A stretch of 64,000 bases of DNA, taken from Theocolax elegans (lineage: Eukaryota; Arthropoda; Insecta; Hymenoptera; Cerocephalidae). This document shows, in pieces, positions 1-64,000 of this stretch. Below the pieces are notes generated by a model, which was not told the DNA's origin, ran no database searches, and was given only the letters and a program-made list of their open reading frames with translations. The DNA is taken from NCBI GenBank assembly GCA_026168455.1, contig CM047426.1:73621986-73685985 (forward strand). Direction: 5' to 3'. Made by a program: the position numbers and the translations under genes. Every line of letters begins with the position of its first letter. The stretch's first letter is position 1.

Positions 1-739
1 ATTTAAAAAGATTTTCAAAAATTATTAATCTAGGAGCATTTAGTTTAAATATTTTTTAAATTAATATTTCAAAATTGAATGGATATACAAGTGTGTAGAT
101 AATGTATATTTATATAACACAATATTTTAAATAAACAAGTATGTATTTATTAGAAAGGATATTTAAGAAATTAATTTGTTTATAATAATCAAAATAAATA
201 GTTGGGCTCTGCATAGGAAAAATAAATTGGATATAATTATGGATTAAAACGCAAATTTTGAAAGAAGGTGCAAATTACGAATTAAGGGTGACATGGAAGA
301 AACAGGTTTTTATTTATATGCCGCTAAAATGTTTTAAATATTTATTTAAGAAGAAAGTTTTATTACTCTAAAAGTACAAAATATTAATGACAGAACTTTT
401 GGCGATGATCGTTCGTCATTAAATAAAATAATTTTAGGAGGTGAAGTTCTATTTATAACCGTTCAAAATAATCCAAAATTTTAATAAGTTGTTAAATAAA
501 ATAGTACAATTTAGTAAGTATATTTACTATTTTTGGTAAGTTAATTTTTCATTAACATTTATAATTATTAAAATATAAATTTAAGCTTTATAAGAATTCA
601 TATAGTTTAAAATTTACAGTTAACATTTAATATGTCTCTATTTTTTTTATTATTTTTATTCTGATTTCATTACACTAAATTTTGGTAAACTTTTATTTAT
701 AAATTATAATAACTATAGCAATACCTCCAAAGTGTTGTG
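1..739. other. AT-rich stretch, no gene seen
   Basis: All six frames are densely interrupted and I recognise no motif, RNA gene or repeat boundary. The right part may belong to the Helitron-like element whose 3' end lies just downstream, but I could not find a 5' terminus. Confidence 0.5.
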
Positions 740-891
740 TGAATCTGTTTAATTTTTAAGGTGTCCATGGTAGTGAAAAAATAATACAATTTAAAACATT
801 ATTTTAAATAAATTAATTACGAAAAACCTTTTTCGTAATTAAAAATAGGGGGTTGGCGCGCGAAGCGCGCAGGGGGGCGAAGCCCCCCTAG
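740..891 (+). mobile_element. Helitron-like 3' terminus, copy A
   Basis: The segment ends in two GC-rich hairpins (GCGCGCGAAGCGCGC and GGGGGGCGAAGCCCCCC) followed by CTAG and then T. A terminal hairpin followed by CTRR and insertion before a T are the hallmarks of Helitron 3' ends. About 150 bp of the same sequence recurs at 29700-29849, ending at the same base and also followed by a TA run, so it is a mobile unit with a fixed terminus. No Rep/helicase gene is present, so this would be a non-autonomous copy. The 5' end was not found. Confidence 0.6.
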
Positions 892-908
892 TATATATAT
901 ATATATAT

Positions 909-1904
909 GGGGTATTCCACGTGAAGTGGTCCGATCAAAATTTTAAAATGCGCCAAATTTTGGGTACACATTGCAAATGTTTTTAAGAATACAGAAAAAA
1001 ATTTTTAGGTACTGGTATTTATTAGCTCAAAAGTTATTCTAACCTCAAAAAGTGAACTTTTTCCAGTTTTTTTCAACACCAGCTGGGTTCATCGCTATTT
1101 AACTCAAAATCTATCAACTTTTACTATAGAACATTATATGTAACATTCGTTGCTAATTATGTCTAGAATTTATCCTTCTGGGTTAGAATTTCTAATTTCA
1201 AGGTAAATGTTAGATAAACTACATGTCAATATTCAACTTGAAAAAAATCTAACTTCGCCACAATTGATTTTTTTATCCAAAAGTCCAAAAGAAAGCTTGG
1301 AGCAATACCTTTCAAATGATCTGTAGCATTTTTATGGCCTTCAATTCTGTAAAAAGTTATGATAATTTAAAGAAACACGAAATTTTTTTAAAAATTTAAA
1401 TGGGAAAAACCATGTTAATTTTTGTGAATTTTTTGTCTTTCTTTAAATTATCATTACTTTTTACAGAATTGAAGGCCATAAAAATGCTACAGATCATTTG
1501 AAAGGTATTGCTCCAAGCTTTCTTTTGGACTTTTGGATAAAAAAATCAATTGTGGCGAAGTTAGATTTTTTTCAAGTTGAATATTGACATGTAGTTTATC
1601 TAACATTTACCTTGAAATTAGAAATTCTAACCCAGAAGGATAAATTCTAGACATAATTAGCAACGAATGTTACATATAATGTTCTATAGTAAAAGTTGAT
1701 AGATTTTGAGTTAAATAGCGATGAACCCAGCTGGTGTTGAAAAAAACTGGAAAAAGTTCACTTTTTGAGGTTAGAATAACTTTTGAGCTAATAAATACCA
1801 GTACCTAAAAATTTTTTTCTGTATTCTTAAAAACATTTGCAATGTGTACCCAAAATTTGGCGCATTTTAAAATTTTGATCGGACCACTTCACGTGGAATA
1901 CCCC
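909..1904. repeat. 1-kb foldback (palindromic) element
   Basis: Arms 909-1374 and 1438-1904 are near-perfect reverse complements (one mismatch seen in the innermost 30 bp), separated by a spacer of about 63 bp. The outer ends read GGGGTATTCCACGTG and CACGTGGAATACCCC and sit in a TA dinucleotide run on both sides, so a TA target site is likely. No ORF of note lies inside. It behaves like a foldback MITE: terminal inverted repeats make up almost the whole element. The transposase family that moves it is not identifiable from this window. Confidence 0.8.
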
Positions 1905-1915
1905 ATATATATATA

Positions 1916-2835
1916 TGTACGGTGATGAACGAAGGTGGATAGCGGTGTCAAATAGCTTGATAATGTCCTGCTAGACCTGCGGGCGTCTACGTTGGATGCG
2001 TATGCTTTCGGAGTCCGATGATTGCCAGATGTTGAAGTCGTAGTTCCTTGACTCTGGCTCGTAGATGTCAACGATGCGTCTCGATCCCCAAATACAAGAT
2101 CTCATTGATTTTGAATGCGTATTTCGTTAAAGTCCGAGTAGCAGAGCCATGCTCTCGGATAAAAATCAAAGAGTTGACTAGCAGAGCTTCGCCTTACGAA
2201 AGCTTTAGACGAAAAATTAGGAGTGGCTGTGTCTGTTCTGGGTCCTCTTTATATACCCTAAAAATCTATGCATCTGTCCTTGTCTTACGCTTCGCTTTAG
2301 ATGGAAATTTCGTAAGTAGTTCTCGATTTTTCTGTGCTTGCACGCAATTGGGCCGTTAGATGTGCGTGATTAAAAATTATCGAATCCCATGCATTTTCTG
2401 TATCACTTCGTAGTTAATTCGGAGAATTTGTTGTCCCCTTTTATTACGGCTTAATTTATTACTTCCTTCTAATGCTTGAGTTTTCTAGTCCATGTTTCCC
2501 ATCGCCGGCTCTTCTCCGAACATTGATTTTATAGTGCAGTACAAAACAAACTCTTGCGCAACCCTTCGTTTCGATATCACTATCGGCAATCCCGCTTATA
2601 TGCGTATTGGCTTTGAATAATATCTTCAACTCTACTTATCAGTCTCTTTTTCATTTAAAACATTCGTAAATTAATCTGTCCCTTAGCTCTATAAATTATA
2701 TTTTATATTACTGCATTTACTTAGAATCATTCTTTATCAACCTTATTTTGTTCGTCTTCTACGCCATAATTTTATTCCAAACTACGCAATACTTTTTACG
2801 AAAAATAATAATATAATTTTCGTCGGGACGCGACA
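1916..2835 (-). repeat. candidate solo LTR
   Basis: Read on the minus strand the segment starts TGTCGCGTCC and ends CACCGTACA, giving the TG...CA termini of an LTR. A TATA-like box lies near 2248-2256 in that orientation. It is more GC-rich than its flanks and has no coding homology that I recognise. I found no second copy, primer site, polypurine tract or target-site duplication, so the LTR call rests on termini and composition only. Its left edge abuts the TA run that flanks the palindrome. Confidence 0.35.
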
Positions 2836-3828
2836 AACTGAACGGAGCAATTTAAGGAATTGGTTGCCACCGAAGGATTAATAAAACGTTTAATAACAAA
2901 CGTTTATCAGTTATATAATATTTTATATTTTTTTTATTTGGACACGTAAATTGAATTTGGTTCATTAAATCCCCCCATAATGAATAATTACGTTGCATAA
3001 AGGTGTCAGTAGAAGGATGATTTTAAATTTATAATAAAACTTGAAAATAAAATTCTAAAGTTATCCTAGATAGTCATACAATAATGGTAAGTTGATATTT
3101 AAATTTATAATATTATAAGATTATCGTTTACCGCGTCCGTTTTATCTAATAGTAATCCCAATAAAATTTTGTGAAAGCAACATAACAGTATTTCGCATAT
3201 CTACTTGTTTTAAATCGCAAAATAAAATCTATTCGATTGAAGTTCGAAAGGAATTCTTAATTTATTTAGCGCGTTACCATTTTCGTCAATGACAAAAAGG
3301 AATATATATATATATATACTAACATAGTTGGAGATTGGTGTTCATCTGATGGTTTTTGTGATTTACACGAATAGTTTAACAGCATTCAACAAGTCATGGA
3401 ATTGCATGGAAAAGAATGGAATGAATCTTATGTGCCTGTTACTTTGAAGGGTTTGATTCCTTTAGCTTGTTCGTTATATCATTTGCGGGAGGAGTTTAGT
3501 CTAAAAACTATTTATTTCTGCAGATTGAACATTATTGAAATGCTCTAATTTTAGAACATATGTATGGAAATTTGTGCATAAGTAAAAAGTAACTTCAACA
3601 AATGACATGCATTTTTGTTAAAAGTAGATATACCGTTAGAATAAAAAATTTTTTTTTAATTTTGTGATAAACATTTAAATAAAATGTATTTTTTTAATGC
3701 AAATTTTGAATTTTTAAATTACTAATTTTAATCTGGATGAATTAACTCTAGATAGTGTTTTAAGATGAATTACATTTAATAAAATTAGTAAAAGTAGTAG
3801 TTCTTGAGTTATACGGTTTTTTATATAT
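2836..3828. other. AT-rich stretch with one short coding-like run
   Basis: Apart from the coding-like run at 3375-3548 and a short TA run near 3303-3319, I see no feature here. A C-run near 2971 is isolated. Confidence 0.45.
3375..3548 (+). pseudogene. 58-codon coding-like fragment
   Basis: This frame runs 58 codons between an in-frame TAG and a TAA in a region where open frames are otherwise short, and its residue composition is protein-like. It starts without an ATG at the boundary. I do not recognise the family. It may be an exon or a remnant of an older mobile element. Confidence 0.25.
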
Positions 3829-4358
3829 TGTGACATTGCATGTCAATAAATGATTCCGATACTAAATATTAACTAACAAATACGCGGGAGAAGGCCTCGA
3901 CGGTGTCGTTACACCGGAGGCTTTTCGCGAAACAGACTACACGTGTAGTCACGAAGACGAGCTCGGCCATGTTGTCGTATGCGATGCACGACTTCCCCCC
4001 CACGCGCAGACGACGCTTCCTTTCCTGTATACATGGTGGTAGGTGCGACCTCTCCAGGAACATGACCCAGGTGAGGCGAATTATCACCTGGGGGGGAGAG
4101 TGATTTTCTGTCTTTGTCGTTAAACCTTGAACGAGCGACAGAGACAGATATACGATATAAATTAGTATTTATAGAACATTAGATATAAGCGAATCGTGAT
4201 AGACTAAATATTAATATTAGAATTGAAGTTACGTATACTAATTATTGGAATTATTAAAAGTCATTTAAATAGAATTAATGTAATTATAAGAAGTATTAAC
4301 GGTAATACATTATCTATAATATATTAAATTAAAAACTCGTATTTTCGTGCATTTAATG
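3829..4358 (+). repeat. gypsy 5' LTR, first part
   Basis: The LTR starts TGTGACATT and matches 16738-17268 almost base for base. A TATA-like stretch (ACGATATAAAT) lies near 4151. Homology stops at the sequence GCATTTAATG, where the Penelope-like element begins. The U5 side continues at 8614. Confidence 0.8.
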
Positions 4359-4370
4359 TATGTGCACAAC

Positions 4371-4402
4371 GTTTCGTCTGCTAGGTTTGCAGACCTCTTC
4401 AG
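4371..4402 (-). ncRNA. hammerhead ribozyme core, inverted copy
   Basis: On the minus strand CTGAAGA is followed by the pairing hexamers GTCTGC/GCAGAC (stem II) and then GAAAC. These are the conserved hammerhead core boxes in the right order and spacing. PLE pseudo-LTRs are known to carry minimal hammerheads. Stems I and III are not clearly paired in this single copy, so activity may need a dimer. Confidence 0.65.
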
Positions 4403-4622
4403 GTGCTGAATTTATTGGACAAAATTATAAATATTTATATAGAAATTTTACATTACTTGTGAATTAAAAATTAAATTTTACCTTGATAATGAATATAATA
4501 TTACAGCCCAAGTGAGCTTCGTCGAATAACATTTGATACGAAATCAACGAGTATTTATACAAAAACAAAGTAGGTGTGTGTTTACAAACTATATACGTCA
4601 TAGTTTGTGTACATTAGTCTCT

Positions 4623-5255
4623 TTAAAATATATTCATAACATTTCTGTATTGACGGTTTAAATGTTGAGTATCTTCCATTCTGTTAATTGTCGAATTATA
4701 ATGATTGATGTGTAACATTTCCGAAATGAGTCTTTTTTTATAGCAAGATTCTTTATCTATTATTTTTGTATCTTCCCAGTTAAAATTATGATTTACGTTA
4801 TTTAAAATGTGTGCAGTAACAACGGCTTCTTGATTTTTATTGTTCTGATGTTCTTTTATTCGATTTTTTAGGCAGCGTTTTGTTTCTCCAATATAAATAG
4901 CCGGGCATTTAATACAAGATAACTTGTAAACTACCCCTGTCTCCTCCCATTTTGATGTTTTATCTTTGCCTAATTTTATAATTGTATCAAGTTTGTGATT
5001 AATCAATGGAATAGTATTAATATTATATTTTTTTAGCATTCGGGAACATTTATTGAAAAACTCTTTATTGTAAGGTAGTGATATCGTACATATTGGGATT
5101 TTTTTATCTATTTTAACATTGTTTTTAATTGTAATATTGCGTTTTCTTTTATTTATTGCTGTATTTATAAATTCAATAGGATAATCATTGCTTTTTAGTA
5201 TTTCTGTAATAATATTTAGATTTTCTTTATGAAACTGTTTTTGTGACAATATCAT
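4623..5255 (-). pseudogene. PLE endonuclease part, inverted 5'-truncated copy
   Basis: An open frame of 210 codons on the minus strand matches the C-terminal third of the PLE protein: a linker, then a GIY-YIG nuclease domain with GVVY and YIG motifs, a CxxC pair just before YIG and a downstream EM/HINH region. It lacks the RT, so it is a fragment. Its reading frame is uninterrupted, whereas the direct copy at 7690 has lost one A in an A-run, so this copy records the ancestral frame at that place. Confidence 0.8.
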
Positions 5256-5333
5256 TGCCCTATCTACTAAATTATAAATAATATTACGTTTCTGTTGTAT
5301 TGTGTGATTAGAATTAAAATTTAATAATATCTT

Positions 5334-5760
5334 GCTACAAAAAAAAGACTCATTTCGGAAATGTTACACATCAATCATTATAATTCGACAATTAACAGAA
5401 TGGAAGATACTCAACATTTAAACCGTCAATACAGAAATGTTATGAATATATTTTAAAGAGACTAATGTACACAAACTATGACGTATATAGTTTGTAAACA
5501 CACACCTACTTTGTTTTTGTATAAATACTCGTTGATTTCGTATCAAATGTTATTCGACGAAGCTCACTTGGGCTGTAATATTATATTCATTATCAAGGTA
5601 AAATTTAATTTTTAATTCACAAGTAATGTAAAATTTCTATATAAATATTTATAATTTTGTCCAATAAATTCAGCACCTGAAGAGGTCTGCAAACCTAGCA
5701 GACGAAACGTTGTGCACATACATAAATAAATTGGATTTATTTATTATTGACCCTTTACAA
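5334..5760 (+). repeat. PLE direct 3' fragment (pseudo-LTR)
   Basis: This piece repeats 8167-8613 in the same orientation: the last codons of the endonuclease, the 3' untranslated region, a hammerhead core and the terminal repeat. It fuses to the inverted copy at about 5333. It provides the upstream, promoter-side repeat for the RT ORF that follows. Confidence 0.8.
5677..5708 (+). ncRNA. hammerhead ribozyme core, upstream direct copy
   Basis: CTGAAGA at 5677-5683, stem II halves GTCTGC 5685-5690 and GCAGAC 5698-5703, and GAAAC 5704-5708. Position and sequence are identical to the downstream copy at 8513-8544. In PLEs such motifs lie in the pseudo-LTR and are thought to process the transcript. 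Confidence 0.7.
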
Positions 5761-5782
5761 TCGACTATTTACTAATTCAACA

Positions 5783-8292
5783 ATGGAGGGTGAAAATTAC
5801 AAATTAAACTACGGTCTTCGATTGAATACGGACCAGCCTCAAAGGAGAGGTACATCATTCTTTAACTACATCACTTCTGAATTTGGACTCAAAATAACTA
5901 AACTCCTCAAAACATGGACATTTCTACGACATCAACTATCTGAAGTTAACTCCAGACGTACTTTTCTACTCCAATGCAGAATCAACGATGTATTTCCAAA
6001 TCATATCAAAAGCATCGGCAGACGACAAAACATTTCCTTTTATAGTGAGTCTTGTAAATCAACACATAATTTACGGAGTAATATATATAAAAATCGTCTT
6101 CTAAAATTAGAAATTAATGATATTCATATTCATTTAAATTATTTGTATAAATCTTTAAACAAGTTAAAAATTAAAATTACTAACACAAATTTACCTTTGA
6201 TTATTCTTGATAATTTCTTTTTACTAACTGAGAAAAGAACACAAAAAATTTTTGATAATATTACTAAAATACATAACAATAAATTACATAATTTAATTAA
6301 ATATTGCAGTAATAACAGCACAAAAAACCAATGGATAAAAAACTTATCATCTAGTACAATTCCTGAAAATGTAATAAAGGTAGCATCTCTCGGCTCAAAA
6401 TTTAATTGCATTTCAAAATTTACTAATTATGATATTCTAACAACGATTAAAAATGTTGAATATTCCTTAGATAAAATTGAAACTAATACAGAAACTAAAA
6501 ATGAAATTAGGGATATCATTGTAAATAACATAAAATCGGTAAGAAAAAAGTCTCCACACATAACATATCATGAACGAGAATTTAAAAACAATCTGAGTGA
6601 AACTAAATCTTTCTTAAAAGAAAATCCTAACATATTTTTTACACATGCTGACAAAGGCAACTTAACAGTATGTTTAAATAAAACTGAATATATAGAAAAA
6701 ATGAACACCTTATTATTAGACAATAATACATATATGATGATAAAAAAGAATCCGTTAAAAAAACTACAGTCAGATGTTTATTCTATATTAAAAGACCTTA
6801 ATGATAATAAATTTTTAAAAAAAGAATACCATAAAAATGAATTAACCCAAACTAATACAACATTAGCGAAAGCATATGGATTACCAAAAATACACAAAGA
6901 TAATTTTCCACTCAGACCAATAATTTCGACAATAAACAGTCCTACACACTATTTAGCAAAAATAATTTATAACGATCTAAAACAAGCAATACCAGTTCCA
7001 AAATCGCACATAAATAATAGTTTTGATTTAAAAGAAAAGCTTGAAAATATATATATACCAACCGGTTATGTTTTGATATCATTAGACGTTAGTTCTTTGT
7101 TTACAAACATCCCAAGTCATGAGGTTCTCAATAGTTTAGATAAACGCTTTATTCATATTCAAAATAAATGTAAAATCCCCTTCCATAATATCCGCAAAAG
7201 TATAGAATTTTTATTTAATAATGTTTATTTTAGTTTCAATAATGTCATTTACAAACAAATATTCGGATCTCCAATGGGATCGCCTATATCACCATTATTT
7301 GCAGATTTAGTAATGGATGATCTTGAGACCCACTGTTTAAAAGAATTAAAAAGTAAACACAATTGCAAACCAATTTTTTATTATAGATATGTAGACGACA
7401 CAATTTTATGCGTGGAAAAAAGTCATGTAAACACAGTTCTCAATATCTTTAACAATTACAATAAACATCTCAAATTTACATATGAAATAGAAAATAATAA
7501 TTGTATAAATTTTCTGGATCTCACATTAATCAAAGAAAACAATAGTATTATTACAAATTGGTATAGAAAACCAACTAATTCTAACCGGTTATTAAATTTT
7601 AATTCTAATCACACAATACAACAGAAACGTAATATTATTTATAATTTAGTAGATAGGGCAATGATATTGTCACAAAAACAGTTTCATAAAGAAATCTAAA
7701 TATTATTACAGAAATACTAAAAAGCAATGATTATCCTATTGAATTTATAAATACAGCAATAAATAAAAGAAAACGCAATATTACAATTAAAAACAATGTT
7801 AAAATAGATAAAAAAATCCCAATATGTACGATATCACTACCTTACAATAAAGAGTTTTTCAATAAATGTTCCCGAATGCTAAAAAAATATAATATTAATA
7901 CTATTCCATTGATTAATCACAAACTTGATACAATTATAAAATTAGGCAAAGATAAAACATCAAAATGGGAGGAGACAGGGGTAGTTTACAAGTTATCTTG
8001 TATTAAATGCCCGGCTATTTATATTGGAGAAACAAAACGCTGCCTAAAAAATCGAATAAAAGAACATCAGAACAATAAAAATCAAGAAGCCGTTGTTACT
8101 GCACACATTTTAAATAACGTAAATCATAATTTTAACTGGGAAGATACAAAAATAATAGATAAAGAATCTTGCTATAAAAAAAGACTCATTTCGGAAATGT
8201 TACACATCAATCATTATAATTCGACAATTAACAGAATGGAAGATACTCAACATTTAAACCGTCAATACAGAAATGTTATGAATATATTTTAA
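5783..8292 (+). pseudogene. Penelope-like reverse transcriptase with GIY-YIG endonuclease
   Basis: The likely start is the ATG at 5783, just after the pseudo-LTR. The RT domain shows PLE hallmarks: GLPKIHK near 6885, SLDVSSLFTNIP near 7082, GSPMGSPISPLFADL near 7266, and the catalytic YVDD near 7387. The frame ends at 7699 because one A is missing compared with the inverted copy at 5255. After the shift the endonuclease continues (7876-8292) with GVVY and YIG motifs, a CxxC pair and the RLISEM region. The protein would be about 835 residues, normal for the family. With the frameshift, RT and endonuclease are separated, so this copy is probably inactive. Confidence 0.85.
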
Positions 8293-8512
8293 AGAGACTA
8301 ATGTACACAAACTATGACGTATATAGTTTGTAAACACACACCTACTTTGTTTTTGTATAAATACTCGTTGATTTCGTATCAAATGTTATTCGACGAAGCT
8401 CACTTGGGCTGTAATATTATATTCATTATCAAGGTAAAATTTAATTTTTAATTCACAAGTAATGTAAAATTTCTATATAAATATTTATAATTTTGTCCAA
8501 TAAATTCAGCAC

Positions 8513-8544
8513 CTGAAGAGGTCTGCAAACCTAGCAGACGAAAC
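8513..8544 (+). ncRNA. hammerhead ribozyme core, downstream copy
   Basis: CTGAAGA 8513-8519, GTCTGC 8521-8526, GCAGAC 8534-8539 and GAAAC 8540-8544, the same arrangement as at 5677. It lies in the 3' pseudo-LTR, about 220 bp after the endonuclease stop codon. Confidence 0.7.
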
Positions 8545-8613
8545 GTTGTGCACATACATAAATAAATTGGATTTATTTATTATTGACCCTTTACAATCGA
8601 CTATTTACTAATT

Positions 8614-8784
8614 TATCTAATTTGTATCAGCTATTAATAAATAAAGTTCGTTCGTTTAGTTATTCGTATTCGGTCGTATGTTGTTAATTATTAATCATGC
8701 CAAGATTTCCTATTTCCAACCTCCTCACGAGATATAGTCTTTAACATGCTTATTGACTAATATAATTATTAATTTACTAAATAA

Positions 8785-8831
<47 letters not shown>

Positions 8832-8843
8832 AAATACCGTTAC
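8614..8843 (+). repeat. gypsy 5' LTR, second part (R/U5)
   Basis: The sequence resumes after the PLE and runs to TTACA, five bases before the primer-binding site. It holds AATAAATAAA (about 8636-8645), a likely polyadenylation signal, and a TA microsatellite at about 8789-8827. No intact copy of this part exists at the 3' LTR for comparison. Confidence 0.6.
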
Positions 8844-8847
8844 AAAA

Positions 8848-8865
8848 TGGCGCCCAACGTGGGGC
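8848..8865 (+). other. primer-binding site, tRNA-Lys type
   Basis: TGGCGCCCAACGTGGGGC is the primer site complementary to the 3' end of tRNA-Lys(CUU), known from several retroelements. It directly follows the LTR end and precedes gag by about 175 bp, which fixes the LTR boundary. Confidence 0.85.
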
Positions 8866-9039
8866 ATGGGAAATGGAATCTGTTGGCTTCCGGAGAGGAT
8901 ACGTCGTGTTCGTGGTCGTGATCGCGTCGTCGCTCGGCAATAAAATAGCGATGCTAGCTGAAGGTGAATAAAAGAAAATTGTTCGACGTAAATAACTAGT
9001 GGTGTTCAGTTCGGCGCGGATTGCGAAGACGATTTTAAA

Positions 9040-11349
9040 ATGGCACCGATGTTGCGAGGAGATAACGGGAAAAAGGGCGTAGATTCGCTATCCTATTATT
9101 GCTCGCGCATGACGGAGTTATTAAAAAAGAATCGGTCGATACGGAAATTCTGGGAGAAAATATGTTCTTTGGACGAGAATGGAGTCCTGGACAGAATTCG
9201 CGAATTTGGACTCAGCGATATCGGGACAATCGCGCAATTGAAAGAAAGAATTGTCAGATTCGAGTCGCGTACGTATTCAGCCAAACTCGATGTTCCGTGG
9301 GATAAAGGATGGGACGTTCTCGGTACAGGACTTCCTATGGGAATCTACGAAGAAGATTTGATTTTTGATCCGTTAGTGATTATCGGCGTTGAAGAAGGCG
9401 CGGTAGCCTCGGGGAAAAACGTCGTGACTCACGAAGATTCGGGGGAGGCCGACGAGTCGTCCGGTATAGACGACGAATTGTCCGAGTTGTCCCTGTCGAT
9501 AAATACGCGGAACGAGTTAGAGTTGGAAGGGAATATGGCGACAACCGGTACGCGGGCAAAAACGCGGGAAAGTCGCAAGGAACTATCGGGAAGTCAGAAT
9601 TTTCGTGACAGTTTTAAGTCAAGGGAAGCTAGATATTCGCTGCCGAATGATTTAGGGTCGCGATCCGATAATAATTTGCAGATGATGGAGCAGATCGCGA
9701 AATTAACCGAAAGAGTTATGGAACTAGGAAATACGATAGCTGCCATGGGGTACGCGATCGGTTACTCGAAAGAGAACGCGAACGCACTGAAGACGGGAAT
9801 GTCGGGAGTTGATTCGCGTGTTACGCCGTGTAAAGGTTCTTCACGTCGACTAAGTTCGAAGACAGCCGGCAAGGAAAACTCGAAAAGCGTACGAATCAAT
9901 GAGGATCATCGCGATTCGAGAGATGAGGTGTTAGGCTTCCCGGAGGTAAATACGGGAAAACCGAGTACACGGGATGTCGGGACGATGACTTCCTCGAGCG
10001 ACGAAGTCACAAATGATATTAGTGAATTACGGGTGACTAAGAAGAAGAAAACGAAAAGTCGTCGTGACGCGCGTTCGGAAACGGAGCAACAGGTTTTGCC
10101 ATATAAAGGACATACCGAGCGGAGAGATTCGCACCGAGCCACGCGCTCGACGGCGCCCAGTCTCACACCCAGAGCGCGATATTCCAGCTCGAGCGACTCA
10201 GAGCTCGAGTCGAATGCGCAGCACGGGGTGCGGGACGAAGGGACTCGTCTAGCAGCGATCGAGATGCGCAACCGCTTGATTAAGTCACTACAAACGTGGC
10301 ACTTATCCTACACAGGAGACACCGATAAAGGGGGCGCAGATGAATTTTTACGTCGATTGAATGTTTGGCGGAAGTCCGGGGAAGTAACGGACGCGGATTT
10401 ATTACGTGCGTTGCCAGCAATATTGATGGAATCGGCGGGTAGATGGTTCGAGGCGGTCGGTAAAAGTATTAAGTCGTGGAAACAATTTACTCAGGCGTTT
10501 CATTATCGGTTTATGAAGCGTCTGGATTATAACGATGTGTTAGAAGAATTATACAAACGTAAACAAGGGGACGGCGAGTCGATATCGAATTTTATCGCGT
10601 GCTTTAAAATAGTCGTGAATAAATTCAAAAACCCGCCTACGGAGGAAGTATTACTGCAGATATTAATACGGAACATGAAGCGAGACTATCGGATGTTCGT
10701 GGCAATTCGGCGGGCTCGTAACGTGGCGGAGGTCGAGAAGTACGGACATGAATTCGAAAGACTGATCGAGATCGATGGTATTAGTGGCCCGAACGGTACC
10801 GGTCGTATCGAAGGGACGGCTTGGATGGGCGCACAAAAGAATAAGAAGTCAAGAAACGTCGCGATAGTCGAGTTAGTGGACGATGTCGAGACGTGCGCTG
10901 TAGATTCTGTTAAGGGGATAACGAAACGTCGTAGTGACCGCGGTAATAAGGTCTATAAAGCGATTGAAATAGCGAGTGCTCAAAAGACGGACACGGTTAA
11001 AAACGATAGAACCAGTTACGAGTCGGTCACGGCGCGAGTGGGATCGTCAAAACCTCAGTACAGCAGCACGCCGATTAAACCGATCGAGACACCGGCTGCA
11101 AATGCATCGGACGGAATTCGCTGTTATGAATGCAAGAGCACCGGGCATTTCGCTCGCGATTGTCCCCAACGGGTATGTAGATACTGTAAGAAACCGGGAC
11201 ACCGATTGATAGAGTGTTTAAATAGACCGCGTGTGTCAGTAGGAGACCCCAACGTAAAAATGTGTCTAGGATGTAAGCGCCCGGATCGTGACATTAAGAC
11301 TTGTCCGGATTGTGAGGCTATACGTCGAGCCTTGTCGGGAAACGATTAG
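9040..11349 (+). CDS. gag: gypsy Gag polyprotein
   Basis: The ORF encodes 769 residues and starts at an ATG in good context (AAAATGG). The N-terminal two-thirds is charged and serine-rich. A retrotransposon-gag capsid domain lies around residues 410-570 (RWFEAVGKSIKSWKQF, then LIRNMKRDYRMF). The C-terminus has two CCHC zinc knuckles (CYECKSTGHFARDC and CRYCKKPGHRLIEC) and a third incomplete cysteine cluster. Gag assembles the particle and packages the RNA. The frame is intact. It ends six bases after a slippery heptamer that would give Gag-Pol by -1 frameshifting. Confidence 0.9.
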   Translation: MAPMLRGDNGKKGVDSLSYYCSRMTELLKKNRSIRKFWEKICSLDENGVLDRIREFGLSDIGTIAQLKERIVRFESRTYSAKLDVPWDKGWDVLGTGLPMGIYEEDLIFDPLVIIGVEEGAVASGKNVVTHEDSGEADESSGIDDELSELSLSINTRNELELEGNMATTGTRAKTRESRKELSGSQNFRDSFKSREARYSLPNDLGSRSDNNLQMMEQIAKLTERVMELGNTIAAMGYAIGYSKENANALKTGMSGVDSRVTPCKGSSRRLSSKTAGKENSKSVRINEDHRDSRDEVLGFPEVNTGKPSTRDVGTMTSSSDEVTNDISELRVTKKKKTKSRRDARSETEQQVLPYKGHTERRDSHRATRSTAPSLTPRARYSSSSDSELESNAQHGVRDEGTRLAAIEMRNRLIKSLQTWHLSYTGDTDKGGADEFLRRLNVWRKSGEVTDADLLRALPAILMESAGRWFEAVGKSIKSWKQFTQAFHYRFMKRLDYNDVLEELYKRKQGDGESISNFIACFKIVVNKFKNPPTEEVLLQILIRNMKRDYRMFVAIRRARNVAEVEKYGHEFERLIEIDGISGPNGTGRIEGTAWMGAQKNKKSRNVAIVELVDDVETCAVDSVKGITKRRSDRGNKVYKAIEIASAQKTDTVKNDRTSYESVTARVGSSKPQYSSTPIKPIETPAANASDGIRCYECKSTGHFARDCPQRVCRYCKKPGHRLIECLNRPRVSVGDPNVKMCLGCKRPDRDIKTCPDCEAIRRALSGND

Positions 11350-11371
11350 AGAGGGATGTAGACGGGTCTAC
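11337..11371 (+). promoter_or_regulatory. candidate -1 ribosomal frameshift site between gag and pol
   Basis: The heptamer G GGA AAC (11337-11343) is in the correct phase of the gag frame, two codons before the TAG stop. A -1 slip enters a frame that stays open to 11582 and is coding-like. A small stem-loop (GTAGA, loop CGGG, TCTAC, 11358-11371) follows 14 bases later and could act as the stimulator. Confidence 0.65.
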
Positions 11372-13732
11372 TGCATCTCGGTTAATTGATCAAGATCCAC
11401 GTAGTTCACTTAATTCGTTGAACGGTAGAAACGGTCAAAAAAAGGTTAGATTCGTGGAGGGTAACGGGATTGGAGGCACCGGTATAGAGGTTCGAGACGA
11501 TAATATATCAGCTCGCGCTGCACAAACACAGGTGACTCGACGGTTAGAGACGATAACCTATCAGCTCGCATTGCACAGATAAGTGCAGAAGTTGGTAGCG
11601 ATAGGTTGTCAGCTCGCCAAGGGGTTACCGGAGAATTACCAGATAATAATCGAATAGTAGTTAGCGAGGTAGAGGTTCATCGCACCGAATCGGGAGAGCC
11701 TCAAGAAGGGCTTTTAAGAAACGATAACGAATTAATTAAAGCCGCGGTGGACGAGTTATTAGAGGATTTAGGTAAAACGAAATCGCGATCGGTGCTACGG
11801 CCTGACGCCACGGAATTCGCGTCGCGGATAGGTAATTCAGTGGTTTTAAGCTCTGGTTCGGTGATAGACGCCGGCGTTTTTCCTTATGGGGAAGGTAGAT
11901 CTGCCTCAATGGCAGATAAAAATCTTGAGTCAATCGATATCGCGAGTGATTTGGAGATCGCGGATACAGTCGTCGACGAGAGACAGTATTTACAGATAGA
12001 AATAGAAGGGATAGTGTACCGTGCATTAGTAGACCCGGGGGCGATGGTATCGTTAATAGGGTCAAAGGTGGCGGAACGTTTTAAAAAACAGTTAGAACGG
12101 TCCTCGGCGCAAATCCGATCAGTAACGGGGCAATTATCGTCAGTGAGAGGAACGTTGAAATTAAACCTCGATGTGTTAGGTGTTAGTGAAATAATAATAG
12201 CCCGGGCTACCGATGTAACTAGTCATGACGTGGTCTTAGGAATCGATTTTTGTAAAGAATTCGCAATCGAGGCAAACTATCGAGATGGACTTTGGCGTTG
12301 TCGTGACGGGCCTTGGGTTGAATTTTTTAAGGATGGGTGTTCGAGTAACGAGAGTAAAATTTACGCGGAGTGCGCGGGTTTAAGTGAACTAAATGACGAT
12401 CAAAAAGAACAAGTCCAGCGGTTAATGTCAAAGTTATTACCGGAACGACCACGGGGTTTCGGTTATACTAATTTAATAGAACACGTAATCGACGTTCAAG
12501 GGGCGGAACCCGTAAAACATAAACCGCGCCGATTATCGCCTAAGATGTGGGAAGTCGCGAACGATGAGGTAAAGAAGATGTTAGAAAACGACATTATCGA
12601 GAAATCGTGGAGTGAGTGGCGTAGTGCGCCGGTAATCGTGAAAAAGCGCGATGGATCGTATCGGTTCTGTGTCGATGATCGCGACTTAAACAAGGTAACA
12701 AAGAAGGACGCTTATCCTAGTCAGAATATGGACAGTATATTGGATAAATTACGGAAAGCTCGGTTTATTACGAAGGTCGATCTTAAACAAGCGTACTGCC
12801 AGGTGAAAATGGAGGTGTCAGGTCGTCCGTTGACAGCGTTCGTAGTGCCCGGGTCCGGTCTTTGGCAGTTTAAACGAATGCCGTTCGGGTCAACGAATGC
12901 GCCGCAAACTTTTCAAAGATTAGTGGATAGTTTATTCGGACCGGAGGTCGAGCCGTATGTGTTCGCGTATCTGGAAGATGTGATCGTCGTGACAGAAAGC
13001 TTTCAGGATCATTTAAAATGGTTAGAATTTGTTATTAGGCGGTTATCGGAAAAATGTGAATTTTGCTGCTCCCAAGTGTCGTATTTGGGTTACTTGTTAG
13101 ATAAAGACGGATTACGTCCCGATTCGGAGCGAGTGGCGCCGGTACTTAATTATCCACCACCGCGAAATGTTAAAGAGCTCCGACGGTTTTTAGGAATGGT
13201 AGGATGGTACTCGCGATTTATCGAGCGCGATTCTGAGGTCAAAATTCCGTTACTTAAACTATTACAAAAGAAATATCCGTGGGTCTGGGGTAACGAACAA
13301 CAGGATGCCTTTGAGTCGCTTAAACTAGCATTGACGCGTGCACCCGTCTTGTCGAGACCGGATTTTAGAAAGCCGTTTAGTATACAGTGTGATGCAAGTG
13401 ATTATGCGATTGGGGCGGTATTAACACAAGAGGATGACGACGGGGAGCATCCTATCGTGTACATAAGTCGTGTGTTAACTCCCGCGGAGCGTAACTATAC
13501 TACCATGGAAAAGGAATGTTTAGCGGTAAAATGGGCGATTCTTAAGCTTAGACCATATATCGAGGGGTATCACTTTACGGTCATTACAGATCATAGCGCG
13601 CTGAGGTGGTTGCATAATTTGAAAGAACCGTCCGGTCGTTTAATGCGTTGGGTACTTGAGTTACAACAATGGGATTACACGATATTGCATAGGAAAGACG
13701 CAATGCACCATGTGCCTGACGCGTTGTCATGA
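11343..13732 (+). pseudogene. pol: gypsy Pol: protease, reverse transcriptase, RNase H
   Basis: Pol is read in the -1 frame to 11582, then one frame lower from about 11504 on, so a frame break lies between. This stretch contains an imperfect repeat of about 15 residues (RDDNISAR, RDDNLSAR, SDRLSARQ). The protease site reads DPG instead of the usual DSG/DTG. The RT shows KVDLKQAY and QFKRMPFG, but its catalytic box is YLED instead of YLDD. Compared with the family, a few residues seem missing between the box and KCEF. RNase H follows (CDASDYAIGAVL, YTTMEKECLAVKWA, TDHSALRWL). A TGA at 13730 interrupts the frame before integrase. The enzyme is predicted inactive. Confidence 0.85.
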
Positions 13733-15003
13733 GGGTTCGAGGAAGTCGCGTCGTTTGAGAAGATAGATGACGAGTGGTACTTACGACAGATGGAAAACGT
13801 GCGGGAGCGTCCCAATAAATTTCCGCAGTGGAGGTTAGAAAACGATATGCTTTATCGGTTCCGTAAAGATGAGTTAATTGATCCGGTAGAGTATCCGGAG
13901 ATTGGCTGACGTTTGGTCGTGCCTAAGGAATATCGGGATCGGGTTATCACTGACGCTCATTGCGAGGCCTCGTCGGGACATTTAGGTATCGAAAAGACGT
14001 ATGACCGAGTTGCGAGGGAGTATTATTGGCCGGGAATGTGGCACGATGTACATTCGTTTATCGAGAAGTGTGATCTTTGTCAGCGGTATAAAATTTCACA
14101 GCAACGCGCCGTTGGGCTGTTGGGTAATCGTAACATTGAGCGTCCATGGGCGGTAGTGGCTGCGGATATGATGGAATTCCCGCCGAGTAAGAGTCGTTGT
14201 CGTTATCTACTGGTGTTCCAGGATTTGTTCACGAAGTGGGTCGAGTTAAAACCTTTACGCGTGGCGGACGGTAAATCGGTTGCACGGGCCTTCGAGGAAT
14301 TAATTTTATTCCGCTGGGATACGCCGGACTATCTTCTTACGGATAATGGAAAAGAATTCGCGAATAAAACATTATTAGCCGTGTTAGAGGAGTATGGAGT
14401 AAAGCATATTACTTCACCCCCCTATCACCCGCAGGCTAATCTGGTCGAGCGTGCAAATCGAACGTTGAAAACAATGATCGCGATGTTTGCCCGTGCGGAT
14501 CATCAGACATGGGACCAGCACGTTAATGAATTTAGACACGCAGTTAATACCGCTACGCAGGCGTCTACTAGGGTTTCGCCGGCTTATTTAAATTATGGAC
14601 GGCATCCTAGACCGGATAAAGTTTACGTCGTGACGTTGAGCCTAACGAAATCAAGCTTCGCCAGTCTCCGGAACTCTGGGCAGATAGAATGCGCCGATTG
14701 GATGCGCTTCGCGAGCTAGTATTGAAAAACATCGGCGATGCGCAGGTTAGGCAAGCCAGGTACTATAATCGAAATAAACGGGTAGAGTCTTATAAAGAAA
14801 AGGACTTAGTCCTTCGGCAGAACAACGCGTTATCGAGTGGGCCAAATAAGTTCTCCGCGAAGCTCGCCGAGAAGCATAAGGGACCGTACGACATAGAAAA
14901 GGTATTGGGTCCGACGACGTATTTAGTAAAAACGCATGACAAGCGAGAGAACCCAAAGGTGCACATATTCCAACTTAGGCGATACAAAACGCCCAGAGAA
15001 TAA
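13733..15003 (+). pseudogene. gypsy integrase with C-terminal domain
   Basis: The frame continues from RNase H but is broken by TGA codons at 13730 and 13907 and by a shift near 14634. The HHCC zinc region is visible (H...GHLGIEKTY, CDLCQ). The catalytic triad looks intact: D in VAADMMEF, D in LLTDNGKEF, E in NLVERANRTLK. After the shift the C-terminal part (14635-15003) has the DLVL...GPYDIEKVLG pattern of the integrase C-terminal SH3-like domain. Three breaks make this copy a pseudogene. Confidence 0.85.
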
Positions 15004-15079
15004 TCGAGTATATGTTTTTTTTTTCTTTTTGTTTGTTGTGTTAAAAAAGAAGGAGAAAATCCTATCTCCCATTGAGGAG

Positions 15080-16561
15080 ATGGAATTAGAGATACGTGCG
15101 GAGGAACGCCTGGCCACGGCTTTGGGGCAATTGCCGCTAATCCGCCCGGGGGAGGAGATTTCTCCGGAGCGCCGGTGGATGCTGCCGCGAACTCCAGCCG
15201 AGATGGGTCCGATACCTCGGTTAAACCGAGAGCCGTCGGGATCCACCGAGGTTCCTCCTAACCCTCCACCTGGAGCTCCCAGCCAGGGGCTGTTGGAGAG
15301 TGAGGAGGCGGAGTTGGAGCTGGAGGCGGCGTTAGGAGAGGAAGTTCGTGAAGCGGAGAGGCCCGAACCGGAAGTTGGAATAGATCCGGTGCAGTTGGCC
15401 GAGCCGCAATTTCCATTTCCGGAGATGGAGGATGCACCTCATCCAGGGTGGGTGCCGATCCCATCGGCGTCTACTTGGGAGACCGAGGAGCCTCTTTGGG
15501 ACGATACGCTGGTGACCGATTCCCCGCTCGCCCAACTGCAACGGCCAATGAACTGGCCACCGTCGAGACGTTCGAGACGACGCAGGAGGAGAGGGTCACC
15601 CAGTCGAAGACATCTGACTGCGGATGACTACTTCGGGACGCTCTATCGTTTCCCGGAGCGTGATGGGTCGCCTCCTCCTGGACCCGAGACGTTGGTGCGA
15701 CGCGGCCCGGAGGTGGACTTCCGTCCCACGCCTTCGGTTTCTTCGAAGGTGGTGGTGCCGGAGGGTTCCACGGTACGGAGCGCGAGCACCGACGTCCGCG
15801 ATCAGGAGCCACCCAGAACCACCGGTGTGCAGTTCCAGGGGTTAGTATCTATTCAAACGGATCCTGAATTAGACCCTCCGCCCCGTGCCTGCATAAAATG
15901 CTGGCAATACGGTCACAAGCGGTCGGAATGTTGGGATCCGACGAATGTTATGTTTTGTTATAATTATGGGCGGAAAGGAGTAACCCTGTGCTCTTGCCCC
16001 AGGTGCGCACCAGTGCACCGCACGCCGGAGGAGCGGAAGACCGAAGAGTCGCTAGCGGTTCCTTCGTCGACATCACCGGAAGTTGCGACTTTCGTGGTGA
16101 TGTTGGATGAGGAACCAGCGCGCTCAGAGGTACCACCGACTCTGGAAGTGGCGGTAGTGGACGTGTCGCCCCAGGAAGAACCGGTGGTGGCAGCTGAGGG
16201 TCCGGCGTCAGGGACGAAAAGAAAACGGCGAGGTCGACGAGGCCGACGGGCAACCAGGTCCAAGGTGGATCAAGCCTCCGTACTGCCGACGGAGGCGCCT
16301 TCAACTCCGTTGGCGCCAAACCTGGGCCTACCAGCCGCCCTTCCCTCACCCGCTGCTGGACTAAACCTCCCGAGGGTGCAGGCGTTGGGGCGCCTATCAG
16401 TGTCGTTGGGGGGATGCAATCTCCGAGCTCGGGTCCTGCGAGCCGCTGGTGATCTTCCGGCAATCAAGGTTCTACAAGAACTCATTGATTCGCTGGGGGA
16501 TATTCCGGCTGGTGAGCGGGATGCGATTTTGGAGTCGGTATTGCTGACTCCCAGCGCATAG
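15080..16561 (+). CDS. third ORF of the gypsy element: zinc-knuckle protein of unknown function
   Basis: An intact frame, with the ATG at 15080 the most likely start (493 residues; the frame is open further upstream, overlapping integrase). The product is rich in Pro, Glu and Arg, with an RRRRRRG basic tract in the middle. It has a CCHC knuckle (CIKCWQYGHKRSEC, about 15890-15931) and a second, degenerate one in which one cysteine is Tyr (CYNYGRKG...CPRC). A second basic stretch (KRKRRGRRGRR) precedes a C-terminal helical-looking segment. I see no signal peptide or membrane segment, so it is not an envelope although it occupies the env position. It resembles a second Gag/nucleocapsid. Remaining open while pol has decayed is notable. 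Confidence 0.7.
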   Translation: MELEIRAEERLATALGQLPLIRPGEEISPERRWMLPRTPAEMGPIPRLNREPSGSTEVPPNPPPGAPSQGLLESEEAELELEAALGEEVREAERPEPEVGIDPVQLAEPQFPFPEMEDAPHPGWVPIPSASTWETEEPLWDDTLVTDSPLAQLQRPMNWPPSRRSRRRRRRGSPSRRHLTADDYFGTLYRFPERDGSPPPGPETLVRRGPEVDFRPTPSVSSKVVVPEGSTVRSASTDVRDQEPPRTTGVQFQGLVSIQTDPELDPPPRACIKCWQYGHKRSECWDPTNVMFCYNYGRKGVTLCSCPRCAPVHRTPEERKTEESLAVPSSTSPEVATFVVMLDEEPARSEVPPTLEVAVVDVSPQEEPVVAAEGPASGTKRKRRGRRGRRATRSKVDQASVLPTEAPSTPLAPNLGLPAALPSPAAGLNLPRVQALGRLSVSLGGCNLRARVLRAAGDLPAIKVLQELIDSLGDIPAGERDAILESVLLTPSA

Positions 16562-16737
16562 CCTCAGCGTCGGCTACTTTCGGGGGGGGGGGGGGGAAGC
16601 GCGGTTGTGGAGGATTGGGTCGGCTCGTCGAGAATCGTGATGCAGTCCCATATATGAGTTGGTGAGTTTTTTTGTTATAATTAATTTAAAAAGGTAAATC
16701 TAAATTAGACGGGTAATTGTGATTTATGGGGGGGTTT
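16562..16737 (+). other. gypsy 3' non-coding region with polypurine tract
   Basis: The region holds a 15-base G run (16582-16596) and, directly before the 3' LTR, a G-rich tract (16728-16734, then TTT) in the polypurine-tract position. The G run is a likely length-polymorphic or assembly-sensitive site. Confidence 0.55.
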
Positions 16738-17268
16738 TGTGACATTACATGTCAATAAATGATTCCGATACTAAATATTAACTAACAAATACGCGGGAGA
16801 AGGCCTCGACGGTGTCGTTACACCGGAGGCTTTTCGCGAAACAGACTACACGTATAGTCACGAAGACGAGGTCGGCCATGTTGTCGTATGCGATGCGCGA
16901 CTTCCCCCCCACGCGCAGACGACGCTTCCTTTCCTGTATACATGGTGGTAGGTGCGACCTCTCCAGGAACATGATCCAGGTGAGGCGAATTATCACCTGG
17001 GGGGGAGAGTGATTTTCTGTCTTTGTCGTTAAACCTTGAACGAGCGACAGAGACAGATATACGATATAAATTAGTATTTATAGAACATTAGATATAAGCG
17101 AATCGTGATAGACTAAATATTAATACTAGAATTGAAGTTACGTATACTAATTATTGGAATTATTAAAAGTCATTTAAATAGAATTAATGTAATTATAAGA
17201 AGTATTAACGATAATACATTATCTATAATATATTAAATTAAAAACTCGTATTTTCGCGCATTTAATGC
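16738..17268 (+). repeat. gypsy 3' LTR, truncated
   Basis: It matches 3829-4358 with about 8-9 differences and starts TGTGACATT. Homology ends at GCATTTAATG, the same LTR position at which the 5' copy is interrupted. The following GC-richer sequence matches neither the PLE nor the 8614-8843 LTR remainder, so a second insertion or a deletion affects this copy. Confidence 0.8.
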
Positions 17269-17682
17269 GAAGTGGAAATCTCAGTGAATAGTAGCATGCT
17301 CGGTCGGTTCGCGCATGCGAACCATGAGTAGTATTGCAACCCGTGCTGCGCTTGGAATATGATTCGTGCCTCCACGAGTAGAAAGCACTTGTGGAGGGGA
17401 TTCTTGAGTGCGTATCGAGATCATGGAGGTGGAGGCTACATGTTGGGTGTTAGGAGGTGTCTGCAAAACACCTGCCTTCACTCAATATATGTTTTTGATT
17501 TTCGCGCGGGCTGACATGTTGTCGTGACATCGCGATTTTTCGGCGCATGCTGACGATGCTCCAGCCATCGAGGGATCGTGAGTGGGAAAAGCGTCGGTGT
17601 TGGAATAAAACAATTTCAAATCCGATTCAAATAACAATTTCACATCCGATATTACATTCAATTTTTTTATAATCTACATTTA
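17269..17682. other. GC-richer unassigned stretch
   Basis: The segment is markedly more GC-rich than its surroundings (for example TCGGCGCATGCTGACG near 17539) and has no ORF that I trust. It could be the end of the element carrying the next gene, or another insertion in the LTR. I could not identify a terminus. Confidence 0.35.
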
Positions 17683-18522
17683 CATTACGGAAAACGATCG
17701 TCTTGAAAATTACGTATATCAAGTTTTGACTCAAGGTAACACGGAGGAGGGAAAATTTCAAATTCAAGCATACGATTATGAAACAATACCTACGAATAGA
17801 GAAAAATTACTTCAAATAAAGAAGAGTACGTATTTTTCAGTTCATAGTGTTGCAAGAATATTAATTTTTCACGAAGTTAAACGTACTGGATCATATAGGT
17901 AATTCAGTAAATGTAACAAAAATATTTCATTTTACTAATTGATTTATTCAAATTCAGAATAGTAAAGTATTTATTTCAACTTTTATTAAATAATTATTTT
18001 AGTATAACACCGGAAAGATTGGAATTTTTAGAAAAAAGTGCCAATGAACTCTTTCCAAGGTATGGAAAAGGCGTTTTTTATACAAGAGGAACAAAAAATT
18101 CTGGTAGACATGGTGCTTTGCAAGTGTTTTATACCAAACTGCATGAGAAAGCCATTGTCATTCAATTAATTCAGCCAGCCTCTGTTAGAAAGAGAAAACG
18201 AATTGACGAAGGTATATTATTTTATAAGGCACTGTTGAATGAGAAAATTATTTTATTACTTAATAGAAATTTATATTTTGAATGTATAAATTAAATTGAA
18301 AAATGTGTTTGTCTAAATTAAAAAATTTTTTTTATTTTATGTTACACTCTGAAGATTTCAAAAGTCTTTAAGTTGTCGTGGACTTAATAGATGACCTTTT
18401 TGCGAATAAATGAGCTTCTACGGCGACTGACGAAAGAAAGCAGTTTTTTGAAACTTGCGGTTTAAAAACTGCTTTTCAAACTTTCCCAAACTACAGTAAT
18501 CCATATGGATACAAACTGGTAA
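17683..18522 (+). pseudogene. N-terminal exons of transposase-like gene, copy 1
   Basis: Exon 17683-17898 (start uncertain) ends at a GTAATT donor. The next exon, 18003-18211, begins after TTATTTTAG and ends at a GTATAT donor, and the frame is continuous across the splice. The second exon carries a basic cluster (RKRKR). A third, decayed exon (about 18345-18522) ends at GTAATT after NPYGYKL. Well-formed splice sites argue this was once a properly spliced gene. Confidence 0.5.
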
Positions 18523-19629
18523 TTTTTTTTCAATTCAAATTAAATAATTTTTTATTTTTGTATATATTGCCCTGGTGCAAAATTGAATCCATTTTATAAT
18601 TACTATTAGTTATTTTATATCATAGCTTATTGGCGTCTAAAGGAGTGAAAAAGAGATAATTTTGTGTTCGATGATTAAACGATTTTTTAGATGTTTTAAC
18701 GGTGTTCCATGGTTGAAAAATGATTTTACTTAACAAATTAATGAAATCTTTGTTTTTTCAATTTATCAAAAAAAGAGTATCCCATCTTTGTCTATAAGTG
18801 CTATAACCTCTTTTAATTTGTAAATCATAGTTCAACGTTTGCTTTGAATCATAATTTTTTCCCAAGTTTTGTAGTTCACATTGAAACTATATCTATCTAC
18901 GTACATATATCAGTCAATCATTTTGTGGGCATTCTCCTTTACAATAGTGAATCTATTATTTTATTGATAATTAATTTGACAAAATATGAATTAGCGAATT
19001 GTGTACTCAAAAACTAATGTGGTGTCCACTATCGTCGTATTCGATGAGTTTTGTACGTTCGATTACTAAAGACATTTATTCCTAATATTTTAAGGTTTTA
19101 TTTATTCTATAAGGTTTTATTTATTTATTCAATTTTACTTGTACATTTAATTTTTCTTCGATCATTTTTCATGGTTAAATTAAAAGTAGCTGCAAAAATT
19201 CTAAAACTTGCACGAGCAAAAAAAATGATGCAGAAATAAAACGAATTTTAAATGAAAATACTTCAGCAATTGCTAATGGTTTGTAAAATTTTGATAATTC
19301 ATTATACTTTTTATCAAAAAATTTATAGTATTTTTTTTTCAGGTAATTTAAATGTAATTGCGTTAATTTTACTGCCATTTTTGTTCAAAAAATTACAAAA
19401 CAAAGTTGTCGTTCGAAAACAGGCAAAACTTGGAATCCGGAGAAACTGGAGGTTTTAAATACCTTTATATATTACGTTAAAGTAAAATTTAATTTAACAT
19501 TTAACATATTTATCAGTTGTAAATTTTTCTTGATATTTGACGAAGTATTGGATTTTTTTAGGACTCGAATCACTTAAGTACAAGTTTAAACTTGGTTGAG
19601 GAAGATTTGCGGAAACTACACGTCGATCA

Positions 19630-21992
19630 TAAAATCGACGTAAAACCTATGTAGTAACTAATGGACCTGCGTTAGACAAAATTTTTTATACGTCGGTTGT
19701 ACTTGGTGACCAAGTGTATCAAGTAGCATCTATTACAAATGCGGTTGATTTATGTTTTAAAGCGATGAAAGTTTTTAACATTTAATTCTCGAACGTATGT
19801 AATCATGTTTGGAATTTCCTCGAAGTAGAGGTTTACGAATTTAATACACCAAGGATAATGAATAGTATTATTTCGCTTATTGAACATTTAAAAAAGTACG
19901 ATGTTTAGTTAATGTAAAATAATTTTTCTATTTGTATTTTATTATATATATGTATGCATATAGATATAAAGTTACTTTTAAAAACTATCCTTTGTTGCTT
20001 TTTACTAATTTTAAAATGAGTTCACCAAAAGGTTTTTTAAATTCTCATAATGAAATAACTAAAGAGTCACTAGATAGGGAAATGTTGAAATTAACATTAT
20101 CGTTGTACAATCATCCACTTCTTTCTCGAGATTCAATTAACGAAATATTAAATCAGTTTAATAATTTTATTTCTAATTTGTTTATTCCATTTCTTCAAAA
20201 TCAAGTTAAAATTGAAAAATCAACTATTGATGAGGCATCCTATTATAAAATGCAATTTATTCTTGAGTCCAATAGAAATACATTTTCCAGATTTGCAACT
20301 GAACATCAACGTCTAAAAGTTTATGAGCAAAACAGTTTTTACATACCTCCTCAAACTTTTGTAATCGGAGAAGAGCCTACTTTCAAGATTGTTGATGATA
20401 AGAAAACAATAATTATGAAATCAGTTGAGGGAGTGTATGTCTCAGTTATTGATAGTTTGAAAACGTTTTTTTCAAGGCCAGGAATATTGCAAGCAATGGA
20501 GAGTTACACTATGGATTTACTTAAAGACAAAAATTCATTATCAAATTTTGTTCAAGGAAATTTGTGGCTATCTAAATATTATGAACCGAGAAATAAATAT
20601 TTCCAATATTCTTATACTTCGATGAGTTTGAAACGAGAAATCCCCTTGGCAGTCATGCAGGAGAAGAAAAGTTAGGGGTGTTTACATTTCCACCAACACT
20701 TCCTCCTTATTTAGCAGCAAAAGTGCAGAATATTTTTATTTCCACTATTTTTCAATCAAAGCATCTAAAATCATTTAAATGCAAACAAATATTTCGAAAA
20801 ACTATCAAGGATTTAAACATTTTATCGAAAGAGGGATTAAATTTAAACGTAAATGGAAAGGAAGAAAAGGTGTATTTTCAGTGCTCGCTAGTTCTTGGAG
20901 ATAATCTTGGAATGAACACAATTTGTGGATTTCCTGAAAGTTTTAAAGTTACAAGATTTTGTAGAATTTGTACCGCTACAAATGAAGAGTGTTCAACAAT
21001 GATTGAAGAAAATATATATCAAATTAGATATGCTGATTCTTATGATGCAGATGTGGAGAAAAAGAATCTTTCAATGACAGGAAAAAAGAAAAATCCATTT
21101 TTAACGATATAAATAGATTTCACATATGTGAAAATGCCGCTGTAGATATCATGCATGACTTAACCGAAGGAATTACTGCATATGTTATTGGGAAGGTATT
21201 GCAAGCTTTAATAGCTGATTAAAAAAAAAATCATTTATCTTTGGATCTAATTAACAACAGAATAGAAGCTTTTCCTTATGCCGATTTTGAAAAGCCAAAT
21301 CAACCAAGAAAATTATTTTTTACAGTGGGAAAAAAGCAGGTCAAGAAAATCAAAATTAAACAATCATCTTCAAAACTACTATGCCTAGCCAGATATTTAG
21401 GACTAATGATTGGTGATTTGATCCCCGCTGATAATGCTTACTGGAAGATATATTTATTATTAAGAAAAATTGTGGGTATTTCAACCTCTCCAAAATTAGA
21501 TCTAGCTCAAATTGAAACAGTAGAACATCTGATAAAAAAATATAGTGCACTTTATTTCAAATTGTTTGGGAAATTAAAACCAAAAATGCATTTTTTGCTT
21601 CACTATCCTAGACTCTTGAAATTAAATGGACCTGCAGTACATTTTTCAGCACTCAAATTCGAAAGGAAAAATCGAGATCTAAAAAAAATGGCATCTGGCA
21701 CCAGTACAAATAAATGTTTACCTTACACTATAGCAGTCAAACATTAGCTTATGCTACGCTTCTTCAGTTATGCTACGCTGCGGAATTTTGTACACTTGTT
21801 CAAGAAGATGTTATTCTCGGCCCAGTAGATTCTTTTAATGCTTTACAAGACTTGCGTACAATAATTCCAAATATTTCTAATGAAGTAGAAGTAAAAAGTT
21901 TAAAAAATTTTGAACTGGTTGGAAAAATATTTAGAGAAGGAACTGTTTTTATTTATAAAATAATAAATGGCGAACCAAATTTTGCAAAAATA
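19630..21992 (+). pseudogene. core of transposase-like gene, copy 1
   Basis: A remnant near 19680-19910 reads as an aromatic-rich domain with two stops. From about 20017 a long frame runs to 20675, then shifts at about 20630 into the frame with NPLGSHAG (about 20637) and continues to 21112. The CRICTA pair is near 20970 and DIMHDLTEG near 21148. After another shift, 21241-21747 carries LKPKMHFLLHYPR. A last shift leads to 21992, ending in INGEPNFAKI, which corresponds to the start of the C-terminal exon in the second copy. Confidence 0.55.
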
Positions 21993-22123
21993 TAGTATAT
22001 TACGATACATGGCCAGAAAGTTGGATTTCCTGGCCTGCGTGATATGACGGCCGAGGCGAAGCCGAGGTCGTCATAAAACGCAGGCCAGGGCATCCAAAAT
22101 TCTGGCCGAGTGTCGTATACTAT
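21993..22123. repeat. long hairpin repeat 1, GCGAAGC apex
   Basis: The arms pair over almost the full length (ACGATAC with GTGTCGT, GGCCAGAA with TCTGGCC, CCTGGCCTGCG with CGCAGGCCAGG, ATGACG with CGTCAT) around the apex GCGAAGC at 22056-22062. Outer arms match those of hairpin 3 (TAGTAYATTACGATACA ... CGTATACTATTTTTC), but the inner stems differ. It interrupts the C-terminal coding region of the transposase-like gene. Confidence 0.75.
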
Positions 22124-22273
22124 TTTTCTTCATCCCAGTCCGAAAGTATACATCTAATAATTAATCTAATACAAAATGCCCGGTGCCGCAATATTCTGCA
22201 GCTTCTTTCGTGGCCTGCTTCAGAACCATGTAGATGTAACCTCTCGTACCGCGACGTGATACGCGATATTCGA

Positions 22274-22371
22274 TGTTTGTTATATATTTGATGCCCGACC
22301 GACATTTGCAAAACCGAAGCGAAGCCGAGGTTTTTGCTGGTCGGGGGCGGGCATCAAAAATATAACAAACA
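22274..22371. repeat. long hairpin repeat 2, GCGAAGC apex
   Basis: The arms TGTTTGTTATAT / ATATAACAAACA and TTTGATGCCCG / CGGGCATCAAA pair around GCGAAGC at 22319-22325. It has the same architecture as hairpin 1, with different outer and inner sequence. Confidence 0.7.
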
Positions 22372-23027
22372 TACACTTAAGCATGTATAAATTTATTGTA
22401 AAATCGTATTACTTTAGCAACGGTTTTAATGCAAAGTTGCGATAAACATCGTGCATAGAAGAAGTCGACTTTACATTAATAAAATTTACATTTGTAGTCA
22501 AATATCAATTGCACTGTTAAAATTTGAACATAAAAAAATGAAACATATTTCTTTCACATGTATTTACATCACCGATATTAAATCAATATTATATTGATAG
22601 TGTGAAATTGAAAAATGACACGAAATATATAGAATGAACACAGTCTACATAAGTACTCTATATATACTCTCGGTCTCTCTTTCTATCTATCGTTTTATTA
22701 AACAAAACAATTATACAAGATATTTTATGAGGCAACATTAAAATACAATTTACATTTGAAAAACATAAGTGCTTGTAGTAAATCGATTAATAAATTTGAA
22801 ATAACTTAGCAATGTTTACTTGAGAGGTTAAACACTGTACATGTTATATTGGTAACGTTGCGACCGTTGCTACAGCCGTTGCTATGCATCGAGGCCGCGA
22901 AAATCTATGAGCCAATCAGAGCGCGCGAGACTCCGGTCGGCTGCAAAAGTCGCTCTTTTCGTATCCATATGCGGCTGGGAAACACGTACTTTCGGCGGGG
23001 GGATGAAGAAAAAAAAATTTTTTATAG
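22372..23027. other. unassigned stretch between hairpin 2 and the last exon
   Basis: The left part is AT-rich with nothing recognisable. The right part (about 22850-22990) is GC-richer and includes GAGCCAATCAGAGCGCG, a CCAAT-box-like sequence. Confidence 0.35.
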
Positions 23028-23223
23028 TAACAAAATTCCTGTACAAGCTGAAGCGTATGAAACAATATATTTCAACAATTATTACCATGCCTACAGTGTA
23101 AGATCGTGTGATATACCCAAAAAAGTTAAACTAATCAACGTCGATGCGATTCCTCGATTATATCCGTGTACTTATCACTTAAAAGAATCTGAAGAGTTTA
23201 TAATGTTAAGATGCGATTTGTAA
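23028..23223 (+). pseudogene. C-terminal exon of transposase-like gene, copy 1
   Basis: An open run follows a good acceptor (ATTTTTTATAG) and ends at TAA 23221-23223. It contains NNYYHAYSV, matching FDEHYHAYIV in the second copy at the expected place, followed by a short conserved-looking tail. It is separated from the preceding coding part by about 1 kb of hairpin and unassigned sequence. Confidence 0.5.
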
Positions 23224-25052
23224 AATAAAAAGTATTGCAGCATTTTGAAAATTATTTATCAATTCTATATTACTTACTTTAATTAACATGACACGTCGTA
23301 ATAAGTGTGATATATTCTAATAATTGTATTATATTTTTATGATTACGTAAAAAGAAGAAGCAAGCACTATTATTATTATTTCTAAATTTAATAATTTTAT
23401 AAATAAAGATTAATTTTCAATATTTTTGTCATTAATATACATGGATTACAGTCAACAAACTGTATTTCTATATAAATGATTAATCTATTTGATTTGAAAT
23501 CGATCATTCATTGTACGCATTTAAAGTTTTTTAATTTGTTATACGCAATTTTTTGTTAAGTACTTTTAATTAATTTGACGAAATCTGTATGATACACATA
23601 TTACTTACATTTTAAATTAGTAATCGAAACAAAATAAATACTTAGATTATATTAAAAAAGGCTAATTTTCAATAAAATGATTAATATAACTGTATAGTTT
23701 TATATAAATATAATAAATTAGTATACTTTTTGCAATGTAAAAGTAGATTAAAACAATTTGTGCGTACAAAGTACATCAATATTTTAAACTATACGGTGCG
23801 TATATGTATGTGTGTATATTTAAAGAAACAAATAGCGGTAATTTTAATATAATTTAAAAATATTAAATAATGATTTTTAAAAAAGGTTAATAATAATTCG
23901 TTTAGAAAGTAATTTTAAGTATTAGATGTAAAATCATTAAATCGTATTTACAAAATTTATAAAATTTTTACGTTTATATATCAATAATTCAATTACAAAA
24001 TTTAAACTTTATTATACTTCAATGCATAACAAGCAATCTTTTCGTTTTTTATTTTCATACAAATAAAGGATGTTCTATGGTTACGTCAAAGTTAACAGAA
24101 TTTAATGAAATTGAAGTATATTATTTGTAAGAGTGTCAAAAATGACTATGAATTTTTTTAATATTTTTTTCCGCGCAAATTTTGAAGATATGCGACATAG
24201 AAGTTGACTTCTTATACATAGGCTTATATGGAGACTCGGAAAAAATGTGATTGACTTTAGAGTGCCATTGATGAAAAGTGTACAAAATTTAATAAAAAAA
24301 CTAGAAATATCGCAAGTGAATATAAATAAAGCGGTATGCAAAATTTGTACCCATGTCACCGCGCAAAAGTTAAAGAAATTAATGAAAACATTAACAAAAA
24401 GTCAAGTTCGTGGGCAGTGTGGGGAGCTGCGCGGTCATAGCAACGGTGTGCGCGGAGAGAGGGGAGTCTCCCTCTCTTCCCCGCACGGCATGATACCATA
24501 GAACATCCTTAAAATAATTCATCACTAATTTTGTTTTTAAAAAAAAAGTAAATAAATAAAAAGTATTCTCGAACAAAATGAATAAATACATTCGAGAACC
24601 TCAGCAATGGTAAAGTTATCCACGCCGTTAATTCCTAGGAAAATTGTGAAGAAAACGGGCGCGACACTTTCCCGAGACCCTCGTACATCTGTGTACACTA
24701 AAAAAAGCCCTTCAAAATTTACAGCTTTTTGAGGAACACTCGAACTTTCTCCTATGCGTCATGAGAAAAACAATTTTTTTTTACATAGGCCATATCTAAA
24801 GATTTTCAGCCAATAGCGTCGTACAACTACGCATTTCAGGACAACATGTGTTTTCTCTCAAATACACTATCAAGTACACGTTTGTCGATTAAAACATCAA
24901 AAACTAATATGCGTGAGTCTGAAGGAATAGAGTGAGGAATCGTGCTAAGGTAAATTAATAAATGATACACAGTAATTAAAGTTAATATAAAATGAATAGA
25001 ATATTTATTTAAACAAATACCAGCGTTAAAAAACCCCAGTTGAAGTGGGGAA
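23224..25052. other. AT-rich stretch, no gene seen
   Basis: Very AT-rich to about 24100. Around 24120-24500 the plus strand has a lysine-rich coding-like run without recognisable domains. Near 24413-24490 there is a GC-rich segment with imperfect dyad symmetry (GAGAGGGGAG / CTCCCTCTC). I cannot assign a function. Confidence 0.4.
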
Positions 25053-25180
25053 TAGTACATTACGATACAAGTGCGCAAAATAGGTGGTTCCCACACGAGT
25101 CGGATTTGCCGCTCGAGCGAAGCGAGGGTGGCAGAAAGACGAGTGTGGGAGTCACCTATGTGCACGTGTATCGTATACTA
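25053..25180. repeat. long hairpin repeat 3, GCGAAGC apex
   Basis: The arms pair as CGATACA/TGTATCG, ATAGGTG/CACCTAT, CCCACAC/GTGTGGG, GTC/GAC, GCC/GGC and CTCG/CGAG around GCGAAGC at 25117-25123. Outer arms are nearly those of hairpin 1, while the inner stem is entirely different but still self-complementary. Confidence 0.8.
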
Positions 25181-25238
25181 TTTTTCCTAACGAATCGCGC
25201 AAAGATTTCATTTTGTGCTGACATTTGAGCGAGCGATA

Positions 25239-25451
25239 TAGTACATTGCTGCAATAGTGGGTAAAATAAAATTTTCCTGCAACAGTACTCACAATTATAA
25301 GAGAAAAAATTATTTCACCCCGAACCGATGTTTGCGCCCGAGCAAAGCGAGGGTGAAAAGGTGATACGGGGTTGAAATCACTTTGTCTTTGATAATTTTG
25401 AGCACTATTGCAGGAAAAGTTTATTTTGCGCACTAGTGCGGGAATGTACTA
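25239..25451. repeat. long hairpin repeat 4, GCAAAGC apex
   Basis: The arms TAGTACATT / AATGTACTA, AAAATAAA / TTTATTTT and TTTTCCTGCAA / TTGCAGGAAAA lead inward to CCGAGCAAAGCGAGG. It is the longest of the four and uses a one-base variant of the apex. It lies 58 bp from hairpin 3. Confidence 0.7.
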
Positions 25452-26732
25452 TTTTGCGCACGGAGTTAAGAAAAAAGCTTTGGTATACAGGAATTAATTG
25501 CAATAAATACATGAAATCATATTACAATTACTATACAAATATTTATGAAACGTGATAAGTAAATGCAGTAGTTAAAAAGTGATTATTAATATTGAATAGT
25601 CTATAATATAAATCTAACATGAATGATCATTCATTTAATCTACATATTTACGAAATGATTGTTGACGTCTTGGTACTGGTGCGTCGTGGTCCTTCATCCA
25701 GTAATTTTAAATTACCCTTTGATCGCCTAGTCAATTGGTGATAACAACAAGCACGTAAAGAAGCTAGCGGTTAGCAGTGGTCGCACTATCGCCGAACCTC
25801 ATAACAACGGTTAGCAGTGGACGCACTCTCGCCGAACCTTATAACCATAGTTAGCAGTGCACCCTATCGACGAACCTTCCAAAGGTTAGCAGCGAACTAC
25901 TATCGCCGAACCACAAACCAAATAAAACATCTTATGCTTCACTAAAACAGTCTATATAGGACCACGCACGCACACAGTCTCGAATACAGTTTATAAGGTA
26001 AGTCCACATGACTTCACCTTGCTTACTATCAGCGCGACAATATATATATATTCCGAAAAAGAGCACGAACGATTTCCTATCCAAAGCGTTTGACCACTAG
26101 AGACGAACTGTCAATGTTGTCTCGTCAACAACTCGCAACATACTGCCTATGCGAATGAGAGGACGTACACTGCCTCCAACCTAACCCTCTCAGGTAGCGT
26201 TACCCAAACGTACGGAATATACTCCATGTATCGGAGGACGATCATATGTTCGTCATATGTTCGAAGCTACGCGCGGCGTCGCTTCATCTTCCTTTATTAC
26301 CTAGAGTATGCACGTTCTTACACGAATTGTAAGCTTTGTCCGTTGTCTCACATATGTTGGGAAAATCCCTGCGTTCGGGTTTTTCTTTATTATTCAATTA
26401 TACCGTACGACTCGGTTTTGGGTTCTACACGAATAACTCTCACAAACTTACTGTCCGTATTATTTCTTGCTTTAATACACATTTTCGAAAACATCATTTA
26501 ATAAACCGATAGAATGTGTCTAATTTTATAATTCAAGAAATCAAAACTCTACTGTTTAAAAACAAACATTTTAATATATAAAAAGCTCTAATCAGTAAGG
26601 TTTAAACTGTTATGAGAGACAGACGTGTTTACTCTAGCTCTGATAGTCCAGACTATATAATATTTACGCCGCGGTGTAGGGTATCCTCGATATTAATAAA
26701 CATTAAATTTTGAAAAAGTTAAATAATACAAC
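25452..26732. other. non-coding stretch containing a tandem repeat
   Basis: Apart from the repeat at 25769-25914, the stretch is of mixed composition with no coding frame that I recognise. It could be the leader or LTR-like 5' region of a retroelement: TGTTGACGTCTTGG near 25661 looks like an LTR start, but no partner copy is present. Confidence 0.35.
25769..25914 (+). repeat. four-unit tandem repeat, about 40 bp
   Basis: The unit is GGTTAGCAGTGG-CGCACTATCGCCGAACCT plus a short AT linker, present as two good and two eroded copies. The repeated boxes GTTAGCAG and GCCGAACC are conserved while the spacers drift. Confidence 0.7.
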
Positions 26733-27780
26733 ATGGACAATACAAGAAACGAAAACTCCCAAAAGTTAATAAGTGAAAGTAACGAAAGTGAAAGTGATAG
26801 TGAAAAAATTATTAATAAAAACAACACCTAAGTAATCCAAAGTTGTTAGTTACAGCTTATTCCCTAAAAAAGATCAAGCTATACTAATTGATACTGTTGA
26901 AGGATTAGAAGTTAAACAGTATTTAAGAGGTATAATAATTAATAGCAACTAAAACTGCGCCGACGAATATAGTAGCCGCATCTAAAAGCTCACAGAATAG
27001 ATTCTGCTGTTATCTTAACTCTAGTAATTTAGAAGAAGAATTGACTAAGGAAGGAAATAACATAATAGAAATAGACGGATATAAGTTAAAAATGAGGCCG
27101 TAAATAGCTAACTCCAAAAGGGTTATATTTTCGAATGTCCATCCATGCATTCCTCATGATGAAATTTTGGATAAATTAAAAAATTATGGAATCACAGCAA
27201 AATCGAATTTAACTTTTATAAGACTAGGCGATAATGAACCGGGCTTTACTCAAATAGTAAGTTTCAGAAGACATTTATAGAAGCAGAAGACTCAATTTCG
27301 AAGACTCGCTATTCCATATTTATGTAACTACTGACAAAATTACGTGTTTCACATGCAACCAAGAAGGACATACTACTAAATATTGTCCAACTCTTAATAA
27401 TTCTAAACAATATAGTGATTACACACAAATACCTAGCAATATATATACAACAATAGATTACGATAATTCAAAGGAAACGACAAATAATAGTAGCATCGAT
27501 GCATAGAAGAATGAAAATACGAATTAAAATATAGATAGTCTTATTAACTGTCAACAAATGAATTAATTGGAATTTCAAGGTATACCTTTATGCAATAAAC
27601 CGACAACATCTAATGAAAAAGTAAATAAAAGAATGGCTCCCCCTTCGACTGCTTCTGAACTTAGTTATAATAATGTAAATGACAATGACACAAAAACCTT
27701 AGAATATAAAAAACCTGCTATAAAAAAGAAAAAATCACACATGATAAAACTACTACTACCGAACTACAAAATATAATTGA
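26733..27780 (+). pseudogene. non-LTR retrotransposon ORF1 relic
   Basis: From the ATG at 26733 the frame has many stops and shifts. Recognisable pieces remain: a Ser/Glu-rich N-terminus, an RRM-like segment (RVIFSNVHPC, DEILDKLKNYGI) and a CCHC knuckle (CFTCNQEGHTTKYC, 27345-27386). This order is typical of the nucleic-acid chaperone ORF1 of insect jockey/I-type elements. No ORF2 follows, because an LTR begins at 27843. Confidence 0.6.
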
Positions 27781-27842
27781 AACTGCGATGAACAATATTG
27801 ATGAAACGATCTCGGCAACTTTTCCTATTACACAGGTAGAAC

Positions 27843-28253
27843 TGTTGAGTGACAAACGTTTATATTATAATTAAATCAAAGAAAATATATATAAAGCATT
27901 CGACACTCAACGAAACTGCAAGAGTTTCGAAGGTGTATTCAAACGGCCTTGAAGCCCGAAAACTGCTGGGACTGCACTTGCAGCTTAGCGGAGTAGGCAA
28001 GGACTTTACCGTTACCCTCCCCCGCAAGGCTGGGGTGGCGTCACCAAGCTACGCCAGGCCACTCTCGTTCTGGAGCCCGTTAAAGCCGGTCGCGTACTGT
28101 CAAACAATAGACTTATCGTTCCAATAATATTCATCAGTTTCATTAATAATAAACTTATATTGATACAAATCTATCAAACAATTAACTTACTGTTTTTCTT
28201 ATTATCTATCTATATCGATTTTTACTATCTATAAAAATACGTCACGCTTAACA
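27843..28253 (+). repeat. errantivirus-like LTR, upstream copy
   Basis: The 411-bp LTR (TGTTGAG...CTTAACA) has a TATA box (TATATATAAAG, 27886-27896) and an AATAAA-type signal near 28144. It matches 60170-60580 over its full length with about nine differences. It has no polypurine tract upstream and no clear primer site downstream, so it is either the 5' LTR of a rearranged provirus or a solo LTR. The sequences flanking the two LTRs do not form a matching target duplication. Confidence 0.8.
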
Positions 28254-28369
28254 AATTGTTCTACAAAGATCTAACAGGTAAGAGTTTAAGTAATAATTAA
28301 ATAAATAACAATATAAATATATCTTATAATAAAAATAAAACGAACTATCGGCCTATCTGAGTGGATTTA

Positions 28370-28465
28370 TATTCTTCTCGTATGAGACGCGAGAATAGGT
28401 CCACTAACAAATAAAATATTTGTTAAATAAATACCGTTCGATTGATTATCAAACGAGATTTAACA
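28370..28465 (+). repeat. 96-bp inverted repeat, left copy, with primer-site-like edge
   Basis: This segment is the reverse complement of 31397-31492. Its inner edge reads TTTAACA followed by TGGTAGCAGAGCG, which looks like an LTR end and a tRNA primer-binding site. The right copy has no such extension. The pair could be the ends of a 3.1-kb insertion in the provirus or two opposed LTR fragments. Confidence 0.55.
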
Positions 28466-28478
28466 TGGTAGCAGAGCG

Positions 28479-29699
28479 TGATTCTGTTCTCGATCCATGC
28501 AGCTAGGTTGATATAACATTGGTAATTTTTTTTATTTATTAATTGGTGTATAGATATAGGCACATATACACGTATAAAAAAAAGTACAATATTATAACGA
28601 TTAATTAAATTTAGAAAAATATTATATCTTCATATGAAACAAGCAGCAATTTATTAAGGAAGTGATACGTTAAACGTAACTACGTCTGACATATATGTAT
28701 GAATTAACTGTTTTATAAAAAGCATTTATATCGCCTATAAAATATTATCTTAAGTTATTTTTAGTGTTAATTTAGTAAACTATAATTCCTTTGATTATTA
28801 TATTTTATTATTATACGTCCCTTTTCATATTTTTAAAACTGATAACAGTATAATCTTTCCTGTATGAGGAATCAAGTGCATAGAAGCAGATATATATATA
28901 TATATATGGGTGGTTCTCTGTGACATCGAAGATGAAAAAAATAAATATTGCTATAACTGTGGGAATATGTTTTAGAGGTATCCAGTAGTTCTCCTGAATT
29001 TTTTCAGGTTTTTTCTGGGCCATTATTTTAAGTTACAGAGAGTCAAAGTTGACATTTTAGCACGTTTTTGCATTATATGCCCATTTTCATGAATTTTTAG
29101 CTCCCAGGGGATGCATTTTTCACTAAAAACATAAGTATGACTTTTTTTGTAAAATTTTCCGAACTTTTCATTAAAAATACTTTTAAAGACATATATGTAT
29201 GCTGTCACACTCTTGTAAGCCATTTAAACCTTAAATAGTGAAAATCAGCAATTCTGCTCCGGAATCTGGTAACCTAATACTGTCTAAAAGATGTCTTTTT
29301 ATAGTCAGAAACTGCCTAAAATTTCCAGAGTGGGTCTAAATCATTAAGATCACTTATGGTCAAAATATCCGGGAAAAGTGCCCGAAATATTAATAGAAAT
29401 GTATATTTGTTGCCTTATAACGATGAATCTATTACCATGATCATTGCAAAAAAATTTGTGCACTTACCTTGGAGTGGTAGAAAAGTATCTTCACTTGTTT
29501 CAGTATCCATCTAATCCCCTTACAAGAATTATAATACTAATCTGAAGGATTACTATAAAAGTATCAACACTATTATTATTATTATTCAGCAATACATTGT
29601 TTAGATTTCACAAACTTGTCACTGTCACGTTATCATATTATTCATTATAATTATATATCCGATTTATTTATATATCTTTTGTATTAAATACGTATGTGG
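28479..29699. other. unassigned AT-rich stretch
   Basis: No convincing gene. A GGGTGGTTCTCTGTGACA sequence beside a TA run near 28910 resembles the edge of a MITE, but I found no matching second end. Confidence 0.35.
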
Positions 29700-29849
29700 A
29701 ATCGGTTTAATTTCTAAGGTGTCCATGGTAGCGAAAAAGTAATACAATTTAAAACATTATTTAAAATAAATTTATTACGAAAAACCTTTTTCGAAATTAA
29801 AAATAGGGAGTTGGCGCGCGAAGCGCGCAGGGGGGCGAAGCCCCCCTAG
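29700..29849 (+). mobile_element. Helitron-like 3' terminus, copy B
   Basis: Same sequence and same end (hairpins, then CTAG, then T) as copy A at 740-891, with a few substitutions. It is again followed by a TA run. Confidence 0.6.
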
Positions 29850-30462
29850 TATATATATATATATGTATGTGTATGTGTGTATATGAGTGGGTATACCTCT
29901 GTATATGCATTATAACTATAATTGAGAATATTTTTGCTTGTAAGTAACCAAACAGTCCCTTTGTTATAAAGGCTAGGCAGCCTTTTTGCGCCAGCCAAGT
30001 TCAGTCCAGAAAAACATAAATTAAATTCTAATCTAATGCTTGTTTATTAATTGGTGAATGTGTTTTAAAAGTCGAACAGACCCTATCGTAGCCAGCCAAA
30101 CTTTTTGTTTCTGGTACGTAAGTTTATACCTAGCCAATAAACAATTAAATTAAATATATAAGTATTTTTTGAAAGTTAAAAGTTAATAATTAACTCAAAA
30201 ATTCAAAGTTGGTCCTTAACATTCAGAGCGAGTTTCTGAAAACCTATAATAACACTACTAACGTTAACAGGTATACATATTGAAAATTATCTAAATTCTC
30301 CTATTTTATGATTTTATAAAGTTATATCATTGATTAATAATATCATTAATTGAAACATAATTATTAAAGTAAAAATAGAAGTGTAACCTATTGTAAAATT
30401 AGTCTCTTATTCAAGCAGCCAGTCGAATCGAAGTTCAGATGTAATATCAAGTTTCAAAAACA
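29850..30462. other. unassigned stretch
   Basis: AT-rich; no gene or repeat boundary recognised. Confidence 0.35.
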
Positions 30463-30674
30463 ATTTTTTTTTTTTATTATTTTAACGTCGCTCTTTTTAT
30501 GCTCCCAAATCGGTGCTAATCAGCGACGAAGGTCATACGATGTCTTGGTAAAGAAAGCACTGGTTGAAAATACATTCGCCAGTGGTGCTTGTATCAATCG
30601 GCCAGAGCCGGGAATCGAACCTGGGACCTCCAGATTACGAGCCTGACGCCCTACCGACCGAGCCATCGCAGGCC
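30463..30674 (-). mobile_element. tRNA-derived SINE
   Basis: On the minus strand a tRNA-like head (30599-30674) has an A box (TGGCTCGGTCGG), an anticodon loop with CGT (tRNA-Thr type) and a B box (GGTTCGATTCC). A non-tRNA body of about 120 bp and an A-rich tail (T run 30464-30475 on plus) follow. The acceptor stem is imperfect and body plus tail are attached, so this is a SINE and not a tRNA gene. RNA polymerase III would transcribe it from the internal boxes. Confidence 0.8.
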
Positions 30675-31396
30675 TCATATATATATATATATTTAAATAG
30701 TTATTCTAAAATTCAACAACATTTACAAAAATCAGTATACTACAAAATATTGTTTAATATAAACCATTATTTACGAGCCTACGATGGTTCGTTCGGTAAA
30801 GTAGTGGGCATGAGAAATGGAACATTATACGAGGCGAGGAAAATCACACCCCTGAGAACCTAAGAGTCTGACGCAACCTCAAAACTTCCAGTGTTCGCAC
30901 CGATGTGTACACCAGATTTCGGTCCGAATATCCCTGGACACTCATTGACTAGCGCCTGGTACTCCTTTACAATGGTGAATCGTTGATACCAATCTTCCCG
31001 ACTATGGTAAGATCTAATATGCGCCAAGCAAATTGACAACATGTAACAATTTTTCTACGCTAAGTGTGTTTTTAATTATTTCTTCATATTAACGACTTAT
31101 ATTCGTGCCAGAAACTGACACACGTGTCTACTCTTACCCTACCCCAGTCCAGGTCATTTTCTCTCAATACATATTAGTATTTAACTTTGTAATTGATGAA
31201 ATCTTTTCTTTGTGAGACTATTTCCTCTTGGAATTCTGGACCGAAAAACTATTTCATTAATTTATAACTACATTATTTGTTGAAATTCATTAATCACTGA
31301 GTAACACTTTACTCAAATTATCTCTGGCTTTTAAATTCTTAATCTATAATTATAGCACCCAAATCATTAAATACTAAAATAGCCAGATAGATCAGA
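30675..31396. other. unassigned stretch
   Basis: Mixed composition; no coding frame recognised. The part nearest 31250 may already be provirus sequence, as it contains the GGACC pentamer typical of the provirus. Confidence 0.3.
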
Positions 31397-31492
31397 TGTT
31401 AAATCTCGTTTGATAATCAATCGAGCGGAATTTATTTAACAAATATTTTATTTGTTAGTGGACCCATTCTCGCGTCTCATACGAGAAGAATA
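31397..31492 (-). repeat. 96-bp inverted repeat, right copy
   Basis: Reverse complement of 28370-28465. Provirus-like sequence starts directly after it. Confidence 0.6.
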
Positions 31493-31509
31493 AGAAAATT
31501 CAATTATTA

Positions 31510-33098
31510 TCGACTTCTCCAAACCCCCACAAGACAATACACCTATATTTTTACCTATCCTACTACAAATTCCACCATTAAATCAATACCTGGACCCTTT
31601 ATTAGCAGAACGGACCCGGACCAATTATAATAGCTCTTCAAATAAGACGTTTAAACACATCCCGTTACTAAAAAACAACGTTCTTACTACCCGAAATTGC
31701 CTAATTTATAAACAAGAAAACCTAGTCGATTTTATATCCCGCGATTGTAGCAACAACAGCACTGTCACGCGCCTACTAACGGAATTAGGAGCGATTAATT
31801 CGAAATCACTTAAAGACAAGAAGCCGAAAGTAAATCATACTAACAACTCCATATAGAAACCACAATATATTTTCCTTAGTAATAAAGGATAAATATTATG
31901 ATCCTATCGAATATGAAAACCTTCGTACCACATTTCGAAATCTCAGGCAAATATTATTAATAAAAAATATAAAAAGCTTCCGGATATCCCGTAGAGGGGA
32001 ACTGACCGATCATCTCGAACTTGGACTCCTTACCGAACTCCTAATCGAAATATTCGAAGGAACCCCTATTTAAGTTATCATCTGCCACGGTAATGCCACG
32101 TTACCAACTCCAGAGGAACGACAGACCATTCTTAAAACCTTACATGATAGTTTGGCTGGCGGCTATAAGGGTATCAACCAAACATGTCGAAAAATTCGCG
32201 AAAGATTCTACTGGCCCGGCATGCGTAATGACGTGCTCGATTACATTCGACGCTATCCAGTTCTCCAAGAAAAGAAAATTGATAGATTCAAAACCAGAGA
32301 ACCTATGTTGATAACTGACACCCCAATAGAAGCCTTCGACAAAGTATCAATTCATACCGTTGGTCCATTAAAAAATACTACCGATGGTAATCGGCACATC
32401 CTTACAATGCAGTGCAACCTCACTAAATACGTCATAGCTGTGCCGATCCCAGATCTAAAGGCCACGACTATTGCAGACGCGTAGCCAGACACTTAATTTA
32501 TAATTTCGGTGCACCGAAAGCCATTCTTTCGGATAGAGGAACAAGCTTCCTTTCAGACTTAGTAGAATCTCTATTAAATATATTTAAAATTCACTACTTA
32601 ACCACATCTGGCTACCACCCGCAAACGAATGGTTCTTTAGAGCGAAGTCATGCCCCGCTAATGGATTTTATTCGCTGCTATTCTGAATGCTTCGACGACT
32701 GGGACCGATTAACTCCATTCGCGACTTTTACGTATAACACTAGTATACATAACGCCACAAATTTCACCCCGTTCGAGTTAATTTACGGAAAAATCGCACA
32801 GCTTCTAATAAAGATTCGGTTAGGCGAAAAAAAAATCCTTGCCGGGGAAAACCAAATTCGAAATAAAATCCAGTCAAAAATCTTGTACGATAAAAAGGTT
32901 AACCCAATCAAGCTTCAGGTCGGTGATTATGCATGGCTAATAAATGAACCTCGGACCGCCAAAGCAGATAGTTACTATAATAAACCCCTAAAAATCCTAG
33001 AAGTACTCTCAAAACACCATGTGATCTTGGAACTACCCAATGGGAAGTGTAGTCGAAAACACTGGGATAAAATAAAACTAGTGCCCCCTTGTAAATAA
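31510..33098 (+). pseudogene. errantivirus-like Pol remnant: end of RNase H region and integrase
   Basis: The left part (31510-32050) reads as a decayed pol linker with stops. Integrase begins near 32092: the GGYKGINQT helix and FYWPGM are clear. The zinc CxxC is lost (YPVLQ), and the first catalytic aspartate position reads His (SIHTVGP). RKPREP-type ITDTPIEAFDKVS follows. A one-base shift at about 32480 leads to the second part with the second Asp (ILSDRGTSF) and the Glu (NGSLERSH). The C-terminal domain (VGDYAWLIN) ends at 33098. Loss of catalytic and zinc residues means no activity. Confidence 0.8.
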
Positions 33099-33113
33099 CC
33101 CCCTTCCTACTAA

Positions 33114-33133
33114 TTTTCTTTTCTCTTTCTAGA
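33114..33133 (+). promoter_or_regulatory. splice acceptor before env
   Basis: A pyrimidine tract ending TTCTCTTTCTAG lies one base before the env ATG (33134). Insect errantiviruses express env from a spliced RNA, so this is the expected acceptor. Confidence 0.65.
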
Positions 33134-34965
33134 ATGCATATTATGATCTTATATGTTATTTTTATACTATTTGATATTGTGCTGAGCCAAGGACCCAAAA
33201 ATTATGACATAGAGTCAGTTAATTCTAATCCAGGAATATATTACGAACACGTGGAAACTGTTCGAATTAGAAGAGCAGATTGGAAAATTATTATATATAT
33301 AGATGTAGAATCTTATCTACAAACTCATGGACCACATAATAATTACTCTGACTTCTACTACCATTGTACTCTTATACTACCGGAAAATAAATGTAAATTG
33401 GCAATGGAAACAGACCTAATGGAAATAAGGCAGGAAACCTTAAATTGTCTACATGACCAAATAAATGAAACTGCTAATAGTCTGGGACAAATAGACTACA
33501 CCGTTAGGAACGAACCTAAGAGTATTCGATCCAAAAGAATGGCTCCACTAGGAATACTTGGTAGCATAAGCAAAAGTTTATTTGGTTTAGCTACCGCCGA
33601 AGATGCGGATCTTATAAATAAAAATATTGACCAATTATTGATGAACCAAAGAGACATTACAAAATTAATATCAGACCAAACTCATCTAGTATCAACCAAT
33701 TTTGAGAAATTATACAATATTACGAAACAACATGACCTAATACTAAGAGGAATAAAAACCAACATTATACAAAAAATGAAAACAATTCTAAAAGAGCGGA
33801 AGGAAACAAAACACTTCCTCAAACTGAACACCTACATTAGACGCCTAGAAGCAAGAATGGACCATGTAGTTCAAAGTGAAAAAGAATTATTGACCATCCT
33901 CAATACCATACGTAAAGGAGAATTACCAAGCGAATTACTAACTCAACAAATAATGCATGAGATTACAATGGATATAAAAAGACTAAATTCAGACCTGGAC
34001 CTTCCTATCCCAATTGAACACCTACGAGCCGAAGAAATCGCTCGAACATCGAAAATTGATGTGATACACAAGGATAGGCGTACAATTATATTAATACATT
34101 TACCATTAGTAGAAAAAACTTCTTATCACTTGTATAAGCTACACTCTCTATTAGTACCTCAAACAACTCAGAATCAGATTATTGGACCGGCATACATAGA
34201 ACTAAACCACCCCTACCTAGCCTTAAAACATGACCAAAAACAATTCATAAAATACGACCACGAAACCATAACTCAATGCATCAAAACTCACTATGCATAT
34301 ATATGTCCCATGAATGGACCCCTAAAAGATGTAAGCACCTCCAACGAGTGTGAAATTCTAATGTTTTTAGACCCAACAATTAAAGCCTTGAAATCTTGTA
34401 ATGTTATTTATAAGTCACAACCTGCCACTCAATGGAACTACTTAAGTAATGATGCAACTTGGTTGTATTCTACTAATGAAGAAATAACTCTAAGAATTTC
34501 TTGTCCCACCCAAGCGGACCAAATCACTAAATTAAAAGGGGTAGGTATAGTGCGGCTGGCTACAAATTGTATAGGCCGGACCAAAAATGTTGAACTAATT
34601 AATAATAAAGACCAAAAGAAGGTGAACCAATATATATATACAAACCAGAACTAATTTTAAAACTTACAGACCTATATCCGAACTTGCATACGGACCATTT
34701 CATGTCATTCATCGAAATAAACAGAAAAGACGATAAAATTGAATAGGATGGTGGAATATCATTAAAGAATATGGCCTCCAAGCTAAACGAAATCCGGGAC
34801 CATAACCGCGAAAAAGTTCAAACCAATCAATATCTATATTGAGGAGTAACTCTCCAAATAATAATAATCCCAGCCCTAATACTACTATTCAATAAGTGTA
34901 AAGAATGCAACAACAGAAAAACCTTCCTTTCCTCAAACAGCCTTATTAAATGTTGTAAATACTGA
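33134..34965 (+). pseudogene. env: errantivirus-like envelope (F-type fusion) protein
   Basis: The frame opens with a hydrophobic signal peptide ending near LSQG. A furin-type site RSKR lies near residue 138, followed by a Gly/Ala-rich fusion-peptide-like segment (GILGSISKSLFGLA). Coiled-coil-like helices follow. This layout matches insect errantivirus and baculovirus F proteins, which mediate membrane fusion. The open frame stops at 34656 after a shift near 34625. The membrane anchor (IIIIPALILLF) and a short basic, cysteine-containing tail lie in another frame up to 34965, behind further stops. The copy is therefore broken before its anchor. Confidence 0.8.
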
Positions 34966-35084
34966 GGTTAATACCAATCCAACACAGCAAGTATCCATTT
35001 CTACAATCATAATTCCTATACATAGTTCTGAGATGGTATATACTCTATTATACTAATTACATTACATTCAACCAATTCCAGACC

Positions 35085-35918
35085 ATGGACTCGCAGACGC
35101 TTAACCAAGGACCTAAAGAGATCATTATTCCCTATCATAAAGGAACCCCCTTATCAAAATACATTGAAATCTACGAAAAGGAGAACACACCGATAAAAAT
35201 TGAAGTAAAATCAAACTTGAAGTATAGGGGTCAAACAGTATTACACCTGAACTACGAATCAAAAAAACCTAAAGTCGTACCTGTAAAAAGGAAAATGAAC
35301 TATGAACCACCTAATCTTACTGGATCTACCGGAATTTCACCTGGACCACTATTCCCAAATACAGTTAAATCATCAGTGCATGTTCCAAGTACTATAACTC
35401 AGATACTAACGGACCCCACTAGAATTTTTTGCCAGTTATCTTTCAAGGACAAGAATTACCAAAAAGAAAAAGACTTTCTCTATCATTTCAATCAGTTTCG
35501 GACCCCAATATACCATGAGGTAACAAAAGATAAAAGAGGACAATTTGCTTACGGTTACTTATAATACGAGACCGAAAAAGAAGCTCACCAAGCTTTAATC
35601 CATAGCGACTCTATATATCGGGTCCGCAAAGCAGAACCACGACGACGCCCATTAAATTTTAAATCCACTCAAAGAAAACACTGGAGATGCGGCAAACTAA
35701 TAGATGAATTCATCTATGACTTACACGATCACACTTGTAAAATGTTACACGAAAAACATCCAACTGTTACAACAAGAATCTTCATGAATACAGTAACACA
35801 TACCAATGCTAAACCTACCATTCCCATTAACAATGCCGGACCAAATGAAAAAAATACAATAACAAAAAAGGAATGGAAAACGGCATTGGAGTTCATAAAT
35901 CAATTTAATCCCAATTGA
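35085..35918 (+). pseudogene. accessory ORF A: RRM-like protein
   Basis: From the ATG at 35085 the frame runs 277 codons with one internal TAA (35562). Residues about 110-185 look like an RNA-recognition motif: RIFCQLSFKD as the RNP2 strand, FAYGYL as the RNP1 strand just before the stop, then a helix (ETEKEAHQALIHSD). The N-terminus is Pro/Lys-rich and the C-terminus contains a Cys/His-poor polar tail. It lies directly after env, where errantiviruses normally have only the 3' LTR. The function is unknown; binding RNA is the inference from the fold. I cannot exclude chance similarity to the RRM pattern. Confidence 0.55.
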
Positions 35919-35929
35919 CTAATTACACC

Positions 35930-36106
35930 ATGACCAACTCACAAATCGATGATCTACATCAATTATCTAATATACCTTCCGAAACCACTCAAAATAATCA
36001 ACCCCCACAAAATCCTCTTCCATCTATATCCTCATCAAAACACATAGATGAAGATACCCTTGAATTAACAATTTCACCTAAAGAAATTATAGAAACAGAA
36101 CTATGA
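35930..36106 (+). CDS. small Gln/Pro/Ser-rich ORF
   Basis: A 58-residue frame begins 12 bases after the stop of ORF A. It is polar and rich in Gln, Pro and Ser, with an acidic end (DEDTLELTI). It could be a linker exon or part of an ancestral fusion of ORF A and ORF B. No domain is recognised. Confidence 0.3.
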   Translation: MTNSQIDDLHQLSNIPSETTQNNQPPQNPLPSISSSKHIDEDTLELTISPKEIIETEL

Positions 36107-36295
36107 ACCCTATTTCATTCCACATTACCTTTATCTTGGTTACCGACCTATTTAATTAAACAAATCACACTGACAAAAAGATGGACCTCTATAAATGAAT
36201 ATTAATACTTGTGCTAATATTCTGGACCAAAAATAAAACGGACCATTTTTTTTATATATAAATTCTTGTTTTAGGACCCACTCAAATCAAATAAA
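36107..36295 (+). promoter_or_regulatory. spacer with splice acceptor before ORF B
   Basis: A long T-rich tract ends in TTCTTGTTTTAG (about 36275) some 20 bases before the ORF B start. ORF B may therefore be expressed from its own spliced RNA, like env. Confidence 0.4.
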
Positions 36296-37003
36296 ATGGA
36301 TATTTTCAGTATATCAAAAACAGGACCACAAACGCTGATAGTGCGATGCAAGATGTCAAATACCTACACTGCAATCTCAAATATGATATTGCCCAATGAA
36401 CATGATATAGAGGACATATCCGATACTCTCGATCTTGGAACATTCTCGTACAAATTCACGTTCAGGAGTACAGACGCAGCAGAAGAAATCTATCAAATAT
36501 TAAAGGGCAATAACGAAGAAGAGATCCGAGAAATCGGAAAACAGAAAAACAAACGCCTAGAGTTTGAAAGGGCCAAGTACAACACTCGTGTATTCACTAA
36601 ATCAGACCAACAAATACAAGGAAAAGACTTACTGGACCACGAATTTTATACGTTCGATTTAAAGGTCCATGGCCTGTCCATGGACGAAAATGATGATACA
36701 GTCATATACCTAATTTATCAAGGACCGCCAGCAGAATTGATAAATGTTTTGCAAACTTTTGGACCCATACAACTATTTCAAGAACCTTTGAAACAAGACC
36801 CTCACAATTTTCCAGGAGCAAGAATAAAATACTTTAGCTCTGAAGATGCTATGATGTTCATGGACCATGCACAAGAAGTTTTAAAACTAACTAATTCTGA
36901 AACAGAGACCCTCGAAGATTCAAGAGAACCCGAAATCGAGACCCAGACACAGACCTGTGATCACAACCTAAAAATTGTCTATGTTAACAATTATATTGGC
37001 AAG
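36296..37003 (+). pseudogene. accessory ORF B, part 1: RRM-like protein
   Basis: 236 intact codons from the ATG at 36296 up to the CACTA-element insertion. Residues about 118-200 have an RRM-like outline (TFDLKVHGL, ELINVLQTFGPI, GARIKYFSSEDAMMFM); an earlier segment (FSYKFTFRSTDAAEEIYQIL) looks similar. An acidic stretch follows. The frame continues at 47544 after the insertion with one AG kept, and then at 59229 after the pogo insertion. All three parts are in one frame: 409 codons before the first stop at 59606. Confidence 0.65.
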
Positions 37004-37009
37004 CACTGA

Positions 37010-37522
37010 AAAAGCACCGATACAATCGCTGCGCTTACGAGAGTGAATACGTTCCCCTTCCCATTTGGCGCAACGGTTCGACGAGTTTTGGTAGAATAAT
37101 TGCACCAAAATCGCGCGACAACCGTTTGCATGTGAGCGGCAAAAAAAATTGCTTCTTCGGAAGTAGATTAAATCTTCCGATTACTGCGCAGGTTTTTAAT
37201 ATATAGTTAATTTCTGTTGAAGATATAAATATAATCGTATCGTTAAATGAATTAATAAAGAATAAAATATAGAAAAATGAATTTAATAATTATGTATAAA
37301 TTTAATAATAGATTAATCGATATGAGATTAATTAAATTTATAGTTCTGAATTTTTATTATTTGCAAAGTAAAACAAATTATACATACTAAGTATATGTAT
37401 TATTACGTTTTTGTACGTTGCTTAGATACATATAATAAATAAATCGATATAAAACAAATAATTAAGAAACAAAATTTTAAAGTTTTTATTACATGTTACT
37501 ACAAAATATTTTTAGTAAAAAA
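37010..37522. other. CACTA element left subterminal region
   Basis: GC-richer for the first 180 bp with short inverted and direct motifs, then AT-rich. This is the 3' side of the transposase gene; no ORF. Confidence 0.5.
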
Positions 37523-39133
37523 TTATAGTCCATAATGTGGAACAATGAAATGAGTAACGCATACTATTACAGATAAACAACTAGTTATTATAGATAAATT
37601 TTCAAGTTTAATCAATTGTGACATCTTGCTTTTTTCCTCAACAATATACGCATGATAATGCTCATCAAAAGTTATTTCTTGAAAAATATTTACATAGACA
37701 TATATATCGCTTTTTTCTTTTACTAGTTTAATAATTTCGCCAAACTGCTTCTCGCTGTCCTCCATATTTACAACAATAAAGCTCCAAATCTTATACAAAG
37801 TATTATATATATATATATATATCATTATAATACTCGATTATGTTATCTGAAAATTCTTCTGCTGCACTAAAATGAGATTTTATTTCACTGTAGTCACTAT
37901 TTTCACGGGCGCTTAATATAAAATCTTCTTTTAATTCTGAAGTATTGAATAACTCACACATTTTTAAAGTTTGCTTCTTAGCAATGGTCTTTAATAAATT
38001 TTTGGATGAATGAGTTGCTGTAACAGTAGACTTGATTCGACGGTGAAACGATTCAAAGCGCATAGTCCAGAAATGTATGCATGGTCCATTTAATTCCAAG
38101 ATTCTTGGGTAATGAATTAGAAAATGATATTTCGGTTTTAATGGCCCGAAGAGTACTAAATACAGTTGATGATGTTTCATTATCAACTGCTTTAAAGCTT
38201 TAATATCAGATCTTAGTATTCGCGGGGTTGTGAGGATATCTGAAATTTGCCGTAAATATTTAAAAAGTTGCCAGTGGTTATCATGTCCTGGAATCAAATC
38301 ACCAATTATTAATCCAAAATATCGAATAAAGCATTTCCGCTGCAGACATTTTCAAATTAAATTTATTTTGTAAATGATTAAAATAAATTTGTGGGGGAAC
38401 ATTTGAATTTTCGATAGAACCGTAATTAAAATTTTTTATTCTGGCATTTAAAACTTGTAATGTAAAATACTTTTTTGTAGAAATAAATTCAGTTATTAAG
38501 TTGTGTAAATCGTATGCACAAACTCCTTCCAAGAAATCGTGCATCATATCTACGGATACATTTTCCGTTATATGAAAGTTATCAATGTCGTGAAATACGC
38601 ACGGTTCTTTTATTCCCGTTTTTTGTGAATTATTTACATCTCAATCTGCTTCATAATTCGTACGCGTTCGTAGCAATGTTTCATCTCCGACTATCAGTTT
38701 ATATGTCTCATTTGCAGATGCTCTACACACTCTGCAGAAATAGTGAGCTTTAAATGATTCTACGAATCCAAATAATTCATTTAAACCTAAATTATCTCCT
38801 ATGATCAGAGTTACGATAAATTTAATAACTCTCGTAACCCCATCTACAGTAACAGAAATGCCATTACTCTGAAGAAAATTGAATTCGTCAACGATCTCCG
38901 TGGAATTTGTCTCGTACTTATTTTTCCACAAATCAGCCTGCATAACATTTGAAATAATGTTTGTATTTTTTCGGAAATTATTAACGTAGTCTATTACACT
39001 GCTAAATACTCCAAGTCTTTCCAAAAAAAATTTCAAAGTTTTCTTTAAAGGCACATATACACCATTCATGGACTTCTCAACGAATGTTAGTTTGTTATCA
39101 ATGGTTTTATCGATAAATGCTACTCCAATATCA
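37523..39133 (-). pseudogene. CACTA-type transposase, copy 2, C-terminal part
   Basis: Read on minus from 39133: a segment ending NGVYVPLKK, the GDNLGLNE block, cysteine pair CRVCRA, one in-frame stop at about 38640, MMHDFLEGV near 38545, a frameshift near 38298, then LKPKYHFLIHYPRIL near 38130. The last exon-like part (37523-37800) contains FDEHYHAYIV. A TA microsatellite (37803-37822) separates it from the core. Compared with copy 1, the NPLGSHAG segment has been deleted. The MHDxxEG motif probably holds a catalytic Asp/Glu, by analogy with CACTA transposases. Confidence 0.6.
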
Positions 39134-40344
39134 TGTGTGGCCGTTTATCCGGGAAATCGTCACCTCCGGTGGGGACACCGTCGTTTCCCGCTTTAGTATG
39201 TGTTTGTGTGGTGTGTGTGTGTGGTGTGTAACGCGCGATGGACGGACGACCGTGACGCGTACCGAGCCGACGTGTATCGCATCGAACCGACGCGTAGTAA
39301 AGAAAATGATACGATTCGAGAAAGTGAAAAGGTTGATGGGATCCCGCACTCGATAGAACGCGCACTAAAAAACCCGCACACGAGACGCGACGTTACCGGG
39401 AGGGTTGCGAGCCCCTAGCTCGATACGCCCGAATCTCCAGGAGATGGTCTTGGTCCTCAGGGTGGTTGATGCTCACGTGGTCCAAAGTTCGTGGATAACC
39501 GCCGAAACCCGGGTGAATTGATGGCTCCCCGTGATCTCCGTGACGGCCGTTGACACCTGGATGACCAGAAGGCTCTCCCTTGATCCCTTGGCGTTGCGGC
39601 TTAAATTACCGATCGCTGAGTCGTATTACAGCTAGGCTGATGCGTTGCGGCTTAAAACACCGATCGGAGAGAAGTCACTGCTGGGCTGATGAGTCGCGGC
39701 TTAAATTACCGATCGCTGAGTCCGGCTGTCGTTGATGTTGATCCTGTGACTGTGAGTGGAATAATGCTAACGCGTCTAAAAACTAAAAAAGGGGGGGGGG
39801 ATGGTGGGGCCCCTTTGTCGCCCCAAGCAGTGAGGTACGTCTAGCCCGGAAGATGGTTTATATGTCCCCGTCGTGGATGAAATCCACGGCGGGAGGCATA
39901 TCTCCAATCCCGTTACCTCTCCTTAAGAAGGAAAAATCGCGTGGGAGGTGAAAGTGCATTGCTAAAGTTAGCATTTTCGCACAATAATAAAAAGATGAGT
40001 TTACAGTACGTTTAGAGAAAGCAGAAGTAAGCAGAAGCTTACGTTAAGTAGGAAAAAGCACTAGGCTGAAAAAACCTACTTGTAGTAATGTGATAGTTGA
40101 AAGAATGAAAAATGAGATGAAAGGTGGAATGGATATGAGGTTGAGTGGAAAAAGAAAGAGAAATAAATAGACTATGTGATGGGGTGCATTGATGAGCCGA
40201 GCAGGGCCATTCTACATACCTCCGGCTGGTTCTTCCGGCGAAATGCCTACGAGAAGCAGCCATCCACCCTGCATATGTTTCCTCCCCATCTCATCAATGT
40301 CAATTAAATAGATTTTATTTTTGAATGACGAATAGATGTTCCTA
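39134..40344 (-). other. GC-rich 3' region of the non-LTR element
   Basis: No trustworthy ORF. It contains the repeats at 39594-39724, a G run near 39790 and a TG-rich patch near 39200-39228. It could alternatively include another, unidentified insertion. Confidence 0.4.
39594..39724. repeat. about 50-bp tandem repeat, nearly three units
   Basis: The unit contains CGGCTTAAATTACCGATCGC followed by a variable part and GGCTGATG. Three copies, the middle one diverged (CGGCTTAAAACACCGATCGG). Confidence 0.7.
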
Positions 40345-42819
40345 CGGGGCGGACAGAAAGTCCTTTGGTCGCGAATGTTTGTTTTTGGGATCGACTTCGT
40401 ATTTACCGAGGTTGTTTATTAGAGCGTATTTTGATTTCGCGGAGTTTTCGTAGAATTTTTCGGTCGAAGTTTGTGATTTCTTAAAAGCGGATTTAGTTTA
40501 GTTAAGACCCCGATGGCTTTGTTACGAACGTTAGTAGTGTGTTGTGTGTAGGTGAGTTTACGATCGAGTGTTACGCCGAGATATTTTACCGCGGGTTTCC
40601 ATTCTATTGGTGTTTTATCGAAGTTAGGAGGATTTAGGTTTGCGGTTGGCGCTCTCTTTTTAGAGAACATTATTGCTTCGGATTTAGTCGCGTTGATTTT
40701 AATTTTCCATTTACTGCAGAATTGATGAATGTCGTTTAGTGCGTTGTTAAGTAATTTTACAATTTTTTCGTTACTTCGCGAGGTCGCGTATATTACCGTG
40801 TCGTCCGCGTAGATCCCGATATTTACGTTGTCGGTCGAGGGTAGGTCGTTGATGTAAATTAAAAAGAGCAGAGGTCCCAGCAGGCTGCCCTGAGGGACTC
40901 CCGCTTTTATAGGAAATTCGCGAGATTCTGCGTCGTTTAGTTTAACTTTAAATTTTTGGTTGTTTAGATAGGAAGCTAAAATGTGAATTAGATTAGAGTT
41001 TATTTTATTTTCGATTAGTTTGCGAAGGAGACCGTTTATCCAGACGCTGTCAAAGGTTTTCTCGACGTCGAGAAGTACCGCCCCGGTGTTTCGTTTCCAC
41101 TTAAGGTCCGAGTAATGTCTTCGGTTAGTGTAAGTATTTGGTGTTGTGTAGAATGAGCCTGTCTAAACCCGAATTGTTCCTGTCTGATCGTTAGGCGGTC
41201 AGTCATATCGTCCCGAAATCTATTGATGAGCAAGTGCTCGAATGCCTTGCTCATTGTGTTTAGGAGGCTAATTGGTCTGTAGCTAGTCGGGAGGGTCGGG
41301 TCTTTACCTGCTTTGGGAAACACCAAGACGGTCGCCGTTTTCCAGACGTCTGGGAAATATTTATGTTTAATGCACGCGTTGAGTATGTCGGTTAAGTGGG
41401 TTAATGCTTTTATAGGTAATTTTTTCAAAATGAAGGTACTTATTGTATCCGGGCCGGGTGCTTTATTGTTTTTCGGGCGTTTAAGATATTTTTTAAGTTC
41501 GAACGGAATTATCGGTGGAATTGTATTAGGGTTATTGTTAGAATTGTTTAAAAAATTTAAGATTAAATTATCCGTTTCTGCAGTAAAATTGGAATTGTTA
41601 TGAGGCATTTTATGCGGTGTGAACGTTTTCGCGAAGTTTTCGGCTAATTGGTTAGCTTTATCGTCCGGTGAAAAATATTTAAGTTGATTATTTGAATCTT
41701 TTAACGGTGGAATGTTAGTGTGAGGTCGCGTAAAGGCTTTGGTCATTCTCCACAAACTATTGTCTTTAATGTTTAAGGATTTTACTTTGTTATTCCACGA
41801 TTCGCATTTAAAGTTTTTAATTTGGTTGTCTATTAAGCGTCTAATTGAATTAATATGGTTTTTAAGTATTGGATTATATCGTTTACGGTTTTTGCGGATT
41901 AATACGTTTCTATGTTTTATTGATTTAATTATTTCGTCCGGTAACGGAAGGTTGCCGGTTTTATTTTCGTTTAATGGTGTGGAAATGTCTATTGCTTTGT
42001 GGACGGTTTGTGTAAAGTCAGTGATAGCAGTGTCTATTTCGTCTTTTCTGTCTATGTCTTGTAGTGTAGTGATGTTTTCGTCAAAGTAATTGTTAAATGT
42101 CTGCCAGTTAGTTTTTGCAAAGTTGTATTTGATTTTTATCGGATTGTAAATTGTTGTTAAGTTGATAGTTATGTATACGGGGCAATGGTCTGAGTCTAAT
42201 TCGGAATCTGGGAGAGTGCAGATATTAGAAGAAAAATTTAAGTTTTTAGAGATCATGAAATCTATTATATCGGGTTTGCATTTTTTGTTGTAAGGATAGT
42301 GAGTGAAGCTCGTTGGGGCGTGAATGTAAAGTTGTTTATTAATGCAATATTTACTGAGTTGGCTACCGAGTGCGTTTATAGTGCGACTCCCCCAGCGCGT
42401 ATGTTTAGCGTTAAAGTCACCGGCGGCTATTACTGTGTCGCTGTTTTAAAGATTTTATCGTAGTCGTTTTTGTTGAATTTAGCAGTAGGTGAGTTATAAG
42501 TAGGTATTATCGCGACGTCGGTTCCGCGGGTTTTGATTTTAATTGCCGTTGCTTCTAAGTTATCGGTATTTAAGGGTATATTATAATGCTTTAGGCTGTT
42601 TTTAACTATTACCGCGGTGCCCCGGTTTATGTTATTTTTATAGACAGTGTAGTTTCGTAGTTTAAATGTACTGTTGTTTTTTAAAAGTGTTTCGTCAAGT
42701 AGGCAAATGTCAATGTTTTTTGTGTGTAATAGTGTCTCTAGTTCGAGTTTTTTGTGTGTTAGTCGTCCGTTGGCGTTCCAAGCACAAATGGTTAGTTGTT
42801 TATTTGGTGTATTATTCAT
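40345..42819 (-). pseudogene. non-LTR ORF2: AP endonuclease and reverse transcriptase
   Basis: From the ATG at 42819: the endonuclease N-terminus (ICAWNANGRL, LLDETLL), a shift near 42440 into GDFNAKH, and SDHCPV near 42190. RT begins near 41500 (NNKAPGPD, SYRPISLLNTMSKAFE, QFGFRQAHST). A second shift lies near 41110, then PQGSLLGPLLF near 40890 and the catalytic YADD near 40826. A third shift near 40440 precedes the end. The order and motifs fit jockey/I-type elements. Three shifts make it inactive. Confidence 0.75.
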
Positions 42820-43132
42820 GGTCCGGTTTTTTGTTTATTGGATGCAACCGCGAGGGCCGAGTTTAGAAGTTTTTGAGTTATTACCGCGACTTGGATATAC
42901 GCGTCGTTTATTGAGATTGATCCGGTGGAGATACTGATAGAGAGGTTGGTGGCCTCCCGCAGTATTTCTATCAGTGCGGTTGCGTCTTCCGAGTTGACGG
43001 GTTTTTTATTCTTATTAATGTTATTTTCATTTTTGTGTTTGTTTTGTAATGATTTAATTATTGGTATGTTAATTGGTGTTTGGGTTTTAGGTTTAACCGG
43101 TAATGCGGGAAAATGACCTCCATCGTTTAACG
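42816..43132 (-). pseudogene. non-LTR ORF1, C-terminal end
   Basis: Starting at HFPALPVKP, the frame encodes the Lys/Asn-rich linker and final helix of an ORF1 and stops at TGA 42818-42816. The stop overlaps the ORF2 start as ATGA, the arrangement used for stop-restart translation in several non-LTR elements. The frame upstream belongs to the CACTA transposase, so the apparent 216-codon frame is a chimera of two genes. Confidence 0.6.
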
Positions 43133-46100
43133 GAATATATACGTTTATGTTATATTTAATGATGTAACGTAACATATTTTCTTCGGTTAATAAATCTTTA
43201 AATATGGAACCATAATCGTTAAACTTATTTCTTATTTCACTCAAAGTAATTTCAGAAATATTTTCTTTTTTTAGTATATGTAAAATATCTTTTTTCAAAT
43301 TTGAAATTAAAATATTAGAAATAAAATTATGCATTAAAGTAATAACAATCTGAACTACTTTTCTTGGAAGCCTTGAATTACCGTACAAAGTCAAAAGAAA
43401 AAATATAAGTTCAGTGAACATCTTGGATTTATTATCAATAAAAACGCTTTTTTTACATAAATACAATGTTGTTCAGATATAAACTTCTTTAAGTATAAGT
43501 ATACAAACTAATCCACAAAAACTAAATATTTAATAAATTCTCATACTTAGAGCGTAGTAATTGATTAATATTGATAAAGACTAATATAACGATTCATAAA
43601 TTATTTATCGCAGTAACAACTTTTGATACTGTAGTAGAATATTTTACTGAGAAAAAGTACACTAGTTTAGCAATCAACTCCCAAACATAATCGCATAAAT
43701 ACGGGCACGCTCGCAAAGCTATTATACACTTGAAACAAGCTTCAGTAGCTTTTAATGGATTTGCATAACTGTATTTTTCGGATTTTAAAACAACGTACGA
43801 CTCAGTAATGTTTTCTACGCTGCCGCAAATTGCTACATAAGGAAAGACGTTTTGTTCAAGGATATCTAACCACTTCTCAAATTTTCTTATCAGATTGTCG
43901 ACTTCAGTAGGATCCTGAAAATATTATATTTGTCTCAATTATAATTGTTTCACTTTCAATATTTACCTCAATATGATAGATAAATGCTTTTGCAACATCT
44001 AGTTTTTGTACACTTGTACTTTCTGTTGTAGAACTTCCAATATTAGTAATATCAGCTAGGACGTCTGTGGATTTTCTTTTCAAATTGTATGTCTTTGCAA
44101 CCGTTAAACATAAAGGCAACAATAATAAAGCTAATAATTCGTTGTGTGTACCTACAATTAAGATAAATTTATGATTAATTACGAATCGATAAATACATTT
44201 AATTTTGTATAAAATGTTTATTTATTTTACCTCCATCAAGGATATTTTTATATTTATGTAGAAAATTTTTCATTTCTTTATTTCTTTGTATTTTTGCTTG
44301 TTTGCAATACTGTATAATTTTAGAAGCAATTGTTGTCCATCGTTGTGTGAATAACGATGAATTCGTGGACAAATCTTTATTAATATTTTTCGTTTGTACC
44401 CGCTCAGCAATTACTTTAATAAAATCGGATTCTAACTGTAAAAATAGTTTTATATATATTTAATTTAGTATAAATTTCAATTACTGTTAATACGGATTTC
44501 TAGATACTTACTAATGAAATCCCAAGTGGAAAATGCAAACAAAGAAAGCTCTTTAAATATGTTGATACGGCTTCTTTCTTTTTCGACTCAGCAACTACAA
44601 GTTTTGATCTACGCTCAGTGTAGCACTCCTCCCATACTTAAATGATTTCAATGTGTGAATAATTTTCTTGATCTATGTCGATTAGACAACTCCTTTGAAA
44701 TGAAGTTTCTAGAAAATATATTAAAAAAATACTTAAATTATTTCAAATATCAAAAATGAAAATAAATTTTATTTTATTTTTACCTTTTTCAACTACTGTA
44801 ACATCAAAATTTTCTTTGAAATCAGTTAAAAGTCCACTTGATCTTAGAAGTGCTCGAATATATTTGTAATGGTTATAAATACTTCCACGAGCACTTACTG
44901 AACTCTTCGTAACTGGATCAGAAGTGTATGGTACATAAATGGTATCAGGATCTTCCGTTGGAAACAATTCGACTATTTGGTCCCTTACAGTTTCAAAGTA
45001 TGAAGTTTTCAATCTGTATAAAAAATAAGATTACATAAATTAATAGTTACAATACTTAAAATATTTATAAAATATAAAATATAAAGAATCCTTTTTGAAA
45101 ATATGGTCATTTAAGATAATTAAAGGGTAATACACTTAAAATGTTTAAAATCAATTTTAGATGTAAAAGTTATGAAAACACTATAATATTGTTTTTGAGC
45201 CCAGTACTAACTACCTGTCCAAAAATAACTATTTAATTTATTAAAATTACAATTTTTATTTCATAGGCTTATTCACTTGCATAATATTGCTTCAAATGCT
45301 TTTAATTTTAAAATTCAAAATATTTTAAAAAAATTTAAATCAGTTTAGCTTTAGAAGAAAATAACAAGTCCCAGCAAAAAAAGTGAGAAATTAAGCCAAA
45401 ATTGGTTTATCGGTCAAAAGTGTAACCTGCACATTAGCCCAAGAAGCATTTAGCATTCTTCGAAGGATACCCGAAATAAAATTTGTATTTGTTGTGGACA
45501 CATATAAATGCAGTATAATTGATATTAAAATTTTAAGTTTACTATATTTTAGTATTGAAAAGAAATATGAATAATATAAAATAAAAAATACTATATGATG
45601 AATGACTAAGCATATAATAAATATGTACACAAACTGTAAGTTTAAAACAATACTAGTTTAAGGATACTATAGAACTTACACATATTTGTTTCTTTTACTC
45701 ATCTTACTTTTGAGTATAACATCAAATAATCTACTATAATCATGTATATTTTTGTTTTTGTATTTAGCCAACACAATATTGCCATCAATATTATCTTCTG
45801 CACTAAGAAATTGAAATAATTCATTGTCTTCAAATCTTAATTTATTTACAAAAAGTATTAGATTAATTAAATAAAACTCGCCAAAGTATATTTTATTGTA
45901 TACGTTAATATAATAAGTCACGATTCACAAGAAAGCTGCAAAATTCACATAAAAGCAATAAGTCAAACATTAAATAAAGAGTGTTTTCAATTAGTCATTT
46001 TTTATATTCATATTATTATGACCAATTAAAGGATTGAGTTAAAACTGCAATAATGATATATATGAAATGGTTAACTACTTACAAGTTTGTTTTTAAATAT

Positions 46101-47060
46101 ATAAATTTATATCTTTGTTTACTTTAAAATTGAAAAAACCTTCAATTTAAGCATTAGAAAACTCATATTATGTCCATGTATAAACTATATAATCTCATCG
46201 GTCCCAAAATACCCAAAATGACATTGCGGCAGGATTGCAAAGTGAGTTCTTAATGGATTTGAGCAAATCTTTTGCTTATTCGAAGGCTTTTTTTCAATTT
46301 ACTGAACTGATTGATGATTTCATCATTCATGTGTAATAAAAAAAGGTGCTAATTTTTTTTGTATTTATATTTAGACTGGTTAATAAAGATTCAAAAAAAG
46401 ATTTAAACAAACCAATGTCTGTTAAATCCATAAAAAACTCACTTTACAATTGTACGCCAAAGCCATTTTAAGAATTATGAGCACTGATAGTCACATGAAA
46501 TCAACGGACAGACATAATTAAGCTTTATAATATTTAAATTGACAGTCTTTTACTCACTTAAAGCATCAAATTTAAATTAGACTTATCCATCTTAAATTTA
46601 TATAAAATTACTCATATTTCATAATAATTAATTACAAATGTCTTTGATATAGTCCTATTAGATAAATTATAAGCAACATTGTAACATTTATCAATGTAAA
46701 TAATTATTTTTATAATAATGTTTGCATAAAGTGATTCAAATACTTGACAGAAAAATAATAAAATCTTTTATTGTATAAATAAAATTTATTAAATGCATAG
46801 AACGTTACCAAATTGTTTTTCATTATCTGCATAAATTGTGTTTATAGATGAACTGGATTCATTTACTTCGTCAACATACATTTCATTTTCACTATTTACA
46901 TTTTCTGAAGTAGCATCCATCACCATAGAGACATCAATTACATCTACTTTTTCCATACTAATAAAACTTGATGCTAGTATGGCTTTATGAAAATTATATT
47001 TTGCCACAAAGTTAATAATGTCATCTGAATTATCTTTTAGAATTTTTTTAATTGCTGCAT
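43133..47060 (-). pseudogene. CACTA-type transposase, copy 2, N-terminal exons
   Basis: Exon-like runs on minus: 47060-46789 (acidic, with a possible GTAACG donor before its stop), 45921-45676, 45012-44760 (LFPTEDPDTIYVPY, donor GTAAAA), 44122-43955 and 43466-43133. The last resembles the ISN/FNNFISNL region of copy 1. The spacing and AT-rich introns resemble the gene at 17.7 kb. Splice pairs are only partly convincing, so the exon model is approximate. Confidence 0.4.
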
Positions 47061-47543
47061 TATTAATTGCAAATTAACTATTGCGATCTATTTCGTGGGC
47101 TAAACGATTTAAAAACAATGTTACACAAACGCAATGCATGCATGTTATGTGAGGTTATGTTGTATAATCATGCAATAAAGATATTACTCGAAGTAATAAC
47201 ATTTTACTTACATTCAAACAAATGTTTTAGATGTTCTAAGGTGTATCTTGTGAAAAACTCGTCCATTTCAAGCTTCCATAATGTACATAAATATATTAAA
47301 ACTCTTACTCTAAGGTCTAAGCCGGTACTGTCGAGTCAACGAGTAAAGGTTCAATCGTTACTCACTAGTCGAGGGAGCGCGGTTGTACGCTGCTTTCGGC
47401 GTAACAAATGACCCGTAAGGTACAATAATTGCACCAAAAGTGGCGTTCTATCCGTGCTAATTAAAAGTACATCGGATTCACTATCGTAAAGGTAGCAATT
47501 GCATTTTTTGGTACAACCGATGTACCAAAGCATTTTCAGTGAG

Positions 47544-47685
47544 GAAAGCGAAATCATATTAATATTTGAGGGACCAATCGAAGCTGCAGGCGCAGTACTA
47601 ACAAACTTTGGCTCTGAAACTTTAAAATTCAAGATGAATATTAGTAAATTGGTAGAAAGACACGTAGTTTTAGCAAACTACAATA
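47544..47685 (+). pseudogene. accessory ORF B, part 2
   Basis: 47 codons between the two insertions, in frame with both neighbours. The segment IILIFEGP...VLTNFG resembles the VIYLIYQGP...VLQTFG segment of part 1, so it is probably the next RRM-like domain. The viral pentamer GGACC occurs here too. Confidence 0.6.
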
Positions 47686-47741
47686 AGGTAAATGGCCCAG
47701 TAAATAGCCATGACCGAGTACATGACCACTTTCAAAAATAA

Positions 47742-48173
47742 TAGTATTTATTAAGACGTGCGGAAACAAAATAATAATTATTAAAACTTATACAATATTT
47801 ACAATATATATTTATGCTAGAAATATTATTTTTGTTGTGAATTATAGCTTACAAAAATTATTATTTCTTTTTAAATCGCGCGGTTATGTAATGGGACAAA
47901 AAAATTGTACTTGACCAGTCATTAACCACTGATTAGTTACCGAGTAAGCGCAAAGTAAACGTGTTGTTTTTATTAATTATATTGACATTTTGAAGCATCA
48001 ACTTCAAAATAATGTAAGTATAATAATTTTCAACATTTAATGTCGTTATTAACATAAGTAATTGTACTGATATATAAAAATATATTACAAAACATGTACA
48101 TTAATATTTTAACCTTAAATCTGTAAATTTATTTTCAATAATGTGCGAACTTTTTATTACATATAATTGGATA
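47742..48173. other. pogo element left non-coding region
   Basis: AT-rich; probably the promoter side of the transposase. No motif beyond the terminal repeat is recognised. Confidence 0.4.
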
Positions 48174-49110
48174 ATGGGCAAAGAAGAAAAGAAGAGAGTT
48201 AGAATAAATAAACAAAACAATTCTTATAGTCATAATGATGTTGAGAAAGCATTGGATGCTATTAAAAATGGTATGTTAACAAGAAAAGCTGCAGCTCTTT
48301 ACAAAGTGCCTAGAAGTATATTGTACGCCAAATGTAACAAAGTAATTCCTGTACAAGCTAAAAAGGGTCCTAGTACAGTTTTAACTACACGGAAGAAGAA
48401 ATGTTAGTTTCATGGATATTTGAATGCTGTGAAAAAGGTTTTCCCATTACTAAATGTCAACTGCTTGAGTCCGTTCACAAATTAATATTAGAATTAGGAA
48501 GAAATACACCTTTTACAAATGACAAACCTGGAAGACACTGGTACGAGGCTTTTTGTAAAAGACATCCTGAAATATCTGAAAGGCTATGTCAAAATTTGAG
48601 TATGAGTCGAGCATCAGCTACTGAGACTGTATTACAAAAATGGCACAGTGATGTTAAAGACTACATACAGAAGAAAAATTTAGTTGACATTGATTCATCG
48701 AGATTCTTTAATTTGGATGAAAGTGCCTTTTTTTAATTCGCAAAGGAGAAAGAGTTTTAGCAAGAAGAGGATCTACTGTTGTATACAAAGTTGTTCACGG
48801 TGATGATAAAGAATCATTAACTGTATTGTTTACAGTAAGTGCAAATGGTGTGCCGTTACCGCCCTTAATATTATATTGGTATGAGAGGATGCCTGGTAGT
48901 ATAATGAATAATTTACCTTCTAAATGGCTTGTCGGAAACACAGACAAAGACTGGATGACAGCTGATTGTTTTTATGATTACATAACAACACAATTTTATC
49001 CTTGGTTAGTTGAACACCAAATTGAATTTCCAATTATTCTATATATGGATGGTCATGTATCGCATATGACATTATCACTCTCTAAATTTTGTAAAGAAAA
49101 GGATATCTAG
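48174..49110 (+). pseudogene. pogo/Tigger-like transposase
   Basis: From the ATG at 48174: a Psq-type helix-turn-helix (ALDAIKNGMLTRKAAALYKV), a frame shift near 48390, then a CENP-B-type DNA-binding domain (PGRHWYEAFCKRHPEIS). The DDE domain starts at NLDESAFF (first Asp), shifts in a T run near 48735, and continues to LYMDGHVSH (second Asp). It stops at 49110 before the third acidic residue. A C-terminal piece may be at 58565. Two shifts and truncation make it inactive. Confidence 0.75.
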
Positions 49111-49800
49111 TGGGTAGAAACAAAGTCTTTAACATTTTAATTTATTTTTTCACTAAAACAAGTAATAGTATAAAATATAATGCGAAGAAGTAAAAGAAAG
49201 TTACTCAAAACGCATTTAAATGAAAAGCAATCGGCAAAATGCACAAATAATAAAAAAAGCTTTGAATCAGGTTAATGTTATTTTAATTTGAAAAAAGTAA
49301 TGTTTAAACGAAGGATCTTCAAATGATGACTATTTGAATTTAGCTAGTGTAAAGAAAATTGCAAAATCTGATATTCTTTGTAAAAATAATTTCCATACTG
49401 AAGCAAGTACTTCAAAAGAGAAAGGAAAGCCACGAATCATATCGATTAAAAAGCTAAAAGTGCCCATAAATTTAAAAGCTATTAATTCTACTAAATTTGA
49501 ATTCGAAGTAAGATAAGCTTATTTTTTTATTGTGAAATTCGCAGAAAAAATATATTAAACGAAATATAGAACACTATGTACTTTACTAAGGGAGCAAAGT
49601 GGGCACTGTGTGTTACTGACGCCCGATTGAAGCCTACTTTACTCTCGTGGAGCATATATACAACTTTTAACGATATTGCGCTGCACTGCGCGGAAAATAA
49701 GTAAATATTTTTAGACATTCCGCGCGAGAAGACTTCTCGCACGATTAACAAAACATGCGTGCTCAAAATCGAGCTTCTCACACGTTGTAAGTATCAAAAA
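49111..49800. other. unassigned stretch between pogo gene and kinase element
   Basis: It includes a Lys-rich open run at 49334-49516 with no recognised domain and a mixed-composition part with GC dyads (CGCGCGAGAAGACTTCTCGC near 49720). Part may belong to yet another insertion. Confidence 0.35.
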
Positions 49801-50317
49801 TACGGAAGCGCCTAACCGCCATCTATCGCGCATACTGAGAGAGTCGATTTTAACGATTCGCAATCATCTTGCGAGTTGTGCGCTGCTTATACTTTTTTCA
49901 TTTTGGATTTCTACGGTTGCCAATTAATAAATTTGAAAAGAAAATATATAGTTTTTATATATTTTCGGCGAGTATGCAAAGGTAAATTCAATATTACTTT
50001 CTATAAAATTGTAAGTTTACATTATTGCTTAGTGCATATAAATGATAGATTTTAAGGTTATTTCAGTTTTTAATATTTATACAAATACAATTATTGTTAT
50101 GTTTAGATGGAAGTGCGAATACTGCATAATGGTAAAAATTTAATTTACCTATAAAAAGTAACACTTTAAGCATCAAGGCAATTCAAAAATATTTTCCATC
50201 TGCAACCGGTCTTACGTACCAAAAAGATAAGGACACTGTTGCTGTACCTTTCATCGATGATGAGTTGATGGAAATTATATCTTTTGACACTATCTACAGT
50301 GTTTACATTCCGGATGG
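49801..50317 (+). repeat. left terminal inverted repeat with upstream region and exon 1 of the kinase gene
   Basis: It matches 55662-56310 in inverted orientation, apart from an extra internal duplication in the right copy. It holds a 306-bp non-coding part with probable untranslated exons and introns (for example AAAGGTAAATT near 49980) and the ATG at 50107. It is presumably the promoter of the kinase gene. Confidence 0.75.
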
Positions 50318-53300
50318 TAAATATTTAAAATATATATTAGTGTATGTATATATTATTTAAATAAGAATATGTTGATTTTAAAAATCTCTCTTAACGCTCT
50401 TCTGCTTGCTTTTGATGTTATGGGTGCATTTTTTCAAAATTTTTATTATTAAATGATTAAAATCTTATACCGAATCATTATGGAAAAAAGTAATTATTAA
50501 TTATTAATTCATTTGAAATTGATTATTAAAAAATCACTTTGCAAGCTTCTTGTATATCATTTAAACATCAAGTATGAATATTTTGAAATTTTTAGATTCA
50601 TAATCGTTCAACATTTTATGGATAAATATTATGATAAGTAATATAATTACTTTTTTGTAAGGTACATCATCTACTAGCAGTGTTGGTGAGGCTAAAAAGA
50701 GACGATTGCAAGAGATGCTCGATAGTATTGGAATTAATAAAAAGATGTCGAAAAAATCAAAAGCAGAGGTATTTATAATCACATATATGTATTAAAAATA
50801 TTGATTTTGATATAGTGTACGTAAAATGACACTACACATTTTTCATATTCTTTAAGGGAATAAGCCAGGATTCAAATTAGAAAAAATAATGTATTACTAA
50901 TAATTAATAATTTATTATGTGATAAGCTAAAACATTTCCTAATTTTTTTATTAAATTGAATTATTATTAACTTTCATTAAAAATTTTTAGCTAATTTATT
51001 GATCAATTTATTTATTAATCAATTTGTGGCTCTCCGTACTATGATTTTTACCACAGTGTACTTGCCGCAGGATAATTCATCAACTTTTTCATCGAATAAG
51101 CTGAAATTTTAACAGTAACTGTTGAACGTCATTCTAATCCAGTTTAATGAAGCAGAATTACTAAAAGGACTCAAAATATTTATTCAAAAAATAAATTATC
51201 TGATTTTTACATAATTTTTTAATTTTTTGCAATAATTTTGCAAATTAATTTGTTTGATTGCAATATTTTTAAATTCTGTTCGATTCAAGTGGAGTAGAAT
51301 GATGTTTAATAGTTGTTGTTAACATTTAAGCCTATTCGTTGAAAAAGTTTCTGTGATATTCTACGGTGTAAGTGCATTATGGTAAAAGATCATAGTACGC
51401 GGAGCCATAAATTAATTAACACAGTTATGTGGTAAATAAATTAGAGTAGTAAATGTTTTAACTAGTTGTATAATAAATTATGAATTATTGATAATAAATT
51501 ATTCTTTATTTTAACCCAGGCTTGTCCCCTTAAATGCCATGCATGCATACTATGCAAAAAAATATTGTTCGATGCACATACGAAAGATATGATTTTCGAC
51601 TCGAGCAAGCACTACCTTCGCTTTGTTTGGACAAAAGGCTTGAACTGGTTTGAAAATCGACACTTTCCAATTTGTATCAAAAACTATAAATTTTATTTCT
51701 GGTTAATATTTTATCTAATTTTATTTGTATTTTTAATTAACAGGATGCTGCTAATTCACTTACGTTGTCATCAAAAAACAAATGCGAAAATGCTAAAAAC
51801 ATCAAAAGAGTTATTTATGTAATGTGGAAGCATAGAGAGTCAATTATTGATCCGTTTGTTCGGTACTCATCGTTATCGCCAAAAATTAAAATCGATTTAA
51901 ATTATAATCGGAATTATTCGTATGACGATTTAAAAGTTTTATTAACTGAAGCGTATGTTAATAAAAAAATTAAATATTTCTTTGGAAATTCAAATATTCA
52001 GCTTGGCTATGGAAAGGACTATATTTTATACGAGTTCCGCGATGAAGATAAACAACCTTGTTCGTTTTGGAAATTCATAGAAGAAAACGAAATTAGAGAT
52101 AATGGAAATCGTTTAAACATACTAATCTTAACAACGTTAATTGATAAGAGTAAGTCTTCCAAAGTAGCATTGACTTCAATCGAAAATTTAATTGGAGTAA
52201 ATAATAACAGCAGCACGCCAGTTTGTGGATATAGCAAAGATAGTAGATCCAACAACTATGAAGAAAAGAAAAGTTGTTCTGATAATGTTATCAGTTTAAC
52301 AAAGACGTCAATCAGCGAAAACGAATTAAGTCCACCTATTGCTGCGAATTCCAGTTCTTTGAGTGTGTCAAAACTACCAACTTGCTCTTCACTAATTCAA
52401 AATAAGAGAATCTCTTATAAAAAACTTGACAGTGATAAAATAGCAGCTACCAGCTCATCTGGTAACGGTGACGTTTCAGAATCTATTCCATCTCCCTCGT
52501 TTTCTAATATCACTGTTTTGAGAAAAAAAGTCAGTGAAAACTTAATAAAAGATGATAATGTATGCAAAGAAAATTTTAAAGTACCATCACTACCGCAAAA
52601 ATTATTGCATAAAGATAACGAATTACCTAATCTTCATTTACCTTACATTGATGAAAAGGACATTACATTTTCAAATACTATTTTAGGATCAGGTGGTCAA
52701 GCAACAGTAACAAAAGCAATATGGGCTGGAACAGTAGTTGCAGTTAAAACTTTAAAAAGTTTAAAAAATAAAAAACTAGTGTTGAGGGAGTTAATGTTAA
52801 TGGAAAAAATACGCCATGAGAATTTTATAAATATAATGGCTGTATGTTTATCGCCAACTAAACACCATATAATTATGGAATATTTTGATGGAAGATCATT
52901 GTATGATATGCTTTTTGATGAAGACTGCGAGTCAAATTATAGTCTGGATATTTCCAAAAAAAATTGTATCGGATTGCAAATATGTATTGCTATTAACTTT
53001 ATACATGCACAAAAAAATCCAATTATACATAGGGATATCAAACCCTGTAATATATTGCTAAATAAGATGTATTATGTCAAAGTCTGCGATTTAGGTTTAT
53101 CAAAATGTAAAGAAATGGATGATCATTTGAAAACATCTAGGGATGGGGTCATAAGAGGGACATTATTATATATGTCTCCAGAAATACTTTTATCACAAAA
53201 GCCACCAACAGAAAGTAGTGATGTTTGGTCTGTTGGATGTACTTTGACAGAATTGTATAATCAAAAATGTGTGTGGGACATAAATGGCTTTTTTGCATCG

Positions 53301-53486
53301 CAATCATTAAAAACTTTGTTAGAAAAAAAGTCTTTACCTAGTTTGGAAAAAGTTCCAACTTTCTTAAAAAATGCTATTAAACAATGTTTTTCATATGATC
53401 CACTAAAACGTGCCAACATGAAATTATTACTAGATACGTACAGACACGAAAAACAAATATTTAAAGACAAATTTTTTACTATTTAA
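50107..53486 (+). CDS. transposon-borne protein kinase (TKL/RIPK-like)
   Basis: Exons 50107-50317, 50662-50769 and 51744-53486 have good splice sites and matching phases. Exon 1 is the TIR-encoded module but seems to have lost one base near 50150 relative to the right TIR, so the start may differ. Exon 2 is basic (KKMSKKSK). Exon 3 encodes 580 residues: a domain like those in other transposon proteins (51800-52130), a Ser-rich linker, then the kinase. Key motifs are present: GSGGQATV glycine loop, VAVK lysine, the RELMLMEK helix glutamate, HRDIKPCN, DLG in place of DFG, and SPE. DLG is found in RIP-type kinases. The predicted role is Ser/Thr phosphorylation; the target is unknown. The kinase frame is intact. 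Confidence 0.75.
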
Positions 53487-53511
53487 AGTATATTATTTAC
53501 TTATTACGAGC

Positions 53512-53997
53512 GTGTCTCATTTTCGGATAACGTATCTTAACCAAATACTGGGATATGTTTTGTAGTATAAAGACATGAAGAAATCCAAATTTTGAAACTC
53601 TTTTGATTTATGAAAGTTGTAGGCCACTAAAGTAAATTTTGAAGAAAAATTACTTACACTTTTATCGCTTATAATTCGATAGCAAATAGAGATTACACTT
53701 AAACTTAAAACTATAAGAAAACTGAGATCAAGTAGATACGGTTTGAGCTTATTTTTTCTAAACCGCATCTACTTGATCTCAATTTTCTTATGGTTTTAAG
53801 TTTAATTGTGTATCTCAATTTGTTTTTGAATTATAAGCGTATAAAGTGAAAGTCATTTTTCTTCAAATTTGTTTTAGTGGCCTATAACTTTCATAAATCA
53901 GAGCATTAGAGTCTAAAAATATGGGTTTCTACATATTTTTGTATTATAAAACATATCCCAGAGTTTGGTTTAGAACCGTTACCCGAAGGTAAGACAC
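53512..53997. repeat. foldback palindrome between the convergent genes
   Basis: Arms 53512-53744 and 53760-53997 are imperfect reverse complements around a 15-base spacer; the inner arms read ATCAAGTAGATACGGTTT and AAACCGCATCTACTTGAT. It begins 25 bp after the kinase stop. It may be a MITE or a shared 3'-end/termination structure for the two convergent genes. Confidence 0.75.
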
Positions 53998-54396
53998 TCC
54001 ACGTTAAATGTAAATTAACGAATTATTGTAAGTTTAAAAGCTTATAAAGGTGATGTTAAGCAAACGCTTTAATTCTTTTAAATATATTTATTGTATGTTT
54101 AAGTTAAATCTATAAATTGGTTTTTATTAAAAAAAATCGTTAAATTACAACCAAAAAATAAAAATAAATAAACATACCTTTTTTAACGATTAAACTTGTG
54201 AGACTGTATAATTAAAAAAAATGCGTTCTTGTTGATAATAGTAAAACACTGTTATTATTGCAATGTTCAATATGTATTTTATGTGATATACATTAATTGT
54301 TACTTGACAAATAAAGTTTAAATACTTATAAAGAATTAAAATTTTATAGTTCATTTTATATTTACAAATTTATATACAATTTATACAAATAAATTA
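53998..54396. other. AT-rich 3' region of the transposase gene
   Basis: No ORF. AATAAA-type signals occur on the minus strand side near the stop codon. Confidence 0.45.
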
Positions 54397-55869
54397 TTAT
54401 TCATTTTCACACATTTTTAAAATTTCTGTGTATAATACAACGGCTTCTTCAGCTGTGCAAGGTTTTGCATCCAACTTTAATTCCTCTTGTACAAAAGATG
54501 CGAATTCCGGATTACACAAAATAGGCTCGTTTGTGAATCTTTTTAATAAAATATCGACGTCATTAGTGTCTATTAATTTTTTGCAGTCGTGTCCACCATA
54601 GTTTTTAGCAAGGTTATATTTTATGTTCGGTTTTCCTCCGAGAATTGCTCTACCATTTTGCTTGCGAATAAGGTGTTGATTCCATTCTCTTTTATAATTG
54701 GCTAAATCATGTTTAATGATGTCACCAAAACAATATCGCAATGTTTCAATATGCAAGGTATTGCTGAGGTTCAAAATTTCTTTGTCTTCCATACTTTTAA
54801 ATAAATCTATAAAAAAGCCACAAACATGTTTTCTTAGTTGGCACCAAAAGCTTTCTATACGTTGATTTGCTGTGCTTTTTCCAACGATAAAACTTCTTTC
54901 TCCTGCGTGGTCATCATTATGCGAATATCGTAAGCACTGTTGCAAATTTTCAATGTAAGAATTTTCTGTCCCTTTATCTGAACGCATAAGGGTAGGCACA
55001 TACTTCAATTTCTTTACTGCACTTAGAAAATAGAACGCTATTACCTCTGGGTCATTATTAGTATTTGCAACCTCTAGCCAAAGCAGTTTTTTTGAATATC
55101 CGTCTATACAGCCGTGAATTGCAAAACCAAACCTTTTAATTTTGTCGTAACCATCTACATGCCAGAGATAATTTGGACCAGGGACATTGTACATCCTTCT
55201 TTTAAGCCTTCGCAGTTTCCTCTGAGCAACTCCTTCATTATCTAATATTTGTAAAAGATTCATCACTGTTTTTTGCCGAACTCTAATGTTGTATTGATTT
55301 TGAAGTCGTTTCCATAAAAATCGGTATCCTAAGTTCTGACCACTATTTTCCAATTCGATATAAATAGCAGCAGTTATTTCTTCAATAGGGCTCTCTTCAA
55401 AATTTTTACGCTTCAAACCATTATCTCTAAGAATTCTTTCCAAAGTCCGCAAAGATATTTTAAGCCCATGCTTCGTTAGAAGTAAATCACAAATTTGTTT
55501 GTAACTATAATTTGCATTAAAATAACCAAATATTGTCGCATTGAGAGTATCGTTCGTTCCGGAATTTTCTTGTGAAGTATCTAAAACATTATAAGACAGA
55601 TTTAATACAATGAGTATAGTTATAAAGATTTTTCAAATTATTATACAAATTAGACATTCACCATCAGAAATGTAAACACTGTAGACAGAATCAAAAGAAA
55701 TCTCCATTAACTCATCATCAATGAAAGGTACAGCAATAATGTCTTTATCTTTTTGGTACGTAAGACCAGTCGCAGATGGAAAATATTTTTGAATTGCCTT
55801 GATACTCAAAGTGTTACTTTTTACAAGGAAAATTAAATTTTGACCATTGTAAAGTATACGCACTTCCAT
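54397..55869 (-). CDS. integrase-type (rve/DDE) transposase
   Basis: Exon 1 (55869-55662) starts in the right TIR; exon 2 (55580-54397) starts after GTTTTAG. The spliced frame is continuous, 463 residues. Exon 1 gives a small beta-rich domain (FPSATGLTYQKDKD, VPFIDDELME) shared with the kinase gene. Exon 2 has a helix-turn-helix region (SYKQICDLLLTKHGLKIS), then a catalytic core with LWHVDGYDK (Asp), LMRSDKGTEN (Asp) and NQRIESFW (Glu). The family is widespread as uncharacterised integrase-core proteins in animals and fungi; I cannot assign the superfamily name safely. It would bind the TIRs and catalyse transposition. No breaks are seen. Confidence 0.8.
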
Positions 55870-56310
55870 CTAAACATACAAATAATTGTATTTGTATAAA
55901 TATTAAAAACTGAAATAACCTTAAATACTATCACCTATATGCACTAAGCAATAATGTAAACTTACAATTTTATAGAAATTAATATTGAAATTTACCTTTG
56001 TGCACAATCGTCGTCAATAATCTGTCTTTTTTAAAAATTATTAATTGGCAACAGTAGAAAACGCCAAAATACAAAAAAATACAAAACGCTCAACTCGCAA
56101 GATGATTACGAAAGTAATATTGAATTTACCTTTGCATACTCGCCGAAAATATATAAAAACTATATATTTTCTTTTCAAATTTATTAATTGGCAACCGTAG
56201 AAATCCAAAATGAAAAAAGTATAAGCAGCGCACAACTCGCAAGATGATTGCGAATCGTTAAAATCGACTCTCTCAGTATGCGCGGTAGGTGGCGGTTAGG
56301 CGCTTCCGTA
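55662..56310 (-). repeat. right terminal inverted repeat with upstream region and exon 1 of the transposase gene
   Basis: Matches the left repeat at about 95% over the shared parts. It has one extra, diverged copy of an approximately 140-bp block (55976-56112 versus 56113-56250). It ends at the donor GGTGAATG. Confidence 0.75.
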
Positions 56311-56559
56311 CAAAAAATATCGTTTCGCTCGCGGACGTAAGCGTCACGCGAGATGAAAATCTACTTTCTCGTACAGGTTTCGCAGTATACTATTGTAGAT
56401 TTAAAAAATTTTTGTTTGCTCTAAATAAAGTTTATTTATTTTTATTAAATTTTATTTTTTCAACTAAATTTTTTGCACTCAATAAATTTTTTTCTGCGAA
56501 TAAATAAAGATTTAATAGGTACGTAAAAGTTATATTATTATTTTAGCAAAATAATTCAG

Positions 56560-58313
56560 AGGGGAAGTGTTTGTAAAGGTTTTGATACTGAAGCAATAGA
56601 GCAAAATAATCAAAATTTACAAATTATTAATGAATTAATAAATAATTTATCAGTAAAAAATACAAAAGATTCAAAATGTGATGAAATACCTATTATTAGT
56701 GAAATCACAGAAATTTCGCAAGCCAGTGAAAATTATTCCAGTACAGATGAAGAGAAGGGAAAAATCGATGACGATTATGTTCCTTCAAGTGAATCTGACT
56801 TAGTCTTGTGATTTAGACTATACTGAAGATGAAATAGATGAATTAGATGATGATTTTAGTAATAATGAAATTGACTCTGACGATGAACAATGTGAAACAG
56901 TTACATCTGCTATGGCTGAATGGACAAACATCACAAAAGGACGAGAACACGCTGTTACAGATTATAAAGTTTCTAAGGATTTGTCGAATGTATCCCCTGC
57001 TAGAATATATCAAAATTTAATTACAGAAAATACTTTACAATTAATCGTTTCTGAGACAAATAATTATGCCACTAAATTTATAGCAGAAACTACTCTTAAA
57101 AAAACCTCTAGAATAAAACACTGGAGAGATATCAATTTGGTCGAACTAAAACAGTTCCTTGGGATAGTTATTTTAATGGGACTTATAAATATGCCTTTAG
57201 TAAAGCACTACTGGAGGACAGATGGTTTTTATAGGAATGAATTAATAAAAAAAACTATGTCGATTTTTGTTAATATTAAAATTTTTGCATTTTTGTGACA
57301 ATTCTGATGTTGAATCAAAAACAGCTAGGCTTTATAAAATAAGGAAACTTGTAGATATGTTTGCATAAATAATAAATGCAAAAATTGTGAGCAGCTTTTA
57401 GAACCTGGAACAGAAGTGGTTATTGATGAAAGTATGATCCCTTGGCGAGGCAGATTAAATTTCAAACAATATATAAAAAATAAGAGGCACAAATATGGAG
57501 TAAAATTATTTAAGTTATGCACTATAGATGGTTACATACTTAGAATAATAATTTATACTGGAGCTGCGACAGTGAATAAAAGTTCAGACAAACATGTGGG
57601 TCACGCACATCAAGTCGTTTTAGAATTAATGAATGATTATTTATATTCAGAAAGAATATTATATTGCGATAATTTTTATAATAGTATACAACTTGCCGAA
57701 GATTTATTAAGTAAAAACACGTATGAAAAATTCTAGTAATGTACAAATTTATAAGTAGAAAGACAAGAGGGATGTATTAATGATTACCACAAGAAGCGAT
57801 TATGAATGTAATTTAACTGCAACAAATAAAAAAGGGCGAAACAATGAAATTATTCAGAAACCATCATGTGTACTGGATTATAATCGTGCAAAAAAAGGAG
57901 TTGATGTTTCAGATCAACTATCCTCTTATTACAGTAGTCTTCGCAAAGGAGTAAAATGGTATAGAAAAGTTGCAATAGAAATCATCACAGACACAGTAAT
58001 GGTCAATTCATTGTTAATTTATAAACAATTTAATGACAGTGCAATAACACTTTTGCAATTCCGAGAAAGTGCAGCCAGGGAATTAATAGACAATGATGAA
58101 GTGTTGGAAGAAAGAACGCCTAAACTTTATCGGCATAGGTTGGAAACTACAGAAATTCGTCGTCGATGTGTAAACTGCTATAAAGTATTAAAGGCCCTCG
58201 GATTACGTTCTACTAAAGCAACTAATAATGCTAAAAAAGTTTTCACAACTTGTAAAAACTGCGAATCATATTTTTGTTTAGAATGTTTTAATAAAACCCA
58301 TAAAACTTTATAA
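56560..58313 (+). pseudogene. piggyBac-type transposase, decayed
   Basis: An acidic N-terminus (56590-56900, one frame shift near 56810) leads to SRIKHWRDINLVELKQFLGI near 57106. The first Asp is in VIDESMIPWRGR (57416), the second in LYCDNFYNS (57662) and the third in KKGVDVSDQLSSYY (57891). The C-terminal cysteine-rich zinc finger (CVNC...CKNC...CLECFNKTH) ends at TAA 58313. At least three shifts or stops (near 56810, 57296, 57365 and 57735) make it inactive. TTAA target sites and end repeats were not found. Confidence 0.8.
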
Positions 58314-59228
58314 TTTGATAAATACTTGATATAATTGTAAATTAGATATAAAATATAGAGATATATGTTTGAATTCATGCATTATTTTGATGCAAACCCA
58401 ATGTTTCTAATGAGCAAGTATAAATGTCAATAAAGGCGCCTTTTCGATGCAGCCCACCGGTGGACTGTACTAATTTTGCAGCAAATTATATTATAGTTAC
58501 AAAAATACAATTACAGTACATCATTAGATTTTTTATATTCATCCATTAGTAAAAGATATTGTAATTGGCATTTAGGAAAATAATTCCATATACATTATTA
58601 GCCCTGAAAGTGTTAAAAAGAGCAATAGATAATATGACTAATTTATCTGAAATCATAACAAATTCTTTTCGAATATGTGGCTTATCACCTTTTTGTTCCA
58701 AAGCTATGGAATGTAATGTTTTAAACAAACTGATACGTATAAATTATTATTTCTATCTGTGATTTCGTACTTACCAAATGATTTGTTTAAATAATTTATA
58801 TTCTAATAATCTATTCCATATTTAGATCATGACTCAGAGTGTTTTAATATATTAAATTATTCAATACATATTTGGAATTAATAAAAATTATTTTCTACTA
58901 AGTAAATACGTTAATATTGTGTGCTTAATGTACTCAAAATAATTTTATTTATATCTTAAAAACGTTATGGCTAGGTATTGGGACATGAAAATAAGACCAG
59001 ATCTTTTTTTGTGGTCATGTATTGGTATAAATGCTTAAAAAATATATTTTAATCCATATATAAATAAAACTAACAAAAATGTTTTCTTTTATTGATTTTT
59101 TCACAATTAAGGTAATATAACAACAAGATGATACCTTACATTTTTTGGTTTTTGTTAAATATACAAGAAAACGATCAATGTTTGTCAGTGCATGCCTTAA
59201 ATGGTCATATAATGGGTCATTTACCTTA
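58314..59228. other. AT-rich right part of the pogo element
   Basis: It contains a probable pogo C-terminal fragment (58565-58762) and ends in the pogo terminal repeat (59195-59226) followed by TA. Confidence 0.45.
58565..58762 (+). pseudogene. C-terminal fragment of a pogo-like transposase
   Basis: The segment NLSEIITNSFRICGLSPF matches the pattern seen after the DDE domain in pogo/Tigger proteins (an -I-NGFR-CGLYPF motif). It lies inside the same pogo element as 48174-49110 and is likely its displaced end. Confidence 0.45.
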
Positions 59229-59967
59229 ATGTTAACATAACAAACATCGCACTTAATAGACTAAAAGCTATGCTGACCGAACAATATGCTCAGGACCCTG
59301 CACATATTAGCAACAAAAACCTGTTAACTTCCGATGAGGATAGATTGTTCGTTCAAATACCAAAAAACACAACAAAGAAAGAATATCATGAGGAATTTCT
59401 TCAATTTGGCCCTATCGATTACATCATTCATAAAATACATGATGATTCAAGACCAATTAAACTCAGGAACGGCTTCATCAAGTACTTTGATAAAGAGGAT
59501 GCCAAAAATGCTTTAAGAAATTGTAATAAAAATTACAAAGCAGTACTGGCACCTTCACGACTTAAAACCGGACCAAAAAATATCATACAGAATGTGGTAT
59601 GTATATAACCGCAGAAGAAGCGTCTTCGCATATAGACATATGCGAAAAATTTTTAGAAAAATCAGGAGGTATGGAGGGAAAACCCGCGTCATTCAGACTG
59701 CGAACAATAATCGAAAGGATACAAGATAAACCTTTCGATTATTACCTTCACTATTTCTGCGGTAGGTCCATACAGGGAATCGACTGGATTTCTCACACAA
59801 CCGACTGTAATCTACACAAATTTCAATATAATAGTAAAGTTCAAAACTTGAATTCGAACAGTTCTGAAGATCTCGATGAGTGGGAATCAGCATCACTAGC
59901 ATCCTTGATGCAAGATATCAATATCAGGACCAAAGCGTACTACACGCAAAAACAAAAGGAAAATTAA
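59229..59967 (+). pseudogene. accessory ORF B, part 3: canonical-looking RRM and C-terminal domain
   Basis: In frame with parts 1 and 2 to a stop at 59606. It contains the clearest RRM: RLFVQIPKN (RNP2-like), the EYHEEFLQFGPID helix, GFIKYFDKEDAKNAL (RNP1-like with helix) and YKAVLAPSR. This outline resembles the second RRM of the animal RNA-binding protein RBM45 as I remember it. A one-base shift near 59600 leads to a last part (to 59967) with ITAEEASSHIDICEKFLE and an acidic Ser-rich tail. The protein would be about 530 residues. Its role may be binding viral or host RNA; this is inferred from the fold only. Confidence 0.65.
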
Positions 59968-60169
59968 TGGACCAAAATTATCAATTATATGTAAATATAT
60001 ATATATATTGTAAACAAGTTTTAAGTTGTACCTATATAAATACAGTTGAAATACAATATGTATCAATTAATTTTATACTTATTGGACCGAGGACCCCTAG
60101 TCAGACCCTAGATTAATTAATAGGTTACCGCTAACTGCCGGGGACGGCAGTGTTCTAAGAGGGGGAGGA
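59968..60169 (+). promoter_or_regulatory. provirus 3' untranslated end: stem-loop and polypurine tract
   Basis: The stem CTGCCG / CGGCAG (60135-60150) closes a GGGA loop of the GNRA type. Right before the LTR is the purine tract AGAGGGGGAGGA (60158-60169), the primer for plus-strand synthesis. Three GGACC pentamers lie in this stretch. Confidence 0.75.
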
Positions 60170-60580
60170 TGTTAAGTGACGAACGTTTTTATTATAATTA
60201 AATCAAAGAAAATATATATAAAGCATTCGACACTCAACGAAACTGCAAGAGTTTCGAAGGTGCATTCAAACGGCCTTGAAGCCCGAAAACTGCTGGGACT
60301 GCACTTGCAGCTTAGCGGAGTAGGCAAGGAATTTACCGTTACCCTCCCCCGCAAGGCTGGGGTGGCGTAAACAAACTACGCCAGGCCACTCTCGTTCTGG
60401 AGCCCGTTAAAGCCGGTCGCGTACTGTCAAACAATAGACTTATCGTTCCAATAATATTCATCAGTTTCATTAATAATAAACTTATATTGATACAAATCTA
60501 TCAAACAATTAACTTACTGTTTTTCTTATTATCTATCTATATCGATTTTTATTATCTATAAAAATACGTCACGCTTAACA
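60170..60580 (+). repeat. errantivirus-like 3' LTR
   Basis: 411 bp, TGTTAAG...CTTAACA, preceded by a polypurine tract, so it is the true 3' LTR. TATA box and polyadenylation signal as in the copy at 27843. The provirus inserted into a piggyBac gene: coding sequence for a piggyBac C-terminus follows directly. Confidence 0.85.
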
Positions 60581-60594
60581 ACTTGTTGACAAAA

Positions 60595-60696
60595 CAAGCA
60601 GTGAGGAAGGAATCTTCTTATTACTGCAAAGAATGTGACGTCGGCTTGTGACTGGACCCTTGCTTCGAGATTTACCATACAAAAGAAGAATTTTAA
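60595..60696 (+). pseudogene. piggyBac transposase, last codons
   Basis: The frame reads SSYYCKECDVGL, one stop, then LDPCFEIYHTKEEF and TAA. This is the C-terminal cysteine-rich finger typical of piggyBac transposases. The upstream part of this gene is not next to the other LTR in this window. Confidence 0.65.
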
Positions 60697-61182
60697 AGGA
60701 AAAATGTTGAGATCGTAGACCAAAAAATACATCACAGTACCATATCACAGTACTGCATCACATGAACGAACTAAAAGAATGAAGACTGAGAGAATACAAA
60801 AATAATCAGAAATGAGTACGTAAAATATGTAAAAATACAAAAAAATATAAACGAAAAAAATTCAAAAAAATTTAAAAATTTAAAAAATTACAAAAAAAAT
60901 ACAAAAATACAAAAATTACAAAAAAAACATAAGGGATGTCAAATTGAACTGCGGAGCCTCCACGTGGCACATCCTGGGTTTAATTTTTCTTCAACAAAGT
61001 AGAGCTAATCCCAGTCGTAATTCCTACAGTTAGAGTATCACATTCGCTGTCATACATTAGAAACTTCAATTTCTCAACTCGATTGATATTTTACCACACG
61101 TGATTATGTAACTGTTATAGATCCTAAAATATTCCATACTAAAATCCCATAGTATTTCACATCACTAAGATAGATATTTAAA
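60697..61182. other. 3' region of the piggyBac element
   Basis: It includes an A-rich low-complexity stretch (about 60830-60935). No gene seen. Confidence 0.4.
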
Positions 61183-61420
61183 GCCGCCATATTGGTCCTA
61201 CCATTTCGAATTTTAGCATTCTGACTTTGAATTCGGACTCACTAATCCCAAAAACTTCCAGATTATAATTTTCAAAACAGAATCTTGACATTCATCACTA
61301 TTACACACAAATATAGCCATCAAAGCCGCCATTTTGAGTCCGCCATTTTGAATTTTGAAATTCTGACTTTGTATTTGGACTCAGCGATCCCAAAAACCCC
61401 CGAGTGAGAATTTTGAGACT
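61183..61420 (+). repeat. two diverged 142-bp-period repeats with GCCGCCAT motifs
   Basis: The segments 61183-61265 and 61325-61408 share AAAGCCGCCATWTTG, an ACTTTGAATT-like box and GATCCCAAAAAC. GCCGCCATTTTG (61325) is the textbook YY1/Pho binding consensus; a third CCGCCATTTTG lies at 61341. Whether a protein binds here is not shown. Confidence 0.6.
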
Positions 61421-61643
61421 GATTTGAAGGATTTTCGCGACTCGAATGACACATAAAAAATTGCAATAAAAATGGAATTTTTTGGTAAATTATTACATTT
61501 TTTTGAGGAATTTTGGAAACAGTTATTGGATATAATCGAAAGTTTAATTCAGCTAATCTTAAAGAGAAAGTCCTCAGCTTTATTTTGCGGGGTCGTACGT
61601 ACTCTAAAAATGTATCAGTTAAAAGTTATAGCCAAAAACATCT

Positions 61644-61724
61644 GGACGAGATATCTCGTCCTACTGGCTACGGTAACAACCTTGTTTGGACGAGATATCT
61701 CGGGATACTGCGCCAGGGGGTTAA
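61644..61724 (+). mobile_element. piggyBac right end
   Basis: An 18-bp perfect palindrome GGACGAGATATCTCGTCC (61644-61661) and a partial copy (61688-61702) are followed by GCGCCAGGGGG and TTAA (61721-61724). TTAA is the piggyBac target site and a CCC-type terminus is typical. Together with the C-terminal codons at 60595 it marks the right end of a piggyBac element. Confidence 0.65.
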
Positions 61725-64000
61725 ACAATGTTATATTTTTTTTTTACTGTTTGAAATAATTAATAATTATACTAATTATTCTATTTCTCTCTTATAATTA
61801 TTATACCTTTATATTAATCAATATTTTTAATTATTTAATACATATAAGATTATTTAAAAACAACATTAAAAGACTAATTATTGTACCAATGTTTACATAA
61901 TTTTGAAAATTATTTTGTTGTACAATAAATAATCTTCAGATATGTGTAAAACATAAGTAAATTACATTTTTTTTTAACATTATTATTACTTTAATTCTTA
62001 TAAACATTTAGGGGTTTATTTGAAACAGACTTTTATCAATAAACGAACTATATAAATAAATATATCTTTAATTTTGCTCACTTTTAAGTAGAGATTTGAA
62101 ATTCACATACATCTATTAATGAATAATATCTAATAAAAGTTAAAAATAATGTTAAAAAGAATATAATAATTAAAAGATGAAATTGTATGCACTTTTGAGA
62201 CATACAACTCCATCTTTTAGGTACAGCACGAAATGCTAACACTGGCAGAGAGACCCAAAAACCCGCCCTCCGAGTGCATCAAGAAGCCCTAGGGCCTTGT
62301 TTCGACCAATTAAAACTTGCGTAGCGCCTCCACCTTTTTCCTCTCATCTCTATTTTCCTCCCACGCACGTAGAGGGAGAAAAACTTAGCGTCACCGAGGT
62401 GATGAGCTGAAGGAAAATTGTTCAAAAGGGCAGTTCTAATTTACCCTCTGCTTTCTATTTTACTTTAAAAAAATTTGTATACCTCCGAGTTCAACACTAT
62501 CTTTTATTTTTGAAATTATACGTGTGCGTTTAAATAATTATATATAAATATATATATTTAAACTTTATTTTTATGTAAAAGTTTGAATATATATTTAATA
62601 AAAAAAATATATATATACAAATAAATAAAAAACAGTGTGCAACAAATATAAGTGAGTATTTTGTAATTATTTCTTTTTTCTTCTTTACTGATTTTTCTTC
62701 ATTTCTTTTTCTTCATATTCTTTCTTATTACTGCACTATTTGTTTTTCTCCTTCCATAAAGAGTAAGCAGTTTTCATTAATTGAAAAATTGCTCTTTATT
62801 AAACCTATTTCCCTATTTCAAAAGTTAATTAGCTCTCACACTGTTGAGAGAATAATTTTTTAATCCTTTTACTTTTAAATAAACTCATTTTTACATTTCC
62901 CAATCCAATAATTTATTAAGTACAATTGAACCTAAGATATTGGACGAAAGTCTAGGCTTAAATAGTAAATAAGAGTGATGGTAAAATCGACATCACAGAC
63001 AAAAATCTTTCTGGAGGCCCCGTTGAGGATAAAGTTGTACTTGGTAAATTTGGTTGATTCCTTTCTTTTCTTTTCTTTTCAAAATAAACTTTATAAGAAG
63101 AATCGAAGCTATTCGTATTTTTTTTAAATTTTAAAGAATAAGACTTTCGTGTACAATTATCTAAGTAATTTTCATTAATAATATATTATGTATAAATCTA
63201 GATTTTCACAGTGAAATTATATTTTCTTCTAGTTATGCACGTATAAAAAATACAATTTTCTTTCATTAAAAAAATATTCATAAGAATACATAAAGTATTG
63301 AATAGTATATTATCATGTTTGTTTAAGATATTTTTTTTTGACTCAATATTAATTTTTCTAATTTTCTGAAGAATATACTTCTATTGAAATATGTATATGT
63401 ATATATGTTAATTGCATAAATTTGATATATACTGAAATATTAAATTAAATAGATATAATTGCACTAAATATAAATAAACTCATTTCTTGTATTTTTCTAT
63501 TTTCTCTTTTTGTGGATCAAATTCTGTAGTAATTAGTACTAGTACATACAAAATCTACATAATATTAAAATTTTATAAGTGAAATTGTGAATTTTTCTGT
63601 AAAAAACCCCTTATACTGTAAAAAATATTTAGTGAATGTCATTTTTTATGAGTCCATTGTGATCGCATTGATACGAGGGTAAATTTACCACTATTACAAA
63701 TTTTTTAAAGAGTCGTTTTTTATTAGTTTTTTGGCTTGGAAGTTTCAGTAGTCCGCGTACGTACGTACGTCCGTACGTACAACTTTTTATACATGCATTT
63801 TACCATTAATTATTACAATTGCACAACCGATAATTAATTTTGTTGTCAACAATTAATTGTCGTGGTGCCAGGTATAAACTGTATGTATTCAAAAATTATA
63901 ATTAATATATATTATTTGTAATATTAATAACAAATTATATTTAGAAATATATCTAAAATAAGCATTTTTCTGTGAATTTCCATTTTACTGTAAATAATTA
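61725..64000. other. AT-rich stretch, no gene seen
   Basis: Frames are short throughout. A GC-richer island lies at about 62220-62420 without recognisable content. A CGTA-type simple repeat is at 63755-63780 (CGTACGTACGTACGTCCGTA) and a CTTTT run near 63062. Confidence 0.5.

Follow-up and report, generated by a model that had tools for sequence, protein, structure and literature searches.

Positions 49801-56310 of the window, the 64,000-nucleotide stretch of Theocolax elegans contig CM047426.1 analysed here, are a cut-and-paste DNA transposon of the IS3EU superfamily in which a kinase gene and a transposase gene face each other. The kinase gene has travelled with the transposon for a long time, and we are highly confident that it is a stable and selected part of the element. 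Taken as a whole, the probable picture is that of a two-gene IS3EU transposon with a selected TKL-like kinase, in which an exon sited at the element end also stands before the transposase in some families. The features are listed below, with strand for the coding exons.

49795-49800, left target-site duplication CAAAAA
49801-50339, left terminal inverted repeat, beginning TACGG and holding the upstream region and first exon
50107-50316, plus strand, kinase first exon, predicted to code for a TDP-43_N-like domain, with an early frameshift and a GT donor at 50317
50662-50768, plus strand, kinase second exon, basic and NLS-like by eye, with predicted splice sites
50851-51534, palindromic, MITE-like repeat within kinase intron 2, also in copy L021
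51744-53486, plus strand, kinase main exon, 580 aa open, kinase domain at residues 312-563
53495-54015, palindromic, MITE-like repeat between the kinase and transposase genes, also in copy L021
54397-55580, minus strand, transposase main exon with HTH_21 and the rva_4 DDE core, lacking an in-frame start codon upstream of the HTH
55639-56310, right terminal inverted repeat, ending CCGTA
55662-55869, minus strand, transposase first exon, an intact copy of the kinase first exon
56311-56316, right target-site duplication CAAAAA

The element runs from TACGG on the left to CCGTA on the right and is flanked by a perfect 6-bp target-site duplication, CAAAAA. Its assignment to IS3EU was set by the ends, the duplications and the Pfam domains, known IS3EU elements being compared by their published description. 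Alignment confirmed the inverted arms noted by an earlier, sequence-only reading and places them at 49801-50339 and 55639-56310. Their identity is 99% in the outermost 201 nt and 90, 89 and 79% in further gap-free blocks, and with gaps the arms agree at 84% over 490 columns, the right arm having 135 nt extra that form a partial tandem repeat of the element end. The same first exon indeed lies in both ends, but the similarity of the arms, which had been said to end at the splice donor, runs about 22 nt beyond it with no exact stop there.

The transposase is, judging by its domains, of the IS3/IS481-like DDE type, with Pfam matches to rva_4 (E 8.8e-44), HTH_21 (E 2.4e-9) and rve (1.8e-4) and a DDE triad of D142, D201 and E242 in the numbering of the 393-aa piece. 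Since no start codon of its own precedes the HTH, it would need the first exon. On the right, this exon (55869-55662, 208 nt) runs from ATG to a phase-1 GT donor, and the in-frame junction suggested earlier agrees with the donor and acceptor phases; the predicted splice to 55580-54397 would give, by addition, 463 residues and a stop. The splice positions of the sequence-only reading have GT/AG borders and fitting phases, and the splices themselves remain predictions.

On the left, the main kinase exon has an open frame with G-loop, VAVK, HRD, DLG and SPE motifs. In the Pfam search it matches Pkinase (E 6.3e-46), PK_Tyr_Ser-Thr and, below threshold, Pkinase_fungal, with no match to an alpha-kinase domain. 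The nearest solved structures in a PDB chain search are CTR1, followed by an EGFR entry and TAK1, and on the motifs and these best chains the protein appears to be a TKL-like Ser/Thr kinase. Residues ~10-160 of the same exon form a conserved region without a Pfam match. The complete kinase domain behind the left first exon was correctly recognised, but that first exon, as read by eye, contains a single-base frameshift and is terminated after 15 codons, so the window kinase is untranslatable from the left-exon ATG.

Relatives of the element recur across the same genome. At 16 of 17 near-complete transposase places (those covering at least 320 of 393 residues) a related kinase lies within 6 kb in opposite orientation; counting all transposase places, an opposite-facing kinase lies within that distance at 21 of 37, and 11 of 32 kinase places are without a transposase match nearby. 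Perfect 6-bp duplications, each different (read by eye), flank all 12 loci with both TA..TA ends, and 11 of these, the window included, have TACGG..CCGTA, the right end of L022 being TCGTA; in the stretch read, paired ends with a 6-bp duplication were not found at five of the 17 two-gene loci (L021, L027, L035, L038 and L039). The inverted repeats, the duplications and the recurring full-length relatives with kinase confirm the earlier view of a mobile element that mobilises the kinase along with it. The kinase-domain frame is uninterrupted at 10 of 21 loci, and members at ~35-45% identity retain the catalytic Lys, the HxD Asp and the DxG Asp where the stretch aligned; the L034 kinase is without the Asn of HRDxKxxN.

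Some observations would fit a recent chance capture of a host kinase by one transposon, leaving a passive passenger as in Pack-MULEs: the close family of the window element has only two copies among the kinase matches, the first exon is broken in the window copy, and recent kinase pairs have an omega of 0.40-1.02 (eight pairs, dS between 0 and 0.3), indicating near-neutral decay. Copy L021, which has 5.66 kb in common with the window at 99.6% and a different right flank, has lost its left end, its kinase is interrupted by a stop and its right exon by a frameshift; owing to this damage and to the frameshift in the window first exon, none of the copies found in this family is complete and working. 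However, near-neutral decay is as expected of inserted transposon copies, and in eleven divergent families the kinase occupies one and the same position and faces the same way. The distances among kinases parallel those among transposases (Mantel r 0.82, 0 of 20000), the two trees have 5 of 8 splits in common, and omega between families is 0.035 for the kinase and 0.037 for the transposase, indicating purifying selection on both. Recurrence and congruent trees rule out recent host-gene capture for the lineage, and we consider it very improbable as an explanation of the kinase. The neutral decay that the sequence-only reading had named as fatal to its cargo idea is seen in part, in the recent kinase pairs, but not between families. 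Recent transposase pairs have an omega of 0.25-0.56 (four pairs), so constraint on recent kinase copies looks weaker, albeit on few changes. As the kinase has co-diverged with the transposase, the term ‘cargo’ undersells it.

The first exon putatively codes for a small TDP-43_N-like domain. Of nine first exons, seven match Pfam TDP-43_N with E values of at most 0.012, two of them above the curated cut-off, while the other two and a Leptopilina heterotoma protein discussed below are without a Pfam match to it. In a PDB profile search with the first exon, two SRGAP2 chains (E 0.001) rank ahead of seven TDP-43 chains (E 0.04-0.61), and Foldseek gave no match at E 0.001 for the first-exon model, which is of low confidence, as is that of the kinase exon (pLDDT 53.5 and 37). 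With a copy of the first exon in each end, the two proteins can share their N-terminal domain. By locus, 14 of 17 have the exon domain beside the kinase and 8 of 17 beside the transposase, two of these eight as stubs of only 20 residues; by family, it is on the kinase side in 10 of 11 and on the transposase side in 5 of 11, not being found there in the other six. Given the distribution over loci and families, the kinase end is the likelier source of the copy at the transposase end, a direction that we infer with reasonable confidence, and the reverse is disfavoured. The element probably did not, as had been proposed, come to drive a cargo kinase by duplicating the promoter and exon of its transposase, the exon being mainly kinase-sided.

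We envisage that the TDP-43_N-like domain, encoded by an exon close to the element end, would form the start of the kinase. In some families the inverted repeat would have extended inward over this exon, or one end would have received a copy of the other, placing the exon before the transposase as well; in the window family the transposase would use it as its start. For each of the five elements placed on the exon tree, its own two copies are grouped with one another. It is less probable that both genes had the exon ancestrally and that the transposases of most families lost it, with homogenisation keeping the remaining copies alike. Five families from different parts of the tree, as well as L. 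heterotoma, have it beside the transposase, which would fit such a history, but it was not found there in six of the eleven families, whereas ten have it on the kinase side, which argues against this. We regard as unlikely that the transposase-side exon is an unused by-product of long inverted repeats and that the transposase starts elsewhere. In the L033 family and in L038 the exon does sit in long repeats even though the transposases there possess a Met of their own, and the transposase-side exon is frameshifted in L034 and without a Met in its frame in L035; yet the transposases of the window, L034 and L035 have no Met of their own in frame before the HTH, in the window the phases of donor and acceptor agree, and L. 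heterotoma LOC122501804, a 474-aa transposase gene model, has the exon domain joined at its N-terminus (iE 1.4e-13). Because of the defects in L034 and L035, an intact exon-to-transposase model is found only in the window within this genome. As the transposases of at least seven families have their own Met, co-assembly via the exon cannot be a general need.

In our reading, the stable make-up of the element pairs a DDE transposase with an apparently TKL-like Ser/Thr kinase, each gene reading inward from its own end. We tentatively infer that the kinase acts on the transposase or on transposition; in its likeliest role it would aid the movement of its own element through phosphorylation of the transposase or of host factors present there. 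The TDP-43 N-terminal domain self-associates head-to-tail, and the shared domain, should it behave likewise, would bring kinase and transposase together. More speculative, and unlikely as it stands, is the notion that end copying keeps the same self-associating domain on both proteins, so that the kinase would be self-targeting, matched to its own transposase, and would license or time transposition. With the same tentativeness as for an action on transposition, the kinase might act on host silencing, DNA damage signalling or the cell cycle, thereby raising the repair and inheritance of the element. Its domain is nearest to signalling kinases among solved structures, and in fungal TET+ IS3EU elements the kinase adjoins a TET/JBP gene thought to counter silencing (available part of PMC12730594), whereas the N-terminal exon common to both genes suggests that, in some families, kinase and transposase pair physically. 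A selected kinase beside a transposase makes phosphorylation a testable part of eukaryotic cut-and-paste transposon control.

IS3EU (a Repbase name) comprises elements with TA..TA ends, usually 6-bp target duplications and an IS3/IS481-like DDE transposase (PMC10045372, accessible portion), and the window element is like them in all three respects. The word ‘kinase’ is absent from the main text of PMC10045372, and its accessible portion names no coding exon inside the repeats. A kinase is already known from fungal TET+ IS3EU, which, in the accessible portion of PMC12730594, resemble the window element in their TAYGG..CCRTA ends, 6-bp duplications and kinase opposite the transposase, but have an unrelated alpha-kinase and a TET/JBP gene between the genes. 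The window element has instead a conventional TKL-like kinase, a TDP-43_N-like first exon and only palindromic repeats between its genes. Within the accessible papers on IS3EU that mention a kinase, PMC12730594 is the one found to state a kinase gene in IS3EU. The earlier impression of an undescribed design has to be narrowed: the animal kinase lineage in IS3EU and the exon shared within the repeats are apparently what is new. If the notion of a matched kinase that licenses or times transposition is true, IS3EU transposition would have recruited kinases at least twice. Both kinases jointly raise the question whether the whole superfamily depends on them.

Maize MuDR differs from the window element in belonging to another superfamily. 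Its repeats have promoters in common and are not known to share a coding exon that joins to each of the two genes. It likewise has two genes, mudrA for the transposase and mudrB of unknown function, with promoters in the inverted repeats and internal sequence that may be transcribed convergently (PMC3276141, available part). Styx of Zymoseptoria, which is IS3EU-related, resembles the window element in having an IS3EU-type transposase and extra genes; GATA and CCHC motifs mark two of these and DUF3577 the third, and the available part of PMC10853768 names no kinase of the element. The exon in the inverted repeats illustrates that growth or copying of transposon ends can pass an N-terminal domain from gene to gene.

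In a protein search with the whole kinase exon, P0001 (93% covered) and P0002 (45% identity), both from ENA contigs, stand out among the 120 of 975 matches listed, the remaining ones listed scoring far below; the N-terminal 180 residues of the kinase as query found no match. The kinase profile gave 17 matches to viral contigs at 22-34% identity, and the nearest named transposases are from parasitoid wasps.

The element at 49801-56310 has inverted repeats at its ends, starting with TACGG and finishing with CCGTA, has CAAAAA on either flank and contains two convergent genes, one for a kinase and one for a transposase:

50107-50316, forward strand: left first exon, on the kinase side
51744-53486, forward strand: main kinase exon, 580 residues, with the kinase domain (Pkinase, E 6.3e-46)
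55869-55662, reverse strand: right first exon, on the transposase side
55580-54397, reverse strand: transposase exon, HTH_21 and rva_4 (DDE)

The repeats reach inwards to 50339 (left) and 55639 (right). Comparison of the arms confirmed what had been read from the sequence alone, namely that both hold one upstream region and one first exon in common. The exon has about 70 codons and stops at a phase-1 GT donor; contrary to what had also been claimed, the similarity does not end at this donor and extends about 22 nt past it. Identity is 99% over the outermost 201 nt and 90, 89 and 79% in further gap-free blocks. The left-hand gene indeed encodes a complete kinase domain, and in the window copy its main exon is open and its motifs are intact. 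The left exon, proposed as the start of the kinase, is present, but by eye it carries an early single-base frameshift, with a stop after 15 codons, and the window kinase therefore cannot begin at that ATG. Long palindromic repeats occupy 50851-51534 (intron 2) and 53495-54015 (between the genes); since the region common to a second copy, locus L021, includes both of them, they were carried along with the element.

According to the parts of the descriptions available (PMC10045372, PMC12730594), IS3EU transposons have TA..TA ends, 6-bp duplications and an IS3-like transposase, and the ends of fungal families, described to the same partial extent, are TAYGG..CCRTA. Our element agrees with IS3EU so described in ends, duplications and transposase. 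Both ends are present in 12 of the 17 two-gene loci (window counted), all 12 with a perfect 6-bp duplication of different sequence at each, and 11 with TACGG..CCGTA, the right end of L022 being TCGTA; no such pair was found in the stretch read for L021, L027, L035, L038 or L039. At L028, two right ends with identical flank (3227-9818) suggest a local segmental duplication. Named insect transposases among the matches listed come from Leptopilina, Aphidius, Cotesia, Nasonia and Diachasma, which makes a wasp the probable host.

The recurrence of kinase-bearing copies that the sequence-only reading called for was observed in the host genome. The search gave at least 77 kinase matches (75 of 191 candidates scored) and 56 transposase matches; clustering of 51 of the 77 kinase rows (weak ones removed) and all 56 transposase rows left 32 kinase and 37 transposase places. 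A kinase lies within 6 kb at 16 of the 17 transposase places covering at least 320 of 393 residues, the lone exception (C4:69559935) having at least seven stops, and at 21 of all 37, in opposite orientation in every one of the 21 pairs; we calculate that chance alone would give about 0.02 such neighbours. No transposase match lies near eleven of the kinase places, some of which may be host kinases. Both genes were present in 16 of 20 fetched loci, the kinase alone in L026, L029 (contig end), L036 and L040.

The proposed dN/dS comparison of the kinase gave different answers at two depths. Eight pairs of recent kinase copies have omega values of 0.40-1.02 on few changes (for example L023/L024 1.02, L035/L040 0.98, L026/L034 0.83, L028/L033 0.40), and four recent transposase pairs 0.25-0.56, also on few changes; copies decay once inserted, the kinase perhaps a little faster. 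Between families, codon models gave 0.035 for the kinase (10 sequences, including kinase-only L026; 270 codons) and, from 10 sequences and 375 codons, 0.037 for the transposase; as synonymous change is saturated and rows are aligned parts only, we take these values only as a sign of strong and similar purifying selection on both genes. The kinase-domain frame is uninterrupted in 10 of 21 loci. The catalytic lysine and the HxD and DxG aspartates are conserved wherever alignment of that stretch was possible (L034, L038, L039 and L040 lack pieces); in L034 the asparagine following HRD is gone, and L025 reads DLS instead of DLG. Across 11 families, kinase and transposase distances correlate (r 0.82, reached by 0 of 20000 permutations) and the two trees have 5 of 8 splits in common; the kinase is therefore inherited together with the transposase.

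With a profile built up from the exon of the window copy, the first exon was found on the side of the kinase in 14 of the 17 two-gene loci (the exceptions being L021, which lacks its left end, L027 and L039) and on that of the transposase in eight, or 5 of 11 families, L027 and L028 having 20-residue stubs. In a tree of 16 short translations, whose deeper branches are weak, both copies of one element paired in all five elements tested (support 97 for L035, 99 for L033, 99 for L038, 87 for L034; no value is given for the window pair, which forms a clade with L035 at 95). This pattern is what would be expected if the ends had repeatedly grown or been homogenised, with the kinase end the likelier source of the copied exon. 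A Met lies just upstream of the HTH in the transposases of L022, L023/24, L025, L030/31, L032, L033/L027 and L038 (the survey leaves out L028, L037 and L039). Those of window/L021, L034 and L035 have an open stretch without Met there and the exon in front, intact only in the window: in L034, donor and AG|AT acceptor match and the exon is frameshifted, and the L035 exon has no Met. Leptopilina heterotoma LOC122501804 (474 aa) holds the same domain and a transposase in a single gene model, the only one with the domain among 120 transposases listed, most of them single-frame predictions blind to upstream exons; its domain groups with L022, L023 and L038 (98), and its transposase likewise (100).

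The TDP-43 N-terminal domain self-associates. Pfam TDP-43_N was matched by seven of nine first-exon translations (E 0.012 or better), above the curated cut-off of 27.1 bits in L031 (30.5) and L032 (34.1), and not by the other two or the L. heterotoma protein. A profile search of PDB sequences returned seven TDP-43 chains (E 0.04-0.61), ranked after two SRGAP2 chains that align to the later part of the profile; a two-sequence AlphaFold model was too poor for use. Ahead of the kinase domain, residues ~10-160 (51771-52223) form a conserved region that many members of the family share and that matched nothing in Pfam above cut-off, either in the window or in the four relatives scanned; a low-confidence model suggests a mixed alpha/beta fold.

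Within the window family, L021 is near-identical (99.6% over 5.66 kb, with a different right flank), and it has lost its left end; its kinase is interrupted by one stop and its right first exon by a frameshift; the 8 kb further upstream (L041) held no element match. L042, on another chromosome, is a transposase fragment and third trace of the family (94% protein, 97% DNA). No complete working copy was found among these three; the functional claim depends on the wider lineage.

The kinase is a retained component of the element rather than a passenger. Most likely it would modify either the transposase or factors of the host at the transposon, and the common N-terminal domain could join kinase and transposase, only in families having it on both. 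The design had been thought undescribed, and this holds in part. IS3EU itself is known, and the available parts of PMC12730594 already describe a kinase in fungal TET+ IS3EU, where an alpha-kinase gene likewise faces the transposase, although this kinase is of another family; it hints independently at the usefulness of a kinase for IS3EU. The literature searches, in which most papers were judged by their listing and Repbase entries were outside the scope, brought up neither a conventional kinase reported from IS3EU of animals nor a coding exon that lies in the repeats and serves both genes.

Elsewhere in the window lie the following:

5726-8292: reverse transcriptase frame, then GIY-YIG frame; presumably a Penelope-like element
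8992-14719: Ty3-type retroelement whose frames code for gag, protease, RT/RNase H and integrase
33095-34651: frame matching baculovirus F protein (E 1.9e-35), which we take to resemble envelope genes of insect errantivirus-like elements
48105-49110: decayed transposase pieces (HTH_psq and DDE_1) left of the element, presumably pogo-like
56804-58313: decayed transposase pieces (DDE_Tnp_1_7) right of the element, which we take to be piggyBac-type
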